DNA of 64,000 nucleotides from Motilibacter aurantiacus (lineage in GTDB: Bacteria > Actinomycetota > Actinomycetes > Motilibacterales > Motilibacteraceae). The notes under the pieces are model-generated. The model ran no database searches. It saw only the letters and a program-made list of their open reading frames with translations, and had not been told where the DNA came from. Below are positions 1-64,000 of the stretch, piece after piece (within the stretch, counting starts at the first letter, position 1; every line of letters starts with the position of its first letter). The stretch covers positions 329,506-393,505 of the forward strand of contig NZ_JAANNO010000002.1 of NCBI RefSeq assembly GCF_011250645.1, given 5' to 3'. The translations under genes and the position numbers were made by a program.

Positions 1-771
1 GATCTCGACGGCCTCGGCGACGCCGAGCTGCTCGGCGAGCGCCCGCAGCTCCGGCTCGTAGGGCCCGGCGCCGAGGACGTGGACGTGAGCCTCGGGGACG
101 AGCCGCCGCAGCGCGGGCAACGCGGCGATGACCCGGTGATGGCCCTTGTAGCGCTCGAGCCGCCCGCTGGAGACGACGCGGCCCGCGACGGGGCGAACGC
201 CGGCAGGCACCTCGGGAAGCGACCCGCCGTTGCGGACCACCGCGATCCGCTCCTCGTCGAGGCCCGTGGCCTTCGCGAAGAGGCGCCGCTCGAACCGGCT
301 GACCGCGACCAGCCGGTCGGCGCGCCGCAGCAGCGGCGCGATCGCCCTCCACTGCGCGTCCCGGACCGCGTTGCGCGCAGCGGAGGAGTTGCCTCCGGTG
401 TGGAACGTCACGACGAACGGGACCCGCGCGGACAGCGCCGCGAGCATCCCCAGCGGCGGCACGGCGGTGTGCACGCCCTGCACGTGCACGACGTCCCAGC
501 CCCCCGTCCGCACGACCTGCGCCAGGCCGGGGGCGACGTAGTAGTCGCGCTCGGCCGGCCAGGCACGCCGGCGTACGACGTCGAACCCCTCGACCTGCTC
601 GAGCCGCGGACGCGAGCCGGTGCGGTCCGAGGCCGCGACCGTGAGGTCGACCCCCGGGCGCGCCGCCAGCCGCTTGCCCACCTCGTGGACGTGGGTCTCG
701 ATGCCGCCGAGGTCCGGCAGGTAGCGCGCGGCCAGCTGCAGGACGCGCAACGGCCGGTCCGCCCCGCCCAT
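1..771 (-). CDS. GT4-type glycosyltransferase, C-terminal part outside the window
   Basis: The 257 visible codons start at ATG 771 and run off the left edge. The N-terminal GT-B half is clear: a first beta strand followed by 'YLPDLGGIETHVHEVG', then 'VVHVQGVHTAVPP', 'VVTFHTGG' and 'VSRFERRLF'. The second domain opens with 'SSGRLERYKGHHRVI', the usual GT4 linker strand. The distal Glu-rich nucleotide-sugar site (EX7E region) is not visible, so donor and acceptor cannot be guessed. The start codon overlaps the stop of the upstream GT2 gene by one base (TGATG), so the two are probably translationally coupled. A role in surface polysaccharide assembly at the cytoplasmic face is inferred from the neighbours. 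Confidence 0.85.
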   Translation of the reverse strand, partial: MGGADRPLRVLQLAARYLPDLGGIETHVHEVGKRLAARPGVDLTVAASDRTGSRPRLEQVEGFDVVRRRAWPAERDYYVAPGLAQVVRTGGWDVVHVQGVHTAVPPLGMLAALSARVPFVVTFHTGGNSSAARNAVRDAQWRAIAPLLRRADRLVAVSRFERRLFAKATGLDEERIAVVRNGGSLPEVPAGVRPVAGRVVSSGRLERYKGHHRVIAALPALRRLVPEAHVHVLGAGPYEPELRALAEQLGVAEAVEI

Positions 772-1835
772 CAGACCGCCACGTCCCCGCGGCCGTTGAC
801 GCGCGTGGTCGTACCGCGGGCGGCAGGCACCTCCCGCGCGGTGAGGTCGATCAGGTGCGAGCGCACCTCGGCGTCGTCGAGCTCGTCCACGTCGGCCTCG
901 TCCATGGACTTGATCTCGGTGAGCTCACGGGCCACGACGCCCGCGGTCACGACGAGCTCGTCGGCGGGCGTGGGCAGCGGCGTCGGGGCCGGGCGCGCGG
1001 CGGCGGCACCGAGCGCGCGGACGCGGGCGCCGCTGATCACGTCCCGCTTCTCGATGGCGATCGTGCGCAGCACACGCAGGCCGTCGGAGACGGCGTTGAG
1101 GTTGCTGCTGCCGAAGAGCCGCTCGGACTCGAAGGACGCCACCTCCGCGATCTGCAGCCCGGCCGTGTGGACCCGGATGTTGATCAGGGTCTCGACCTCG
1201 AACCCGTCGCCCCAGCGCTTCTCCGCGGCGGCCTCGCCGGGCTCGCCCGGGTCCAGCGCGAGCACCGGGAGGATGCGGCGCCAGAAGGCGTTGTAGCCGT
1301 AGCAGAGGTCGCTGTAGCGGGTGCCGTGGACGGAGTTGGTGAGCAGGTTGAGCGCCTTGTTGCCCAGGCTGCGGACACGCGTGATGTCGCTGGACCCGCC
1401 GCCGGGGTTGAAGCGGCTGCCCTTCGCGTAGTCCGCGCCGGCGACGAGCGCGTCGACGTAGAACGGGATCTCGCCGGGGTCCATCGAGCCGTCGGCGTCG
1501 ATCATCACGATGATGTCGCCGGTGGCCGCGTGGAAGCCGCACGCGAGGGCGTTGCCCTTGCCACGGCGCGTCTGCGTCACGACGCGGACGTCCGGCCACA
1601 GGCTGCGCGCGACATCGACGGTGTCGTCGACCGAGTTGCCGTCCACGAGGACGATCTCCGTGACGCCGCCGGGCATGTGCTTGGCGAGCCACGGCAGGTT
1701 GCGCGCCTCGTTCATCGCAGGCACGACGACGCTCACGGTCGGGCCGTCCGGGTCGAGGTCGCGGCGGGCCGCTGTCACCAGCACCTTCATGCTCGATAGC
1801 GCGGACATCCGCTCGTCGTGGTCAGGCACGTGCAT
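771..1835 (-). CDS. GT2-family glycosyltransferase (DPM1/GtrB-like fold)
   Basis: A single GT-A domain of about 230 residues: 'VSVVVPAMNEARNLPWLA', then 'EIVLVDGNSVDDTVDVA', 'RRGKGNALACGF' and the DXD-type metal site 'MIDADGSMDP'. 'AKGSRFNPGGGSSDITRVR' resembles polyprenyl-phosphate sugar transferases and EPS GT2 enzymes. A hydrophilic C-terminal tail of roughly 90 residues is rich in Asp, Glu and Ala, and there are no convincing membrane helices. Upstream in-frame codons to 1958 look non-coding. ATG 1835 is preferred; ATG 1808 (MSALSS) and ATG 1790 (MKVLV) are alternatives because the purine run at 1835 sits too close to the start. The gene overlaps the downstream GT4 by one base and is probably its operon partner. 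Substrate unknown. Confidence 0.85.
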   Translation of the reverse strand: MHVPDHDERMSALSSMKVLVTAARRDLDPDGPTVSVVVPAMNEARNLPWLAKHMPGGVTEIVLVDGNSVDDTVDVARSLWPDVRVVTQTRRGKGNALACGFHAATGDIIVMIDADGSMDPGEIPFYVDALVAGADYAKGSRFNPGGGSSDITRVRSLGNKALNLLTNSVHGTRYSDLCYGYNAFWRRILPVLALDPGEPGEAAAEKRWGDGFEVETLINIRVHTAGLQIAEVASFESERLFGSSNLNAVSDGLRVLRTIAIEKRDVISGARVRALGAAAARPAPTPLPTPADELVVTAGVVARELTEIKSMDEADVDELDDAEVRSHLIDLTAREVPAARGTTTRVNGRGDVAV

Positions 1836-2204
1836 CCCCCTGGGGCTGGTCGGTATCTGCGGGCGAGAGCTCTCGGCGGGCGCCGTCCCCCGGCTGCCCT
1901 CGTCGGCACCGGGGAGGCGACGTCGCGCGCGACGCTGCGCAGCGAGGAGAAGCCCCACAGAGAGATTCGGAGCCGACCGCGGGGTGGATGGGGGCTCTTC
2001 GAGTGGTTTTTCGCAGCGGCTCTCGCAGGCCGTTCCCGGCTACGATGACGCTGCTGCCCGCTTGCTCGCGTGCCGGGAGCCCAGCCCGGCACCGGCGCCG
2101 GCACCCGCTGTCCCCGCTCCCGCTCCCCTGCCCGTCGCGGCAGTCGCCGTCGGCGCCTCGTCGTGCCGGCGTCGAGCCCCTTCTCCACGACTCCGGGAGG
2201 CCAC
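1836..2204. other. divergent intergenic region
   Basis: This 369-base stretch separates the minus-strand GT2 from the plus-strand acetyltransferase and must carry both promoters. A TACGAT (2041-2046) fits a -10 hexamer for the plus-strand gene, but no convincing -35 is found 16-18 bases upstream. No hairpin or open frame with a plausible ribosome binding site is seen. Confidence 0.4.
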
Positions 2205-2909
2205 GTGCTCCGCCTGCAGCGCGCACGGTCCCTTCGCGCGGACGCGTTCGCCGCGGCCCGTGCCGACATCGCGCGCTACGTGCACATGCTCCGCCTGGAC
2301 GGCGTCGGCGAGGGGGTGGCCGGCAGCGGGCGGGCGGAGGTGCTGCGTGCGGTCGCGGTGTGCCCCGGCCTGCAGGCGACCCTCGTCTACCGGTTCGGCC
2401 GGGCGGTCGCCCTGTCGCAGCCGAGCAGCGAGGCCGGCCAGGCCCTGCGGACGGCCGGGCGGATCCTGCACTTCGCCCTCGCCCGGCTCATGGAGATGAC
2501 CAACGGGATCCGCATCAACGAGCACGCCGACATCGGCCCGGGCCTGCACATCGCCCACCACGGCACGACGATCATCGGCGCCGTCACGATGGGGGCCAAC
2601 TGCAACCTCACCCACAGCATCACCCTGGGGCGGAGCAGCCGACGCGGCGAGAAGGGCGTCCCGACCCTGGGCGACCGGGTGTGGATCGGGCCCGGGGCGG
2701 TCGTCACCGGCGCGATCTCGATCGGCGACGACGTCGTGATCGGAGCGAACGCCGTGGTGACCCGGCCGCTGGCCGACCGCGCCGTGGCGTACGGCATCCC
2801 GGCCCGTGTGACGTCCGCGCGTGGGAGCTTCGACCAGGTGGTCTACCCGGGCTGCGACGAGGACCCGGTGCGGCTGGCGTCGATGGCGCTGCGGGCCAGC
2901 GCCCCGTGA
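2205..2909 (+). CDS. CysE-like hexapeptide-repeat acetyltransferase
   Basis: A 234-residue protein with an N-terminal helical part ('ARADIARYVHMLRLDG') followed by a left-handed beta-helix typical of the serine O-acetyltransferase/EpsH family: 'INEHADIGPGLHIAHHGTTI', 'IGAVTMGANCNLTHSITLG', 'VPTLGDRVWIGPGAVVTG' and 'IGDDVVIGANAVVTRPL', ending in the cofactor-side 'AVAYGIPARV'. The His pair in 'HIAHHGT' fits the catalytic site. GTG 2205 was chosen because GGGAGG lies 4-5 bases upstream; the open frame extends further 5' but that part is Arg/Ser/Pro noise. The location among glycosyltransferases suggests a polysaccharide O-acetyltransferase, although a cysteine-pathway serine acetyltransferase cannot be excluded. 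Confidence 0.85.
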   Translation: MLRLQRARSLRADAFAAARADIARYVHMLRLDGVGEGVAGSGRAEVLRAVAVCPGLQATLVYRFGRAVALSQPSSEAGQALRTAGRILHFALARLMEMTNGIRINEHADIGPGLHIAHHGTTIIGAVTMGANCNLTHSITLGRSSRRGEKGVPTLGDRVWIGPGAVVTGAISIGDDVVIGANAVVTRPLADRAVAYGIPARVTSARGSFDQVVYPGCDEDPVRLASMALRASAP

Positions 2910-2927
2910 CGCGCAGCTGACCCACCA

Positions 2928-2956
2928 CGGCGGGCGTGCGACGGCACGCCCCGCCG
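2928..2956. terminator. bidirectional hairpin terminator
   Basis: A GC-rich inverted repeat with a 12-bp stem, one bulged base and a GACG loop lies between the convergent ends of the acetyltransferase (stop 2909) and the minus-strand membrane protein (stop 2962). There is no T tract, as is common in high-GC actinobacteria. Confidence 0.65.
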
Positions 2957-2961
2957 CCGGC

Positions 2962-3708
2962 TCAGCCCGCGTCGACGACGAGGGTCCGCAGCGGGGCGCT
3001 CCGCGGGTGCGCGCTGTCGACGAGCAGCAGCTGCGTCCGCCGGCCGGGCGCGGTCTGCACCGTGAGCCGCAGCGGCAGTCCCGGGCTGACGACGAGGTCG
3101 CTGTCCAGCGTGCGCCGCCGCTCCCCCACGACGGACACCAGGTCGTAGGGGCCCGAGCGCCCGCTCGCCGTGAGCACGACGTCGACCCGGCCGTCGCGGG
3201 GGTTCTCGAGCGCGAGCTGCAGCGGCGCCCGCTCGCTGTCGCGGGCAGACGTCACGGACACGCCCACCGCCGCGATGACGACGAGGGCGGCCGCGGCGTA
3301 CCAGAGGTGGCCGGCCCGCAGCGCCGGCCACGCCGGGACGGAGGTCTCGGGGACGCCGCGCCGGGCGGCCACGCCCAGGGCCAGCAGCCCGAGCAGGCCC
3401 ATGCCGAGCGCCCAGGACGTGCGGGTGATGCCGCCCGGCACCACGTCGAGCACGACGCCGAGCAGCACGGCGCCGACGAGCAGCGACCCCACCGCCACGA
3501 GCACGAGGTGCCGCAGGCCCTTGCCCCGCGGCGCCGCGGCGAGCACGACGGCCAGGGCCGCGAGCGAGGCCACCGGGGCGCGCAGGTACGCCGGCGCGCC
3601 CGCCACCGCGAGGGCGACGGCCGCGACCACGAGGGTCGCCGCGCCCCCGAGCAGCGGGACGCCCGCGTTGCGCATGTGGGCAGGAGCCCGGGTGTCAGCT
3701 CGCGTCAC
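2962..3708 (-). CDS. small multi-span membrane protein, function unknown
   Basis: A 248-residue protein. The N-terminal 140 residues hold about five hydrophobic segments (for example 'AATLVVAAVALAVAGAPAYL' and 'LVAVGSLLVGAVLLGVVLDV'). The C-terminal about 85 residues after the last helix form a soluble beta-rich domain ('LQLALENPRDGRVDVVLTAS', 'LRLTVQTAPG') that would face outward if the topology is conventional. The start is GTG 3708, overlapping the stop of the upstream GT-C-like gene by 14 bases; ATG 3675 is an alternative. The layout recalls DUF1616-type proteins found beside polysaccharide genes, but I cannot assign the family. Likely made with its upstream neighbour as a membrane pair. 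Confidence 0.75.
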   Translation of the reverse strand: MTRADTRAPAHMRNAGVPLLGGAATLVVAAVALAVAGAPAYLRAPVASLAALAVVLAAAPRGKGLRHLVLVAVGSLLVGAVLLGVVLDVVPGGITRTSWALGMGLLGLLALGVAARRGVPETSVPAWPALRAGHLWYAAAALVVIAAVGVSVTSARDSERAPLQLALENPRDGRVDVVLTASGRSGPYDLVSVVGERRRTLDSDLVVSPGLPLRLTVQTAPGRRTQLLLVDSAHPRSAPLRTLVVDAG

Positions 3709-5782
3709 GCAGCGCCCTCACGTCGTAGATCTGGATCGAGCCGTTGTCGTAGACCCGCTGCACGCCCTCGACGGCGGCGAGCTTGGTCAGCGCGGAGCGG
3801 GACACCGGCTCGGTGCGCCCCTCCCCGCCGAGCTCGCCGCTCTCGTAGTAGACGCCGATGCGCGGCAGCCCGGTGGCGTCGCGCAGGTCGATCACGACGT
3901 ACGCGATCCTCCCCTCGCGGATCAGCTCGGCGTCCCGGTCGGTGAACTCCGGCCCGAGCAGGACCTGGGAGGCGTCGATCCGGTCGCCCAGGTGCGTGAC
4001 CGGATGGTGGCCGCCGATGGCGCCGGCGAGCAGCCGGCCCACCCGGTCGGCGAGCACGCGCTCGCCGGGCGGGAGGTTGCGGGCCTCCCAGCGGGCCGCC
4101 GCGATGTTGTCCGCGTCGACGCTGCGCGAGTCGGCCGAGACGAGGTAGGGCCCCGGCACGCGCGACCAGCGTGGCCCCGAGCCCAGGATCGTCTGGCCGA
4201 CGAAGACCACCCCGACCAGGACGACGGCCACGGCGGCAGGCACCCAGCGCGAGAGCCGCCACCGGCGCACCAGCCAGGCCCCGAGCAGGAGCCCGACGCC
4301 GACGAAGAGGAAGCCGGAGGCGCGGTCCGTGACCTCGGACGTGGCGGGGGTGATGTGGCCGGCGGGGATGACCGGGTACGCCGCGCCGATGGCGCAGAGG
4401 AAGAGCGCGAGCGCGGCGCGGAGGCGCCACACGGCGCGGGCGTGCCAGAGCGCGGGCAGGATGGCCGCGCAGAGCAGGCCGAGGCTCGCCACCAGGGCGA
4501 GCTGCTGCCACGCCGGGGTCGTCTCGCCGCTGCCGTCGGAGAACAGCTGGCGGGACTCCTCGCCCTTGACCCGGCTCGACACGTCGTTGGCCGAGCTCTG
4601 GGCGATCTCGCCGAGATAGTGGGTGACCGTGTTCCCGGGGCGCAGCGCCCAGGCCAGGACGAGCAGCGTGCCGAGGCCGATGAGCCCGGCGAGCACCTTG
4701 CTGTCCGACGTCCGGCCGCGCAGCACCAGCTCGAGCAGGCACCACAGCACCAGCGCGCCGACCAGCAGCATCGCGGTCAGGTGGTGCGTGACCACGACCG
4801 CGCCGAGGGCCGCCGCGGCGGGTGCCGCGCCGCGCCAGCCGGGGACCCTGCGGTCGACGATGAGGTACACCGTCAGCAGAGCCAGCGGCAGCGACAACGT
4901 CTGATAGCTGTATTGCGAATTGAAGAACAGATATTGCGGGTTGCACGTGTAGATGAGAGCCGCCACGCAGGCGATGCGCATCGACCCGGTGACCCGCGCC
5001 ATGACACCGATGAGGGCGAGCGTCATCACCAACCGCGCCAGGCCGAGCACGACCAGCGCCGCGGGCCGGTCCGGCAGCCCGGTGACCGCTTCGACCGCTG
5101 ACGTCGCGATCTCGAGGCCGGGGTAGGACGACGAGGCGGGCAGCAGCGCGTTGTTCCCGAACAGGTGCCCGGTGTTCTGCAGGACCCGCAGGGTGTTCGC
5201 GTGCGCGAGCTCGTCGTGGAAGACGAACTGCGTCGGGTAGAGCAGGGCGCGGGTGCCGAAGAGCGCGAGCGGCAGCAGCAGGGAGAGCACCAGCCGCTCA
5301 GGGGCGGGGGTGCGCGCCCAGAGGACGCGGGCCGCGACCGGCACGAAGATCAGGCCGAGCCCGGCCCAGTAGACCGTCTCGGTGGAGGCGATCGGGTCGC
5401 CGTCGCGCCCGCGCGCCGCCGTCCACGCGACGAGCAGCAGGCCGACCGCCATGAGCAGCGTGACGGGGCCGGTGAGCGTGCGCCCCCTCGCGGGCGGGTC
5501 GTCCTCCTCGACGGCGGTGGCATCGGGCGTCAGCACCGGCATCGGCGTGGGCACCGGCATGGGCGCCTGAACGGGCGTCGGCGTCGTGACGGCCGGGGTC
5601 CGGGCGGTGCGCACGCGCCTACGGCCTCCACCGGCGGCGGAAGCGCGTGCACTCGCAGAGCGCGCAGTCCGACCCGCGTCGGAGGTGCTCGTGCGCCCGG
5701 CGGGGATGGCCACACGACGTGCAGGGGGTTGCTGGTCCGGCGGTTCGACGGAAGGGCCACCGGCGCGAGTCCACGTCTCCAT
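3695..5782 (-). CDS. large GT-C-like integral membrane protein
   Basis: A 695-residue protein with a Pro/Thr-rich cytoplasmic N terminus of about 100 residues, then about 12 hydrophobic segments and a C-terminal soluble domain from about residue 530. The first large extracytoplasmic loop carries 'TQFVFHDELAHANTLRVL'; an acidic pair at that place is the hallmark of GT-C enzymes that use lipid-phosphate sugar donors. The soluble end contains 'VLADRVGRLL' and 'RVYDNGSIQIYDVRAL', a block often seen at the end of actinobacterial GT39/GT83-like proteins. It starts four bases after the GH16 stop and its 3' end overlaps the next gene, so GT2, GH16, GT-C-like and membrane protein form one coupled operon. 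The sugar transferred is unknown. Confidence 0.8.
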   Translation of the reverse strand: METWTRAGGPSVEPPDQQPPARRVAIPAGRTSTSDAGRTARSASARASAAGGGRRRVRTARTPAVTTPTPVQAPMPVPTPMPVLTPDATAVEEDDPPARGRTLTGPVTLLMAVGLLLVAWTAARGRDGDPIASTETVYWAGLGLIFVPVAARVLWARTPAPERLVLSLLLPLALFGTRALLYPTQFVFHDELAHANTLRVLQNTGHLFGNNALLPASSSYPGLEIATSAVEAVTGLPDRPAALVVLGLARLVMTLALIGVMARVTGSMRIACVAALIYTCNPQYLFFNSQYSYQTLSLPLALLTVYLIVDRRVPGWRGAAPAAAALGAVVVTHHLTAMLLVGALVLWCLLELVLRGRTSDSKVLAGLIGLGTLLVLAWALRPGNTVTHYLGEIAQSSANDVSSRVKGEESRQLFSDGSGETTPAWQQLALVASLGLLCAAILPALWHARAVWRLRAALALFLCAIGAAYPVIPAGHITPATSEVTDRASGFLFVGVGLLLGAWLVRRWRLSRWVPAAVAVVLVGVVFVGQTILGSGPRWSRVPGPYLVSADSRSVDADNIAAARWEARNLPPGERVLADRVGRLLAGAIGGHHPVTHLGDRIDASQVLLGPEFTDRDAELIREGRIAYVVIDLRDATGLPRIGVYYESGELGGEGRTEPVSRSALTKLAAVEGVQRVYDNGSIQIYDVRALRDAS

Positions 5783-5785
5783 CTT

Positions 5786-7216
5786 CTACGACGTCACCAG
5801 GACCCGGTCCACCAGCATGCGCGCGGGGAAGGTGGTCCCCCCGTCCGGCGGGCCCGCCCACTCGCCGCCCACGGCGAGGTTGAGGACGAGGTAGAACGGC
5901 GAGTCGAACGGCCAGTCCTGCCCCGGCCGCTGGTCCACGGCTGCAGCGGTGAAGTACGGGCGGCCGTCGACGCTGAAGGTGATGGCCCCCGGCTGGACGT
6001 CGGCGGCGTAGACGTGCCATCCCTCGCTGAGCGGGGACCCGGTGTCGCGGCCGAGCCCGAGGCTGCTCACCGGCTGGTCGCGCCAGCCGAGCGGGTCCTG
6101 GTCGTCGCCGAGCCCGTGCACGTGCGCGTAGACCGTCGAGGGCTCCTTGCCGACGACCTCCATCACGTCGTACTCGCCGCTGCGCGGCCAGTCCACCTGG
6201 GCGCGGTCGGCTCCCACCGCCCAGAACGCGGCCCAGAGCCCCGCGCCGGCCGGTGTCGAGATGCGTGCCTCGACGCGGCCGTAGGTGAAGCTGAACGTGC
6301 CCTCGGTGCTGAGCTTGCCCGAGGTGTAGTCGGCGCTGCCGCCGTCGAAGAGGAACGGCTCCCGGCGCGCGGTGATCGCGAGCGCCCCGTCGCCGTCGAG
6401 CGCGCTGTTCGACGGGTCGTCGGTGTAGGCCTGCAGCTCGCCGGTGTCGGTGGGCGTCTGCGTCGCGCGGCGCCACGGCCCGGTCGGCTCGGCGCCGGCG
6501 GGGCCGTCGAACTGCTCGTCGAGCAGGGTGCGCGCCCCGGTCGTCGGCCCCATCCCGATCACCGACAGGGCGCTGGCCACCGGCTGCCCCGCGACAGCGG
6601 TGAAGGAGACGCGCAGCTCCGGCCCGTCCACGTCGACCATGCCGGTCACGTGCAGGGCGCGGGTGCCGTCCGGGGACTGCACCGCCGGGTCGAAGCCCTC
6701 GGCGAGGACGCGGTCTCCGACGCGTACGTCGAAGACGCGGTCGCCGGGACTGCCGGGTGTGAAGTCCGCGAGCATGAGGTCCACGGCGTAGCGCCCCGGC
6801 ACCGGGACGGTGATCGACCAGTCGGTGACGCCTTCGCGGTAGTGCTGGTAGAGCTCCGGGTTGGCGGTGCCGTCGACCGTCGCGGTCACCTGCTTCTCGA
6901 CGCCGCCGCGCAGCCCGGACGAGGGCTCCCAGCGCCCGCCGGCCGCATCGACGAGGGCGCGGCTGGCGGCGGTCGACCGGCTGACGAAGCCGGTCGGGTC
7001 GGTGTCGGCCGGCCGGGACGACGCCCACCACGCCGCCCCGCCGACGACGAGGGCGAGCGCCACGAGCACGGCGAGCAGCGCGCCCCCGCGCCGGCGCGGC
7101 GCCCAGTGCGCGCCGCGACGGGGCGGGTCACCGGCGGGGGCGTCCGGCGTCCCGGGCACGGCCGCGCCCGTGGCGGGGCCGGCGGCGGGCAGGGAGGAGG
7201 TGCCGGCCGCCCTCAC
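5786..7216 (-). CDS. membrane-anchored GH16 glycoside hydrolase with malectin-like domain
   Basis: A 476-residue protein starting at GTG 7216, whose GTGA overlaps the stop of the upstream GT2. It has a short cytoplasmic Pro/Ala tail, one anchor at about residues 40-62 ('LLAVLVALALVVGGAAWW'), a malectin-like beta domain (about 85-210, 'YAVDLMLADFTPG') and a C-terminal GH16 domain (about 230-476). The GH16 catalytic ExDxxE is present as 'SGEYDVMEVVG' near residue 345, with 'WAAFWAVG' before it and 'YLVLNLAVGGEW' after it, so the enzyme should be active on a beta-glucan-type or galactan-type polymer outside the membrane. Its paralogue at 8389-10173 is about half identical by eye. A role in trimming or release of the local polymer is inferred. 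Confidence 0.9.
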   Translation of the reverse strand: MRAAGTSSLPAAGPATGAAVPGTPDAPAGDPPRRGAHWAPRRRGGALLAVLVALALVVGGAAWWASSRPADTDPTGFVSRSTAASRALVDAAGGRWEPSSGLRGGVEKQVTATVDGTANPELYQHYREGVTDWSITVPVPGRYAVDLMLADFTPGSPGDRVFDVRVGDRVLAEGFDPAVQSPDGTRALHVTGMVDVDGPELRVSFTAVAGQPVASALSVIGMGPTTGARTLLDEQFDGPAGAEPTGPWRRATQTPTDTGELQAYTDDPSNSALDGDGALAITARREPFLFDGGSADYTSGKLSTEGTFSFTYGRVEARISTPAGAGLWAAFWAVGADRAQVDWPRSGEYDVMEVVGKEPSTVYAHVHGLGDDQDPLGWRDQPVSSLGLGRDTGSPLSEGWHVYAADVQPGAITFSVDGRPYFTAAAVDQRPGQDWPFDSPFYLVLNLAVGGEWAGPPDGGTTFPARMLVDRVLVTS

Positions 7217-8184
7217 GCGCGCACCCGCGCGGCGAGGTAGCCCCAGCCGGTCCATGCCAGCCCGAGCACCACCATCACGCCTCGGCGGGGGTCGCGGCTG
7301 GCCAGGCCGCGCAGGACGCCGGTGGGCAGCGTGCGCAGGACGTACGCCCGCTCGCTGGACAGCGCCTCGTCGTGCGTGGACAGCCGGCCGACCTGCACCT
7401 TCGTGAGGCCCTCGCCGAGGCACCGGCGCCGGAAGTAGCCCAGGGTCGCCCGCTCCGGCGTCACGCGGTGGCGTACGACGGCGGCCGGCTCGTGCACCAC
7501 CTCCGCGCCGGGGAACCGGCCCCGCGCCCGGATGCAGAGCTCGGTCTCCTCGCCGCCCGTGGGGCGGGTGCCGACGCGGCCGATGGAGCCCTCGAAGCCG
7601 CCCACGTGCTCCAGCACGCTGCGGCGGAAGCTCATGTTGGCCCCGATGCTGTTGCGGACCGGGGACCGGCGGGTGGGCAGCCCACGGTAGGAGCACCCCA
7701 CCACCCAGTCGAACTCCGGCGGCCACCAGGTCGGGCGCCCGGCCGGCCAGGCCGGCTCGATGTGGCCGCCCACGCCGAGCACCGGGCCGGCGAAGTACGC
7801 GTCGGCGAGCCGCCCGGACCAGTCCGGGGCGGCTGCGGCGTCGTCGTCGAGGAAGGCCACCACGGGGCTCGTGGTGGCCGCCACGCCGGTGTCGCGAGCG
7901 CCCGAGAGCCCCTGCGCGCCGGCGTTGGGGACGACCGCCAGCTGGGGCCAGCGCTCCTGCGCGCGCGCCAGCAGCTCCGGGTTGTGGTCGATGACGACCA
8001 CGACCTCGCCGACCGGCTCGTCCTGGCCGAGCAGGCTCGTGACCGAGGCGACGAGGTCGTCCCAGCGGTCCAGGGTGTAGGCGCAGACGACGACTCCGAC
8101 GTCCTGCGGGCGCACGGGCGCCTCGAGGTCGGGCAGGGCGTCGCGTCGCGGCGCCGTCTCCCGATGGGTCGGGGACGTGGGCAT
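7213..8184 (-). CDS. GT2-family glycosyltransferase
   Basis: A 323-residue GT-A protein. It begins with 'VGVVVCAYTLDRWDDLVASV', followed by 'VVVVIDHNPELL', 'GLSGARDTGVAAT' and a metal-binding 'VAFLDDDAAAAPDW'. Further on are 'NSIGANMSFRRSVLEHVGGF' and 'GGEETELCIR', the acceptor-side and catalytic-base regions of GT2 enzymes of the rhamnosyl/glucosyl type. ATG 8184 was chosen because TGGAGG lies four bases upstream; the open frame reaches further but without coding character. It is the first gene of the minus-strand operon GT2-GH16-GT-C-like-membrane protein and is divergent from the secreted GH16. Substrate not predictable. Confidence 0.88.
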   Translation of the reverse strand: MPTSPTHRETAPRRDALPDLEAPVRPQDVGVVVCAYTLDRWDDLVASVTSLLGQDEPVGEVVVVIDHNPELLARAQERWPQLAVVPNAGAQGLSGARDTGVAATTSPVVAFLDDDAAAAPDWSGRLADAYFAGPVLGVGGHIEPAWPAGRPTWWPPEFDWVVGCSYRGLPTRRSPVRNSIGANMSFRRSVLEHVGGFEGSIGRVGTRPTGGEETELCIRARGRFPGAEVVHEPAAVVRHRVTPERATLGYFRRRCLGEGLTKVQVGRLSTHDEALSSERAYVLRTLPTGVLRGLASRDPRRGVMVVLGLAWTGWGYLAARVRA

Positions 8185-8388
8185 GCAACCTCCAGGATCG
8201 GCGAGCACGGTCGGCGTTCGGGCGCGCGACGTTGCGACCCCTACGGATGTGTTCGGAGCGGCGGCGGGGCCGGATGGGTCCGGCCGGGGCCCTGTTCCGG
8301 GCGGGCCGGGGGAGCAGTCGGGAAACACTGGGTATCAAGATCGGACATCGGCTCAAGCCGGGCGCCCGACGAGCCGACGATTCGGCCC

Positions 8389-10173
8389 GTGACCCCGGTT
8401 CTCGTCCGGCGCGCGATCGCTCTCGCCGCCCTGCCCGCCCTGGCCGCCCTGCTCCCCTCCGCGCCCGCCGCCGCCGTCGTGCCGGCCGGTGCCGTGGAGG
8501 CCGAGGCGCTCTCCCTGCCCGCCGCGAGCGGCACGACGTACGCCGACACCACGGCGTCCGGCGGCCGCGAGCTCTTCCTCTGGTCGCCGGACGCCGCGAC
8601 CGGGACCGTCCCGACCACGATGCGGGCCGCCGCCCTGCTGCTGCGCGCCCGCGGCGACCAGTGCCAGGGCGCCCCGCAGGCCGAGGTCACCGTGGACGGC
8701 AAGCTCGTCTCGACTGTCACGGTGAGCGCGGCGGGCTCCTGGGCGACGTACCGGCTGCCCGGCTCCTGGGAGGCGGGCGCCCACAGCGTCGCCGTCCGCT
8801 ACGTCAACGACGTGCGCACCGCGGCGTGCGACCGCAACCTGCACCTGGACTCGCTCTCCTTCGAGGCCGCCCCCGGGGCCGTGCCGGTGCCCGCCGCCGC
8901 GCCCGCTCCCGCCCCCGTCCCCACCGCCCCCGCGGCCCCGACGGCCGCGGGCAGTTGGACGCTGCGCCAGACCACCGGCACGACCCCGATCACCGACGTG
9001 ACCGGAGCGGTGTGGGCGCCGGCGACCGGGCTCGTCGGCGGCTCGCAGGTCCCGGTGTGGGGCGGCATCGCCGGCTCCGCGAGCGAGGCGCTGTACAGGT
9101 CCGCCCGCCAGGGCGCCACGTCGTGGACGGTCGACGTCCCGGCCGCGGCGCGCTACGCCGTGGACCTGCTCCTCTCCGACGCGACCGGCGCCAAGCCCGG
9201 CGCCCGCGTCTTCGACGTCACCGCGGCCGACGGCAACGGCACGCCCGTCCCGATCGCCACCGGCGTCGACATCGTGGCGACCGCGCGGGGCTGGTGGGCG
9301 TACCACGTCACCGGCGTCGTGCCCGTCACCAGCGGCAAGCTCACCCTGCGCTTCGTGGCGCGCAAGGGCCAGACCCTCGTCAACGGGCTGTCCGTCACCA
9401 CCGCCGGGCCGCTCTCGTCGGCAGGCCCGGTCTTCACCGACGAGTTCACCGGGCCCGCGGGCTCCGCCCCGGCTGCGGTCTGGGGGCGCCGGGTCGGCAG
9501 CGGCCCGTGGGGCGGTGGCGAGCTGCAGGCGTACACCGACTCCCGGTCCAACAGCTACCTGGACGGCAACGGCCGGCTGGTCATCACGGCCCGCAAGGAG
9601 CGCTGGGCCGACAGGTACGGCGCGCAGGACTACACCTCCGCCCGTCTGGAGACCAAGGGCCGGCAGACGTTCACGTACGGCCGGGTCGAGGCGCGCATGC
9701 AGGTGCCGGCGGGAAAGGGGCTGTGGCCGGCGTTCTGGAGCCTCGGCGCCGACATCGACTCCGTCGACTGGCCGCGGTCGGGCGAGCTCGACGTCATGGA
9801 GTACCTCGGCAGCCAGCCCACCACGGTCTTCGGCCACCTGCACGGCCTCGGCGACGCGAGCGACAAGCTCGGCTGGCTGAGCCAGCGGGTGTCCGACGTC
9901 GGGCTCGGCTACGACACCGGCGTCCCGCTCGCGAACGGCATGCACACGTACGCGATGGACGTCACACCGAACTACGTCACCTTCAGCGTCGACGGCCGCG
10001 AATACTTCACGGCGACCCGGGCCGACATGCGCTCCGGCCAGCAGTGGCCGGTCGGGAAGCCGTACTACCTGATCCTCAACCTCGCGGTCGGGGGGGACTG
10101 GGGCGGCGCGCCCGACGCGTCGACGGCCTTCCCGGCCTCGCTCGTCGTCGACCGGGTGACGATCACCGGGTGA
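8389..10173 (+). CDS. secreted GH16 glycoside hydrolase with N-terminal carbohydrate-binding and malectin-like domains
   Basis: A 594-residue protein from GTG 8389, giving a signal peptide ('AIALAALPALAALLPSAPAA') with an Ala-rich cleavage region. Order of domains: an N-terminal beta-sandwich (about 35-160) resembling CBM35/CBM60-type modules, an Ala/Pro linker (about 163-190), a malectin-like domain (about 195-345) and a GH16 domain (about 360-594). The catalytic ExDxxE is 'SGELDVMEYLG' near residue 464. There is no membrane anchor, unlike the divergent paralogue, so this one should be released or bind the polymer through its CBM. No good ribosome binding site precedes the GTG, so the exact start is uncertain. 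A strong terminator follows. Confidence 0.9.
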   Translation: MTPVLVRRAIALAALPALAALLPSAPAAAVVPAGAVEAEALSLPAASGTTYADTTASGGRELFLWSPDAATGTVPTTMRAAALLLRARGDQCQGAPQAEVTVDGKLVSTVTVSAAGSWATYRLPGSWEAGAHSVAVRYVNDVRTAACDRNLHLDSLSFEAAPGAVPVPAAAPAPAPVPTAPAAPTAAGSWTLRQTTGTTPITDVTGAVWAPATGLVGGSQVPVWGGIAGSASEALYRSARQGATSWTVDVPAAARYAVDLLLSDATGAKPGARVFDVTAADGNGTPVPIATGVDIVATARGWWAYHVTGVVPVTSGKLTLRFVARKGQTLVNGLSVTTAGPLSSAGPVFTDEFTGPAGSAPAAVWGRRVGSGPWGGGELQAYTDSRSNSYLDGNGRLVITARKERWADRYGAQDYTSARLETKGRQTFTYGRVEARMQVPAGKGLWPAFWSLGADIDSVDWPRSGELDVMEYLGSQPTTVFGHLHGLGDASDKLGWLSQRVSDVGLGYDTGVPLANGMHTYAMDVTPNYVTFSVDGREYFTATRADMRSGQQWPVGKPYYLILNLAVGGDWGGAPDASTAFPASLVVDRVTITG

Positions 10174-10186
10174 CCGGGCTCCCGGC

Positions 10187-10215
10187 CGGCCGCACCCCTA
10201 GCATGGGTGCGGCCG
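10187..10215 (+). terminator. hairpin terminator after GH16
   Basis: A perfect 11-bp stem with a 7-base loop (CTAGCAT) lies 13 bases after the GH16 stop codon; no T tract. Confidence 0.7.
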
Positions 10216-10296
10216 CCGGAGGCGCGGCACTCGGAGGGCGCTCCCTCCGGGCCGTCCCTTCGACGTGAGCGCGGGCGGCAGAACCAGGAAGCAGGA

Positions 10297-11730
10297 ATGC
10301 CGATTACCGCAAGAGCGCTCGCCCCACTGCAGCGCTTCAAGGGGTTCGAGCGGGTCGCCGCCGTCACCGCAACTCTGGTCGGCACCCAGGCCATCACGAG
10401 CATCCTCGGCTTCGTCTACTGGACGGTCGCGGCCCGCCGCTTCTCCGTGGAGTCGGTCGGCCTCGCCAGCGCGGCGACGTCGTCCATGCAGCTGCTCGGG
10501 TCGATCGGCATGCTCGGGCTCGGCACGCTGCTCATCCGCGAGATGACGCGCGTCGCGCTCAGCCGGCGCCGGCTGCTCGTCCGGACCGCGCTGGTGCTGT
10601 CCACCGCGGTGAGCTTCGTCCTCGGCCTCCTGCTGGCCGTGGGCGCGCAGCTCGTGGGCGCGGACGAGCTGGCCAAGGTCGGCTCGAGCCCGCAGGTGGC
10701 GCTCCTCTTCGCGGTCGGAGTGGCCCTCACCGGCATGACCCTCGTCCTCGACCAGGCCGTGCTGGCGCTCGGCAGCGGGCTGCTCCAGCTCGAGCGCAAC
10801 GTCATCGCGAGCGTGACGAAGATCGGCTTCCTGCTCGCCCTCTCCTTCGGCGGCGCCGACGGCGGCATGGCGATCTACCTGTCGTGGACGCTGGGCACGC
10901 TGGTCTCGCTGCCGGTGGTGATGTGGCGGACCCGCGGCGGGCTCCAGCACCAGGAGAGCAAGCGCCTCTTCGACCTGCGCACCATGCGCGGCCTGCACAG
11001 GGCGGCCGCCAGCCACCACGCGCTCAACCTCGCGCTGCAGGCCCCGCCGCTGCTGCTCTCGCTCGTCGTCACGGTCGTCCTGTCGGCCACCGACAACGGC
11101 TACTTCTCCACCGTCCGGCTGGTGGCCGGGTTCGTCTTCGTCCTGCCGTACGCCATGGCGATCGGCCTGTTCGCCGCCGCGGACGCCGACGAGCGGGAGC
11201 TGATCTCCCGGATGCGGCTGACCCTGCCGCTGGGCATGGCCGCCAGTCTCGCCGCCTGCGTCGTGCTCTACCCGATCGCGCGGCCGATCCTGCTGGCCTT
11301 CGGTGACGCCTACGCGCTCGAGGGCCTCAGCGAGCTGCGGGTCATCGTGCTGGCCGGCATCCCGCTCATCGTGAAGGACCACTACGTCGCGTTGCGCCGG
11401 GTGCAGGGCCGGACCACGGAGGCCGCGGGCGTCGTGCTGGTCGGCGCCGTCTTCGAGGTGGCCGGGGCGACGGCCGGAGCGCTCCACTCGGGCACGCTGG
11501 GGCTCACCGTGGCCTGGGTCATCGTCCTGGCCGTCGAGGCCGTGGTGCTGGCCGTGCCGCTGGCCCGCGCGGGCAGGCCGGCCCGCCGCCCGCCGCAGCA
11601 CATGCGCGGCCGCGGCCGGGGCCGGCTCGGGCTGCCCGTCGAGACTCCTTCCGGCGGCCTGGTCGACGACGACAGCGCGCTGTTCGCGGCGCTCGCGGAC
11701 CGCGACGAGCCACCCCGCCGTGACGGGTAG
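10297..11730 (+). CDS. Wzx-like polysaccharide flippase (MOP superfamily)
   Basis: A 477-residue protein with about 12-14 hydrophobic segments spaced as in MATE/Wzx transporters: 'ITSILGFVYWTVAARRFSVE' near the N terminus, then 'GLGTLLIREMTR', the typical short Arg-containing loop of the polysaccharide export family. The C-terminal 50 residues are hydrophilic and Arg-rich. ATG 10297 follows AGGAAGCAGGA; codons 5' of it are not protein-like. It would move undecaprenyl-linked repeat units outward. It is one of two flippases in the window (the other is at 39360-40757), which points to more than one lipid-linked polymer. A 162-base gap separates it from the next gene. Confidence 0.85.
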   Translation: MPITARALAPLQRFKGFERVAAVTATLVGTQAITSILGFVYWTVAARRFSVESVGLASAATSSMQLLGSIGMLGLGTLLIREMTRVALSRRRLLVRTALVLSTAVSFVLGLLLAVGAQLVGADELAKVGSSPQVALLFAVGVALTGMTLVLDQAVLALGSGLLQLERNVIASVTKIGFLLALSFGGADGGMAIYLSWTLGTLVSLPVVMWRTRGGLQHQESKRLFDLRTMRGLHRAAASHHALNLALQAPPLLLSLVVTVVLSATDNGYFSTVRLVAGFVFVLPYAMAIGLFAAADADERELISRMRLTLPLGMAASLAACVVLYPIARPILLAFGDAYALEGLSELRVIVLAGIPLIVKDHYVALRRVQGRTTEAAGVVLVGAVFEVAGATAGALHSGTLGLTVAWVIVLAVEAVVLAVPLARAGRPARRPPQHMRGRGRGRLGLPVETPSGGLVDDDSALFAALADRDEPPRRDG

Positions 11731-11892
11731 TGAGCAGCACTGAACACGGCGTCGAATTTCCGGCGCATCCATCGATCCGGGGCATCCGCACCCCCGGCCG
11801 CCCCGAACCGTCCGTGTGGATACCGCCCGGAGCCTGACCGCCGTCCCGTGGGCGCCTCGCCCTGACCGCACGGCACCGCGGGCCGCTCGCCG

Positions 11893-13932
11893 GTGACGGC
11901 GCTCGCCCCCGGCCCCGCGCACGCGCGGCCCGAGCACCTGCGCGCTCCGCAGCCGGCGGCTCCTGAGCCGCCCGCCGTCGACGGCTCGCCGCCGGGTGGG
12001 CGGGCATGGGCGCTGCTCGCCGCCCTCCCCGTCCTCGCCGTCGCGGGAGCGGTCGGGGCGGCCGGCCTCGCCGACGCCCCGGCCCGCAGCGCGGCCGAGG
12101 GGGCGCTCACCGCCTCCGCGTACGCGGTCGCCCGCGGCGACGGGCTCGGGCCGGGCCGGCTCGACCCGCCGCTCGCCGCCCTGCAGGTCGGTGGGTGGGA
12201 CGCCCTGACCGACGCGCTCTCCCGCTGGGACGGAGCGCTCGGCGCCGGCCGGGAGGCACTGCTCCTGTGCCACCTGGCCGCAGTCGCACTGACCATGGCG
12301 CTGGCCCGGCGGCTCGGGCTCCCGCGCGTGGCCGCGGCAGTCGCCGGGCTCGTCCTCGCGCTCTCGCCACTCGCGGTCGAGGAGGCACGCCGGGTCACCG
12401 CGCCGGGGGTTGCGACGCCGTGGCTGCTGCTCGCCCTCTGGCTCGCCGCCGGCCGGTCGCGGGCACGGTTCCAGCTGGCCGGCTCGGCGGCCGCCCTCTC
12501 GGTCGCGGCTCTCACCGCACCGGTCACGCTGCTGGCGCTGCCTGTGGTGGCGTGGCTCGCGCTGCGCTCCACACGCGGGCGCCGTTCCGTGCTGGCCGTG
12601 CCCGTCACGGTCCTGACGGGGGTGGCCGCGCTCTACGCGGTGCTCGCCACGGCGGCCTCCGTGTGGCCCGAGGGCACCCGCGGCTGGCCGTGGCCGGCGT
12701 CGGGCGCCGCCGGCTCCGGCACCGGGCAGCTGTGGGACGCGCTGCGCGGCTGGGCGGACCGGGACCCGGTGCTCGCGGTCGCTGCAGTGGTCGCGGTGGC
12801 GCTGGCCACCCGGTCGCGCGCGCTCCGGCCGCTCGTGGCCCTGGTGGGCCTGCTGCTGCTCGTGCCGTTCGTACCGGGCGCGCCGCCCGCCGGGCAGGCC
12901 GTGCCCGTCCTGCCGGCGGTCGCGGTCCTCGTGGTGGGGGCCGTGGTCAGCGAGGCACGCCGGGCGCGTTCCGCCCGCTCGGCGACTGGTTGGCTGCCCG
13001 CCATCACCGTGGCACTCGCGGCCTGCCTCGGGGTCCTCGCGGCCGGGCAGGCGTGGACGGCCACACTGCGCGGCCTGGTCGACCGCGACGCGGACGCGGC
13101 GTACCGCTCCGCGGCGGCGTGGGTGCTGAGCAGCCTGCCCGCCGAGGCACGGGTCGCCACCGACGACGCGCTGCTGCCCGAGCTGGTCGCCGCGGGGCGG
13201 GCACCCGTGGGCTACGCCGCGGTCGAGGCGGACGGGCAGGGCGCCGACAGCTGGCGATCGCTCGACGTCGTGGTGGTCACCCCCGCGCTGCGGGCGGCGC
13301 TCGCCGAGCTGCGCGCGGCCGGCAGCACCGGGACCGTGGGCACCGCCGAGTCCGACGTCGTGGACGAGGGCGTGGCCGCCGCGGTGCGCAACTCGGTGGT
13401 GCTGGCGACGTTCGGGGCCGGCGAGGGCGCGATCGAGGTACGCCGGGTCGAGCCGGACGGAGCCGGCGCCGCCACGGCCGCACAGGAGGCGGACGCCGCC
13501 GCGCGGGCCAGGGTCGGGACGGCGCTGGCCGGCAACGCGCGGCTCGACCTCCCGGCCCCGGCTCGGCGCCAGCTCGCCGCCGGGCGCGTGGACAGCCGGG
13601 TGATGGTCGTGCTCGCCCTGGCCCTCGGCGAGCAGCGCCTCGGCGTCGCCGGCTTCCCGGCGGCCCCGGGAGAGGCCGCGCCCACTCCGATCCGCACGGT
13701 GACGGTGGCCTCGGCCGACGGCGAGCCTGTGCGCGACGGGGCGCCCGCCACGAGCCGGCTGCTCGAGGTGCTGCGCGCCCAGCCGGAGCCCTACGCGCCG
13801 CAGCTGTCCCTGGCCGGCGGCCGGTTGACCGTCACCTTCCCCGCCCCCAGCCCGCTCGGCCTGCTCCCGGCCCCCGAGTCGGACGACGCCGACCTCAGCG
13901 CTCCGCCCACCACTTCCCCGGAGGACCCGTGA
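11893..13932 (+). CDS. large membrane protein, glycosyltransferase-like (GT-C type), unassigned
   Basis: A 679-residue protein from GTG 11893. After a Pro/Ala-rich N terminus of about 35 residues come about nine to ten hydrophobic segments up to about residue 390 (for example 'AVAALVLALSPLAVEEARR'-like and 'VLPAVAVLVVGAVVSEARR'). A long C-terminal extracytoplasmic region follows, with 'AAAWVLSSLPAEARVATDDA' and 'SWRSLDVVVVTPALRAALAE', a nucleotide-free alpha/beta fold often appended to actinobacterial GT39-like proteins. Typical acidic GT-C loop residues are not obvious, so catalysis is unproven. The stop overlaps the DUF4397 start (GTGA), which makes a coupled unit of membrane protein, DUF4397 protein and sortase. 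Confidence 0.7.
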   Translation: MTALAPGPAHARPEHLRAPQPAAPEPPAVDGSPPGGRAWALLAALPVLAVAGAVGAAGLADAPARSAAEGALTASAYAVARGDGLGPGRLDPPLAALQVGGWDALTDALSRWDGALGAGREALLLCHLAAVALTMALARRLGLPRVAAAVAGLVLALSPLAVEEARRVTAPGVATPWLLLALWLAAGRSRARFQLAGSAAALSVAALTAPVTLLALPVVAWLALRSTRGRRSVLAVPVTVLTGVAALYAVLATAASVWPEGTRGWPWPASGAAGSGTGQLWDALRGWADRDPVLAVAAVVAVALATRSRALRPLVALVGLLLLVPFVPGAPPAGQAVPVLPAVAVLVVGAVVSEARRARSARSATGWLPAITVALAACLGVLAAGQAWTATLRGLVDRDADAAYRSAAAWVLSSLPAEARVATDDALLPELVAAGRAPVGYAAVEADGQGADSWRSLDVVVVTPALRAALAELRAAGSTGTVGTAESDVVDEGVAAAVRNSVVLATFGAGEGAIEVRRVEPDGAGAATAAQEADAAARARVGTALAGNARLDLPAPARRQLAAGRVDSRVMVVLALALGEQRLGVAGFPAAPGEAAPTPIRTVTVASADGEPVRDGAPATSRLLEVLRAQPEPYAPQLSLAGGRLTVTFPAPSPLGLLPAPESDDADLSAPPTTSPEDP

Positions 13933-14828
13933 CCCCGTTCCAGACCCGCCCGACGCCCTCCCTCCCCCGCCGCCGGGCCGGCGCGCTGCTGCTCGCCGGC
14001 GCCCTCGCGGCCGGCCCGGCGCTCGTCGTCGTCCCTGGCGCGGCCGCGGCGGCGACGGGCACCTCCTGGCTCCGCCTGGCACACCTGTCCCCCGACACCC
14101 CGGAGGTCGACGTCTACCTCGCCCCGTTCAGCGGCGGCGACAAGCCGGTCGTGCTGCGTGGCGTGGGCTACGGGGACGTGAGCGCCTACCAGGCGGTGCC
14201 GGCCGGTACCTACACCGCGACCATGCGCTGGGCCGGCGACGCCGGCACCAGCACGCCCGTGCTCTCCGCGACGGCCACGGTGTCGCCCGGCAAGGCCTAC
14301 ACGGTCGCCGCCGTAGGGCTCAAGGCGGACCTGACGACCAAGGTGCTGCGCGACGACCTCGCCGCGCCGGCCCCCGGCAAGGGGCGGGTACGCCTCATCC
14401 AGGCCGCCACCCGGGCCGACAGCGTGGACGTGCGCGCCGAGGGCGGGCCGCTGCTCGCGCAGGACACGGCGTTCGGCACGGCGACGGGCTACGCGACCGT
14501 GCCCGCCGGCCGGTGGACGCTGCGGGTCACGCCGTCCGGCGGCACCGCGAAGCCGCTGACCGCGACCGTGGACGTCCCGGCGGGCCGCGTGGCCTCGGTG
14601 CTGGTCCTCGACGGCGCGGGGGACGCCACCTTGAAGGTGGCGGCGGTCGTCGACAGCGAGGGCTCGGCGGCGATGCCCAAGGGCGGGGTCAACACCGGGC
14701 ACGGCCCGGGCGCGACTGCTGCCTCCCCGTCCGCGATGACGTGGGGCGCCGCTCCCCTCGCCCTCGGCGGGCTGCTCGCCGGCGCGGGGCTCGTGATGCT
14801 GCGGCGGCGCCGGCCGTCGGCCCGGTGA
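13929..14828 (+). CDS. secreted DUF4397 surface protein with C-terminal anchor
   Basis: A 299-residue protein starting at GTG 13929 with GGAGG five bases upstream and GTGA overlap with the gene before. It has a signal peptide ('AGALLLAGALAAGPALVVVP'), then two similar Ig-like DUF4397 repeats, starting 'LRLAHLSPDTPEVDVYLAPF' and 'VRLIQAATRADSVDVRAEGG', each with 'YATVPAGRWTL'-type strands. The C terminus is a Gly/Ser/Thr-rich stretch ('MPKGGVNTGHGPGA'), a hydrophobic helix ('PLALGGLLAGAGLVML') and a terminal RRRRPSAR. That tripartite end is the layout of a cell-wall sorting signal, although no LPXTG is present. The sortase seven bases downstream is the obvious partner. Function outside the cell unknown. 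Confidence 0.85.
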   Translation: MTPFQTRPTPSLPRRRAGALLLAGALAAGPALVVVPGAAAAATGTSWLRLAHLSPDTPEVDVYLAPFSGGDKPVVLRGVGYGDVSAYQAVPAGTYTATMRWAGDAGTSTPVLSATATVSPGKAYTVAAVGLKADLTTKVLRDDLAAPAPGKGRVRLIQAATRADSVDVRAEGGPLLAQDTAFGTATGYATVPAGRWTLRVTPSGGTAKPLTATVDVPAGRVASVLVLDGAGDATLKVAAVVDSEGSAAMPKGGVNTGHGPGATAASPSAMTWGAAPLALGGLLAGAGLVMLRRRRPSAR

Positions 14829-14835
14829 CGCGGCG

Positions 14836-15582
14836 GTGACCGACGCGCTGGGGCGCCACCGCCGGGAGCGGCGCGGGGGGGCAGGGCCGGGCGACAGCCG
14901 CTCGCCGGGCGGGCCGCAGGCCCGGCGCACCGCCGCAGGCCTCGCGCTCGCCGCCTGCCTGCCGCTGCTGGGCGGCTGCGGGGCGGGTGACGCTCCGGCC
15001 CGGCCCGCCGCCCTCGGGTCACCCGCCACCGCGGCGACGGCTCCCCCGGTCGCGCCCACTGCCGGGCCACCCGCGCCCGCCGCGCCCGAGCGGTCGGGCC
15101 CGGCCGCGCTGCCCGCGTCGACGCTGCACCCGACCCGCCTGGTCATCCGTCGGCTGGCCGTCGACGTGGGGTTGGACCGGCTCGCGCTCGACGCCGCCGG
15201 GGAGCTGGAGCAACCACCACGCTGGGAGCGCCCCGGCTGGTACGCCGGGGGCGCGGTCCCCGGAGAGCGGGGGCCGGCAGTGATCGCGGGCCACGTCGAC
15301 TCCCCGGACGGGCCCGCCGTCTTCTGGCGGCTGGCCGAGCTGCGGCCCGGGGACGAGGTCGAGGTGGTGCGCTCGGACGGGACGACGGCGGCCTTCCGGG
15401 TCACCCACACCTCGCAGCACCCCCAGGACGCGTTCCCGACAGCGGCCGTCTACGGGCCGACGCCCGGCCACGAGCTGCGTCTGATCACCTGCGCCGGGAC
15501 GTACGACCGATCCGCCGGCCGCTACCGCGACAACCGGGTCGTCTTCGCCAGCGCCGACGAGAGCGCGTTCGGCCCGGGCTGA
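14836..15582 (+). CDS. class F-type sortase
   Basis: A 248-residue protein with one N-terminal hydrophobic segment ('AGLALAACLPLLGGCG'), a Pro/Ala-rich spacer and a sortase beta-barrel from about residue 95. Catalytic residues are visible: His in 'AVIAGHVDSPDG', Cys in 'LRLITCAGTYD' and Arg in 'SAGRYRDNRVV', the class F arrangement where the Cys is followed by a Gly-containing loop. 'GHVDS' rather than 'GHRD' and the lack of a C-terminal helix argue against class A or E. The Cys in 'LLGGCGAGD' could alternatively be a lipobox cysteine. The start is GTG 14836, seven bases after the DUF4397 stop and without a clear Shine-Dalgarno sequence, so it probably reinitiates. Predicted to attach the DUF4397 protein to the cell wall. 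Confidence 0.85.
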   Translation: MTDALGRHRRERRGGAGPGDSRSPGGPQARRTAAGLALAACLPLLGGCGAGDAPARPAALGSPATAATAPPVAPTAGPPAPAAPERSGPAALPASTLHPTRLVIRRLAVDVGLDRLALDAAGELEQPPRWERPGWYAGGAVPGERGPAVIAGHVDSPDGPAVFWRLAELRPGDEVEVVRSDGTTAAFRVTHTSQHPQDAFPTAAVYGPTPGHELRLITCAGTYDRSAGRYRDNRVVFASADESAFGPG

Positions 15583-15640
15583 TCGCGGCTCACCGAGGGC
15601 AGGCGGACTGCTTCGCGGCGCTGTCGGGGATGATCGGGCG

Positions 15641-17758
15641 GTGAGCGCAGCCGCCCGACCCGCGTCCCCGCACAGCTCGCCCGCGCACGGCTCGTCCGGG
15701 CGCGCAGGAGCCGAGCCCGCTCCCTGGCCCGGGTCGCCCTCCCCGCTCGGCGTCACCTGGGACGGGCAGGGCGCGAACGTCGCGGTCTGGTCCGAGCACG
15801 CCGAGTGGGTCGAGCTCTGCGTGCTGGACGACGACGGCGGGGAGCGGCGGTTCCGCCTGCCCGAGCGGGTCTACGGGGTCCGGCACGGCTACCTGCCGGC
15901 CGAGGTCGCCGACCTGCGCCCCGGCACCCGCTACGGGTTCCGGGCCCACGGGCCGCACGCCCCCGAGGCCGGCCACCGCTTCGACTCCGGCGCGCTGCTC
16001 CTCGACCCGTACGCCCGTGCCCTGGACGGCCCCGCCGACGCCCCGGTGTCCGTGGTGGCGGACACCGCGTACGACTGGCAGGGCGACCGCTCCCCGCGCA
16101 TCCCCTGGTCGGACACCGTCGTCTACGAGTTGCACACCCGCGGTTTCACCAAGCTGCACCCGGCCGTGCCCGCCGAGCTGCGCGGGACGTACGCGGGGCT
16201 GGCGCACCCGGCGGTCGTGGAGCACCTCGTCGACCTCGGCGTGACGACGGTCGAGCTGCTGCCCGTGCACCACTTCGTCAGCGAGCCGTTCCTCCGTGAG
16301 CGCGGCCTGGTCAACTACTGGGGCTACAACTCGATCGGCTTCTTCGCACCGCACGGCGCCTACTCCGCCTCGGGCACGCGCGGGGAGCAGGTCCGCGAGT
16401 TCAAGGACATGGTGCGCACGCTGCACGCGGCCGGGCTCGAGGTCGTGCTCGACGTCGTCTACAACCACACGGCCGAGGCCGGCGGCGACGGCCCCGTGCT
16501 GTCGTTCCGCGGGCTGGACAACGCGTCCTACTACCACCGGCACGGAGCGGCCTACGCCGACTACACCGGCTGCGGCAACTCGGTCGACGCCTCCCATCCG
16601 CAGGTGCTGCAGCTGATCCTGGACTCGTTGCGCTACTGGGTCGAGGAGATGCACGTCGACGGCTTCCGCTTCGATCTCGCCCCCACGCTGAGCCGGAAGC
16701 GCGGCGGGGACGTCGACCTCGAGGGCGCCTTCCTCACCGCGGTGCGCCAGGACCCGGTGCTGCGCGACGTCAAGCTCATCGCCGAGCCGTGGGACGTCGG
16801 CTGGGGCGGCTACCGGGTGGGCGAGTACCCGCCGCCGTGGGCCGAGTGGAACGACCGTTTCCGCAACGGCGTCCGCGACTTCTGGGCTTCGCGCTCGCAC
16901 GGGGTACGCGAACTCGCATACAGGCTTTCCGGTTCCAGCGACGTCTACGGCACACGACGGCCGCTGGCCTCGATCAACTTCGTCACCGCTCACGACGGCT
17001 TCACGCTGCGCGACCTGGTGTCGTACAACGGCAAGCACAACGACGCCAACGGCGAGCACGGCCGCGACGGCACCGACGACAACCGCTCGTGGAACTGCGG
17101 CGTCGAGGGCGAGACGGCAGACGCCGAGGTCCTGCGGCTGCGGGCGCGCCAGCAGCGCAACCTGCTCTCGACCCTCCTGCTCTCCGCCGGCGTGCCGATG
17201 ATCACCGCGGGCGACGAGATGGGCCGCACCCAGTCGGGCAACAACAACGCCTACTGCCAGGACAACCCGGTCTCCTGGGTTGACTGGGCGCTGGACCGCG
17301 ACCGGGCCGCGCTGCTCGGCTTCACCAAGCGGCTGATGCGGCTGCGCCGTGAGCACGTGGCACTGCGTCAGGAGCACTTCTTCGAGGGCCGCCCGGCCGA
17401 GCCCGGCGGCCCCAAGGACGTGGCGTGGTACGCCCCCGGCGGCAGCGAGATGCACGAGGCCGAGTGGTTCGACCCGAACGTGCGGACGCTCGGCATGCGG
17501 CTCTCCGGCCGCACGGTGCGCCGCCGCGGGCCGCGCGGTGAGCGCCTGCAGGACGCGACGTACCTGCTGGTGCTGCACGCCGGCAACGACCCGCGCAAGG
17601 TCGTCCTGCCGCAGACCGGCAGCGCCTCGACGACGTGGGCCCTGGTGCTCGACACGGCCGATGACGACGCCCCGACCGAGGAGCACGCCGTCGGCGAGTC
17701 CATCGTGCTGCAGGGGCACAGCGTGGTCGTGCTGTGCGCCGACCCGCCTGGGGCCTGA
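15641..17758 (+). CDS. glgX: glycogen debranching enzyme GlgX
   Basis: A 705-residue protein, the usual GlgX/isoamylase length. It has an N-terminal CBM48 ('PLGVTWDGQGANVAVWSEHA', 'RYGFRAHGPHAPEAGHRFD') and a GH13 barrel with all conserved regions: 'VVLDVVYNHTAE', nucleophile Asp in 'GFRFDLA' near residue 344, acid/base Glu in 'LIAEPWDVG' near 382, and 'VTAHDGFTLRDLVSYN' near 450. 'MITAGDEMGRTQSGNNNAYCQ' is the GlgX-type segment. It hydrolyses alpha-1,6 branches, mainly short ones left by phosphorylase, which fits the adjacent convergent glgP. The start is GTG 15641 without a strong ribosome binding site; GTG/ATG alternatives further in would cut into the CBM. Confidence 0.95.
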   Translation: MSAAARPASPHSSPAHGSSGRAGAEPAPWPGSPSPLGVTWDGQGANVAVWSEHAEWVELCVLDDDGGERRFRLPERVYGVRHGYLPAEVADLRPGTRYGFRAHGPHAPEAGHRFDSGALLLDPYARALDGPADAPVSVVADTAYDWQGDRSPRIPWSDTVVYELHTRGFTKLHPAVPAELRGTYAGLAHPAVVEHLVDLGVTTVELLPVHHFVSEPFLRERGLVNYWGYNSIGFFAPHGAYSASGTRGEQVREFKDMVRTLHAAGLEVVLDVVYNHTAEAGGDGPVLSFRGLDNASYYHRHGAAYADYTGCGNSVDASHPQVLQLILDSLRYWVEEMHVDGFRFDLAPTLSRKRGGDVDLEGAFLTAVRQDPVLRDVKLIAEPWDVGWGGYRVGEYPPPWAEWNDRFRNGVRDFWASRSHGVRELAYRLSGSSDVYGTRRPLASINFVTAHDGFTLRDLVSYNGKHNDANGEHGRDGTDDNRSWNCGVEGETADAEVLRLRARQQRNLLSTLLLSAGVPMITAGDEMGRTQSGNNNAYCQDNPVSWVDWALDRDRAALLGFTKRLMRLRREHVALRQEHFFEGRPAEPGGPKDVAWYAPGGSEMHEAEWFDPNVRTLGMRLSGRTVRRRGPRGERLQDATYLLVLHAGNDPRKVVLPQTGSASTTWALVLDTADDDAPTEEHAVGESIVLQGHSVVVLCADPPGA

Positions 17759-17764
17759 GCTCCG

Positions 17765-17787
17765 CGTCCCGGCCCGGCGCCGGGACG
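17765..17787 (+). terminator. weak hairpin after glgX
   Basis: An 8-bp perfect stem with a 7-base loop starts six bases after the glgX stop. It may act with the stronger hairpin at 17820-17846. Confidence 0.4.
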
Positions 17788-17819
17788 GGCGCCGGCCGCA
17801 AGCACAGGAGACGCAGACA

Positions 17820-17846
17820 GGCCCGGCACGTCACCCGTGCCGGGCC
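17820..17846. terminator. bidirectional terminator between glgX and glgP
   Basis: A perfect 11-bp GC stem with a five-base loop (TCACC) sits midway between the convergent stops of glgX (17758) and glgP (17865). Confidence 0.75.
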
Positions 17847-17864
17847 CGTCCTCTCGCAGGAGCG

Positions 17865-20468
17865 TCAGCGCAGCGGAGGCGCGCCCTTCGACTGGCCCTC
17901 GGGGGCGACGGCGTTGGCGACGAGGCCGAGCTCGGCCGGGGCCGCCGCCAGCTTGGTCGACGGCAGCACGCGCACGGTGTAGCCGAACGCGCCGGTCCGC
18001 TCGAGGGTGAGCTCTCCGTCGTAGCGGTGCCGGCCACCCTCGTACGCCTCGGCGTGGGTCAGCGGGAGCGCCGCGGTGTCGGCCAGCTCGTCGCCCTCGT
18101 CGACCCGGCCGTGGACCAGCTGCACCTCGACGTCTCCGGGCTGCAGGGCGCCGATCGAGACGAAGGCGCGCACGCGCAGCACCGAGCCGACCTCGGGGGC
18201 GTCCCCGACGCCCTCGGACTCGACGTGGTCGACGCGGACGCCGTCCCAGGACCCGCGGACGCTGCGCTTCCACTCGGCGAGCACGCGGGCGCCCTTGAGG
18301 TCCTCACCCAGCCCGCGGGCGGAGGTGGCTGCCGGCACGTAGAGCTGGTTGACGTAGTCCTGGACCTGCCGGCTCGCGAGCACCTTCGGCCCGAGCGACT
18401 GCAGGGTGTGCCGGACCATCGAGATCCAGCGCTGCGGGACCCCGTCGTGGCCGCGCTCGTAGAACTTCGCGGCGACCTGGGACTCGATGAGGTCGTAGAG
18501 CCCGGCGGCCTCGATGTCGTCGCGCCGGTTGGGGTCGCTGACGCCGTCGGCGGTCGGGATGGCCCAGCCGTTCTCGCCGTCGAACCACTCGTCCCACCAG
18601 CCGTCCAGGATCGAGAGGTTGAGGCCGCCGTTGAGCGCGGCCTTCATGCCCGACGTGCCGGAGGCCTCCAGCGGGCGGAGCGGGTTGTTGAGCCAGACGT
18701 CCGTGCCGGGCAGCAGGACCTGTGCCATGGCGATGTCGTAGTTCGGCAGGAAGACGATGCGGTGGCGCACCTCGGGGTCGTCGGTGAAGCGGACGAGCTC
18801 CTGGATGAGCCGCTTGCCGCCCTCGTCGGCCGGGTGGGCCTTGCCCGCGACGATGATCTGCACGGGGCGCTCGGGGTGCAGCAGCAGCGACTTGAGCCGG
18901 GCCGGGTCGCGCAGCATCAGCGTGAGGCGCTTGTACGACGGCACCCGGCGGGCGAAGCCGATGGTCAGCACCTCGGGGTCGAGGGCGTTGTCGATCCAGC
19001 CGAGCTCGGGCTCGCTCGCGCCCCGCTCCAGCCACGAGGCGCGCAGCCGGCGGCGCGCGTCGTCGACGAGCTTGCCGCGCAGCGTGCGGCGCACCTGCCA
19101 GAGATCGCCGTCCGAGAGCCGGGACAGGCCCTCCCAGTCGCGGGCACCGCCGGCCCGCTCGGCCGCGTCCTGCGCCTCCCGGGCGACCCACGTCGGGGCG
19201 TGGACGCCGTTGGTGACCGAGGTGATCGGCACCTCGGAGGGGTCGAAGCCCGGCCACAGCCCGGAGAACATCCCGCGGCTGACCACCCCGTGCAGCAGGC
19301 TGACGCCGTTGGCGCGCTGGCCCAGGCGCAGGCCCATGACGGCCATGTTGAAGACTCCGGGGTCGCCGCCCTCGTACGTCTCGGCTCCGAGGGCGAGGAT
19401 CTGGTCCAGCGCCTCGGGCGGGGCGAGCGGGCCGGAGAAGTGCTGCGCGACCAGGTCGCGGGGGAAGCGGTCGATACCCGCGGGCACCGGGGTGTGGGTG
19501 GTGAACACGGTGCCGGCGCGCACCGCCTCCAGCGCCTCCTCGAACGTCAGCCCGCTGTCGGCGACGAGCTCGCGGATGCGCTCGATGCCGAGGAAGCCGG
19601 CGTGGCCCTCGTTGGTGTGGAAGACCTCGGGCGCAGGCGCCCCGGTGACCCGGCTGTACGCGCGCAGCGCACGCACGCCGCCCATGCCGAGCAGCAGCTC
19701 CTGCAGCAGGCGGGTCTCGTTGCCCCCGCCGTAGAGCCGCTCGGTGACCGTCCGCTCGGAGGGCTCGTTGGTCTCGATGTCGGAGTCGAGCAGGAGCAGG
19801 GGCACGCGGCCGACCTGCGCGACCCAGACACGGGCGTGCAGCGCGCGCCCACCCGGCAGGTCCAGCGTGACGACGACGGGGGTCCCGTCGGGCTCGCGCA
19901 GCACCGAGATCGGCATGCCGTCGGGGTCGAGGACCGGGTAGTGCTCCTGCTGCCACCCGTCACCGGACAGCGCCTGGCGGAAGTAGCCCGAGCGGTACAG
20001 CAGGCCGACGCCGACGATCGGCACGCCGAGGTCGGAGGCGGACTTGAGGTGGTCACCGGCGAGGATCCCGAGCCCGCCGGAGTACTGCGGCAGCACGCTC
20101 GTGATGCCGTACTCGGGCGAGAAGTAGGCGATCGAGGCGGGGATCGCGCTGTCGCCGGGCTCCCCGGAGCCGAGCGACTGGTACCACCGGGCCCCGGTGA
20201 GGTACTCGTGCAGGTCGCCGACGGCGTCGTGGACACGGCGTACGAAACCCTCGTCCGCGGCGAGCTCGGCCAGCCGCTCGGGCGCGAGCGCGCCGAGCAG
20301 GGCCACCGGGTCGTGCCCGACGGCCTCCCAGGTGCCGGGGTCCGCGTCCCGGAACAGGTCCTGGGTCTCCGGGTGCCAGGACCACCGCAGGTTCATCGAC
20401 AGCTCGCCCAGGGGCGCGAGCGCCTCCGGAAGAACGGTGCGCACGGTGAAGCGGCGGATGGCTCTCAC
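17865..20468 (-). CDS. glgP: alpha-glucan phosphorylase GlgP
   Basis: An 867-residue protein of the actinobacterial/archaeal-type alpha-glucan phosphorylases: an N-terminal DUF3417 region ('GELSMNLRWSWHPETQDLF'), then 'YFSPEYGITSVLPQYSGGLG', 'VFHTNEGHAGFLGIERIREL' and the pyridoxal-phosphate site 'EASGTSGMKAALNGGLNLS', whose Lys (near residue 609) forms the Schiff base. It releases glucose-1-phosphate from alpha-1,4-glucan ends and can also act on maltodextrins made by the GlgE route. The start is GTG 20468 with GAGGG about seven bases upstream. It is transcribed away from glgE and towards glgX, with a strong shared terminator. Confidence 0.95.
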   Translation of the reverse strand: MRAIRRFTVRTVLPEALAPLGELSMNLRWSWHPETQDLFRDADPGTWEAVGHDPVALLGALAPERLAELAADEGFVRRVHDAVGDLHEYLTGARWYQSLGSGEPGDSAIPASIAYFSPEYGITSVLPQYSGGLGILAGDHLKSASDLGVPIVGVGLLYRSGYFRQALSGDGWQQEHYPVLDPDGMPISVLREPDGTPVVVTLDLPGGRALHARVWVAQVGRVPLLLLDSDIETNEPSERTVTERLYGGGNETRLLQELLLGMGGVRALRAYSRVTGAPAPEVFHTNEGHAGFLGIERIRELVADSGLTFEEALEAVRAGTVFTTHTPVPAGIDRFPRDLVAQHFSGPLAPPEALDQILALGAETYEGGDPGVFNMAVMGLRLGQRANGVSLLHGVVSRGMFSGLWPGFDPSEVPITSVTNGVHAPTWVAREAQDAAERAGGARDWEGLSRLSDGDLWQVRRTLRGKLVDDARRRLRASWLERGASEPELGWIDNALDPEVLTIGFARRVPSYKRLTLMLRDPARLKSLLLHPERPVQIIVAGKAHPADEGGKRLIQELVRFTDDPEVRHRIVFLPNYDIAMAQVLLPGTDVWLNNPLRPLEASGTSGMKAALNGGLNLSILDGWWDEWFDGENGWAIPTADGVSDPNRRDDIEAAGLYDLIESQVAAKFYERGHDGVPQRWISMVRHTLQSLGPKVLASRQVQDYVNQLYVPAATSARGLGEDLKGARVLAEWKRSVRGSWDGVRVDHVESEGVGDAPEVGSVLRVRAFVSIGALQPGDVEVQLVHGRVDEGDELADTAALPLTHAEAYEGGRHRYDGELTLERTGAFGYTVRVLPSTKLAAAPAELGLVANAVAPEGQSKGAPPLR

Positions 20469-20904
20469 GTGAATCCCTCACTCGTCGGGCGGCTACTGGC
20501 CGGCTGGCTGGCACTGCAACGGACGTCGACCCCGCGAGGCCATCCTTCCCACCTCTGCGTTGCCGGGCAAACCCGCTCCGCAGCCGTCGGCGCCTCGTTC
20601 TCCCGAACTGTCCGAAGGCAACGACTACGCCGAGTGTCAGGCCGATTACGCCCATCGTCTCGTACGGCCAAGGCGGCGGCGCACTCGCCCCTCGACCGGC
20701 CACCTGCGGCCCACGAAGCCCGACCCGACCCATCGGCCGCCGGCGGTCACCCGACCCACACCGAGCAGGCCGATGCCCGCTGACGCCGAATTCCCTGCTT
20801 CCAGGCGAGCGGTTCGTCCGATCGACGCCGGGAACCCGGCGCGCGCCGCCGCTGGGAGCAAGCGGGCGGGAGGCGACCGGCGCCTCCCGCCCTCCGGGGC
20901 CGCC
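20469..20904. other. intergenic region upstream of glgP
   Basis: This 436-base stretch must hold the glgP promoter. It contains the terminator at 20864-20892 and a compact inverted repeat at 20826-20841 (7-bp arms, two-base gap). The open frames here have no ribosome binding site and no coding bias. I could not identify a convincing -35/-10 pair for glgP. Confidence 0.4.
20864..20892 (-). terminator. strong terminator after the lasso-leader peptide gene
   Basis: A perfect 12-bp stem with a five-base loop begins 12 bases after the stop of the 44-residue peptide gene. On the minus strand it insulates glgP from transcription of the peptide and marks that gene as a separate transcript. Confidence 0.75.
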
Positions 20905-21039
20905 TCAGGAGAAGATCGAGAGCGGTGCCGTCACCGGGGTGCTGAGCGGGACGTCGGTCGCGGTGCCGGTGACCGACGCCCCCGTGAGCTCTTCCAGCCG
21001 ACCCCGCAGGGTCAGTGCGGGCGGGGTGTAGTCGCGCAT
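20905..21039 (-). CDS. orphan lasso-peptide-type RiPP precursor (44 aa)
   Basis: An ATG start at 21039 with AGGAG four bases upstream gives 44 residues. The first 20 (MRDYTPPALTLRGRLEELTG) match the actinobacterial lasso leader pattern Y-x2-P-x-L-x3-G-x5-T: Tyr4, Pro7, Leu9, Gly13 and Thr19. Family knowledge puts Thr at position -2, so the core begins at Ala21. Asp29 is then core residue 9, exactly where the ring-closing acidic residue is expected (ASVTGTATD ring). The remaining 15-residue tail is rich in Ser, Thr and Pro and ends in Ile-Phe-Ser. No RRE/PqqD-like, B2 protease or asparagine-synthetase-like cyclase is present in the window, so maturation would need enzymes encoded elsewhere. 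It has its own terminator and lies divergent from glgE. The leader match is direct; that it is matured into a lasso is inference. Confidence 0.7.
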   Translation of the reverse strand: MRDYTPPALTLRGRLEELTGASVTGTATDVPLSTPVTAPLSIFS

Positions 21040-21077
21040 GTAGCTCCTTCCATGGGGCTCCGCGTCGTGCAGTCGCA

Positions 21078-21100
21078 GCGGCACCCGCCCCGGGTGCCGC
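21078..21100 (-). promoter_or_regulatory. 5'-leader hairpin upstream of the RiPP-like peptide gene
   Basis: A perfect 10-bp stem with a three-base loop lies 39 bases upstream of the peptide start codon. If transcription starts upstream of it, the hairpin sits in the untranslated leader and could attenuate or stabilise the message. Confidence 0.45.
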
Positions 21101-21115
21101 GGGACATCACCACAC

Positions 21116-21127
21116 CCGGAATTCCGG
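21116..21127. promoter_or_regulatory. 12-bp perfect palindrome CCGGAATTCCGG
   Basis: A self-complementary 12-mer in the divergent region, a possible operator for the peptide gene, glgE or both. Its length alone makes it suggestive, not proof. Confidence 0.3.
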
Positions 21128-21134
21128 ATACCAC

Positions 21135-21156
21135 GTCACGGATCACTTTTCGTGAC
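21135..21156. promoter_or_regulatory. inverted repeat GTCACG-N10-CGTGAC
   Basis: Six-base arms separated by ten bases flank an A/T-rich centre. The 16-bp centre-to-centre spacing of the arms suits a dimeric regulator. A shorter GTCAC-N5-GTGAC repeat occurs at 57456-57470 upstream of the GT2 synthase. Confidence 0.35.
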
Positions 21157-21424
21157 CACGGCAGCACTTAGCGCACAAATCGGAGCCGAAACAGGAATCT
21201 GCCGTACGCACCGGCTTCCATGGACCAGGCACGGGCAAACTCGCGCAGCGCAACTTCTCCGCTTGTTTACGGGCCGGACATCCTTCGACGCGCTGCTCGC
21301 CGAGGAACGGGCCCGTGCATGACGGTCCGTCGAGGCCCGAGCGACCGGCGGTGACGAGCAGGCCGTCATCCCGAGCGGCACCGGGGAGGTGATCCCTGGC
21401 CGCACCTGGGTAGGTTCGCCCTCG

Positions 21425-23407
21425 ATGACCGGACGCATCCCCATCAGCAACGTCCAACCCGTCGTGGCCTGCGGTAGGTACCCGGCCAAGGCGGTTGTGG
21501 GCGAGCGGTTCACCGTGTCGGCGACGGTGTTCCGTGAGGGGCACGACGCCGTGGCGGCCAACGTCGTCCTCCGGGACGCGGACGGCCGGAAAGGCCCGTG
21601 GACACCGATGCGCAAGCTCGGCCCGGGCGTGGACGTCTGGGAGGCAGAAGTCGTGCCGACCAGCGAGGGTCGCTGGAGCTACGCCATCGAGGCGTGGAGC
21701 GACCCCTACGAGACCTGGCATCACGATGCCGGCATCAAGGTGCCGGCAGGGCTCGACGTCGAGCTGATGCTGGAGGAAGGGGCACGGCTGCTCGAGCGAG
21801 CCGCGACGGTGCCCGGCCGCTCGGCCACCGGCAAGCGCGTCCTGGCCGACGCCGCCGCGGCCCTGCGGGACACCGGGCGGCCGGTGGAGGCGAGGTACGC
21901 CGCGGCGACCGCACCGGAGGTCGAGGCGACGCTGCAGGAGCTGCCGCTGCGCGACCTCGTGACGTCGACCGAGCGCTTCCCGCTCCAGGTCGACCGCGAG
22001 CGGGCGCTGTTCAGCAGCTGGTACGAGCTCTTCCCGCGCTCGGAGGGCGCGAGCATGGGCGAGGACGGCGGGCCGAAGCGCTCCGGGACGTTCCGCCAGG
22101 CGGCCGAGCGGCTGCCGGCGATCGCGGGCATGGGCTTCGACATCGTCTACCTGCCGCCCATCCACCCGATCGGCTTCACCGCGCGCAAGGGCCCGAACAA
22201 CACCCTGACCCCGGCCGAGGACGACCCGGGCGTCCCGTGGGCGATCGGCTCCCCCGCCGGCGGGCACGACGCCGTCCACCCGGACCTCGGCACGATCGAG
22301 GACTTCGACTTCTTCGTGGCCCGCACCCGCGAGCTCGGGATGGAGGTCGCGCTCGACCTCGCGCTGCAGGCCTCGCCCGACCACCCGTGGGTCACCGAGC
22401 ACCCGGAGTGGTTCACCACGCGCGCCGACGGCACCATCGCGTACGCGGAGAACCCGCCGAAGAAGTACCAGGACATCTACCCGATCAACTTCGACAACGA
22501 CCCGCAGGGGATCTACAACGAGGTGCTGCGGGTCGTGCGGCACTGGATCAGCCACGGGGTCCGGGTGTTCCGTGTCGACAACCCGCACACCAAGCCGGTG
22601 AACTTCTGGGAGTGGCTGCTCGGCGAGGTCCGCAAGACCGACCCGGACGTGCTCTTCCTGGCCGAGGCCTTCACCCGGCCGGCCATGATGCAGGAGCTGG
22701 CCAAGGTCGGCTTCCACCAGAGCTACACGTACTTCACCTGGCGGAACACCAAGCAGGAGCTCGTCGAGTACCTCACCGAGCTCACGACGCAGACCGCGCA
22801 CTTCTACCGGCCGAACTTCTGGCCCAACACGCCGGACATCCTGCACGCCTACCTGCAGTACGGCGGCCCGGCGGCGTTCAAGATCCGGGCCGTGCTGGCG
22901 GCGACCATGACCCCGTCCTACGGGATCTACTCCGGCTACGAGCTCTACGAGCACGTGGCGGTCCGGCCCGGCAGCGAGGAGTACCTCGACTCGGAGAAGT
23001 ACCAGTACCGCCCGCGGGACTGGGCGGCGGCCGAGCGCGACGGGCGGACGCTGACGCCCTACCTCACCCTGCTGAACCGGCTCCGGCGCGAGCACGTGGC
23101 GCTGCAGCGGCTGCGCGGCCTGCGCTTCCACGAGACCGACAGCGACCACATCCTCGCCTACAGCAAGGTCGAGAAGGCCGCGGACGGCTCCGAGGACGTC
23201 GTGCTGGTCGTGGTCAACCTCGACCCGCACTCCGTCCGCGAGGACACCGTCCACCTGGACATGCCCGAGCTCGGCTTCGGCTGGGACGACCACTTCGCCG
23301 TCCGTGACGAGATCACCGGCGAGACGTTCTGGTGGGGCCAGCACAACTACGTCCGGCTCGACCCCTATCGCGAGCCGGCGCACATCCTGACGGTCCGGAG
23401 GGTCTGA
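21425..23407 (+). CDS. glgE: alpha-1,4-glucan:maltose-1-phosphate maltosyltransferase GlgE
   Basis: A 660-residue protein with the GlgE opening '[20 protein letters not shown]', an N-terminal beta domain and helical S domain, and a GH13_3 barrel. Key segments: '[20 protein letters not shown]', '[20 protein letters not shown]', nucleophile Asp in '[15 protein letters not shown]' near residue 384, Glu in '[13 protein letters not shown]' near 413, and '[11 protein letters not shown]'. It transfers maltosyl units from maltose-1-phosphate to growing alpha-glucan and is the committed step of the TreS-Pep2-GlgE route. ATG 21425 is taken as the start because it gives the family N terminus; GTG 21389 is possible. 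It is followed four bases later by treS. Confidence 0.96.
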
Positions 23408-23411
23408 GCCG

Positions 23412-25096
<1,685 letters not shown>

Positions 25097-25100
<4 letters not shown>

Positions 25101-26503
25101 CGGTGAGCCCGGAGCTGATCTCGCAGTGGATGGGGTCCGCGCGCTGGTTCGGCGGCAAGGGCCGCGACTGGACGGTGACGGCGGTCGCCCCGCTGGCCGA
25201 GCTCGACGCGCCCAGCGGGCCGATCCGCCTGCTCGTCGCCCGGGTCGAGTACGCGGGAGGCGAGGTCGAGTCGTACCAGGTGCCGCTCGCGCTGCACGAG
25301 CAGCGGGTGGAGGCCCTCGACCGCGCCTACGTCGGCGAGATCGAGGAGGACGGCCGGACGTGGTACGCGTACGACGCCCTGCACGACAGGACCGCGACGG
25401 CGCTGCTGCTGAAGAACCTGCGCACGGGAGCCACGGTCGGCGACGTGACGTTCGCGCCGCTCAAGGGCGCGGACGACATCCCGCCGGAGGTGAGCTCGCG
25501 GGTCCTCTCGGCCGAGCAGTCGAACACCTCCCTGGTCTACGACGACTCGGCCATCCTCAAGGTCTTCCGCAAGCTGGCGCCGGGCGAGAACCCTGACATC
25601 GAGATCCATGAAGCGCTTCTCGGTGTCGGCTGCGAGTACATCGCCGCGCCGCTCGGGCACATCGCGGGCCGCTGGGAGCACATCCCCGGCGAGACCGTCG
25701 ACGGCAGCCTCGCGATGCTGCAGGAGTTCCTCGCGACCGCCAGCGACGGCTGGGGGCTGGCGCAGTCCAGCGTGCGCGACCTGTTCGCCGAGGCCGACCT
25801 GCACGCCGACGAGGTCGGCGGGGACTTCGCCGGCGAGTCGTTCCGGCTCGGCGCGGCAACGGCGGCGGTCCACGCCGACCTGGCCCGCGCGCTGCCGACC
25901 GGCACGTTCGGGCCGGAGCGGCTGCAGCCGCTGGCGTCGGCGATGAAGGCCCGGCTCGAGGTCGCGGTACGGGAGGTGCCCGAGGCGGCCCCGTACGCGC
26001 CGGCGCTGACCGCCGCGTACGACGCGCTCGCCGCGCGCACCGAGCCGGTCCCGGTGCAGCGCATCCACGGCGACTACCACCTCGGCCAGGTCATGCGGAC
26101 GCCGACGGGCTGGCGGCTGCTCGACTTCGAGGGCGAGCCGGCCAAGAGCCTGGCCGAGCGGCGCGCGCCGGACTCCCCGGTGCGCGACGTCGCCGGGATG
26201 CTCCGCTCGTTCGACTACGCCGCCCGGCACCAGCTGATCGACCGGCCGCGCGACCCACAGCTGGAGTACCGAGCCGAGGAGTGGGCGCAGCGCAACCGGT
26301 CCGCGTTCTGCGACGGCTACGCCTCGGTCGCGGGGGCGGACCCGCGGGCCGACGCCGGCCTGCTGCTGGCGTACGAGACCGACAAGGCCGTCTACGAGCT
26401 GCTGTACGAGGCGCGGAACCGCCCGTCCTGGGTACGGATCCCCTTGTCTGCAATCGAGCGTCTGTCCGCGGCTGCCGCTGCGGACGCTGGAGGAGCACCG
26501 TGA
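25097..26503 (+). CDS. pep2: maltokinase Pep2 (Mak)
   Basis: A 468-residue protein, the normal maltokinase length. The N-terminal cap is present ('[18 protein letters not shown]'), then '[19 protein letters not shown]' for the nucleotide Lys, and the phosphotransferase catalytic loop '[20 protein letters not shown]' with the following metal-site '[10 protein letters not shown]'. It phosphorylates maltose at C1 with ATP to give the GlgE donor. It starts at GTG 25097 by GTGA overlap with treS (GTG 25103 is an alternative). Its stop overlaps the glgB start in the same way, so treS, pep2 and glgB are translated as a coupled set. Confidence 0.95.
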
Positions 26504-28689
26504 CCGACGTGAGCGCGACCCCGACCCCCACCCCGGTGAGCCGAGAGGAGCTGGACCGGCTCGTCGGCGGCGCCCACCACGACCCGCACAGCATCCTCGG
26601 GGGCCACCCGGGCAACGGAGGCGTGACGGTCCGTGTGCTGCGGCCCTGGGCCCGCGGCATCTCGGTGGTGACCGCCGACGGGTCCTACGAGATGCAGCAC
26701 GAGCACCGCGGGGTCTGGGCGGCCGTGCTGCCGGGCACCGAGGTCCCGGACTACCGGCTCGACGTGACGTACGACGAGGGCGGGCCGCAGCGCGTCGACG
26801 ACGGCTACCGCTTCTGGCCGACGCTCGGCCAGGTCGACCTGCACCTGGTCGGCGAGGGCCGCCACGAGCAGCTCTGGACCGTCCTCGGCTCGCACTGCCG
26901 GACGTACGACTCCCCACTGGGCCAGACGCAGGGCGTCTCGTTCGCCGTGTGGGCGCCGAACGCGCAGGGTGTGCGCGTCGTCGGCGAGTTCAACGGCTGG
27001 GACGGCACCGCCTCCCCCATGCGCTCGCTCGGGTCGTCCGGGGTCTGGGAGGTCTTCCTTCCCGGCATCTGGAACGGCGCGCGGTACAAGTACGAGATCC
27101 TCGGCCGCGACGGCGTGTGGCGGCAGAAGGCCGACCCGCTCGCCTTCCACACCGAGGTGCCGCCGGCGACCGCATCGGTGGTCTGGACCGGCAGCTACGA
27201 GTGGAACGACGGCGACTGGCTGGCCCGGCGCGCACAGTCCTCCGTCCACACCTCCCCCATGAGCACGTACGAGGTCCACCTCGGTTCCTGGCGGCAGGGG
27301 CTGTCCTACCGGGAGCTGGCCGAGGAGCTCACCGCCTACGTCAAGGAGATGGGCTTCACGCACGTGGAGCTCATGCCCGTCGCCGAGCACCCCTTCGGCG
27401 GCTCGTGGGGCTACCAGGTCTCCTCGTACTTCGCCCCCACGTCCCGGTTCGGCAACCCCGACGAGTTCCGCTACCTCGTCGACCGCTTGCACCAGGCCGG
27501 GATCGGGGTCATCGTCGACTGGGTGCCCGGCCACTTCCCGAAGGACGACTGGGCGTTGGGGCGCTTCGACGGCACCCCGCTCTACGAGCACCCGGACCCG
27601 CGCCGCGGCGAGCAGCTGGACTGGGGCACCTACATCTTCGACTTCGGGCGCAACGAGGTCCGCAACTTCCTCGTCGCGAACGCGCTCTACTGGCTCGAGG
27701 AGATGCACGTCGACGGCCTGCGGGTCGACGCGGTCGCCTCGATGCTCTACCTGGACTACTCGCGCAAGGAGGGCGAGTGGCTGCCGAACGAGTACGGCGG
27801 CCGCGAGAACCTCGACGCGGTGCGCTTCCTGCAGGAGACGACCGCGACGGCGTACCGCCGGAACCCGGGCACCGTCGTCATCGCCGAGGAGTCCACGGCG
27901 TGGCCGGGCGTCACGCAGCCGACGTACGCCGGCGGCCTCGGCTTCGGCTTCAAGTGGAACATGGGCTGGATGCACGACTCGCTGTCGTACATGCACCAGG
28001 AGCCGATCTACCGCCAGTACCACCACAACGAGATGACGTTCTCGATGGTGTACGCGTACTCCGAGTCCTTCGTGCTGCCCATCAGCCACGACGAGGTCGT
28101 GTACGGCAAGGGCTCCTTGCTGCGCAAGATGCCCGGTGACCGGTGGCAGCAGCTCGCGAACGTGCGGGCCTACCTCGCCTTCATGTGGGCCCACCCCGGC
28201 AAGCAGCTGCTGTTCATGGGGCAGGAGTTCGCCCAGGAGTCCGAGTGGTCCGAGGCGCGCAGCCTGGACTGGTGGCTCACGGACAACCCCGACCACCGCG
28301 GCGTGCAGACCCTCGTGCGCGACCTCAACCGGCTGTACGCGCAGATCCCCGCGCTGCACGAGCTGGACAACGACCCCAAGGGCTTCCGCTGGATCGACGC
28401 GAACGACGCGGCCGGCAACACGCTCTCGTTCCTGCGCTACGACTCCCAGGGGCGCCCGGTCGCGGTCGTCTGCAACTTCTCCCCGGTCCCGCACGAGTCC
28501 TTCCGCATCGGCCTGCCCTCCTCCGGCCGCTGGGAGGAGATCCTCAACACCGACGCCGACGTGTACGCCGGCAGCGGGGTCGGCAACGCCGGCGCCGTCG
28601 AGGCGGTCGACGAGCCGTGGCACGGCCTGCCCGCCTCCGCGCAGCTGCGGGTCCCGCCGCTCGGGACGGTATGGTTGCGGCTCCCATGA
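26500..28689 (+). CDS. glgB: 1,4-alpha-glucan branching enzyme GlgB
   Basis: A 729-residue protein with the long-form N terminus ('[18 protein letters not shown]', an N1 module) followed by CBM48 ('[20 protein letters not shown]') and a GH13_9 barrel. Catalytic residues: Asp in '[20 protein letters not shown]' near 409, Glu in '[19 protein letters not shown]' near 462, and Asp in '[17 protein letters not shown]' near 530. It makes alpha-1,6 branches in the glucan extended by GlgE. GTG 26500 has GGAGGAG seven bases upstream and overlaps the pep2 stop. ATGA overlap at the 3' end couples it to the NYN-domain gene. Confidence 0.96.
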
Positions 28690-29327
28690 GCCCTTCCGAC
28701 GGACCACAGCCGACGAACGGGCGGGAGGCCGGCGCCAGCAGCCGCCTCCCGCTCGACCTGCTGGTGTGGGACGCCCCGAACATCGACATGACCCTCGCGC
28801 AGGTCACGGGCACCCGGCCCGGCCCGGAGTCGCGCCCCCGCTTCGACGCGGTCGGCCGCTGGCTGGTGCGCGCCGCCGGGGACCGTGACGTCGAGGCCAC
28901 GGTCTTCGCCAACGTGCCGCCGCAGAACGCGGTCAACATGCGCGGCTGGGTCGAGACGCTGCGCGCCTTCGGCTTCGCCGTCTTCGCCCGCCCCAAGCTC
29001 GCGCCGTCCGACGACGTCGACGAGTCGATGCTGGACCACATCGCCACCCGCGCGGTGGAGCGCCGCCTCACCCGCCTCGTGGTCGCGTCGGGGGACGGCC
29101 GCAACTTCCGCGAGCCGCTCGAGGACCTCGCCCGCGACGGCGTCGAGGTCGTCGTGCTGTCGTTCGCCGAGATCGCGGGCTACGCGCAGGAGTCGGACCT
29201 GCTGACGTTCGTGGACCTCGAGGACGTCCCCGGGGTCTTCACGGTGCCGCTGCCGCGCACGCGGCTGGACGCCCTGCCGCCCGAGGGCGCCTGGCTCGCC
29301 CCCACCGGCAGCCTGCGCGACCTGTAG
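28686..29327 (+). CDS. NYN-domain (PIN-like) putative ribonuclease
   Basis: A 213-residue protein with a NYN/LabA-like fold from about residue 20: first acidic strand '[18 protein letters not shown]', then '[20 protein letters not shown]', '[14 protein letters not shown]', '[20 protein letters not shown]' and '[19 protein letters not shown]'. The conserved acidic residues (Asp in 'WDAPNID', Asp in 'DVDESMLDH', Asp in 'SGDGRNF') form the metal site of this nuclease superfamily. The start ATG 28686 overlaps the glgB stop (ATGA), so it is co-translated with the glucan genes; this position suggests a regulatory or housekeeping RNA role tied to them, which is not established. A hairpin follows at 29338. 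Confidence 0.85.
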
Positions 29328-29337
29328 CTCCTCCACC

Positions 29338-29380
29338 CGCCGCCCGCGCCGTCCGCTGCGTTCGCCCGGCGGGGGCGGCG
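29338..29380 (+). terminator. imperfect hairpin terminator of the glgE operon
   Basis: 13-base GC arms with a single mismatch and a 17-base loop, beginning 11 bases after the NYN stop codon. Confidence 0.5.
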
Positions 29381-29488
29381 CCCGTCGTGGGACCCTGACC
29401 CCGCCGCTCGCGCCGCCCGCGCGCTCAAGGCGTGCCGCCGGCGCGCCGACACCTTCGGGGGCCGGCCCGCGACGACAGGAGCTCCTCG

Positions 29489-30826
29489 ATGCCCAGGCAC
29501 CGCACCACACTCGCGGCCGCCGTCACGGTGGCCGCGGTGACCCTCGGCGGGCTCCACGCCGTCCCTGCCGCGGCCGCGGACGTCGACCTCACGGTGGCCG
29601 GGGCCGGCCTGCACGGCTCGGTTCAGCCGGCCTCGACCGTGCACGTCGACGTCGAGGCCGCGCGGCAGGTCGAGCAGCTCACCTACCTCGTCGCGGGCCG
29701 GGTGGTCGCCACCGCACCGGTGACACCGAGCGCGGCGGGCTCCCACGGCTCCGCCCCGGTCGACCTGCGCGCGTACGCGGGGACCACGGTGACGCTGCAG
29801 GCACGGCTCTCGCGCAACGGCAAGGTCCGCGAGGACGTCAGCACGACCTTCACCGTCCGCCCGGCCGCGGCCCCCGTCCCGACCGTCCCGCCCGCGCCGG
29901 CGCCTGCCCCCACCCCGGCTACCGGCCGGGTGTCGGTCTGCGGCACGAGCTTCTGCCTCGACGGCCGCCGCTGGGCGATGCGCGCGGGATCGGTCTACGG
30001 GATGCTCGACCGCCCCGTCGAGGCCGCCGGTCTGGCGGTGGCGGCGGGCCTCAACACCATCCGGGTCACCGACTTCCTGGAGGGCACGGCGGCCGACGCC
30101 GCGGCGGCCGAGGAGCGCTGGTGGCTGCGCGTGGACCGGCTCGTGGCCGCGGCGCGGCAGGCCGGGCTGCGCGTCCTGCTCGACCTGTCGGTCTACCGCA
30201 ACCTGCTGGCCCGCCAGGGCGTCAACCCGTACACCAAGGACTGGGGGCAGCTGCTGCGCACGGTCGCCCGGCGCACGAACACTGTGACCAGGGTGCGCTA
30301 CGCCGACGACCCCACCATCGCCCTGATCGCCCTGGCCGGGGAGGCCGAGCCGCCGAAGGGCTCGCCGGCGCCGACCGTTCCCACGACCGCTCAGCTGACC
30401 GCGTTCTTCGCCCGCAGCCTGGCCCAGTGGCACGAGGCGGCGCCGGCCACGTTGGCCAGCACCGGCGGGTTCCTGCAGCTCGACTGGGACTCCGGCATCG
30501 ACTGGCGCTCCATCATGGCCCTGCCGCACAACGCCGCCTGCTCGCTGCACGTGTACTCCACGGGCGACCTGGACACGACCGTTCCCGCGGTCGCCTCCTA
30601 CTGCCGCGCGCTCGGCAAGCCGTGGATCGCCGAGGAGTTCGGCCAGGAGAGCTCGGGCGGCGACGCGTCGCGTGCAGCGCACTTCACGAAGCTGCTGTCG
30701 GCCTTCGCCGAGCGGTCGGCAGCCGGCTTCGGCATCTGGAACCTCGGGTACGGCGCCGGCCGCACCTTCGACGTCAACCCGTCGACACCGCTGACCCTCG
30801 CCGCCGTCCGCTCCGCGGCCGTCTGA
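29489..30826 (+). CDS. secreted GH5-like glycoside hydrolase
   Basis: A 445-residue protein from ATG 29489 (AGGAG eight bases upstream). It has a signal peptide ('LAAAVTVAAVTLGGLHAVPA'), an Ig-like beta domain (about 32-128), a Pro/Ala linker and a TIM-barrel domain resembling GH5/mannanase proteins: 'VCGTSFCLDGRRWAMRAGSV', 'GLNTIRVTDFLEG', 'AGLRVLLDLSVYRNLLARQG' and 'DPTIALIALAGEAEPPKG'. Candidate acid/base Glu lies in 'GEAEP' and nucleophile Glu in 'PWIAEEFGQESSG'; the usual Asn before the first Glu (NEP) is absent. It probably hydrolyses a beta-linked surface polymer. It converges on the GT-C-like gene with only nine bases between stops, so no separate terminator fits there. Confidence 0.75.
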   Translation: MPRHRTTLAAAVTVAAVTLGGLHAVPAAAADVDLTVAGAGLHGSVQPASTVHVDVEAARQVEQLTYLVAGRVVATAPVTPSAAGSHGSAPVDLRAYAGTTVTLQARLSRNGKVREDVSTTFTVRPAAAPVPTVPPAPAPAPTPATGRVSVCGTSFCLDGRRWAMRAGSVYGMLDRPVEAAGLAVAAGLNTIRVTDFLEGTAADAAAAEERWWLRVDRLVAAARQAGLRVLLDLSVYRNLLARQGVNPYTKDWGQLLRTVARRTNTVTRVRYADDPTIALIALAGEAEPPKGSPAPTVPTTAQLTAFFARSLAQWHEAAPATLASTGGFLQLDWDSGIDWRSIMALPHNAACSLHVYSTGDLDTTVPAVASYCRALGKPWIAEEFGQESSGGDASRAAHFTKLLSAFAERSAAGFGIWNLGYGAGRTFDVNPSTPLTLAAVRSAAV

Positions 30827-30835
30827 GCGGCCCGG

Positions 30836-32584
30836 CTACCGCACCGAGTAGAGCCGCCACGCCGGCTGGTCGCTGTTCGCCGCCCACTCCCGCTCGAGCG
30901 TGCCGATCCCGGCGCCGTCGGCGAAGAACGTCGGGTAGGCGACGTTGACCGCGTTGGACCGGCCGAGCAGCTCGTTGGGCACGTCGAGCACGAAGCGCAC
31001 GTCGTTGGACCCCAGCGTCCGCAGCGCCTCCGGGAACTCGCGGTCGGTGGTGACGACGAACTGCTGCGGCCGCCTCGACGCGAGGACGATCGCGTAGCCA
31101 CTGGCGTTGTCGACGAGGACCGACTGATCGGGCAGCAGCTGCGCGTCCAGGAACGCTGCGATCTCCCGCTCGTTGGCGAAGCGGCGCTCCATGCGCTGCG
31201 CGACCGGGCTGTCCGGATGGAAGACCAGGTCGAACTGCGGCGCCTCCTCCGCGGCGACCGAGCCGTTCTCGATCGCCCAGACCTGCGTGCCGAACGGTGC
31301 GACCAGGGCGGCGGCCACCGCGGCGGCCGTCGCGCCCCGCAGGGCGCGGCGGCGGGACGCGGGGCGCGCGGCCCGGGGCACGGAGCCCGGCCGGCCCGCC
31401 AGCAGCAGGCCCGCGAGCACGAACGCCAGCGGGACGGTGCAGATGTAGAACCGCAGCCACCCGAAGGTCGTGCCGCTGAGGTAGGCGTACAGCTCGAACG
31501 CCAGCACCGGTGCCAGCAGGGCGGTCGGTGCGAGGAGTGACAGCCGGCGACGGCGCCAGGCGAGGACGAGCGAGACCCCGACCAGCACCACGAGCAGCGG
31601 CGACAGCGCCAGGAGCTGCAGACCGCTGGTCATGACCCGGTCGAGCGAGAAGAGGGCGTCGGTGCTGTTGGCGCCCTGCTGCTCCACCTGGCTGGAGTTG
31701 CCGTAGGCCGAGCTGAACTGTGCGAAGGGCTCGCCCACGATCAGCCAGCTCAGGCCGGCCCACACCGCGACGACGAACCCGACCGGGGCGGCCACGAGGA
31801 GCGCGTCGAGAAGCGCGACGCGACGGCGGGCCGCGGGTGCGCCCTCGGCGCTGCGGTGGACCGCGACCGCGACGAAGGCGCAGGCCGCGGCCGCGGAGAC
31901 GGCGGCCTCGTAGCGGGCGAGGTAGCCGACCCCCAGCGCGACGCCGACCGTCACGAGCGCGGGCCAGTGCCCCGTACGCGACCACACGAGCAGCGCGCGC
32001 ACCGCGACCAGCTGGGTGAGCAGGAGGTAGGCCTCGCTCATCCCGTTGGCGCCGTAGTAGGCGATCATCGGCGTCAGGCCGAACGCGACGGCCAGCGCGA
32101 GGCGCGGGCCGCGGCGCAGGCCGGCGTCGCGCAGCAGCCCGGCCAGCACGGCGACTGCGGCGGCCATGCAGCCGGCCGACAGCACGTTGCCGGCGAACGC
32201 CTTGGTCGCGAGCTCCGGGACGAGCCCCTTGCCGAACAGCAGCGGGATGGAGGCGATCGACGGCAGCGGGTTCCACACGAAGCCGACGGCGGCCAGGTGC
32301 GGGTCCGAGCTGAACACGACGAGGCTGCCGTTCGCTACCCGGCTCATCGCGTCGAGCGCGATGCTCCCGTAGTGCTGCACGAGCACCCAGCCGAGCGCGA
32401 CGTAGCCGGCGAAGAACAGGCCCCACAGCGTCAGCGCCTCGCGAGGCGACGCCGCCGGCCGTGGCGGGGCCGAGCGGCGCAGGGACGGCCGCGCGGCCGG
32501 CTCCGGGGTGCGTACGACCTCGAGCGTGTCCCTGCGCAGGACGACCGGGCCGTCCTCGCTTCCGCGGGTCAACGTGTCAGACAT
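30836..32584 (-). CDS. GT-C-like multi-span membrane protein
   Basis: A 582-residue protein with a hydrophilic N terminus of about 50 residues, roughly 11 hydrophobic segments and a C-terminal soluble tail from about residue 425. The first large loop has 'SDPHLAAVGFVWNPLPSIA' rather than the usual acidic pair; later features include 'YYGANGMSEAYLLLTQ' and 'RYEAAVSAAAACAF'. The tail carries 'FLDAQLLPDQSVLVDNASGY' and 'EFPEALRTLGSNDVRFVLDV', like actinobacterial dolichyl-phosphate-mannose-transferase-like proteins. Its start overlaps the upstream GT2 stop by eight bases. Probably a lipid-linked sugar transferase or a polymer-export partner; specific role unknown. Confidence 0.75.
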   Translation of the reverse strand: MSDTLTRGSEDGPVVLRRDTLEVVRTPEPAARPSLRRSAPPRPAASPREALTLWGLFFAGYVALGWVLVQHYGSIALDAMSRVANGSLVVFSSDPHLAAVGFVWNPLPSIASIPLLFGKGLVPELATKAFAGNVLSAGCMAAAVAVLAGLLRDAGLRRGPRLALAVAFGLTPMIAYYGANGMSEAYLLLTQLVAVRALLVWSRTGHWPALVTVGVALGVGYLARYEAAVSAAAACAFVAVAVHRSAEGAPAARRRVALLDALLVAAPVGFVVAVWAGLSWLIVGEPFAQFSSAYGNSSQVEQQGANSTDALFSLDRVMTSGLQLLALSPLLVVLVGVSLVLAWRRRRLSLLAPTALLAPVLAFELYAYLSGTTFGWLRFYICTVPLAFVLAGLLLAGRPGSVPRAARPASRRRALRGATAAAVAAALVAPFGTQVWAIENGSVAAEEAPQFDLVFHPDSPVAQRMERRFANEREIAAFLDAQLLPDQSVLVDNASGYAIVLASRRPQQFVVTTDREFPEALRTLGSNDVRFVLDVPNELLGRSNAVNVAYPTFFADGAGIGTLEREWAANSDQPAWRLYSVR

Positions 32585-34034
32585 CGACGGCCTCTCCTGC
32601 CGGTGCTGGGACGTGCGGGGCGCTCAGCCCGTGCGTCGTCTTCTCCCAGTACGACGGCTGCAGCACCAGCTGCACCACCGCCTTGACCGCGGCCAACGAC
32701 ATCATCACCCAGTAGCCGGGGAACGTCAGCGCCGCGACGAGCAGGTCGAAGCGGCGCGCGGCCCGGGCGGACACGAGGCCGGCGTAGATCATCGCGAAGT
32801 TGCCGAGGACGAAGCAGACCATCGACGGGTAGTAGACGTAGCCGGGGAAAAGCGCCGCGATCACGCCCGGCTCCGCGACGAACCAGGCGATCGCGAGGTA
32901 CCAGAACACCGGGTTCAGCGCCGCGAGAACCGGAGTTCCGGCAACGAAGAGCGTGAATCCGAGGTAGCCCTTCCAGCCGATCGTGCGGATCAGCTGTACC
33001 GGGTGGCGGTTGTGCACGATCCACGTCTGCAGGTAGCCCTTGTACCAGCGGCTGCGCTGCTTGACCCAGTTGACGAAGTCGGAGTTCGCCTCCTCCAGCG
33101 TCAGCGACGCGAGGACCTCGGTCCGGAGCCCGGCACGGGCGATGCGCAGCCCCAGGTCCGCGTCCTCGGTGACGTTGTACGGGTCCCAGCCGCCGAGCTC
33201 GCGCAGCGCGGAGGCCCGCAGGTGGTTGGAGGTGCCGCCGAGCGGGACCGGGGCCTTCAGCGCCACCAGGCCGGGCAGCAGGTGCTCGAACCACGTGACG
33301 TACTCGAGCGTGAACCAGCGGGTGATGATGTTCTGGCCGGCGTTGAAGTAGCCCAGCCTCGCCTGCACGCACACGACGTCCTCGGGCAGCCGGGCGAACG
33401 CCACCGCCGCGCGTCGCAGCTGCAGCGGGTCCGGCTGGTCCTCGGCGTCGTAGATCGTGATCAGATCGCCCGTCGCCTGCTGCAGGCCGTAGTTGCACGC
33501 GTTCGGCTTGGTGCGCACCCCGCCGTCGGGCACGAGCACCACCCGCAGCATGGCGGGCAGCTGCACTCGCGCGACCGCGGCCCGGGTCACGTCGTCGTCC
33601 TCCTCGAGCAGCAGCAGGACCTCGAGCTTGTCCCGGGGGTAGTCGAGGCGGCCGAGGTTGCCCACCAGCTGCCCGATGACCTCCGGCTCGCGGTACGCGG
33701 GCACGAGGACGGTGTAGGCCGGCAGCTCCGCCTCGGGGACCGCGAGCGCCTCCGCGTCCGGGACCTCGATCGCCTCGGGCGCCGTGGTGCCGAGCTTGAC
33801 GCACATCAACCGGTACGCCACGGCGGCGAGGTAGGCGAGCGTGACCGCCACCACCAGCACGTTGCCGGTGCCGGTCGGGCTGAGCACGAGGCCGACGAGC
33901 AGCAGGGCCCCGACTCCGCCGAGCGCCTGCTTCTGCCGTCGGGACAGGGTGCTCGCGGCCGACTGGTCCGCGGTCAGCCCGAACGCGGTGACGCCGCCGC
34001 GGGTACGGCGCTGGGCAGGGATGACGGCGGTCAT
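32577..34034 (-). CDS. membrane GT2 processive glycosyltransferase (cellulose-synthase-like)
   Basis: A 485-residue protein with two N-terminal helices ('GALLLVGLVLSPTGTGNVLV'), a cytoplasmic GT-A domain and three to four C-terminal helices. The processive signature is complete: 'YTVLVPAYREPEVIGQLVGN', 'LLLEEDDDVTRAAV', DXD-like 'TIYDAEDQPDPLQLRRA', catalytic 'NVTEDADLGLRIARAG' and 'VKQRSRWYKGYLQT' (QxxRW). ATG 34034 follows AGGAG by seven bases; the long open frame upstream is an artefact of GC bias. Predicted to polymerise and extrude a beta-linked glycan. It sits between the DPM1-GtrA protein and the GT-C-like protein on the minus strand. Confidence 0.9.
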   Translation of the reverse strand: MTAVIPAQRRTRGGVTAFGLTADQSAASTLSRRQKQALGGVGALLLVGLVLSPTGTGNVLVVAVTLAYLAAVAYRLMCVKLGTTAPEAIEVPDAEALAVPEAELPAYTVLVPAYREPEVIGQLVGNLGRLDYPRDKLEVLLLLEEDDDVTRAAVARVQLPAMLRVVLVPDGGVRTKPNACNYGLQQATGDLITIYDAEDQPDPLQLRRAAVAFARLPEDVVCVQARLGYFNAGQNIITRWFTLEYVTWFEHLLPGLVALKAPVPLGGTSNHLRASALRELGGWDPYNVTEDADLGLRIARAGLRTEVLASLTLEEANSDFVNWVKQRSRWYKGYLQTWIVHNRHPVQLIRTIGWKGYLGFTLFVAGTPVLAALNPVFWYLAIAWFVAEPGVIAALFPGYVYYPSMVCFVLGNFAMIYAGLVSARAARRFDLLVAALTFPGYWVMMSLAAVKAVVQLVLQPSYWEKTTHGLSAPHVPAPAGEAVDV

Positions 34035-34072
34035 GGCACGCTCCTGGGACGGCTCGCGGGAGGCCGGCGGAG

Positions 34073-35863
34073 TCACAGGGCCACCACGGCCGCGACGGCG
34101 GCGGCCGACACCGCGGCCAGGGCGACGGTGGCGCCCGGCCCGCCCTTGCCGAGCGCGACGGCCTCTCGCGCCGGCCCGGGCGAGGAGGTGACCAGGGGCA
34201 GCGCGGCCAGCGCGGCGACGAGCACCGACCCCAGGCCGACCTCGGCCACGCTGTGGGCCGGCCCCGCGGCATCCCAGGCGGCCTGCCCCAGCGGCGACGC
34301 GGTCAGCGCCCCCACCGTGAGCGGCAGCCATGCGCGCCACAGCGCCCGGACACCGAACAGCAGCGTGACCAACCCGGCGCTGAACACGGGCAGCGCCGCG
34401 ACGGGGCCGGCGCCCGAGCCGTCCTCCCGGTGCGCGGCCAGCAGGACCGCGCTGCCGAGCAGGACGACGGCGACGATGAGGTCGAGCTGCAGGTCCTCGA
34501 TCTCGTTCCCGCGGCGCGCCCCGAGGCCGGCCAGCACCGCGGCGAGCGGGGCCCAGGCCGCGGCGACGAGCCAGCCGAGCGAGCCCTCGGGCAGCGCGAG
34601 CGCGCCCTGGGCGAAGGCGGCCGTCGAAGCCACCACGAGCAGCGCCGCCCGCGTCAACGGCCGTTCCCACTGCGCGACGGGGCGTGCGGGCGGCGTGGAG
34701 CGTGCGGCGAAGTGCCGGCCGCCCGTGCTCTGCGTGCCCGCCGCCGGGAAGACCCAGCGGGCGCTGACGACGTAGCGCAGCACGAAGACCAGGCCCAGCA
34801 TGACCACGTTGGCCGGGGCGTGGTGCAGGCCGACGCCGTCGACCAGCGCGGTGAGGATCAGCACCTGCAGCGGGATGAGCCCCGTGTTCAGCGCCCAGAA
34901 GCGGCCGAACCGCTCGCTGGAGCGGCGCTGGGCGCCGGAGAAGACGAACCGGTCGGCCAGGACGAAGTTCCAGACGATGGCGGCCTGCGTGGCCACCGCG
35001 CTGGCCGCCTGGTACGGCAGCGCGGGGGCGGCGGCGGTCAGCGCCGTGAGGGCGAGGGTGTTGACGACGATCCCGCTGAGGCCCACGGCGAGGAAGCCGC
35101 CGACCTGCTTCAGCCCGCCGGCGAGCACCGTGACGGCGGCGAGCCGCAGCAGGACCAGCTGCCACAGGAAGCGCAGCCCTTCCCGCAGGGACGCCTTGCT
35201 CTCCCCTGCCCGGCGCGCCTCGAAAGTGAAGGGAACTTCGCTGATGCGCAGGCCGGGTGTGCGCAGGACGAGCTCGAGCAGGATCTTGTATCCCCGCGGT
35301 CGGAGCCTGTCGAGGTCCACGGCGCCGCGACGCACCGCGAAGAACCCGCTCATCGGGTCGCTGACCGGCTGCAGCCGGCGCGGGAACATTCCCGCGGCCA
35401 TGCGTGTCGACAGCCCTGAGACCAGCGCTCTCCGGGCGCCCGCGAGGCCCGCCGCGCTGCCGTCCCCGAAGTAGCGGCTCGCCACCACGACGTCGGCGCC
35501 GTCGGCACCGGCCTCGAGCAGGAGCGGCAGGACCTCCGGCGGGTGCTGCAGGTCCCCGTCCATGACGACGGCCCAGTCCGCGCGGGCCGCGCGCAGCCCG
35601 GCGACGACGGCGCCGCTGAGCCCTCCGCGCCGCTCGCCCTCCGGACGGTGCAGCAGCCGGACGTCGAGGTCGTCGCGGCGGGACTGCTCGAGGATCCGCG
35701 TCGGCGTCTCGTCGTCGCTGTCGTCGACGAACAGCACCTCGACCGCACGGCCGGGGAGCGCCGCGGACAGCCGTGCGAGCAGCGGCCCGACGTTGTCGGC
35801 CTCGTTGCGCGTGGGGACGACGACCGTGAGGTCGGGTGCCACCAGGTCGTCGACCGCGGGCAT
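34073..35863 (-). CDS. GT2 (DPM1-like)-GtrA fusion with extra C-terminal membrane domain
   Basis: A 596-residue protein. Residues about 8-230 form a GT2 domain of the polyprenyl-phosphate sugar transferase type: 'LTVVVPTRNEADNVGPLLAR', 'VLFVDDSDDETPTRIL', 'AVVMDGDLQHPPEVLPLLLE', 'FAVRRGAVDLDRLRPRGYKI'. About 245-370 is a four-helix GtrA domain ('QVGGFLAVGLSGIVVNTLAL', 'IVWNFVLADRFVF', 'FVLRYVVSARWVF'). A third part of about 200 residues with six hydrophobic segments follows and is not part of standard DPM1-GtrA fusions. It should make and flip a polyprenyl-phosphate sugar for GT-C enzymes such as its neighbours. ATG 35863 has GGAAGG four bases upstream. Confidence 0.88.
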   Translation of the reverse strand: MPAVDDLVAPDLTVVVPTRNEADNVGPLLARLSAALPGRAVEVLFVDDSDDETPTRILEQSRRDDLDVRLLHRPEGERRGGLSGAVVAGLRAARADWAVVMDGDLQHPPEVLPLLLEAGADGADVVVASRYFGDGSAAGLAGARRALVSGLSTRMAAGMFPRRLQPVSDPMSGFFAVRRGAVDLDRLRPRGYKILLELVLRTPGLRISEVPFTFEARRAGESKASLREGLRFLWQLVLLRLAAVTVLAGGLKQVGGFLAVGLSGIVVNTLALTALTAAAPALPYQAASAVATQAAIVWNFVLADRFVFSGAQRRSSERFGRFWALNTGLIPLQVLILTALVDGVGLHHAPANVVMLGLVFVLRYVVSARWVFPAAGTQSTGGRHFAARSTPPARPVAQWERPLTRAALLVVASTAAFAQGALALPEGSLGWLVAAAWAPLAAVLAGLGARRGNEIEDLQLDLIVAVVLLGSAVLLAAHREDGSGAGPVAALPVFSAGLVTLLFGVRALWRAWLPLTVGALTASPLGQAAWDAAGPAHSVAEVGLGSVLVAALAALPLVTSSPGPAREAVALGKGGPGATVALAAVSAAAVAAVVAL

Positions 35864-36165
35864 GCGGCCTTCCAGCGCGGCACCGGCCACGTCGTGCCCC
35901 TCCAGCAGGCGAGGCGGCGGCACAGGGCGCGCGACGGCCTCGGTTCGTACGGCGGTCGGGCCCGGGCGACTCCCGGGCCGCTCGCACAAGCCACGCTGCC
36001 GGCGAGACGTCGAGCGGAGGCCCGACGTGTGCTCAACGTAATCAAACCCCGAGGCGATCACCAGTGGATCAGGGATTTCGTAACGCAGATGTACCACTTG
36101 CGAGGGACATCGTCGACCGAGCGTGACCGAGCGTGTCCGCGACGTCGGCCACTGGCGACTGCCGG
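35864..36165. other. intergenic region with direct repeat
   Basis: This 302-base stretch lies between the methyltransferase stop and the DPM1-GtrA start on the minus strand. It is AT-richer than its surroundings around 36035-36105 and probably carries the promoter of the DPM1-GtrA unit. A 10-bp direct repeat GACCGAGCGT occurs in tandem at 36115-36134. No hairpin terminator was found. Confidence 0.4.
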
Positions 36166-36975
36166 TCAGGTCCCGTCCGGCTCCCGGGTCTGCGCCGCGG
36201 CACGCAGCAGAGCCTCGTGGTCGGCCTGGGTGCGGCCGCGCAGCCGCTTCTCGACCACCCGGCCGGCCAGCCGGCTGCCGCGGTAGGACGCCAGCAGCGC
36301 GTACGCGCGCGGGTCCGGGCTCCGGTCCGTCAACATGTGCAGCCCCGACGCGGAGTAGAGGCGCAGCCCGAGCCGTGACCCGATGTGCTCGAGGGTGCGA
36401 CGCCGGTAGAAGGCGATGTGCTGGCCGGTGGCGAAGGCGAAGTACCACCAGTCCCGGCCGGGAGGTCTCTCCTCCGGCCAGAGCTCGGTCGTGAACAGCA
36501 GCGTGCGGCACCCGCGGTCGCGCATGACGCCGTCCACGAACTCGACCGGGTGCTCGAGGTGCTCGAGCACCTCCAGCGCCGTCATCGCGGCGAAGCCCCG
36601 GTCGTGGTCGGCGGCCTCGAAGCCGCGGGCCAGCACGTTCTCGGTGTAGGGGTCTGACCAGTAGAAGTCGAGCCCCTTGTCGCGCAGCAGCCGGGTGAGC
36701 AGGCCGACGCCCCCGGAGACGTCCAGGAACCGGCCGGACACCCCGGTGACGTACGCCAGCACGGGCAGGATCCGCGTGCCCATCTGCAGGTTGCGCCAGA
36801 GCAGGCCCGTGTCCGCGTCCGCGATCCCCCGGCTGTACGCCTCGTCCAGCCAGTAGGGGGCCTCCGTCTGCAGGAACCCGCAGCCGTCACAGGAGAAGTA
36901 CGCCACGTCGTGACGCCCGAGCACCCGCTCGGTGAACATCGGCCGGGCCTGCGCCCCGCACACCCTGCAGACCAT
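36166..36975 (-). CDS. SAM-dependent methyltransferase with N-terminal zinc-ribbon
   Basis: A 269-residue protein. The N terminus has two Cys pairs ('CRVCGAQARPMF' and 'FSCDGCGFLQTE'), the zinc-ribbon typical of C-methyltransferase-like proteins in sugar clusters. A class I methyltransferase core follows: 'GRFLDVSGGVGLLTRLLRDK' as the SAM-binding motif I, 'GFAAMTALEVLEHLEHPVEF' and 'DWWYFAFATGQHIAFYRRRT', the last typical of Methyltransf_23 members acting in polysaccharide loci. Probably methylates a nucleotide sugar or glycan. The gene is the last of the minus-strand set flippase-GT4-GT4-methyltransferase. Confidence 0.82.
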   Translation of the reverse strand: MVCRVCGAQARPMFTERVLGRHDVAYFSCDGCGFLQTEAPYWLDEAYSRGIADADTGLLWRNLQMGTRILPVLAYVTGVSGRFLDVSGGVGLLTRLLRDKGLDFYWSDPYTENVLARGFEAADHDRGFAAMTALEVLEHLEHPVEFVDGVMRDRGCRTLLFTTELWPEERPPGRDWWYFAFATGQHIAFYRRRTLEHIGSRLGLRLYSASGLHMLTDRSPDPRAYALLASYRGSRLAGRVVEKRLRGRTQADHEALLRAAAQTREPDGT

Positions 36976-37010
36976 CGCTGGCTACCCCTTGTCCTCGTGT
37001 GGCCCGGCGC

Positions 37011-38159
37011 TCAGGTGAGCTGCCGGTAGGCCGCGGCGGTCGACGCAGCGGTGCGCTCCCAGGTGAACCGGCGCGCCCGGGCCCGGCCCGCCGCCCGCAG
37101 GCGTTCCCGCATCGCCCCGTCCTGGACGAGCCGTTTCACCCCGACCGCCATGTCCTCCTCGTCGGCGGGGTCGACGTAGGAGGCCGCCTCGCCGAGCACC
37201 TCCGGGACCGAGGACGCGCTCGTCGCCAGCACCGGGCAGCCGCGCGCCATCGCCTCCAGAGGCGGCAGGCCGAACCCCTCGTACAGCGAGGGGTAGACGA
37301 ACCCCAGGGCCGATCGGTAGAGCCGGTCGAGCTGCGCGTCGTCGGCCGGGACCTGCTGCACCCTTCCCGCGAGCCCGAGCTTCTCGACGAGGCCTCGTTC
37401 GGAGGCCTGCAACGGCCCGCCGCCGGCGCAGACGAGCCGGGCCTCTGCGGCGACGCCCGATGCCGCGTACGCCCGCACGAAGGGCGCCCAGTTCTTGTAG
37501 CGGTTCGAGCGCGCCCCGGCGTAGAGCAGGAACGGCTCCGCGCCCCGCTGGGACCGCGTCCCCTGCCCGGGGCCGGGGTCACGACAGGGCTCAGGGCAGG
37601 GCTCCGGGCAGGGCTCCGGGCAGGGCTCGGGGATCGTCACGCCGTGCGGCACCACGACGACGCGCTCGCGGGGCACGTCGAACACGGACAACAGGTCGCG
37701 CCTGGTGTTCTCGGAGACGGCGATCAGCAGGTCCGCGCGGGCGAACAGCTCGCGCTGACGCGGGACGGTCGGGTCCTCGGGCAGGAAGTACTCGGGGAAG
37801 AGCGCGTGGATCAGGTCGTGGACCGTCACCACGACCGGGCCCTTCCACCTCTCGTGCGCCCGCCCGCCGTAGTAGGTCTTGTGGTAGACGGTGCCTGCCG
37901 GTAGCCGCCGTGACCAGAGGCGCAGCGCTTGCTCGTTGAGCGCATCGCAGAGCAGGCGGGCACGGTGGCGTTCCAGCGCGCGCGGCGTCCTGGCCCCCAG
38001 CACGCCGGGGACGCCCTGCAGCAGCTCGTTCGCGTGCAACCCGGCGAAGAGCGAGCTGTCCACGTCGAACCCGCCCAGTCGACGGTGCAGCTCGACCAGA
38101 TAGCGCGTGACGCCCCCGTACCGCTGGTCGAAGGCCTCGGGCCCGAGCACCACTCTCAT
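37011..38159 (-). CDS. GT4-family glycosyltransferase (mannosyltransferase-like) with (PEPC)4 insert
   Basis: A 382-residue GT-B protein: '[20 protein letters not shown]', '[20 protein letters not shown]', '[19 protein letters not shown]', '[13 protein letters not shown]' before the interdomain region, then '[20 protein letters not shown]', '[20 protein letters not shown]' and '[20 protein letters not shown]' with the EX7E-type Glu residues. The set resembles WbaZ/mannosyltransferase-B-type enzymes. Oddly, a 16-residue Pro-Glu-Pro-Cys repeat occurs in the linker between the two GT-B halves (encoded at 37585-37632). ATG 38159 was chosen as the family start; the 5' frame extension is noise. Confidence 0.88.
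37585..37632. repeat. four tandem 12-bp repeats inside the GT4 gene
   Basis: Four in-frame copies of CAGGGCTCMGGG (units at 37585, 37597, 37609 and 37621; the two middle ones identical) encode Pro-Glu-Pro-Cys four times in the interdomain linker. Copy number changes would keep the frame. Confidence 0.9.
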
Positions 38160-38229
38160 GCGGGTGCCCCCACCCGCCCGCGGGAGACACCGCGCCGGAC
38201 AGGACGGCCGGCATCGGCCTGCCGGGCCC

Positions 38230-39363
38230 TCACGAGCGCGACCGGCGGTCGCGACGCGCGGCGAGCCGGTCCCGGAGCAGGCCGGGCACGGCGCGGGCCC
38301 GGTTGTAGGTGACGTCGAGCGCCAGGCGCTTCCCCGTCTCGGCCAGCGACGAGTAGGGCGAGGGCGTGACCGTCGCGGCACGGAGCACCGCACGGCTGAC
38401 CGGCGGGACGGGGCTCTGCGCGGCGGTTCCCGACAGCTCCTCCACGGCGGCCTGCACCTGGCCGGCGAGCCTGTCCCAGGTGAAGTGCTGGCGCAGCCTG
38501 GCCTCGTTGGCCGCCCGGTAGGACTCGAGCTCCTCGACCGGCGCCAGCTGGAGGCGGCGCAGCACGGCGAGCGCGCCGGCGACGTCATCGAGCGGCACGT
38601 TCACCACACCCGGCTCATCGACGTAGCCGCTGGTCGGGGTGCACACGGGGACCAGGCCCCACGACATGGCCTCGAGCACCGTCGTGGGGTTGGCGTCGGC
38701 GCGCCCGACCGTGAGCAGGAAGTCGTACGTGGCCAGCAGCTCTCGGGTGTCGGGCGCGGCGGTGTCGCGGGCGCCGTGGGCGACCGTCCCGGGGATGCCG
38801 TCGCCGTTGCCCATCCAGCCGACCTGGCCCGCGGGCAGCGCCTGCGCGATCGCCGAGAGGTAGCCGGTGTTCTTGTACCACCCGGTGTGGCCGATGTAGA
38901 GGAAGCGCCTGCGGCCGGCCGGCGCGAGCTCGCGCTCCAGCGGGGGGAAGTCGCCGCGGTCCACGGCGAGGTCGACATGGATCATGCGGGGCGCCCAGTG
39001 GCGCAGCTCACCGAAGGCCACGCTCTGGAACCACGCCCGGCCGGTGATCGCGAGGTAGGCGTCGGCGGTGCGGACGAAGGGGTCGAGGTAGGCGACCTGG
39101 TGCAGCTCACCGGCGTAGGGGCAGAGGACGAAGCGCCCGCTCCATCGGGGGTCCTTCCACAGGCGCCGCAAGGCCGTCCCCGGCGAGGGATGGGGATGCC
39201 CGACCAGGACGTCGCCGCGCTCGGGGCGGGTGCGGGGCGGCGCGTCCCAGTCGTGCAGCACGACGTCCCAGGTCTTGGACAGCCGTTGGGCCAGCTGCCG
39301 CCCGATGGCGTCCGGGGTGCGGATGCCCTCCCCGTGCGGGTAGACCAGGTGCAGCCTGGTCAT
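38230..39363 (-). CDS. GT4-like glycosyltransferase
   Basis: A 377-residue protein: 'LHLVYPHGEGIRTPDAIGRQ', 'WDVVLHDWDAPPRTRP', 'DVLVGHPHPSPGTALRRL', then a second Rossmann half with 'FLYIGHTGWYKNTGYLSAIA', 'LLTVGRADANPTTVLEAMSW' and 'GLVPVCTPTSGYVDEPGVVN'. The C-terminal site ('NPTTVLEAMSWG') is the nucleotide-sugar binding region of GT4. About 75 C-terminal residues are basic and may associate with the membrane. ATG 39363 overlaps the flippase stop (ATGA); the downstream gap to the next GT4 is 70 bases. Donor unknown. Confidence 0.82.
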   Translation of the reverse strand: MTRLHLVYPHGEGIRTPDAIGRQLAQRLSKTWDVVLHDWDAPPRTRPERGDVLVGHPHPSPGTALRRLWKDPRWSGRFVLCPYAGELHQVAYLDPFVRTADAYLAITGRAWFQSVAFGELRHWAPRMIHVDLAVDRGDFPPLERELAPAGRRRFLYIGHTGWYKNTGYLSAIAQALPAGQVGWMGNGDGIPGTVAHGARDTAAPDTRELLATYDFLLTVGRADANPTTVLEAMSWGLVPVCTPTSGYVDEPGVVNVPLDDVAGALAVLRRLQLAPVEELESYRAANEARLRQHFTWDRLAGQVQAAVEELSGTAAQSPVPPVSRAVLRAATVTPSPYSSLAETGKRLALDVTYNRARAVPGLLRDRLAARRDRRSRS

Positions 39364-40757
39364 GCCGCCCCCACCGGCTCGGCGACCCGGCCCGCGTCCG
39401 CCACGGACATGCGGCGCCACACACGGGGCATGTAGACCAGGATCGGGACGGTGATGCACAGCGTCTGGGCCACGAGGCTCCCCCAGATCGGCCCGGAGAC
39501 CCCGAACGCGTGAGTCAGGGCGACGGACAGCGGCAGGTTGACAGCGGCCATGACGAGCGCGCACACGACCTGGAACCGCACGACGTGGGCACCGTTCAAC
39601 AACATCGCGAACGGCCCGACGAGGGTGTTGTTCGCCGTCCACAGCGCGCAGGCCACGAGCAGCGACAGTGGGACGCTCGCACGGTCGCCGATCCACAGGT
39701 CGAGGATCTGCGAGCTGGCCAGGAGCAGGACCGCGGCCCCGGTGACGTTGACCGCCGCAGCAACGAGCACGGCCTGCCGCAGGGTGCGCCGTGCCCATGA
39801 CACCTCACCGCGAGCGAAGGCATCGCTGAACGCCGGCCACAGCGGAGTGAGGGCGAAGGAGACGACGATCGTCGGCAGCAGGAAGAGCCGCTGGGCGATG
39901 TAGTAGGAGGTGACCTCCGCAGGGCCCAGCAGGTGGGCGACCACCAGCGCGTCGGTCTGGTACGCCACGGCTCCGGCGACGCCGAGCACGAGGAAGAGCC
40001 CCCCGCTGTGCAGCAGGTAGCGCAGCGAGGCGCTCCGCACGGCGGACAGGCGCGGGCGCAGGTGCGGCCGCCGGGCGAACAGCCAGGCGCAGTTGACCGC
40101 GGACGCGACGACGGGGCCGGCGAGCGCGGCTGCCACGAACGCGGGGACGCCCGCCTCCGCGGCGACGCAGAGCAGCGTCGCGGCGATGCTCCCCAGAGCC
40201 CCGGCCAACTGCCAGAGGTTCGTCTGCAGGCCCTCCTGGAGCGCCAGGTGGATGCGCCCGGCAAGGCTCACGGGCAGGCCGGCCAGGAACACGACGGCGA
40301 ACACGGCCAACGCCTCGGGCGCCTCCTCGCCCGCGAGGCCGTCGACCCCGAGGACGGACGCCCAGGGCACGAACGGCCATGCCAGGAGGAGCAGCCCACC
40401 GATGCCGGCTGCCACCGACAGCAGCAGCACCCATGCCGACGAGATCAGGCCGCGCGCTTCGTCCGTGTCCCCCCGGGCCACCGCGCGCGACAGCGGGGTC
40501 ACCAGGCCGTTGCCGAAGCCGAAGTCGGAGAACACGAGCAGGGCCGGGAGCGAGGTGACCAACACCAGAAGACCATTGCGCGCCTCACCCAGGGACCCGA
40601 GCACGAGCGGAAGCGTGACGAAGGCTCCGACGGTCGTGGCCGCCCGGAAGCCGGCGGCGCCCAGAGCGGCAAGGACGATGCGCCGCCAACGCTCGCGCCC
40701 CGTCCCCGCCGAGGCCTCGAGGCCGGGCGGGACGGCCTCCAGCCGGTGCCTACTCAT
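39360..40757 (-). CDS. second Wzx-like flippase (MOP superfamily)
   Basis: A 465-residue protein with about 12 hydrophobic segments. Typical Wzx segments include 'GAFVTLPLVLGSLGEARNGL', 'FSDFGFGNGLVTPLSRAVAR', 'GVAGAVAYQTDALVVAHLLG' and 'FLLPTIVVSFALTPLWPAFS'. The last two match the O-antigen/teichuronic flippase pattern in which an Asp and an Arg-rich loop line the lumen. It is the first gene of the minus-strand set that runs to 36166. It differs clearly from the flippase at 10297, so the two probably serve different lipid-linked glycans. ATG 40757 gives a natural N terminus. Confidence 0.85.
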   Translation of the reverse strand: MSRHRLEAVPPGLEASAGTGRERWRRIVLAALGAAGFRAATTVGAFVTLPLVLGSLGEARNGLLVLVTSLPALLVFSDFGFGNGLVTPLSRAVARGDTDEARGLISSAWVLLLSVAAGIGGLLLLAWPFVPWASVLGVDGLAGEEAPEALAVFAVVFLAGLPVSLAGRIHLALQEGLQTNLWQLAGALGSIAATLLCVAAEAGVPAFVAAALAGPVVASAVNCAWLFARRPHLRPRLSAVRSASLRYLLHSGGLFLVLGVAGAVAYQTDALVVAHLLGPAEVTSYYIAQRLFLLPTIVVSFALTPLWPAFSDAFARGEVSWARRTLRQAVLVAAAVNVTGAAVLLLASSQILDLWIGDRASVPLSLLVACALWTANNTLVGPFAMLLNGAHVVRFQVVCALVMAAVNLPLSVALTHAFGVSGPIWGSLVAQTLCITVPILVYMPRVWRRMSVADAGRVAEPVGAA

Positions 40758-40860
40758 GCCGGCGGGCCCGCGTCGGAGGCACGGTGGGGCGCGGGGCTCC
40801 GACGCCGGTCAGGCGGCCCACCCGTCCCATCGAGCCTCCTCATCCTTTCGCGGCCGGCAT

Positions 40861-40879
40861 TGTCCGGAGTCTACGGACA
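40861..40879. promoter_or_regulatory. inverted repeat TGTCCG-N7-CGGACA
   Basis: Six-base arms with a seven-base spacer about 105 bases upstream of the flippase start. A TAGACT overlapping the spacer on the minus strand fits a -10 hexamer, so the repeat could be an operator over the promoter. Confidence 0.3.
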
Positions 40880-41034
40880 GAGAAGCAGGTCGCGGTGTCG
40901 ACGACGACAGCACCCGAATTCTCCGCGAGCGGGGCGCGAACGTTGTCCGGACGGGCTCGCACCGTCAACCTGCCGTTAACCAGCACACTGAACGCCCAGA
41001 ATGTGCAGCCGCGCGGTCGTCGCCGTTAAGGCCT

Positions 41035-41082
41035 TGTTGCGTTCCCTCGGCGTTGCGTTCCTCCGGCGTTGCGTTCCTCCGG
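41035..41082. repeat. three tandem 16-bp repeats
   Basis: Two identical copies of CGTTGCGTTCCTCCGG (41051-41066, 41067-41082) are preceded by one degenerate copy (41035-41050). The array is non-coding. Confidence 0.85.
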
Positions 41083-41245
41083 CGCGAGCCGCAGGGCTCG
41101 GCGCGGTACATCGACGGAACGTGCCCGGAGCATCACGAGCAGCACCCGTACTGCCGGGCTCGCCCTCGACCACGGGACAGGCCCGGCAGCAGAGACCTGA
41201 TTGTGGCTTCAGGTGTGTGCGGCCTCGGCCCGGAGCTCGGCCGGC

Positions 41246-41896
41246 CTAGGCGGGACGGGTCACCAGGCCCATGCCGAACTCGTACGCCTCCGGCAGCCCC
41301 TGCTCCGCCATGAACCGCACGTAGCCCTCGCGAGCCTTCCAGTGCTGTCCCTCGGGGCAGTCGTCGACGAGGATCACCCCGCCCGGGGAGAGCAACGGGT
41401 AGACCCGCGTGAGCCCCTCGTAGACAGGGACCGAGAGGTCGACGTCGATGAGCGCGGCCGCCACGGGAGCAGGGATGCGCGCCGGCCGCAGAGTGGTCAC
41501 GTCGGCCTGCAGCAGCTCGATCTCGGGGGCGCCGAGCCCGTCGACCGTGCTGCGCACGAGGGACTTGGAGTTGGCCGAGAACATCGTGCGGTAGCCCGCC
41601 GGCGTTCCCTTGCCCTGGTCCACCCGGAACGTCTCGTCCGTGAAGCCGCCGAAGGTGTCGATGCACACGTAGCGCTTGTCCGACCCCGCACCGCGCAGCA
41701 TGCGCGAGCAGAGCGCAGCCGTCCCGCCGGCCGAGCACCCGACCTCGAGCACCACGCCCGGCACCTCGCGGGTGTCCATGAGCGTCTTCATCCAGAGATG
41801 CAGCCGAACGGGCTGCAGCCCGATCGGCGGGAACCGGTAGAGCACCGGCCGAAGCGCTCGCTTCGCTGCGTACTTGGCCATCGTCGTCACGTCCAC
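41246..41896 (-). CDS. TylF/macrocin-type SAM methyltransferase
   Basis: A 216-residue protein: 'GVVLEVGCSAGGTAALCSRM' as SAM motif I, 'RYVCIDTFGGFTDETFRVDQ' with the acidic residues that bind metal and SAM, 'IELLQADVTTLRPA', then 'AALIDVDLSVPVYEGLTRVY' and 'GGVILVDDCPEGQHWKAREG'. This is the TylF family, which O-methylates sugars in a Mg-dependent way. GTG 41896 was preferred over ATG 41881 because GGAAGG lies six bases upstream; the open frame to 41977 is not protein-like. Flanked by a GT4-like gene upstream; probably methylates a residue of the local glycan. Confidence 0.82.
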   Translation of the reverse strand: MDVTTMAKYAAKRALRPVLYRFPPIGLQPVRLHLWMKTLMDTREVPGVVLEVGCSAGGTAALCSRMLRGAGSDKRYVCIDTFGGFTDETFRVDQGKGTPAGYRTMFSANSKSLVRSTVDGLGAPEIELLQADVTTLRPARIPAPVAAALIDVDLSVPVYEGLTRVYPLLSPGGVILVDDCPEGQHWKAREGYVRFMAEQGLPEAYEFGMGLVTRPA

Positions 41897-42035
41897 GGCA
41901 CGCCTTCCGTCGGGGCCTGCAGGGCGGGCTACGACGGAGGAAACGCTCGACTCCGCGGCCCTCTGAACGCGGCGCACGCTAGCACCGGCGCGAGCCGGGG
42001 CACCAGAGCTCGGGAGGCTCCGGGCGCTGCCTGCG

Positions 42036-43271
42036 CTACGCCTTGGCCGGCCGCAGCACGTCCAGCCATCGCCTGCCGGCTATGTCGAGCTCGCGCTCGG
42101 CGAGGAAGAACTCGAGGCCGCGCCGGCCGTACGCCTCGGCCTCGGGCCCGTCGAGCAGCTTGCGCACGAACGCCGCCAGCCCCTCGGAGTCGTCGGGGTC
42201 GAGGACGAGGCCTCCGCCACCGGCTGTCACGTCGAGGGCGCTCTGGCACTCGGGCGAGCCGAGGAACGCGACAGGCCGGGCGACGGCCATCGCGGCGTAC
42301 GTCTTCGAGGGCACGCAGGTCCCGGTGGCGCGCAGGTCCAGGCTCACCACGTGCAGCCCGCCGCTGGACAGCAAGGCCGCGACCTCGGACTCCGGGACGC
42401 GGGGCAGCACCCGCAGGTTGGCCAGCCCCGCGGCGGCGGCCTGCCGCCGCACCTGCTCGATGCGGTCACCGGTCCCGGCGAGGGCGAACAGCACCCGGGG
42501 GTCGTCGCGCAGCAGCTCGGCCGCGCCGACGAAGGCCTGCAGCGGGTGCCGGTGGGTCGCGTGCCCGCTGTAGAGGACGACGAACCGGTCGCCGAGGCCG
42601 AGGCGTCGGCGCAGCGCCCCGTCGTCCACCCGTGCGAGCCGCTCCTTCTTCTGCCACATCGGGATGACCTCGACGGACGAGCTCACCCCGCGCCGGATGA
42701 GCGCCTCGCGCATGCACGAGCCCAGCGTCACCACCACGTCGGAGGAGTTGCCGCCGAGGTTGTCCACCCGCGTGCGGGCACGGGCGAGCAGGCTGCCGCC
42801 GTCCGAGCGCAGCTCCAGCGCGCGCTCCTGATCCGCCCACAGGTCGAGCACCCACGTGACGTGGCGGACGTCGGGCCCTGCGACCCGCTTGGCCAGCAGC
42901 CCGAGCAACTCGACACCGGTGGGGGTGTCCACGGTGAGGATGGTGTCGAACCGGCGGCGGCGCAGGGTGACCACGACTCCGGAGGCCAGGAGGTACCAGA
43001 GATTCAGCACCTTCTGCCCACGGTGGCTGGCCGTGCGTCGGGCCGGGATCAGCCACTCGCCCAGCCCGGCCCGCTCGGTCCCGTCCTCGGGCGCGTGGCC
43101 GGCCAGCCGCAGCAGGGTCACCTCGTGCCCCTGGCCGCGCATCCATTGGGCGAGCTCCAACAACGCACGCGCCACGGCGTCGCGGTCGTAGTCGAGCTCG
43201 GCGCGGGCGATCAGCAGCCGGAACCGGCGCTTCCCCCCGGGCGCCGCGGCTGCGCGACTCCTCCGCCACAT
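42036..43271 (-). CDS. GT4-family glycosyltransferase (WbuB/WcaI-like)
   Basis: A 411-residue GT-B protein: 'RFRLLIARAELDYDRDAVAR', 'GHEVTLLRLAG', 'DTILTVDTPTGVELLGLLA', 'TWVLDLWADQERALELRSDG', 'FVVLYSGHATHRHPLQAFVG', 'VLFALAGTGDRIEQVRRQAA' and 'GTCVPSKTYAAMAVARPVAF'. The 'PSKTYAAMA' block is typical of GT4 enzymes in the colanic-acid WcaI and WbuB group. ATG 43271 has GAGAGG about ten bases upstream. The next gene downstream is the TylF-type methyltransferase, 139 bases away. It is divergent from the beta-helix gene over a region with a 9-bp inverted repeat. Confidence 0.85.
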   Translation of the reverse strand: MWRRSRAAAAPGGKRRFRLLIARAELDYDRDAVARALLELAQWMRGQGHEVTLLRLAGHAPEDGTERAGLGEWLIPARRTASHRGQKVLNLWYLLASGVVVTLRRRRFDTILTVDTPTGVELLGLLAKRVAGPDVRHVTWVLDLWADQERALELRSDGGSLLARARTRVDNLGGNSSDVVVTLGSCMREALIRRGVSSSVEVIPMWQKKERLARVDDGALRRRLGLGDRFVVLYSGHATHRHPLQAFVGAAELLRDDPRVLFALAGTGDRIEQVRRQAAAAGLANLRVLPRVPESEVAALLSSGGLHVVSLDLRATGTCVPSKTYAAMAVARPVAFLGSPECQSALDVTAGGGGLVLDPDDSEGLAAFVRKLLDGPEAEAYGRRGLEFFLAERELDIAGRRWLDVLRPAKA

Positions 43272-43610
43272 CGCGATGACAACCTCTCGTGGCCGTGGCC
43301 GAGGCGCTTCCCACCTGTCGTCGCGGAGCAGGGCGCCCTTTCCGGTGCCTGAACGTATACCACCCAGGTGACGTTCAGGTTGCCGTCGCGAAGCCACGTC
43401 CCGCAGCCCCGAAAGCCCTGGTACACCTGTCGCCGCGGCTTGCCGGGGGACGACGCGGACCGCTTCCGACAGGGATGCGCCGGCCCCGGCGTACGACGCG
43501 ACAGGAACTGAACAGTGCACGAGCAAGGCGCGGTGCCGGCGTGCGGCACCGACACCGCCGGACGGGTGACGCTCGTCAAGGCGACTCCTTCGGGTGACGA
43601 CACCCAGGGC
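43272..43610. other. divergent intergenic region
   Basis: 339 bases between the minus-strand GT4 and the plus-strand beta-helix gene. The main structure is the inverted repeat at 43348-43379. A TATACG on the minus strand within that repeat could be a -10 hexamer for the GT4, without a clear -35. Frames here lack coding bias. Confidence 0.4.
43348..43379. promoter_or_regulatory. 9-bp inverted repeat CCTGAACGT-N14-ACGTTCAGG
   Basis: Perfect 9-base arms with a 14-base spacer, 77 bases upstream of the GT4 start and 232 bases upstream of the beta-helix start. The spacing (23 bp centre to centre) places both half-sites on one DNA face, as for a dimeric regulator. Confidence 0.45.
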
Positions 43611-45125
43611 ATGAACATCCTCCGCACGACGGTCGCCGCAGTCGCGCTCACCGTTGCCACCGGCTCCACTCCTGCCCTTGCTGCGACGTCCCCTGCGGAG
43701 AAGCCGGCGAAGGCGAAGACCGTGTCCGGCAAGGCGGTCTCCCGCACCAGCACCGGCGTCAGCACGATGCTCATGGGCACGGTGACGAGCACGTCGAGCA
43801 CCGCGACCCTGCGGTCGATCGCGCTTCCCGCCGGTACGCTCACCCTGACCAACAGCTTCAGCGGCTCCTGCAGGACGTTGCGCGTCGACGTCCCCTCGCT
43901 CGGCCTCTCGACGACGGGCCCCACCGGCTCCAAGCTCGTCGGCCAGGTGCCGGCCGGAGCGCTCACCGTCAAGGTGACCGGCCAGAAGTGCAACGCCACC
44001 GCATTCCTCGGGATCACCGTGACCCCCACGCCCGCCGCAGCCGCCCCCGCCGCGAACGTCAAGAACGTCCTGTCGTACGGCGCGGTCGGCGACGGCGTCA
44101 CCGACGACACCGCGGCGATCTACCGCGCGATCGACGCGCTCGCCCCCGGCGACACGCTGCAGTTCCCGCAGGGGCGGACGTTCGTGCACAAGCAGATCAT
44201 CAAGATCCTCAAGTCGAACATCCGCCTCGCCGGCAAGGCGACCCTGCTCGCGACCGACCCGATGAGCTCCGACGTCGTCATCGAGTCGAGCAACGTCACG
44301 GTCGAGGACCTCACCTTCAAGACGGTGGGCGCCACGGTGCGCAACTCCTCGATCGACCAGATGGGGCTCACTCTCGGGATGAGCAGTGGCACCGTGCTGC
44401 GTCGCGTCACCGTCGACGGCCCGTCCGCGGCCGGCATCTTCGTCGTGGGCGCGCGCGACTTCCTCATCGAGGACGCGGTCGTGCAGAACTCGCTCTCCGA
44501 CGGCATCCACGTCACGCACGCCAGCCAGAACGGCAGGATCGTGCGGCCGACGATCCGCAACAGCGGCGACGACGGCGTCGGCATCGTCAGCTACCTCAAC
44601 GACGGTGCGCCGGTCCGCAACGTCACGGTCACCTCGCCCCGGTTCTACGGCAACACCTGGGGCCGCGCATTCTCCGTCGTCGGCGGCGAGGACATCAGCT
44701 ACACCGATGTGTACGCCGAGCGCTCCGCAGGCGCGGCGGTCTACATCGGCGCGGAGGGCGCGCCCTGGAACACCTTCACCGCCAAGCGGGTCACCGTCTC
44801 CGGCGGCACCCTGGTGGGCTCGAACACCGTCGCCTCGGTCGACCACGGCGCGATCCTCGTGCTGCCCGGCAGCAAGGACCGGCTCGAGGACGTCACCATC
44901 AAGAACCTCCTCATCAAGGACACCCGCGCCACCGCCAGCCGGCAGGTCGGCCTCTACCTGCCCGACGAGGACGCCGTCGCCCCGGCGCGGGTCAGCTTCC
45001 TCGGCCTCACCGTCGAGGGCGGCAACGAGATCGTGTTCTGGACCAACGCGCCGCGGACCAGCTACGCGCTGACGGGCACGACCTGGAACCGCACAGCGGT
45101 CGCCGGCAACGAAGCCTCCTGGTAG
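43611..45125 (+). CDS. secreted pectate-lyase-like right-handed beta-helix protein
   Basis: A 504-residue protein. From ATG 43611 there is a signal peptide ('TTVAAVALTVATGSTPALAA'), a beta-rich N-terminal domain (about 50-140) with a Cys pair, an Ala/Pro linker, and a parallel beta-helix opened by 'LSYGAVGDGVTDDTAAIYRA', the pectate_lyase_3/GH28-like signature. Repeating coils follow ('NVTVEDLTFKTVGATVRNSS', 'FLIEDAVVQNSLSDGIHVTH', 'ISYTDVYAERSAGAAVYIGA'). A Gly-Asp-Asp ('NSGDDGVGIVSYL') matches GH28-type catalytic acids, but the full hydrolase set is not clear, so it may be a lyase, hydrolase or binding protein. Its role on the local polymer is inferred. Repeats and a strong terminator follow. 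Confidence 0.85.
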   Translation: MNILRTTVAAVALTVATGSTPALAATSPAEKPAKAKTVSGKAVSRTSTGVSTMLMGTVTSTSSTATLRSIALPAGTLTLTNSFSGSCRTLRVDVPSLGLSTTGPTGSKLVGQVPAGALTVKVTGQKCNATAFLGITVTPTPAAAAPAANVKNVLSYGAVGDGVTDDTAAIYRAIDALAPGDTLQFPQGRTFVHKQIIKILKSNIRLAGKATLLATDPMSSDVVIESSNVTVEDLTFKTVGATVRNSSIDQMGLTLGMSSGTVLRRVTVDGPSAAGIFVVGARDFLIEDAVVQNSLSDGIHVTHASQNGRIVRPTIRNSGDDGVGIVSYLNDGAPVRNVTVTSPRFYGNTWGRAFSVVGGEDISYTDVYAERSAGAAVYIGAEGAPWNTFTAKRVTVSGGTLVGSNTVASVDHGAILVLPGSKDRLEDVTIKNLLIKDTRATASRQVGLYLPDEDAVAPARVSFLGLTVEGGNEIVFWTNAPRTSYALTGTTWNRTAVAGNEASW

Positions 45126-45130
45126 GGGCG

Positions 45131-45188
45131 GACCAGCCCCTGAGCCGGCCCCGAGCCGGCCCCGAGCCAGCCCCTGAGCCAGCCCCTG
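45131..45188. repeat. tandem 11/12-bp repeats downstream of the beta-helix gene
   Basis: Five units in the order CCAGCCCCTGAG, two copies of CCGGCCCCGAG, then two more copies of CCAGCCCCTGAG. The complementary strand resembles the CAGGGCTC repeat in the GT4 gene at 37585. Confidence 0.85.
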
Positions 45189-45248
45189 AGCCAGCACTGC
45201 GTCACTCCTGCACCAGCACCGCGCCAGCACGGCCTCGGCACGGCGCCC

Positions 45249-45282
45249 GGGCGGGCCCGGAAGACTGAATCCGGGCCCGCCC
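45249..45282 (+). terminator. hairpin terminator
   Basis: A perfect 12-bp GC stem with a 10-base loop (AAGACTGAAT) about 125 bases after the beta-helix stop, followed by TT. Confidence 0.7.
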
Positions 45283-45290
45283 TTCAGGTG

Positions 45291-45317
45291 TTGCCAGCCG
45301 GAGGCGCGCAGTAGGAT
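45291..45317 (+). promoter_or_regulatory. candidate promoter for the nucleotidyltransferase-fold gene
   Basis: TTGCCA (45291-45296) and TAGGAT (45312-45317) are separated by 15 bases, shorter than the usual 17 but with a good actinobacterial -10. A start near 45324 would leave a leader of about 50 bases. Confidence 0.4.
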
Positions 45318-45372
45318 CACACTCGCCTCGGTCGGCGGTCGTCGGCCTTCTTCGACGAGTGCGGAGGTGGGA

Positions 45373-46524
45373 GTGCTGTCCCGCCTGACGCGGGCGTCCG
45401 CCGGGGCCCGACTGCAGGGGCTTTACCCCGCCCTCGGCCCCTGGACGTCCGCAGCCCTCTGGCACGGGATCACCAAGCCCGAGCTCCCCACTGCCCCGCT
45501 CGAGCAGGACCTGGGACAGATCCGTGCCCAGCGGCTCACTCCCCTGCTGCTGCGCCTGTGCGACGAGCGCGGCTGGCCGCTCACCGAGGAGCAGCGCGGC
45601 GCCCTCGAGGTCGAGGCGTTCATGTGGGAGACGCTGTCGACCAGCGCACGGAGCGCGGGGCGGGCCGTCCTGGGCATGCTCGAGGCGGCGGGCATCCCGG
45701 CTGCCGTCACCAAGGGCCCGGGTATCGCCGCCCACTACGAGCCGCCGCTGCTGCGCCCCTACACCGACGTGGACCTGCTCGTGCGGCCGCGCGACTTCGA
45801 CCGGTCCATGCGCCTGCTCGCCCGCGAGGGCTACCGCCCCGCCGAAGCCAGCCGGCAGCCCTGGCCCTACTTCGACCGCTGGTGCCGCGAGGGCGTCAAC
45901 CTGACCGGCCCAGCGGGCGAGCGGGTGGACGTCCACCACCACGTGCCCCCCTGGCACTGGTCCCGACGGCTCGACGCAGCGTCCCTGCTGGGACGAGCGC
46001 AGGCACCCCGGAGCCAGGGCATGCCCCTGGTGCCGGCGGAGGACAACCTGCTCGTCGCGGCACTGCACCTGGTGACCGACCGGAACCGCGCCGGGCGCAG
46101 CCTGCTCATCTGGCGCGACGTCGTCCAGCTGGGGTCCTCGGTCGACCCCGGCAGCGCGGTCGCGCGGGCGCGGGAGGTGCGGCTCGACGGGTGGCTGCGC
46201 CACGTCCTGCTCGCGCTGCCGGAGGAGGTCCGCCCCACGGCTCTGCTGCAGCGGCTGGAGGACGGGCCGCTCTCGCCGCTGCCCGCCGCCGGCCGGCTCG
46301 CGGTGCTCCTCTCCCCCGTCCCGGCGCACCTCGGCGCCCGGTCCTCGCAGGCGCTCCGGCTGCCCGTCCCGGCCGCGGCGTGGTGCCTGGCCGGGGCGCT
46401 GCTCCCCTCCCGCAGCTTCCTGCACGCCAAGGACCCGGCGGCCGGGGCGTACCCGGTGCTATGGGCGCGACGGGCCGCCCGCTCCTGGCGCTCCGTCCGC
46501 AGCAGCTGGCAGCCGCGCGGCTGA
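45373..46524 (+). CDS. uncharacterised nucleotidyltransferase-fold protein (NTP_transf_5-like)
   Basis: A 383-residue protein with helical N terminus, then 'AGIPAAVTKGPGIAAHYEPP' and the nucleotidyltransferase strand 'LLRPYTDVDLLVRPRDFDRS' near residue 128, which carries the DxD metal pair. 'ERVDVHHHVPPWHWSRRLDA' and 'LPLVPAEDNLLVAALHLVTD'-type segments follow. This is the family of uncharacterised nucleotidyltransferases seen in polysaccharide loci and in some lasso-peptide clusters. The start is GTG 45373, with GGAGG four bases upstream. The last 66 bases overlap the minus-strand GT-like gene. Substrate unknown. Confidence 0.78.
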   Translation: MLSRLTRASAGARLQGLYPALGPWTSAALWHGITKPELPTAPLEQDLGQIRAQRLTPLLLRLCDERGWPLTEEQRGALEVEAFMWETLSTSARSAGRAVLGMLEAAGIPAAVTKGPGIAAHYEPPLLRPYTDVDLLVRPRDFDRSMRLLAREGYRPAEASRQPWPYFDRWCREGVNLTGPAGERVDVHHHVPPWHWSRRLDAASLLGRAQAPRSQGMPLVPAEDNLLVAALHLVTDRNRAGRSLLIWRDVVQLGSSVDPGSAVARAREVRLDGWLRHVLLALPEEVRPTALLQRLEDGPLSPLPAAGRLAVLLSPVPAHLGARSSQALRLPVPAAAWCLAGALLPSRSFLHAKDPAAGAYPVLWARRAARSWRSVRSSWQPRG

Positions 46525-47187
46525 CCCCAGCGCACGCGCCGACCGGGCGGCCATCCAGGTGTCGGCCGTCCAGTGCTGCGCCGGCCAGCCGAACACGTGG
46601 GCGCGCGAGAGGATCCCGGCCAGTCGCTCGAGCAGCACCTCCGGGTCGCGCTGCTCGCCCGGCAGCGCGCCCAGCACGAACTGCGGCGCCGTGGACACCC
46701 GGCCGCGCAGGGCACGCACCTCCGCCGCCTGCAGCACCACCAGGCTCGTCCACGGCGAGGCGACCCGCTCCCAGGCCGTCGGAAGGCCCAGCCCGCTCCA
46801 GGGCGCAGGCAGCGCCCCGTGCGGCAGGTACGCCGTGGGCACACGGCCGCGCACGGCGTACCGACCCACGACACCGGCCGTGCGCCCGTGCAGCACCAGC
46901 ACCTCGGGATCGACCGCGGCCACGACCCCGTGCAGCCGTCGGGCCGCCCGACGCACCGCGGACGGGCGACGTGAGGCTCCCTCGAGGACGTGGGACGTGG
47001 CCACACCGGCGGCGTCCGCCCGCTCCGTCGCGACGTGCACGTCCCAGCCGCGGTCGGCCTGCTGGCGCGCCGCCGCCGCCACGAAGCCGGGCACGACGGG
47101 GGCCACGTCGGCATAGGCCACGTGCAGCACGCGGAGCGGTACGGCATAGGGGTCGCAGCCGGCGACCAGCGAGACCTCAGGCTGCAT
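46459..47187 (-). CDS. short GT4-like protein, N-terminal half only
   Basis: A 242-residue protein that matches only the acceptor half of a GT-B fold: 'LRVLHVAYADVAPVVPGFVA', 'WDVHVATERADAAGV', 'EVLVLHGRTAGVVGRYAVRG', 'VPTAYLPHGALPAPWSGL' and 'RAHVFGWPAQHWTADTWMAA'. The C-terminal nucleotide-sugar half is missing; family members normally reach 350-400 residues. Its 3' end overlaps the convergent nucleotidyltransferase gene by 66 bases and its start overlaps the upstream GT4 stop by 11. It could be a truncated, inactive remnant or a GT that works with a partner. ATG 47187 is preferred over ATG 47220. Confidence 0.65.
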   Translation of the reverse strand: MQPEVSLVAGCDPYAVPLRVLHVAYADVAPVVPGFVAAAARQQADRGWDVHVATERADAAGVATSHVLEGASRRPSAVRRAARRLHGVVAAVDPEVLVLHGRTAGVVGRYAVRGRVPTAYLPHGALPAPWSGLGLPTAWERVASPWTSLVVLQAAEVRALRGRVSTAPQFVLGALPGEQRDPEVLLERLAGILSRAHVFGWPAQHWTADTWMAARSARALGSAARLPAAADGAPGAGGPSRP

Positions 47188-48289
47188 CGCGCACCACCGC
47201 CACCGTCTCGTCCGCGACATCGGCGTACGTCCGGTCCGGAGGCCGCGGCCGGCGCTCGCGCGGGTACGACAGGTGGTCGATGACCGCGGCCGCCCAGGCG
47301 TCCGTGTCGAGCGCGCTGATGTGCACGGCCTCGGCCCCGCTCACCTCGCACATGGCCGGGTCGTCGGACGTGATGACCGGGGCCCCGAGCGTCCCCGCCT
47401 CGACGCTCGGCGCCCCGAAGCCCTCGGCCAGGCTCGGGCAGAGCGCCACGGCGGCGTTCTCGTACGCCCACCGCAGCGCCCCGTCGTCGATGTGGCCCAT
47501 CAGCCGGACCGCGCCCTCGTCCACCAGCCGCCCCGCCGCCGCCCCGAAGCTCGTCGCCCCCCAGCCCGACGGGCCGATGACCGCCAGCACCGCGTCGGGG
47601 TGGGCCTCGCGCACCCGGCCCCACACCCCCGTCGCCAGGGCCACGTTCTTGCGGCCGGTCGGGTCGCCGACGACGACCGCGAACCGGCCGGGCACCAGCC
47701 CTTCCACGGGCACCGGGGCGGCGTCGAGCAACGCCCGTGGCGAGGCCACCGGGACCACGTGTGCCCGCGCCGCCACCTCCGGCAGGTAGGCGCAGAGACG
47801 GTCCCGGGTCGCGGCGGAGACGCAGACGATCGCGTCGGCCGCCCGCGCGCTCGAGAGGTAGGGGGCCTGCACGAGCAACGACTTCACGCGGCCGAAGTCC
47901 GTGGGCCGGTCCAGCAGCAGCATGTCGTGCACGGTGAGCAGCCGGAGCGCGCCCGCGGCGCGGCGGGGCAGCAGGTTCTTGGCGCCGTGGACGACGTCGA
48001 AGCGGCCCCGGACGACCAGCCGGTCGAGCGCCTCGCGCTCGATCAGCGACATCGCCGTGGTGGGCAGCGCCGGCAGCACGTGCGCCCGGCCCACGCCGAG
48101 CCGGCTCTCGAACATCTCCTTGGACGGCGCGCTGCAGACGACGTGCAACTCGACGTCCGGGCGGCTGTGCAGCGCTGTCGCCATCTCCATGACGTAGCGG
48201 ATCATGCCGCCACCGGCGCCCGACGGCGGCACGTGGGTCATGAGCATCAGCCAGCGCAGCCGCGACGGCAGGGGGCGGGGGAAGGTCAT
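47177..48289 (-). CDS. GT4-family glycosyltransferase
   Basis: A 370-residue GT-B protein: 'WLMLMTHVPPSGAGGGMIRY' with the Gly-rich phosphate loop, 'RFDVVHGAKNLLPRRAAGAL', 'LLTVHDMLLLDRPTDFGRVK', 'ADAIVCVSAATRDRL', 'FAVVVGDPTGRKNVALATGV', 'GALRWAYENAAVALCPSLAE' and 'GFGAPSVEAGTLGAPVITSD', with EX7E-type acidic residues. The family is the mannosyl/rhamnosyl-type GT4 of O-antigen loci. ATG 48289 overlaps the Wzy-like gene stop (ATGA), so translation is coupled. Part of the minus-strand Wzy-type operon. Confidence 0.88.
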   Translation of the reverse strand: MTFPRPLPSRLRWLMLMTHVPPSGAGGGMIRYVMEMATALHSRPDVELHVVCSAPSKEMFESRLGVGRAHVLPALPTTAMSLIEREALDRLVVRGRFDVVHGAKNLLPRRAAGALRLLTVHDMLLLDRPTDFGRVKSLLVQAPYLSSARAADAIVCVSAATRDRLCAYLPEVAARAHVVPVASPRALLDAAPVPVEGLVPGRFAVVVGDPTGRKNVALATGVWGRVREAHPDAVLAVIGPSGWGATSFGAAAGRLVDEGAVRLMGHIDDGALRWAYENAAVALCPSLAEGFGAPSVEAGTLGAPVITSDDPAMCEVSGAEAVHISALDTDAWAAAVIDHLSYPRERRPRPPDRTYADVADETVAVVRDAA

Positions 48290-49641
48290 GCTGCTACCGA
48301 TCGTGAAGGTACGGGAACGGCTCGCCGACGCCCTTGTCGGAAGAGGAGGACGAGCAGCACGCAGGCGGCGAGCGCGGGCGTCGCGCGGCCCGCGCTCCAG
48401 TAGACGTAGCGCGGCAGCTCGAAGACCCCGATCGCGAGGATCGGGTAGAGGAGCAGCCCGGCCAGGCGTCCGCGCACGAAGGCGACGAAGGCGAGCCCCA
48501 GGACGGTGCCGCAGAGCAGCAGGTAGGCCAGCCCTCCCCAACGACCGAAGTCGAGGTACACCGTCCCGAAGCCGCCCGGGTTGTTGAACTCGATGTTGCC
48601 GTACTGGCGCAGCACGGTGAACGTGTTGGTGCCGGCGTTCTCGCCCGTCAGCCGGGTGTAGAGGTCGGCCTGCTCGGCCCCGGGCGCGGCCCAGAGCCAT
48701 CCCAGGTTGTCGTACGGCAGCCGTCCCGGGAACCCCGCATGCTCCACCAGCAGCTCGCCGTTGTTGTAGGCGGTGACGTAGTAGCCCGACAGCCGGTCCA
48801 GCACGAACGTGGAGAAGGGCGAGCCGCCCCGCGCCCCGTAGAACTGCCAGCTGCGCAGGCGCTCCGACACCGCGAACAGCACCACGAGGGTGGGGAGCAG
48901 GAGCGCGGGGAGCAGCGCGACCGCCGCCCGCGCCCAGGCTCCCCGCCGGGCCCAGGTCACCGTCGCGGCCACGACGAGCAGCGGGATGGTCAACTCGAGC
49001 AGGGCGAGCCGCTCGCTGAGCCCGAACGCCCGCAGCGCGGCGCACAGCAACAGGGCGCCGAGCCGCAGGCGGAGCCCTCGGGACGCGCCTCCCGCCGCCA
49101 GCAGCAGGGCGGCCACCACCACGTAGCCGACGCCGAACTGCGTGAACGTGGTCACGCCGGCGATCGGGGCGAACTGGCTCTTCGCCACGTTGGCGTCGGC
49201 CGAGCCGAGGAGCACCTGCACGATCAGCAGGGGGGACGCGCCGCGCGAGAGCCCCGCGAGGAAGAGGCAGACGTAGCCGAACATCGTCATGGCGAACAAC
49301 GGCAGCTCGGCCCGCGCGAGCAAGCCGTGCCGGCGGCCGTCGAGGTACGGCCAGCGGCCGGCCACGGGCGGACGGGACGCGGCCGCCACGGGCCAGAGGG
49401 CTCCGATCGCGAAGACCAGCACGCCCGCCAGCAGGTGCACGGCGCCGGAGTCGGTCAATGCCTTGGGGCTACGCCAGGCCTCCCGGTAGCGCTCGTCACT
49501 GGTGGCCCAGGCCAGCGCGATCGTGGCGGGGGCCACCAGCAGCACCCCGCCGGCCGGCGACAGCCACCACACGAAGCCCCGGGGGCGCCGCAGCGCGCGC
49601 AGTCGGCCGCTGCGACGCGCGGGGGACGCGTCCGCGCTCAC
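48286..49641 (-). CDS. Wzy-like O-antigen/oligosaccharide polymerase
   Basis: A 451-residue protein with about 11-12 hydrophobic segments and a large extracytoplasmic loop between about residues 265 and 345 ('LDRLSGYYVTAYNNGELLVE', 'NLGWLWAAPGAEQADLYTRL', 'TNTFTVLRQYGNIEFNNPGG'). This is the layout and sequence flavour of oligosaccharide-repeat-unit polymerases, in which Arg and Tyr residues in the loop act on the lipid-linked repeat. GTG 49641 lies seven bases after the upstream GT2 stop. It would polymerise repeat units made by the neighbouring transferases; a dedicated flippase is absent from this operon, so one of the two elsewhere in the window is presumably used. Confidence 0.82.
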   Translation of the reverse strand: MSADASPARRSGRLRALRRPRGFVWWLSPAGGVLLVAPATIALAWATSDERYREAWRSPKALTDSGAVHLLAGVLVFAIGALWPVAAASRPPVAGRWPYLDGRRHGLLARAELPLFAMTMFGYVCLFLAGLSRGASPLLIVQVLLGSADANVAKSQFAPIAGVTTFTQFGVGYVVVAALLLAAGGASRGLRLRLGALLLCAALRAFGLSERLALLELTIPLLVVAATVTWARRGAWARAAVALLPALLLPTLVVLFAVSERLRSWQFYGARGGSPFSTFVLDRLSGYYVTAYNNGELLVEHAGFPGRLPYDNLGWLWAAPGAEQADLYTRLTGENAGTNTFTVLRQYGNIEFNNPGGFGTVYLDFGRWGGLAYLLLCGTVLGLAFVAFVRGRLAGLLLYPILAIGVFELPRYVYWSAGRATPALAACVLLVLLFRQGRRRAVPVPSRSVAA

Positions 49642-49648
49642 CGGCAGC

Positions 49649-50521
49649 TCATCGATCGTTCGCCAGCGGGCCCGGAGCCCACAGCCCGGAGGCCAGGCCG
49701 CGGACGTACGCGACGTCGGCTCGGGTGAGGTCGCGCCGCCCCCGCGCCGCGCGTACCGTCGCCCCCACGAGCTTGCGCGCGGCGATGTAGCCGAGCAGCG
49801 CGGGGGGCAGCCCGCGCTTGCGCCACAGCCGGCCCTGCCCGCGCCCGTAGCCGAGCATCTTCTCGATGAACGCGCGGTCCGGCTCGTCCCGCGGCTCGTC
49901 CTGCAGCACGACGAGGGCGGGGTCGTAGGCGATGCGCCAGCCCAGCTCGATGCCGTGCATGACGACGTCGGTCTCCTCCCCCGACCGCCACGGCCCGGCG
50001 GAGCCGGCTCCGAGCATCGGGTCGAAGCCGCCGGCCGCGTCGACCAGCGCCCGACGCAGGAACAGGGTGCTCGAGATCCCCGTGCGGTAGAAGTTCCAGC
50101 GCGTGACGTCGCACGCGTCGGGAGCCCAGCGGAGCATGGAGCTGCGCCCGTCGGCCGTGAGCTGGCGCCCGGAGACGCCGCCCAGCTCGGGCTCCTGGCG
50201 CATCCGGCGCAGGGCCTGCCCGAGGGTCTGCGGCGGATACCAGCAGTCGTCATCAGGGAACGCCACCACGTCACCGACGGCGTGGGCGAGACCGGCGTTG
50301 CGCCCGATCGACAGGCCACGGGGCGAGGTGACGCCGACGCGGCGGAACGTCCCCTGCCACGCGTCGAGCTCGGCCAGCGCCGCCGTGTCGGGCGTCTGGT
50401 CCACCAGCACGAGCTCGACCTCGGCGGCCGCGTCGGACGCCTCCACGCTCGCGAGCAGCCGGCGGAGCTTGTCGGGTCTCCCGATGGTGCTGACGACGAG
50501 GGACAGGCCGATGTCGCTCAC
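49649..50521 (-). CDS. GT2-family glycosyltransferase
   Basis: A 290-residue GT-A protein: 'LSLVVSTIGRPDKLRRLLAS', 'ELVLVDQTPDTAALAELDAW', 'SPRGLSIGRNAGLAHAVGDV', metal-site 'VVAFPDDDCWYPPQTLGQAL', 'STLFLRRALVDAAGGFDPML' and catalytic-base region 'GPWRSGEETDVVMHGIELGW'. Typical of O-antigen and capsule GT2 enzymes. GTG 50521 overlaps the upstream gene's stop (GTGA). It is followed closely by the Wzy-like gene. Sugar specificity not predictable. Confidence 0.88.
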   Translation of the reverse strand: MSDIGLSLVVSTIGRPDKLRRLLASVEASDAAAEVELVLVDQTPDTAALAELDAWQGTFRRVGVTSPRGLSIGRNAGLAHAVGDVVAFPDDDCWYPPQTLGQALRRMRQEPELGGVSGRQLTADGRSSMLRWAPDACDVTRWNFYRTGISSTLFLRRALVDAAGGFDPMLGAGSAGPWRSGEETDVVMHGIELGWRIAYDPALVVLQDEPRDEPDRAFIEKMLGYGRGQGRLWRKRGLPPALLGYIAARKLVGATVRAARGRRDLTRADVAYVRGLASGLWAPGPLANDR

Positions 50522-52008
50522 CCGCGTGCGGTCCCCGGTACGGCGGGCTCCTCGACGGGAGCAGGAGCGGAGACGACGACGCCCTCGACCGCGAGCCCGG
50601 CCGAGCGCAGCTCCGACAGGCCCCGGTGCAGCAGGTCGACGGGCGTCCGTCCGACCGTCGCCACGACCGCGACGACCGGTGCCGAGCCCGCCATGCGGTT
50701 GACCACCGCGGAGTCGCAGATGGGCGGCGCGTCCACCACGACCCGCCATCCGGCCGCGGCGAAGCGGCTGAGCAGGTCGGGGCTGCACACGGCGTCCTCC
50801 GCGCGCTCGACCTGCCGGGCGGACCTGCTGCCGGCGGGCAGCAGGTAGAGCCCCTCGACCGCCGTGGGCTGCACGAGGCCGTCGATCGAGCGGGCCGACT
50901 CCTCACCCTTGAGGTCGGCCAGGCCGTACGCGGCGTCGGGCACCGCGAACCAGCGCGCCACCCGGCGCTCGTAGGCGTCCGCCGCGCAGAGCAGCACCGT
51001 CGGCGTCTCGCGCGCGAGCGCTGTCGCGACGTTCACGGCCACGACGCTGCCCGCGGCCGCGTCGTCCACGCTCTGGAGCACCACGGGGCGCCCCGGCTCC
51101 TTGTTGGCCAGCAGACGGCCGGCCACGAGGCGCGCGGCCGACTCGACCGGGTCCTGGCTGGCGCGGCCCGGCAGGGCCGACACCCACGCACCGGACACGC
51201 CGGGGACCTGCGGGCCGAGCGGCCGCTCGCCGAGCCGGACGACGTCGTCCACATCCTCCACACGCCAGGTGCGCCGCCGGAAGGCGATGACCGCAAGGGC
51301 GAGCAGGCAGCCGAGCAGCGCCCCCAGGGCGCCGCCGCGGGGGAGGGACGGGCTGCGCTCGCCGACGTTGTCGGCCGGCTGGTCGAGGGCGACGGCGGTG
51401 GGCCCGGCCGCCTGCACCCGGGCCTGCCCGAGGCTGTTGAGGAGTGCGTCGTACTGGCCCTGCAGGCCGGCGCGGACGAGCTCCTCCTCCTGCGTGCGCG
51501 GGGTCGCGGGAAGCTGCGACAGCTGACTCGTGATTTGCGAAAGCTCGTTCTGCAACGACTCCACGCGGCCGGAGGCCTCGGCGCCGAGCCGCTCCGTGTA
51601 GGCCGCGAGCAGCGCCTCTGCCCCGCGTACCGCTTCCTGCTCGGAGTCGGTGCTGACGGACACCTGCACGACGTTGCTGAGCCCCACCTGCGCGGCGTCG
51701 AGTGCGGCACCGGGCGCCTGGGCCTGCACCGCGCGGGCCACCTCGGGGCCGGTGAGGTAGAGCAGCTCCGTCGCGACCTGCCGGTCTCCCGTCGACGACG
51801 GGGCCAGCAGGTCACCGGGCGCGAGATCGATGCGGACCGTGGAGACGTACGTCGACGGGCGGGCCTGCTGGACGGCGGCGCCGGCGACGGCGCCGAGCAC
51901 GACCAGCCCCACCAGCCACGGCCAGCTGCGCAGCACCCGTCGGTCGAGCAACGGACGCTGAACGACGCTCTCGCCGTGGTCGTCCCACCGGTTGGCGCTC
52001 GCGGCCAT
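50518..52008 (-). CDS. Wzz/BY-kinase-like chain-length protein with degenerate ATPase domain
   Basis: A 496-residue protein. A first helix near residues 28-47, a periplasmic coiled region ('GRVESLQNELSQITSQLSQL') and a second helix near 228-246 ('LGALLGCLLALAVIAFRRR') form the Wzz unit. The C-terminal domain has the ParA/CpsD fold, but the Walker A motif expected as GEGKST reads 'SVDDAAAGSVVAVNVATALA' without Lys, Walker A' is altered ('VLLCAADAYERR'), while Walker B survives as 'WRVVVDAPPICDSAVVN'. A C-terminal Tyr cluster is absent. It should set chain length but is unlikely to be an active tyrosine kinase. It overlaps the GT2 downstream by GTGA. Confidence 0.85.
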   Translation of the reverse strand: MAASANRWDDHGESVVQRPLLDRRVLRSWPWLVGLVVLGAVAGAAVQQARPSTYVSTVRIDLAPGDLLAPSSTGDRQVATELLYLTGPEVARAVQAQAPGAALDAAQVGLSNVVQVSVSTDSEQEAVRGAEALLAAYTERLGAEASGRVESLQNELSQITSQLSQLPATPRTQEEELVRAGLQGQYDALLNSLGQARVQAAGPTAVALDQPADNVGERSPSLPRGGALGALLGCLLALAVIAFRRRTWRVEDVDDVVRLGERPLGPQVPGVSGAWVSALPGRASQDPVESAARLVAGRLLANKEPGRPVVLQSVDDAAAGSVVAVNVATALARETPTVLLCAADAYERRVARWFAVPDAAYGLADLKGEESARSIDGLVQPTAVEGLYLLPAGSRSARQVERAEDAVCSPDLLSRFAAAGWRVVVDAPPICDSAVVNRMAGSAPVVAVVATVGRTPVDLLHRGLSELRSAGLAVEGVVVSAPAPVEEPAVPGTARG

Positions 52009-52041
52009 GGAACTCCTTCTCGATCGTCAGCGGTCAGCGAA

Positions 52042-53217
52042 TCACACGGCGTCGGGCTGCGGGCGCAGTTGCGCGCCCCGGTCCCTGCCGGCGATCCGTG
52101 CGCTCAGGTCGGCAAGGGACTCCAGCGAGCCCGCCAGTGAGAAGCGCTCCTCCATCCGGCGCCTGCCCGCCGCGCCCTCGGCGGCGGCCAGCCCCGGGTC
52201 GAGCAGCCGTGCGGCGACCGCGTCGGCGATCCGGTGGGGCAGCAGGCTCGGCTCCTCGAGCGGGACCACCACCCCCGCGGCCGCCGGGCCCTCCCCCACG
52301 ACCTCCCGCATGCCGCAGGCCGACGTGGTCACCAGGCTGCGTCCGGTGGCGCACGTCTCGAGCGCGGCGAGCGCCATGCCCTCCCAACGGGAGGGGCTGA
52401 CGACCACGTCCGCGGCCGCGAGCCAACGCCGTACGCCTGCCCTGTCCTGGCGGACGGGGACCAGCGTGACGCCCGGCAGCTGCGCGGCCGCCGCAGCCAG
52501 CCGCTCGCGCTCCGGGCCGTCCCCGACGAGGTAGAGCCGGGCCTGCGGGACGGCGGCCTGCACGCGCGGCCAGGCCGACAGCAGGAGGTCCTGCCCCTTC
52601 TGCACCGCCAGCCGGGCCACCACCACCACCATCGGCGCCCCGGACGGCACGCCGAGCTCGCCGCGAGCCGCAGCGCGCTCGGCCGATGAGGCCAGGGGCC
52701 AGGCCTCGGTGTCGACGGCGTTGGGCACGACCACGAGCCGGCCGGGGTCCAACCCCGAGCCGATGCCCAGGGCACGCTCCTGCTCGCTCGTGCACACGGT
52801 GATGTCGGCCCACCGGCCGGCGAGCCGCTCCCAGCGCAGGGCGGCCGCGTTCAGCGGTCCGGACCCCGCGAGGAAGGACCACGCGTGCGGCTGGAAAAGC
52901 GTGGGCACCCGGCCACGGAGCACCGTGCGCCCGACCATCCCCGCCTTGCTGCTGTGCAGGTGCACGAGGTCCGGCCGCACCCGCGCCACCAGGGCGCGCA
53001 GCGTGGTCGCCTCCTGCAGCATGCTGCGGCCCGGCGCCCGCGCCGCCTCCCAGGGCACGTGCCGCGCTCCTGCGGTGACGACGCCGTCGCGGAGCGCCCC
53101 GCCCAGCGGAGACGCCACGACCACGTCCCAATCGCGCTCGACCTGGTCGCCGGCCACGACACGGACCCAGTTCGCCACGCCCTCGTCGACGGGCTGGCTC
53201 ACGTGCAGCACCCTCAC
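52042..53217 (-). CDS. GT4-family glycosyltransferase
   Basis: A 391-residue GT-B protein: 'RVLHVSQPVDEGVANWVRVV', 'RPDLVHLHSSKAGMVGRTVL', 'VPTLFQPHAWSFLAGSGPLN', 'ADITVCTSEQERALGIGSGL', 'LVVVPNAVDTEAWPLASSAE', 'MVVVVARLAVQKGQDLLLSA', 'ARLYLVGDGPERERLAAAAA' and 'ADVVVSPSRWEGMALAALET', whose Glu pair is the EX7E nucleotide-sugar site. A close match in layout to capsular and O-antigen GT4 enzymes. The start is GTG 53217, 37 bases after the sugar transferase stop. Likely adds the second sugar after the initiating transferase. Confidence 0.9.
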   Translation of the reverse strand: MRVLHVSQPVDEGVANWVRVVAGDQVERDWDVVVASPLGGALRDGVVTAGARHVPWEAARAPGRSMLQEATTLRALVARVRPDLVHLHSSKAGMVGRTVLRGRVPTLFQPHAWSFLAGSGPLNAAALRWERLAGRWADITVCTSEQERALGIGSGLDPGRLVVVPNAVDTEAWPLASSAERAAARGELGVPSGAPMVVVVARLAVQKGQDLLLSAWPRVQAAVPQARLYLVGDGPERERLAAAAAQLPGVTLVPVRQDRAGVRRWLAAADVVVSPSRWEGMALAALETCATGRSLVTTSACGMREVVGEGPAAAGVVVPLEEPSLLPHRIADAVAARLLDPGLAAAEGAAGRRRMEERFSLAGSLESLADLSARIAGRDRGAQLRPQPDAV

Positions 53218-53254
53218 GCTGCGGCCCCGACGCAGGTGCGGCCGAGCGGCCGGG

Positions 53255-54727
53255 TCACGAGCCCCTCGTGTAGACGAGCTTGCCGAAGGTGCGGATCATG
53301 ACCTTGATGTCCAGCCACAACGACCAGTTCTCGATGTAGTAGTTGTCGAATCGGGCACGGCTGCCCAGGGAGGACTCGTCGCCACCGCGGAAGCCGCTCA
53401 CCTGCGCCAGCCCGGTGAGCCCCATCGGCGCGCGGTGCCGGTAGCCGTAGTGCGGGATCTGCTTGGACCAGCGCTCCACGAAGAACGAGCGCTCGGGCCG
53501 CGGGCCGACGATGGTCATCTGCCCACGCAAGACGTTGAACAACTGCGGTAGTTCGTCCAGGGAGGCCGAGCGCAGGAACCGGCCGACCTTCGTCACGCGC
53601 TGGTCCATGGCGTGCGACCACATCTGCTCGGACTCCACCGCGCTGCTCGGGCGCAGCGTCCGGAACTTGAGCATGTTGAACGGACGGCCGTCCCGGCCGA
53701 TGCGCTGCTGCTTGAACAGGACCTGGGGCCCGGTCATCCGGACCGCGACCGCGCACGCAAGGAGCACGGGGGACAGGACCACGATCCCGAGCGCGCTGAG
53801 CACGACGTCCTCCATCCGTTTGACCGCCGCCCGCAGCCCCCGGTGCCGGTGCCGCTGCAACCGCACCAGCGGTATGGGCCCCATGTGATCGGTGATCCCG
53901 CGTGCCCCGAGGACCTCGAAGAGCCGCGGCACGATGAACACGTCGCGCTGCTGGCCCTCTCGGGAACGGAACGAGTCCACCACCGCCCGGTCGGGGGTGG
54001 CGCCGAAGGCGACGACGATCACCTGCACATCGGTGGTCCGCAGCACGGACGCGATGTCACCCGTGCCGCCCAGGCGAGGGCCGAGGCTCGTCTCGCGGAA
54101 CAGCTCCGGCCCGTCCTCGAGATGGCCGATGACGCGCAGCCCGTAGGCCGGATGGCTCCGGATCATGGCGGCCACCTCCTCGGCCACCTCACCCCCACCC
54201 AGGACGACCGTGTGCCTGCTGGTGATGCCGCTGGAGCGCAACCGACGCAGGACCGCGTAGCCGAGGGCGCGCGCGGCATGGAGCGGCACGAGCGCCGCCA
54301 CCCCGGCCACGAGGTAGGGACGGACGTCGGCCGGCTCGCCCAGGACGTTGACGGCCGCCCCCACGAACCCGACCGCGAGCAGCAACCGCCCGCTGAGCAC
54401 GGGAACGTCGTCCAGCGTCGACAGCGCAAGACGGGACCGGTCCAGCCCGGCCAGGGCGAGCAGCACCGTCACCAGCGTGGCGGTCGCGGCCAGGTGCCCC
54501 AGCTGGTCGGGGAAGACGGCCGCGGTGGACAGGACCGCACAGAAGTCGAGCGTTGCGAGGGCACAGGCGGTGAGCACGGGATGGGCCCGCCGCAGCCGGA
54601 GCGGTGGGGACGGAGGCGGATGCGGCGAACTGCCCACGCGGAGGGGCGGACCGGTGACCGCCGGCGCAGGACTTGCCGAAGCCACACCCAACCCGCCCGC
54701 ATCGCTGTCGGTCGAGAGTGACCGCAT
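53255..54727 (-). CDS. polyprenyl-phosphate sugar-1-phosphate transferase (initiating, WbaP/ExoY type)
   Basis: A 490-residue protein with four N-terminal hydrophobic segments, a CoA-binding-like Rossmann module ('HTVVLGGGEVAEEVAAMIRS', 'YGLRVIGHLEDG') and a C-terminal bacterial sugar transferase domain after a re-entrant helix. The catalytic core is complete: 'QVLFKQQRIGRDGRPFNMLK', 'FRTLRPSS', 'SASLDELPQLFNVLRGQMTI', 'VGPRPERSFFVERW' and 'GLTGLAQVSGFRGG'. It loads the first sugar-1-phosphate on the lipid carrier. ATG 54727 has GGGGAG four to five bases upstream; ATG 54763 is possible. First gene of the minus-strand operon ending at 46459. Confidence 0.93.
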   Translation of the reverse strand: MRSLSTDSDAGGLGVASASPAPAVTGPPLRVGSSPHPPPSPPLRLRRAHPVLTACALATLDFCAVLSTAAVFPDQLGHLAATATLVTVLLALAGLDRSRLALSTLDDVPVLSGRLLLAVGFVGAAVNVLGEPADVRPYLVAGVAALVPLHAARALGYAVLRRLRSSGITSRHTVVLGGGEVAEEVAAMIRSHPAYGLRVIGHLEDGPELFRETSLGPRLGGTGDIASVLRTTDVQVIVVAFGATPDRAVVDSFRSREGQQRDVFIVPRLFEVLGARGITDHMGPIPLVRLQRHRHRGLRAAVKRMEDVVLSALGIVVLSPVLLACAVAVRMTGPQVLFKQQRIGRDGRPFNMLKFRTLRPSSAVESEQMWSHAMDQRVTKVGRFLRSASLDELPQLFNVLRGQMTIVGPRPERSFFVERWSKQIPHYGYRHRAPMGLTGLAQVSGFRGGDESSLGSRARFDNYYIENWSLWLDIKVMIRTFGKLVYTRGS

Positions 54728-54852
54728 CACACTCCCCTGTTCGCTCAGGTCGTGATTGGGCACAACCTACGCACTCCAGCCCGTCTAGGGAATCGCCTTC
54801 GTGTGAAGTTGGCGCTACGTAACGGCAAAGAGCTGGGTTCCGCTGTAACGCG

Positions 54853-54866
54853 GCGGTCATGACCGC
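54853..54866. promoter_or_regulatory. 14-bp perfect palindrome GCGGTCATGACCGC
   Basis: A self-complementary 14-mer about 126 bases upstream of the sugar transferase start and about 197 upstream of the mapped plus-strand -35. A candidate operator serving one or both operons. Confidence 0.4.
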
Positions 54867-55062
54867 GGAGGCCGAGGCCCGATCCGGACGGGAGCGGGCT
54901 GGCCGTGGCAGCCGGCAGGCGCGCGTACCCCTCGTCGACGCGAGGCCGAGCGCAACACCGCCAGCGAGAATCCCAACGTTGGCAGGCGTTCTCACCAGCT
55001 ACGACACTCCGTGACTTGCACATCACTCTGCGCTCGACCCACAGGAACCGGACGTCGAGGCA

Positions 55063-55091
55063 TTTACAGACACGGGGCGCATTCGTAGTCT
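55063..55091 (+). promoter_or_regulatory. sigma70-type promoter of the heptose operon
   Basis: TTTACA at 55063-55068 and TAGTCT at 55086-55091 with the ideal 17-base spacer; transcription would begin near 55098, leaving a leader of about 78 bases before the TTG start. Confidence 0.5.
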
Positions 55092-55175
55092 GAGCCCACT
55101 CCTCGTGGCCGGAGCGGCGGCGTGGCCCCCGACTCGAGTGCGTCTTCCGACCTCGCAAAGCCCGGAGGAGCCGCA

Positions 55176-56189
55176 TTGCGCATCAACACCAAGGCACCGC
55201 TTCGCGTGAGCTTCGCCGGCGGCGGCACCGACGTGTCCCCGTTCCCCGAGTCCGAGGGCGGCGCGGTGCTGTCCGCGACCATCGACCGCTACGCGTACGG
55301 CAGCCTCTCCCCACGCGGCGACGACCAGGTCTGCATCGAGTCCGTGGACTACGGGCTGTCGGTGGACTTCGGGATCAAGGACAGCGTGGCCTTCGACGGC
55401 AAGCTCGACCTCGCGAAAGCGGCGGTGCGCAAGCTCTGCGGCGACGACGACTGCGGCTTCGACCTCTTCCTGCACAGCAACGCGCCGCCCGGGTCCGGGC
55501 TCGGCTCGTCCTCCACGATGATGGTCGCTCTCATCGGCCTGCTCGTGGAGCGCTCACGGGCCCGCCTCTCCGACTACGAGATCGCCCAGCTCGCCTACTC
55601 CCTCGAGCGGGAGGACCTCGGCATCAAGGGCGGCCTGCAGGACCAGTACGCGGCGGTGTTCGGCGGGTTCAACTACATCGAGTTCTTCGGCGACCACGTG
55701 GTGGTGAACCCACTGCGGGTGAAGGAGAGCACCGTCAACGAGCTCGAGCACAACCTGCTCCTCTGCTATACGGGCATCACCCGTGAGGGCAAGCACATCA
55801 TCGACGACCAGACCGGGCGCGTCACCGCCGGCGAGGCGAGGACCGTCGACGCGCTGCGCGCCCAGAAGCGGCTGGCGCTGGAGATGAAGCGGGCGCTGCT
55901 GCGCGACGAGCTCGACAGCTTCGGGTCCCTGCTCGGCTCCGCCTGGGAGCACAAGAAGCAGATGTCACCGCGGATCAGCACCCCCTTCATCGACGAGGCC
56001 TACGACGCGGCCCGACGCAACGGGGCGCTGGGTGGGAAGGTCACCGGGGCCGGCGGGGGCGGCTACCTGCTGCTCTACTGCGACTTCCGGCGCAAGCACC
56101 GCGTCGCCGAGGCGCTCCTCGCACTGGGCGCGACCGTCACCGAGTTCTCCTTCGAGTCCCGAGGCCTCATGACATGGAGGGTCCCGTGA
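55176..56189 (+). CDS. hddA: D-glycero-alpha-D-manno-heptose-7-phosphate kinase HddA
   Basis: A 337-residue GHMP kinase. The family opening 'RINTKAPLRVSFAGGGTDVS' is followed by the Gly-rich ATP loop 'APPGSGLGSSSTMMVALIGL', 'EREDLGIKGGLQDQYAAVFG' and motif 3 'NGALGGKVTGAGGGGYLLLY'. It phosphorylates heptose-7-phosphate at C1 alpha, on the route to GDP-heptose. TTG 55176 was chosen because GGAGGAG lies six bases upstream and it gives exactly the family N terminus; GTG 55122 is the alternative. The end overlaps gmhA by GTGA. HddA is a marker of GDP-activated heptose in S-layer and capsule glycans. Confidence 0.88.
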   Translation: MRINTKAPLRVSFAGGGTDVSPFPESEGGAVLSATIDRYAYGSLSPRGDDQVCIESVDYGLSVDFGIKDSVAFDGKLDLAKAAVRKLCGDDDCGFDLFLHSNAPPGSGLGSSSTMMVALIGLLVERSRARLSDYEIAQLAYSLEREDLGIKGGLQDQYAAVFGGFNYIEFFGDHVVVNPLRVKESTVNELEHNLLLCYTGITREGKHIIDDQTGRVTAGEARTVDALRAQKRLALEMKRALLRDELDSFGSLLGSAWEHKKQMSPRISTPFIDEAYDAARRNGALGGKVTGAGGGGYLLLYCDFRRKHRVAEALLALGATVTEFSFESRGLMTWRVP

Positions 56190-56785
56190 GCCAGGACCGG
56201 TGGGCCACGACCCTGCAGGCGAGGATCGACCAGAGCCTGCGCACGACCGAGCAACTGCTCGAACCTCACGTCATGGAGACCGTCGCGCGCATCTGCGACC
56301 TGCTGCTGACGTGCCTGCGCAACGACGGCAAGGCGATCTTCTTCGGCAACGGCGGCTCCGCGACCGAGGCCCAGCACCTGTCGGCCGAGCTGCTCGGCCG
56401 CTTCTACCTCGACCGGCCGGCGCTGCCCTCCGTCAGCCTCGCGGACAACACAGCGGCCATGACCGCCATCGGGAACGACTACAGCTATCCCGACGTCTTC
56501 TCCCGACAGATCGTCGGGATCGGGCGGCCCGGTGACGTCGCCTTCGGGCTCACGACGAGCGGCGACAGCGTCAACGTCGTCCGGGCCCTGGAGGCCGCCA
56601 AGGGCAACGGGCTGCTGACCGTGGCCTTCACCGGCGCACGGGGCGGCCGCGCCGCGCAGATCGCGCACGAAGCCTTCCGCGCCCCCTCCGAGGACACCCC
56701 CAGGGTGCAGGAGGCGCACCTGCTCGTCGGGCACACCATGTGCGAGATCGTCGAGGCAGAGCTGTTCGGCGCGGCCGCCGGGTGA
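56186..56785 (+). CDS. gmhA: sedoheptulose-7-phosphate isomerase GmhA
   Basis: A 199-residue SIS-domain protein: 'AIFFGNGGSATEAQHLSAEL', 'SLADNTAAMTAIGNDYSYPD', 'VAFGLTTSGDSVNVVRALEA' (phosphate-binding SxS) and 'VQEAHLLVGHTMCEIVEAEL', whose His/Glu pair is catalytic in this family. It converts sedoheptulose-7-phosphate to D-glycero-D-manno-heptose-7-phosphate. GTG 56186 has GGAGG five bases upstream and overlaps the hddA stop; its own stop overlaps the next gene (GTGA). Works directly upstream of HddA. Confidence 0.93.
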   Translation: MSQDRWATTLQARIDQSLRTTEQLLEPHVMETVARICDLLLTCLRNDGKAIFFGNGGSATEAQHLSAELLGRFYLDRPALPSVSLADNTAAMTAIGNDYSYPDVFSRQIVGIGRPGDVAFGLTTSGDSVNVVRALEAAKGNGLLTVAFTGARGGRAAQIAHEAFRAPSEDTPRVQEAHLLVGHTMCEIVEAELFGAAAG

Positions 56786-57390
56786 CGCCTGCACCGACGG
56801 CGCCCGCGCGCGCGTCCCCCGCGCTGCGCGGGAGGCCCTTCCTCGACACGGTGTTCCTCGACCGCGACGGGACGCTCAACGTCAAGGCCGACGAGGGCCG
56901 TTACGTGACCTCACCGGCCGACCTGGTCATGCTGCCCGGGGCCGTGGACGCCGTGCGGCGGCTCAACGCCACGGGAGCGCGGGTGATCGTGGTGACCAAC
57001 CAGCGCGGCGTCGCCCGGGGGCTCATGTCCCGGCAGGACCTGGACCGGGTGCACGACCGGCTGCACAGCCTGCTGGCGGCGGGGGGCGCCCGGGTCGACG
57101 CCGTGCTGGCATGCCCGCACGCCGCCGACAGCTGCGACTGCCGCAAGCCGCTGCCCGGGCTGGTGACGCAGGCGGCGGACCGGTTCGCCGGCCTGTCCCC
57201 CACGCGCTCGGCGATGGTGGGCGACGCGGACAGTGACGTGGAGCTCGGCCTACGCCTCGGGATGCTCACCGTGCGTCTCGGGACCGAGGCTGCGCGCAAG
57301 CCCCTCGCCGACCACACCGTCCCCACGCTCGCGGCGGCCGTCGAGGTGCTCGCGCCGCTCGTCGTGAAAGGCCCCCGAGGCGCTCACTGA
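56782..57390 (+). CDS. gmhB: D-glycero-D-manno-heptose-1,7-bisphosphate 7-phosphatase GmhB-type
   Basis: A 202-residue HAD phosphatase. The DxD motif 'VFLDRDGTLNVKADEGRYVT' is followed by 'ARVIVVTNQRGVARGLMSRQ', the zinc-binding Cys/His loop 'ACPHAADSCDCRKPLPGLV' that distinguishes HisB/GmhB enzymes, and 'RSAMVGDADSDVELGLRLGM'. It removes the 7-phosphate from the HddA product. It starts at GTG 56782 by GTGA overlap with gmhA. The three heptose genes form one coupled unit; the nucleotidyltransferase (HddC) needed for GDP-heptose is not in this window. Confidence 0.9.
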   Translation: MTPAPTAPARASPALRGRPFLDTVFLDRDGTLNVKADEGRYVTSPADLVMLPGAVDAVRRLNATGARVIVVTNQRGVARGLMSRQDLDRVHDRLHSLLAAGGARVDAVLACPHAADSCDCRKPLPGLVTQAADRFAGLSPTRSAMVGDADSDVELGLRLGMLTVRLGTEAARKPLADHTVPTLAAAVEVLAPLVVKGPRGAH

Positions 57391-57592
57391 GAGTCGTGCG
57401 GGAGCGCTGATACGCGCGCGCTAGCCCGGACGAGCAGGACGTCCCGGACGCCATGGTCACTTTGGGTGACTCACTCGAAGGCACCTGGCAAGCGCATGAA
57501 CAGTCCGTAACATCGTTCTCGGTTGCCGCGGGGGACCGTAGGGTCATCCTCGACTCCGACGAACACGACCCGACCTCAGGGGGTGCGTTCCA

Positions 57593-58858
57593 TTGCTGGA
57601 CACTGTCCAGACGACGCTCGCGGAGGTCATGCACGACCTCGGTCAGGGCTCCTGGAGAGAGGTCCTCCCCGTCGGGGTCGCCGGCCTCGTGGTCTGGTCC
57701 CTCTGGGTCTACCGCTTCGTGCTCTCCCGTCGCGCGCACCCGGTCGTGAACGACTTCCGCACCACCACCTCCGTGGTCGTCCCGTCCTACCGCGAGGACC
57801 CCGAGACGCTGCTGCGCTGCCTGCGCTCCTGGCTGGCGCAGGACCCGACCGAGGTGCTCGTCGTCGTCGACGTCGCCGACGCCGACTGCATGGAGGCGCT
57901 GGCCACGGTCGAGGACCCGCGGCTGCGGGTCATCCGGTTCGCCCACCACGGCAAGCGCTCCGCCCTCGGGGTCGGCATCCGGGCCGCCAAGGGCGAGATC
58001 CTCGTGCTCTGCGACTCCGACACCTCCTGGACCCCCGGGCTGCTGGACGCCGTGCAGATGCCCTTCGTCGACCCCACGGTGGGCGCGGTCAGCACGCAGC
58101 AGAACGTCTACCAGCGCACCACGAGCATCTGGCGCCGCGTCGCCGACTGGCTCGTCAACCTGCGCTACCTGGACTACGTCCCGGCCATGGGCCGCGCCGG
58201 GGCCGTCGCCTGCGTCTCGGGCCGGACCGCGGTCTACCGCCGGTCGGCCGTGATGCCGGTCCTGCAGCACCTCGAGCACGAGTTCTTCCTCGGCAAGCGG
58301 TGCGTCTCCGGCGACGACGGGAGGCTGACCTGGCTCGTCCTGGCCTCGGGCTTCAAGACTGTCCACCAGAGCAGCGCCAAGGCCCTGTCGATGTTCCCGG
58401 ACACCTTCCGCGCCTTCGCCAAGCAGCGCATCCGCTGGAGCCGCAACTCCTACCGGACGTACCTGACGGCGCTGTGGAAGGGCTGGCTGTGGCGGGTCCC
58501 CTTCATCACCAAGGTGACCGTCCTGCAGATCCTGCTGACGCCGCTGACCATGGGGCTGACGCTGGGCTACCTGTTCTTCTCCCGGCTCGACTTCAGCTCC
58601 GGCGTGGGCAAGGGCATCCTGATCGCGGCCGCCTGGCTGCTCATCGGCCGCGGCATCCGCGGCGCCGCACACCTGCGCCGTCACCCGCAGGAGCTGCTGC
58701 TGCTGCCCGTCGTCGCGGTCGTGGTCGTGCTCATCGCCCTGCCGATCAAGCTCTACGCGTTCGCCACCATGAACAAGCAGGGCTGGCTGACACGCTCGAC
58801 CGACTCCGTGGGCGCCGAGGCCCAGGGGTCGTCCACCCTCGCGCCCGAGCCGGCCTGA
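57593..58858 (+). CDS. membrane GT2 synthase (hyaluronan/Alg8-like)
   Basis: A 421-residue protein with one N-terminal helix ('VAGLVVWSLWVYRFVLSRRA'), a cytoplasmic GT-A domain and three to four C-terminal helices. The processive signature is intact: 'TSVVVPSYREDPETLLRCLR', 'VVDVADADCMEALATVEDPR', 'EILVLCDSDTSWTPGLLDAV', 'CVSGDDGRLTWLVLASGFKT' and 'FAKQRIRWSRNSYRTYLTAL' (QxxRW). The layout fits hyaluronan synthase, Alg8 or NodC-like enzymes that polymerise and export in one step. TTG 57593 is the likely start (purine run nine bases upstream). TAGGGT at 57539-57544 may be a -10 of its own promoter, with a weak -35. The beta-helix genes follow directly. Confidence 0.88.
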   Translation: MLDTVQTTLAEVMHDLGQGSWREVLPVGVAGLVVWSLWVYRFVLSRRAHPVVNDFRTTTSVVVPSYREDPETLLRCLRSWLAQDPTEVLVVVDVADADCMEALATVEDPRLRVIRFAHHGKRSALGVGIRAAKGEILVLCDSDTSWTPGLLDAVQMPFVDPTVGAVSTQQNVYQRTTSIWRRVADWLVNLRYLDYVPAMGRAGAVACVSGRTAVYRRSAVMPVLQHLEHEFFLGKRCVSGDDGRLTWLVLASGFKTVHQSSAKALSMFPDTFRAFAKQRIRWSRNSYRTYLTALWKGWLWRVPFITKVTVLQILLTPLTMGLTLGYLFFSRLDFSSGVGKGILIAAAWLLIGRGIRGAAHLRRHPQELLLLPVVAVVVVLIALPIKLYAFATMNKQGWLTRSTDSVGAEAQGSSTLAPEPA

Positions 58859-58933
58859 ACCGGCGGCGCGCACATGGCGTACTCCCTGGCAACCCCCCTG
58901 CACGCGCCCACATCAACAGGTAGGACGATCCTC

Positions 58934-60901
58934 GTGTCCCTTCTGCGCCGCGGCTGCGCGCTCCTTCCCCTGACCCTGCTCGGCTCGGTGGCGCTGGGGG
59001 GCGCCGCGACCGGCACGGCTTCCGCCGCCGACGCCAAGCCGTGGGACGCCGCGCCGCCGGCGCAGTACCAGGGGGACGCCGACCACGAGGCGGCGCTGGT
59101 CCAGGCCGAGGAGGAGCGCATCCTGGCGGTGCGGCGCAACGTCTCGCTCTTCCGCTGGCAGAAGCAGGACGTCTACCGCCAGGGCCAGGCCTACCGGGAC
59201 GAGCCCAACGGCAACACGGTGATCCTGGTCCCCAAGACCAACCGTGCGGCCTACACCGTGGCCGACCTCGTCGCGCGCAAGGTCGTCACCAAGCAGGGCG
59301 ACGGGGGCTACCTGCTCGAGGACAACCTCTTCCTGCCGCCGAAGTCCACGCTCTCGCTCGGCGGCCTCGACGGGCCGCTGCGCCTGCGCAGCGGGGCCGA
59401 CGGGACGTTCGTCAGCATCGTGTCCATCGGCGGCACGCTGGACCTGGCCGGCACCGAGCAGCAGCCGCTCGTCATCCAGAGCTGGGACCCGCAGAGCAAC
59501 AAGCCCGACACGGTCACGAACGACGGCCGCGCCTACATCCGGGCCATCGGTGGCGAGGCGCGGATCCGGCACGCCCAGGTCTCCGACCTCGGCTTCTGGA
59601 GCGGCTCGACCGCCGGCGTGGCTCTGACCGGCACCGACCGGACCAACGCCATCGACCCGACCCGCATCAACTCCGGCGAGCCGGCCAAGCCGTCCGGCAA
59701 GACCGAGCGCAACGCGGCCCGCGACGCCCGCCGGCAGGAGCAGGCGCAGAACGACATCCTGGCCCGCAACGGCATCAAGCCGCTGGAGACGATGGACGAC
59801 CCGGAGTTCGCCACCGACGAGGACACCTACGTCTCCGGCGAGATCTCCGACAGCACGTTCACCGGCAACGCCTTCGGCCTCTTCGTGTCCGGCGCGACGT
59901 CGCTGAGCATCACCGACACCGTCATCGAGCGCAGCCTGGTCGACGGCCTCGTCCTGCACCGCTACGTGGCCAGCGGCTCGATCGAGCGGACGACGTCCAA
60001 GCTCAACGGCGGCGCCGGGTTCACCCTCGCCCGCGCGGCCCAGCACATCAACATCCAGGACTCCACCGCCGAGGCCAACCGCGGTGACGGGTTCTACCTG
60101 TCCGGCGAGGCGTTGGCCGACGGCCCCTCCGTCACCGGCGCGCAGACGAACCCGTGGGGCTCCAACACCGTCGCCAACAGCTACTCGCGCAACAACGGCC
60201 ACAACGGGGTCGAGGTCGTCGGCGGCATCAACCTCGACGTCAACAACAACGAGATCACCGGCAACGACATGGGCATCGTCGTGCGCTCGGGCGCGTCCAA
60301 GGTGAGCGTCACCGCGAACCGGCTGATGGACAACGCACGGCACTCGGTGTCGCTCCGCGACGGCGTGACCGAGGCGACGGTCAGCGGCAACGCGATCAGC
60401 GGCGGCTCGACGGGCATCTACGTCCGCGCCTCCGTCGCCGAGGTCCTCGGCAACACGGTCAAGGACGCCGAGGGCCACGGCGTCTCCTTCGTGGGCGCGG
60501 TGGCCGGCTCGTCGGTGACCAACAACTTCCTCGCGGGCAAGGGCTCGAGCGCGCTCGACGACCACCGGGCGAGCGGACGGGTCGAGGTCACCGACAACGT
60601 GACCTCCGGCTGGGTCGACACCAGCAGCGTGTGGGTCAAGCTCAAGAGCTGGATCCACCCGATGACGCTGATCTGGCTGTTCATCGCGTTCCTGATCATC
60701 TTCACGGCCGCCCGCGGCCGCCGGGCCCGTGGCGTCATGGGCGCCCCCTACTCCGCACAGCTGCCGCACCAGGTCACCGCGGCCACCGCGTACGGCGAGG
60801 AGATCGGCCGCGTGCCGACCGCGCGCACCATTGACATCCGCAAGGCCAACGGCATCAAGCGGACGGGCAGCTCGCACGACGACGACATGGCGATCGTGTG
60901 A
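58934..60901 (+). CDS. secreted beta-helix protein with C-terminal membrane anchor
   Basis: A 655-residue protein. From GTG 58934 (AGGA eight bases upstream; ATG 58874 is possible) it has a signal peptide ('LLPLTLLGSVALGGAATGTA'), an N-terminal domain (about 35-200), a charged segment around 260-285, and a right-handed parallel beta-helix: 'ISDSTFTGNAFGLFVSGATS', 'VDGLVLHRYVASGSIERTTS', 'HNGVEVVGGINLDVNNNEIT' and 'HSVSLRDGVTEATVSGNAIS'. The helix ends in a membrane segment ('MTLIWLFIAFLIIFTAARG') and a cytoplasmic tail. The coil order resembles AlgG-type epimerases, but the DPHD catalytic motif is absent. It may modify or guide the polymer made by the GT2 next to it. Confidence 0.85.
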   Translation: MSLLRRGCALLPLTLLGSVALGGAATGTASAADAKPWDAAPPAQYQGDADHEAALVQAEEERILAVRRNVSLFRWQKQDVYRQGQAYRDEPNGNTVILVPKTNRAAYTVADLVARKVVTKQGDGGYLLEDNLFLPPKSTLSLGGLDGPLRLRSGADGTFVSIVSIGGTLDLAGTEQQPLVIQSWDPQSNKPDTVTNDGRAYIRAIGGEARIRHAQVSDLGFWSGSTAGVALTGTDRTNAIDPTRINSGEPAKPSGKTERNAARDARRQEQAQNDILARNGIKPLETMDDPEFATDEDTYVSGEISDSTFTGNAFGLFVSGATSLSITDTVIERSLVDGLVLHRYVASGSIERTTSKLNGGAGFTLARAAQHINIQDSTAEANRGDGFYLSGEALADGPSVTGAQTNPWGSNTVANSYSRNNGHNGVEVVGGINLDVNNNEITGNDMGIVVRSGASKVSVTANRLMDNARHSVSLRDGVTEATVSGNAISGGSTGIYVRASVAEVLGNTVKDAEGHGVSFVGAVAGSSVTNNFLAGKGSSALDDHRASGRVEVTDNVTSGWVDTSSVWVKLKSWIHPMTLIWLFIAFLIIFTAARGRRARGVMGAPYSAQLPHQVTAATAYGEEIGRVPTARTIDIRKANGIKRTGSSHDDDMAIV

Positions 60902-62145
60902 CCTTGCGCCTCTTCGGACGGGAGCTGCAGCGCCCGTCCCGGCAGTCCGTGCCGCCCTTCCTCGCCGGCGTCGGGGTCACGGCCGTCCTGCTGATCGGTG
61001 CGAGCGCACTCGCCGACAGCGGCAGCGACGACGTGGGGGCCGACCTGGGCGCCGTGGGCCCGCAGCCCGCGGCCTCGGTCAGCCCCTCCCCGACCCCGGA
61101 CAGCTGGGCGGCGGCGGACCCGTCCGCGGACGTCACCCCGTACGCCGTCGACGAGGTGCCGTCGCTCGACGAGCTCCCCGACGAGGGCGAGCAGGCACCC
61201 AGCGACGCCCCGGCCACTGACCGGCAGGCGAGCCAGACGGGCGACGCCGGTGACCCGTCGTGCCCCGCCCCGACCGTCACGGTCGCGACGTCGGACGAGC
61301 TCGTCTCGGCGCTGGGGACGGCGCAGGCGGGCGACAGCATCGCCCTGGCGCCGGGGACGTACGTCGGGGAGTTCGTCGCGACCGGCGCGGGGACGCCGGA
61401 CCAGCCCATCGCGCTCTGCGGCCCGGCCGATGCCGTGCTGGAGGGCGAGGGGCCCGACGGCGACTACGTGCTCCATCTCGACGGGGTCTCGCACTGGCGC
61501 GTCGCCGGCTTCACCGTGCGCAACGGGCAGAAGGGCGTGATGGCGGACGGCGCCACATCGACCGTCATCTCCGGCCTGACGGTCGAGGACATCGGCGACG
61601 AGGCCATCCACCTGCGCGCGTTCTCCACGGACAACGTCGTCGAGGGCAACACCGTCCGGCGCACCGGGCTGCGCAAGCCGAAGTTCGGCGAGGGCATCTA
61701 CATCGGCACGGCCAAGAGCAACTGGTGCGACGTCTCCGACTGCGAGCCCGACCGCTCCGACCGCAACGTGGTGCGCGGCAACACGATCTCCGCGACGACC
61801 GCGGAGGCGGTCGACATCAAGGAGGGCACCACCGGCGGCAAGCTCCTCGACAACACCTTCGACGGGTCCGCCATCGAGGAGGACGGCGCGGACTCCTGGG
61901 TGGACGTCAAGGGCAACGAGTGGGTCGTCGCCGGCAACACGGGCGTGGACAGCCCTGAGGACGGCTTCCAGACGCACACGATCCTCGACGGCTGGGGCAC
62001 CGGCAACGTCTTCCGCGACAACGTCGCGCAGGTCAACGGTGCCGGCCACGGGTTCTCGTTCACGCCGGCGAACGACAACCGCGTCACGTGCGACAACACG
62101 GTGTCCGGCGCGCGGCAGGGCCTGGCGAACGTCCCCTGCCGGTGA
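60898..62145 (+). CDS. exported right-handed beta-helix protein (PelL/NosD-like)
   Basis: A 415-residue protein starting at GTG 60898 by GTGA overlap. It has one N-terminal hydrophobic segment ('VPPFLAGVGVTAVLLIGASA') acting as signal or anchor, an acidic Pro/Ser/Asp-rich spacer of about 80 residues, and a beta-helix: 'SIALAPGTYVGEFVATGAGT', 'HWRVAGFTVRNGQKGVMADG', 'DEAIHLRAFSTDNVVEGNTV' and 'AVDIKEGTTGGKLLDNTFDG'. Two Cys pairs could form disulphides ('NWCDVSDCEPD' and 'VTCDNTV...VPC'). This is the PelL/pectate-lyase superfamily layout; catalysis is unproven. Works with the preceding beta-helix protein by context only. Confidence 0.85.
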   Translation: MTLRLFGRELQRPSRQSVPPFLAGVGVTAVLLIGASALADSGSDDVGADLGAVGPQPAASVSPSPTPDSWAAADPSADVTPYAVDEVPSLDELPDEGEQAPSDAPATDRQASQTGDAGDPSCPAPTVTVATSDELVSALGTAQAGDSIALAPGTYVGEFVATGAGTPDQPIALCGPADAVLEGEGPDGDYVLHLDGVSHWRVAGFTVRNGQKGVMADGATSTVISGLTVEDIGDEAIHLRAFSTDNVVEGNTVRRTGLRKPKFGEGIYIGTAKSNWCDVSDCEPDRSDRNVVRGNTISATTAEAVDIKEGTTGGKLLDNTFDGSAIEEDGADSWVDVKGNEWVVAGNTGVDSPEDGFQTHTILDGWGTGNVFRDNVAQVNGAGHGFSFTPANDNRVTCDNTVSGARQGLANVPCR

Positions 62146-62735
62146 GCCGTTCGCGGCTGACCGGCGCCCTCGCCGCCCTCGCCGCGCTGGCCGGGCTCGC
62201 GCTCGTCCTGCTGGTCGACCGTTTCGTGGACGCGGAGTCCCCGTCGTACGTCGTGCTCGGCCTCGTGGACGAGCCGGCGCACCTCACCACGGCCGCGCTC
62301 GGTCTCGGAGCGCTCGCGGCGCTGCTCCGGCGGCCGCTGCCCCCGGCTTTCGCGCTCGCGGCGCTCGCGGCGGCGGTGCTCATCGACGCCGACCACGTGC
62401 CGGACGCGATCTTCGACTCCCAGATCCTGACCGCGGGAACGCCGCGGCCCTACACCCACTCGGTGGCGACGGTGGCCGTCGCGGCCCTGGCGACGGCGGC
62501 CCTGCGCGGGCGGGCCCGCCTCGTCGCGGGCGGGGTCGCCACCGGGGTCGCGCTGCACCTGCTCCGCGACCTCGCCACGGCGCCGGTGGCGCTCTGGTGG
62601 CCGCTCTCCTCGGGCGGCGTCACGATGCCCTACGCCGCCTACGTCGTCGCTCTGGTCGTCTTCACCGCGCTGGTGGCGGCGGGGGCGACCCGAGCGGCGA
62701 CGCCGCGGAGGCCGGCGGGTCAGGACCGCGAGTAG
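62142..62735 (+). CDS. YdjM-like membrane metal-dependent hydrolase
   Basis: A 197-residue protein starting at GTG 62142, overlapping the preceding stop (GTGA). About five hydrophobic segments hold a conserved metal-site pattern: 'LGLVDEPAHLTTAALGLGAL', 'AVLIDADHVPDAIFDSQIL', 'GTPRPYTHSVATVAVAALAT' and 'ALHLLRDLATAPVALWWPLS'. The Glu/His, Asp-x-Asp-His and Thr-His-Ser residues are those of the YdjM/DUF457 family of membrane-bound hydrolases. Its presence at the end of a polysaccharide operon suggests action on a lipid-linked intermediate, which is inference. The last 16 bases overlap the cupin gene on the other strand. Confidence 0.78.
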   Translation: MSRSRLTGALAALAALAGLALVLLVDRFVDAESPSYVVLGLVDEPAHLTTAALGLGALAALLRRPLPPAFALAALAAAVLIDADHVPDAIFDSQILTAGTPRPYTHSVATVAVAALATAALRGRARLVAGGVATGVALHLLRDLATAPVALWWPLSSGGVTMPYAAYVVALVVFTALVAAGATRAATPRRPAGQDRE

Positions 62736-63088
62736 TCGTCCTCGATGCGCTCGATGTCGTCCTCGTCGAACCAGCCGTACGCCACCTCGAGGAAGCGCGC
62801 AGACGCGGTGCCCTCGTTGCCCACCCGGTGGGTCACGCCCCGGGGGATCCAGACCTGCTCCCCCACCGCCGGCGACCAGCGCCGGCCGTCGATCTCGACG
62901 TAGAGGCCCGCGTCCAGGATCTGCCAGGACTCGTCACGCGTGGTGTGGCGCTGCAGCGACAGGCGGTGGCCCGGCTCCACGGTGATCACCTTGACGGTGA
63001 CCGTCTCGTTCAGCGCCAGCCGCTCGAAGCGCCCCCACGGCCGCTCGTCGACCAGAGCCTCCGGGCGCTCCGCCACCTGCTCCGTCAC
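62720..63088 (-). CDS. mannose-6-phosphate isomerase type II C-terminal-like cupin
   Basis: A 122-residue protein, only the cupin part of bifunctional PMI/GMP enzymes: 'DERPWGRFERLALNETVTVK', 'ITVEPGHRLSLQRHTTRDES', 'QILDAGLYVEIDGRRWSPAV' and 'EQVWIPRGVTHRVGNEGTAS'. Metal ligands His ('LQRHTTRDE' region), Glu and His ('VTHRVGN') are present. Such stand-alone cupins interconvert mannose-6-phosphate and fructose-6-phosphate, feeding GDP-mannose. GTG 63088 was chosen because GAGGAGG lies six bases upstream. Its 3' end overlaps the YdjM-like gene by 16 bases. Confidence 0.85.
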   Translation of the reverse strand: MTEQVAERPEALVDERPWGRFERLALNETVTVKVITVEPGHRLSLQRHTTRDESWQILDAGLYVEIDGRRWSPAVGEQVWIPRGVTHRVGNEGTASARFLEVAYGWFDEDDIERIEDDYSRS

Positions 63089-63137
63089 GTCGGTCCTCCT
63101 CTTCCTCACGGCTCGTACGGACGCAGGGTATGCGGCC

Positions 63138-63162
63138 CAGATGTCGAGCGATCGACAATCTG
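63138..63162 (-). terminator. possible weak terminator
   Basis: A 10-bp stem with one bulged base and a GCGA tetraloop, 34 bases after the stop of the thioredoxin-like gene and upstream of the cupin gene. No T tract. Confidence 0.35.
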
Positions 63163-63196
63163 AAGAAGGTCACCGAAAGTGTGTAATTGTCGGCGC

Positions 63197-64000
63197 TCAG
63201 TACAGCGCGGAAGCGAGCGCCCGCCGCGCCGTCGGGACGCGCGGGTCCTCGGGCCCCAGCAGCTCGAACAGGCCGAGCAGGTGCGAGCGCGCCGTGTTGC
63301 GGTCCGCCCCGCTGGTACGCCGCACGGTGTCCACCAGCCGCGCCAGCGCCTGCTCGACCTGCCCGGTGGCCAGCTCGACGTCGGCCGCGGCGCACTGGGC
63401 GGCGACGTCCTCCGGCGCCGCAGCAGCGGCGTCGAGCACGGCCTGTGGGTCCACGCCCTGCACCCGTCGCAGCAGCTCCACCTGGGCGAGCCCCGTCCGT
63501 GCCTCCTCGTCGGACGGCGTGTCCGCCAGCACGGCGGAGTACGCCGCCACCGCTGCGTCCAGGTCCCCGCGCTCGACCGCGTCGTACGCCTCGTCCAGGC
63601 GCGGGTCGCCCTGCGGCTCCGCGGCCTCTGCGTCCTGCGGCTCGGCACCGGTGGCCGCACCCGCCGGCAGGCGCCCCGTGACTCCCGCGGTCGCCGCGAC
63701 CCGGAGCAGCTCGTCGAGGTACTGGCGGACCTGCGCCTCGGGCAGCGCGCCCTGGAAGAGCGGAACCGGCTGCCCCCGCACGACGGCGAAGACCGAAGGG
63801 ATGCTCTGCACGCGGAACGCCGCGGCCAGGCCCTGCTCGGCGTCCGCGTCGATCTTCGCCAGCAGCCACCGGCCCTCCCCGGCCGCGGCCAGCCGCTCGA
63901 GGACGGGGCTCAGCTGCTTGCACGGGCCGCACCAGTCGGCCCAGAAGTCGATGACGACGGGGACGGTGAGCGACTGCTCGAGCACCACCGACTGGAGGTC
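63197..64000 (-). CDS. thioredoxin-TPR protein (YbbN/CnoX-like), 5' end outside the window
   Basis: At least 267 residues are visible; the frame stays open to the right edge ('DLQSVVLEQSLTVPVVIDFW'), so the true start lies beyond 64000. The thioredoxin domain has the active-site 'FWADWCGPCKQLSPVLERLA' and 'FRVQSIPSVFAVVRGQPVPL' with the cis-Pro. After an Ala/Glu-rich linker comes a helical C-terminal region of TPR-like repeats ('LDEAYDAVERGDLDAAVAAY', 'AQCAAADVELATGQVEQALA'). This is the YbbN (CnoX) holdase/co-chaperone layout. It is probably housekeeping and unrelated to the polysaccharide genes. Confidence 0.9.
   Translation of the reverse strand, partial: DLQSVVLEQSLTVPVVIDFWADWCGPCKQLSPVLERLAAAGEGRWLLAKIDADAEQGLAAAFRVQSIPSVFAVVRGQPVPLFQGALPEAQVRQYLDELLRVAATAGVTGRLPAGAATGAEPQDAEAAEPQGDPRLDEAYDAVERGDLDAAVAAYSAVLADTPSDEEARTGLAQVELLRRVQGVDPQAVLDAAAAAPEDVAAQCAAADVELATGQVEQALARLVDTVRRTSGADRNTARSHLLGLFELLGPEDPRVPTARRALASALY

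What the first reader, a model, noticed from the sequence alone, without database searches (positions are those of the whole stretch)
20864..21039. Orphan lasso-peptide-type precursor inside the alpha-glucan gene block
Seen in sequence: a 44-codon gene with AGGAG four bases before ATG, and a leader matching Y-x2-P-x-L-x3-G-x5-T in both residues and spacing. Placing Thr19 at -2 makes Asp29 core residue 9, the ring-closing position of lasso peptides, with Ala as residue 1. It has its own 12-bp-stem terminator. Family knowledge: precursor, RRE, protease and cyclase genes normally cluster, yet none of the latter is in the 64 kb. Inference: the precursor is matured in trans, or the leader family has a role beyond lasso peptides, possibly connected with glucan or trehalose metabolism through its divergent neighbour glgE.
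Basis: partly seen in the sequence, partly recalled or inferred. Interest (0 to 1): 0.78.

Follow-up and report, generated by a model that had tools for sequence, protein, structure and literature searches.

The report
Lasso-peptide precursor far from its maturases
A tiny gene among sugar-storage genes of a soil bacterium very probably encodes the raw material of a knotted "lasso" peptide, while the enzymes that could tie the knot are encoded far away beside two sister genes.

Summary
The 44-codon gene is real (minus strand, 21039 to 20905), with the leader motif, RBS, Asp9 and hairpin described; the full pattern occurs once in the window and in 0 of 400 Markov simulations. The two genomes of its genus that could be searched hold seven copies. 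One is a syntenic orthologue in Motilibacter deserti. Two lie in tandem on contig C5 of the window's own genome beside a lasso-type maturation set: PqqD-type B1, transglutaminase-type B2, Asn-synthetase-type cyclase. That is the genome's only B2 over cut-off and only cyclase hit, at least about 198 kb away. Three other family members lack cyclase and precursor. Best reading: a third lasso precursor, matured in trans. Expression, modification and product are unobserved. Against it: the gene changes faster than its in-cluster sisters, and its leader scores below the curated cut-off. The glucan link is positional only. Seven literature searches of an open-access library, seen mostly as listings, showed no displaced lasso precursor. 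New variant of a known kind.

The parts
20905..21039 (-). 44-codon lasso-type precursor gene (ATG 21039, stop 20907-20905)
   Evidence: six further copies in two genomes; pattern not met by chance in 400 simulations
20980..21039 (-). leader, residues 1-20, with YxxPxL at -17 to -12 and Thr at -2
   Evidence: direct reading; alignment of seven copies; register as in PMC10368454 (passages); NF033521 15.2 bits, below cut-off 19
20908..20979 (-). predicted core, 24 residues, Ala1 and Asp9 as inferred ring-closing pair
   Evidence: Asp29, Pro31, Phe43 and Ser44 invariant in the seven copies; ring closure is inferred
21044..21048 (-). AGGAG ribosome-binding site, four bases before ATG
   Evidence: direct reading
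20864..20892 (-). hairpin, 12-bp stem and 5-nt loop, just after the stop codon
   Evidence: z -0.81, not unusually stable; no U-tract
17865..20468 (-). context: alpha-glucan phosphorylase gene (glgP), same strand, 436 bp downstream of the precursor
   Evidence: TIGR02094 756.2 bits, cut-off 191.7
21389..23407 (+). context: glgE-like GH13-type gene, divergent

Best explanation
The gene encodes a third lasso-peptide precursor of this genome, separated from its maturation cluster. Proposed steps: B1 (a PqqD-type RRE encoded on contig C5) binds the YxxPxL leader; B2 (a transglutaminase-like cysteine protease, C5) cuts after residue 20 (Thr at -2, Gly at -1); the compact Asn-synthetase-like cyclase (C5) activates Asp9 with ATP and joins it to the amino group of Ala1, giving a 9-residue ring with the 15-residue tail threaded (calculated monoisotopic mass 2313.21). 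Shown here: the gene, its paralogues beside a maturase set, the shared leader, the syntenic orthologue and co-occurrence with the cyclase. Inferred: expression, leader binding, cleavage, ring closure, threading and biological role.
For: Seven copies in the two searchable genomes of the genus share 13 invariant positions, among them Y4, P7, G13, T19 and D29. Two of the own-genome copies lie beside a PF00733 cyclase, a PF05402 B1 and a PF13471 B2; B2 passes the NCBIfam lasso B2 cut-off (37.5 against 33 bits), and B1's best solved relative is the lasso RRE TbiB1 (E 3e-12). One B2 over cut-off and one cyclase hit in the genome. The orthologue lies between the same genes in M. deserti, with no indel in the frame while the flanks are heavily gapped. 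Precursor and cyclase are both present in 2 and both absent in 3 of the 5 family genomes. A 40%-identical cyclase in an Acidimicrobiales MAG sits beside a precursor over the lasso-leader cut-off with Ala1, Asp9 and a Phe-Ser end. Literature: B1 guides B2 in paeninodin maturation (PMC5067487, passages); the actinobacterial FusB1 bound two non-cognate leaders about as well as its own (PMC13381572, passages).
Against: No transcript, modification or product seen. Leader below the NF033521 cut-off while four in-cluster copies reach it. The window gene differs more from its orthologue (dN 0.338, dS 0.865) than the two in-cluster pairs do (dN 0.097 and 0.225). B1 is below both lasso B1 cut-offs in NCBIfam (57 of 70 and 49.7 of 80 bits), and the cyclase scores 16.4 bits on the lasso cyclase model against a cut-off of 525. 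In-cluster cores begin with Gln or Arg, the window core with Ala, so the shared enzymes would have to accept different first residues. No sigma-70-like promoter found.
Confidence: 0.74

Rival explanations
1. Decaying duplicate: a precursor copy that left the cluster, is no longer expressed or matured, and is drifting.
For: dN 0.338 between the two species, against 0.097 and 0.225 for the in-cluster precursor pairs, 0.099 for the cyclase and 0.05 for the glgE-like gene; core dN/dS about 0.6; codon-position differences 15/10/20 are only mildly coding-like. No promoter-like site. The other displaced copy is present in only one of the two genomes.
Against: Frame open and the same length in both species, no indel in the frame, leader key residues, Thr19, Asp29 and the C-terminal Phe-Ser kept, RBS present in both.
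Confidence: 0.13
2. The peptide is matured by the C5 enzymes but the product is not a threaded lasso: the compact cyclase makes a simple or different ring.
For: The cyclase has 417 aa, Pfam finds no amidotransferase-like domain in it, and it scores far below the lasso cyclase cut-off.
Against: The B1 and B2 relatives are lasso ones, Asp9 is invariant in seven copies, and relatives of this cyclase lie beside lasso-leader genes in G501 and an Acidimicrobiales MAG.
Confidence: 0.07
3. The product acts unmodified or as a leader decoy that titrates B1 and so tunes maturation of the in-cluster precursors.
For: The leader is recognisably that of the cluster, and sequence alone does not show that the core is processed.
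Against: The core keeps Asp29, Pro31 and the Phe-Ser end in all seven copies, which a decoy would not need.
Confidence: 0.04
4. Chance open frame in GC-rich DNA.
For: Many spurious frames exist in this DNA; the leader is below the curated cut-off.
Against: 0 of 400 simulations had the full pattern; E 2.0e-11 to its orthologue and 1.6e-9 to an in-cluster paralogue.
Confidence: 0.01

Closest known systems
Actinobacterial lasso peptides with separate B1 and B2 (for example fusilassin, TbiB1/TfuB1)
   Same: YxxPxL leader with Thr at -2, acidic ring residue at 9, PqqD-type B1 whose best solved relatives are TbiB1 and TfuB1, transglutaminase-type B2
   Different: This precursor is not beside its maturases; the cyclase is short and far below the curated lasso cyclase cut-off
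Lasso clusters with several precursors
   Same: Divergent cores behind one leader type, sharing one maturase set, as described in PMC13381572 (passage); two precursors lie in the cluster here
   Different: Here a further copy is at least about 198 kb away and kept in synteny in a second species
Citrulassin (deiminase outside the cluster)
   Same: A lasso pathway whose parts are split over the genome (PMC12971885, passages)
   Different: There the displaced part is a tailoring enzyme and the precursor stays with the core enzymes; here the precursor is displaced
Prochlorosins and other RiPPs with dispersed precursors (recalled, no call)
   Same: One maturase set serving precursors at several loci
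   Different: Other enzyme chemistry (lanthipeptide); far more precursors

Membership tests
Lasso peptide precursor | [Y/W]xxPx[L/V/I/A/F/Y] RRE-binding leader motif | tested here: met
   Y4-x2-P7-x-L9; motif as given in PMC13381572 (passage)
Lasso peptide precursor | Thr (rarely Ile/Val) at leader position -2 | tested here: met
   Thr19, invariant in the seven copies; PMC10368454 (passages). The cleavage site itself is inferred
Lasso peptide precursor | Acidic residue closing a 7-9-residue ring | tested here: met
   Asp at core 9, invariant in seven copies; ring sizes 7-9 from PMC5067487 (passage)
Lasso peptide precursor | Curated leader model NF033521 over cut-off (a help to recognition, not a defining trait) | tested here: not met
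   15.2 bits against 19; four in-cluster copies reach it
Lasso peptide precursor | Maturases encoded in the same genome | tested here: met
   B1, B2, C on contig C5; not in the window
Lasso peptide precursor | Isopeptide-bonded, threaded product | not testable with these tools
   Needs mass spectrometry and structure
Lasso maturase set (C5) | B2 transglutaminase-like leader peptidase | tested here: met
   PF13471 over cut-off; NF033537 37.5 bits against 33
Lasso maturase set (C5) | Lasso-type B1 (RRE) | tested here: inconclusive
   PF05402 75.2 bits, over cut-off; best NCBIfam matches are two lasso B1 models, both below cut-off (57 of 70, 49.7 of 80); best solved relative TbiB1, E 3e-12
Lasso maturase set (C5) | Asn-synthetase-like lasso cyclase | tested here: inconclusive
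   PF00733 over cut-off; NF033535 16.4 bits against 525, and no solved lasso cyclase matched by sequence

The most novel reading that the evidence does not exclude
In this Motilibacter lineage lasso precursors form a dispersed gene family: one maturase set with a compact cyclase serves two in-cluster precursors plus precursors placed beside glucan-metabolism genes, so that a separate lasso peptide is made under the control of storage-carbon or osmolyte metabolism; a prochlorosin-like logic for lasso peptides.
Probability: 0.3. Interest if true: 0.68.

Novelty: new variant of a known kind. Interest (0 to 1): 0.5.

Why it matters
Lasso precursors are usually sought next to the cyclase, so displaced ones are easily missed (inference from how such mining is described in the papers seen). 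A displaced precursor kept in two species, with an identifiable maturase set in the same genome, gives a natural test of maturation in trans and suggests that its product is regulated apart from the cluster. It also points to a compact cyclase type that the curated lasso cyclase model does not recognise.

Tried and rejected
Structure prediction of the M. deserti cyclase (alignment of 3) gave mean pLDDT 45.3 and was not used; no fold search was run. A shared upstream element of the seven precursors was sought; the alignment had 7 invariant columns of 231 and no clear common block. DUF6065, encoded in both maturase clusters, was considered as a tailoring gene: it matched in 3 of 396 genomes of the phylum, own included; a second own-genome copy and the copies in the two other genomes showed no lasso genes nearby by eye or by leader pattern (no HMM scan); no solved relative at E up to 1; no paper in the library names it. 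The glucan link was tested at the second place: the own genome has the GH16 orthologue (82% identity) with a 140-bp gap to the next gene and no leader pattern there.

Rows dropped: two weak G001 matches (E 0.42 and 0.45, inside long frames) were not counted. In one search, 4 of 393 genomes of the class matched at E 0.001 or better: the two Motilibacter genomes strongly, two others at E 2.4e-4 and 5.8e-4, not followed; at most 18 candidates per genome were scored there. In one search, 3 of 396 genomes matched the cyclase, own included; at most 4 candidates per genome were scored. In one search sub-cut-off sites and one site at the cut-off in G501 away from its cyclases were not followed.

The species of the window's genome is shown by no tool. 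M. deserti E257 is the congener; M. aurantiacus for the window is a guess from its being described together with M. deserti (PMC8696123, passages).

Full report
What is there. On the minus strand, ATG 21039 to TGA 20905, is a 44-codon gene with AAGGAG four bases before ATG. Its leader reads Y-x2-P-x-L-x3-G-x5-T. With Thr at -2 this puts YxxPxL at -17 to -12, the register given for a set of lasso leaders in PMC10368454 (passages), Ala at core 1 and Asp at core 9. The full pattern occurs once in the window and in 0 of 400 first-order Markov simulations; the leader motif alone occurred 15 times in the 400. A 12-bp stem follows the stop codon but is not unusually stable for such DNA (z -0.81) and has no U-tract. 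NCBIfam's lasso leader model gives 15.2 bits, below its cut-off of 19.

Relatives. The tool holds two genomes of the genus, the window's own (G000) and one other (G001). The protein finds three copies in G000 and four in G001 at E 1.2e-5 or better (two further G001 rows at E above 0.4 were set aside), and the profile finds the same seven. G001 is Motilibacter deserti E257: its cyclase contig and a named public contig have the same length, 22,363 bases, and the cyclase at the same identity. One G001 copy lies between the same two glucan genes as in the window. Each genome has a tandem pair beside maturase genes. The fourth G001 copy lies between a GH15 glucodextranase and a GH16 gene; the matching place in G000 has a 140-bp gap with no leader pattern. 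In the alignment of the seven, 13 positions are invariant, including Y4, P7, G13, T19, D29, P31, F43 and S44. Core residue 1 is Ala in the three displaced copies and Gln or Arg in the four in-cluster ones. The family (and order) as held has five genomes; the three outside the genus have no precursor (E 0.01, E 0.001, lasso leader model) and no cyclase hit (E 1e-5), and the region between glgP and the glgE-like gene there shows no leader pattern in frames of 25 to 119 aa.

The maturases. Around the tandem pair on contig C5 of G000 are an Asn-synthetase-like protein (PF00733, E 1.9e-13), a PqqD-type protein (PF05402, E 5.2e-21), a B2 protease (PF13471, E 1.3e-8; NF033537 37.5 bits, cut-off 33) and a DUF6065 gene. 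B1's best solved relatives are the lasso RREs TbiB1 (E 3e-12) and TfuB1 (E 2.3e-7), but it is below both NCBIfam lasso B1 cut-offs. C5 has the genome's only PF13471 match over cut-off and its only cyclase match; B1-type proteins were not counted genome-wide. G001 has the same layout, with B2 cut by the contig end. The window gene is about 171 kb from the nearer end of C2 and the C5 set about 28 kb from the nearer end of C5, so they are at least about 198 kb apart; in G001 at least about 347 kb (lengths), if the assemblies are right.

The cyclase is unusual: 417 aa, no amidotransferase domain reported by Pfam, and 16.4 bits against a 525-bit cut-off for the lasso cyclase model NF033535. That canonical lasso cyclases are longer, with an amidotransferase-like N-terminal part, is recalled. 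Relatives matched in 3 of 396 genomes of the phylum at E 1e-20, own included. G501 has two; beside them I read, by eye, B1-like, ABC-transporter-like and kinase-like frames and two frames with the leader pattern, both over the NF033521 cut-off. An Acidimicrobiales MAG has a 40%-identical cyclase, cut by the contig end, beside a B1-like frame (by eye) and a precursor over the same cut-off (20.3 bits) whose core begins with Ala, has Asp9 and ends Phe-Ser. So this compact cyclase type lies in lasso-like clusters elsewhere.

Selection. Window gene against its orthologue: dN 0.338, dS 0.865, with 15, 10 and 20 differences at codon positions 1, 2 and 3. For comparison: in-cluster precursor pairs dN 0.097 and 0.225, cyclase 0.099, glgE-like gene 0.05. 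The frame has no indel while its flanks are heavily gapped. With one pair of 44 codons this favours a kept protein but does not exclude slow decay, and the higher dN counts for that rival.

Mechanism. Shown: gene, leader, paralogues beside one maturase set, synteny, co-occurrence. Inferred: B1 binds the leader, B2 removes it after residue 20, the cyclase joins Ala1 to Asp9, the 15-residue tail is threaded; calculated monoisotopic mass 2313.21. B1 guides B2 in paeninodin maturation (PMC5067487, passages), and the actinobacterial FusB1 bound two non-cognate precursors with similar efficiency to its own (PMC13381572, passages), which makes maturation in trans plausible.

Glucan link. Both places of displaced copies adjoin glucan-acting genes: glgP (TIGR02094 over cut-off), with treS, glgB and glgX also over cut-off nearby, and GH15 and GH16. 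Two places are too few to test, no common upstream element was found, and the name glgE was not confirmed by NCBIfam. I treat the link as a lead.

Novelty. Several precursors in one lasso cluster are known (PMC13381572, passage), some genomes show more than one lasA-like sequence (PMC7533575, passages), and a lasso tailoring enzyme outside the cluster is known (PMC12971885, passages). Unclustered lanthipeptide proteases are known (PMC8960859, listing only). Seven searches bearing on displaced precursors listed no report of a lasso precursor displaced from its maturases; I saw titles and abstract starts, and opened only the papers named. The library lacks most subscription journals, so this is weak evidence of absence.

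Noticed in passing
L011:7915-9168, L013:236-1489, L046, L048, L023:6271-7257: A compact (about 400 aa) Asn-synthetase-like cyclase type in lasso-like clusters, far below the NCBIfam lasso cyclase cut-off.
   Followed up: partly
L014, about 9318-9443 (G001:C253:100317-100442): A second displaced lasso-type precursor in M. deserti, between a GH15 glucodextranase and a GH16 gene; absent from the matching place of the window's genome.
   Followed up: partly
L011:9856-10827, L013:2191-3168, L064: DUF6065 (PF19541) gene in both maturase clusters and a second own-genome copy on C6 without lasso genes in view; function unknown.
   Followed up: partly
L047 (G534:C16:80971-82110): A compact cyclase relative with a TAG stop inside the match, and a lasso-leader-like site about 0.9 kb away below cut-off.
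   Followed up: no
window 5795-6724 and 9181-10182: Two GH16-type matches (36% and 40% identity to the M. deserti GH16 protein) upstream of the glucan block, the second with a TGA inside the match.
   Followed up: no
window 10191-10279: tRNA-Leu gene with anticodon GAG.
   Followed up: no
window about 50500-57400: Genes that look by eye like polysaccharide and heptose biosynthesis; the C5 lasso cluster also has a glycosyltransferase nearby.
   Followed up: no
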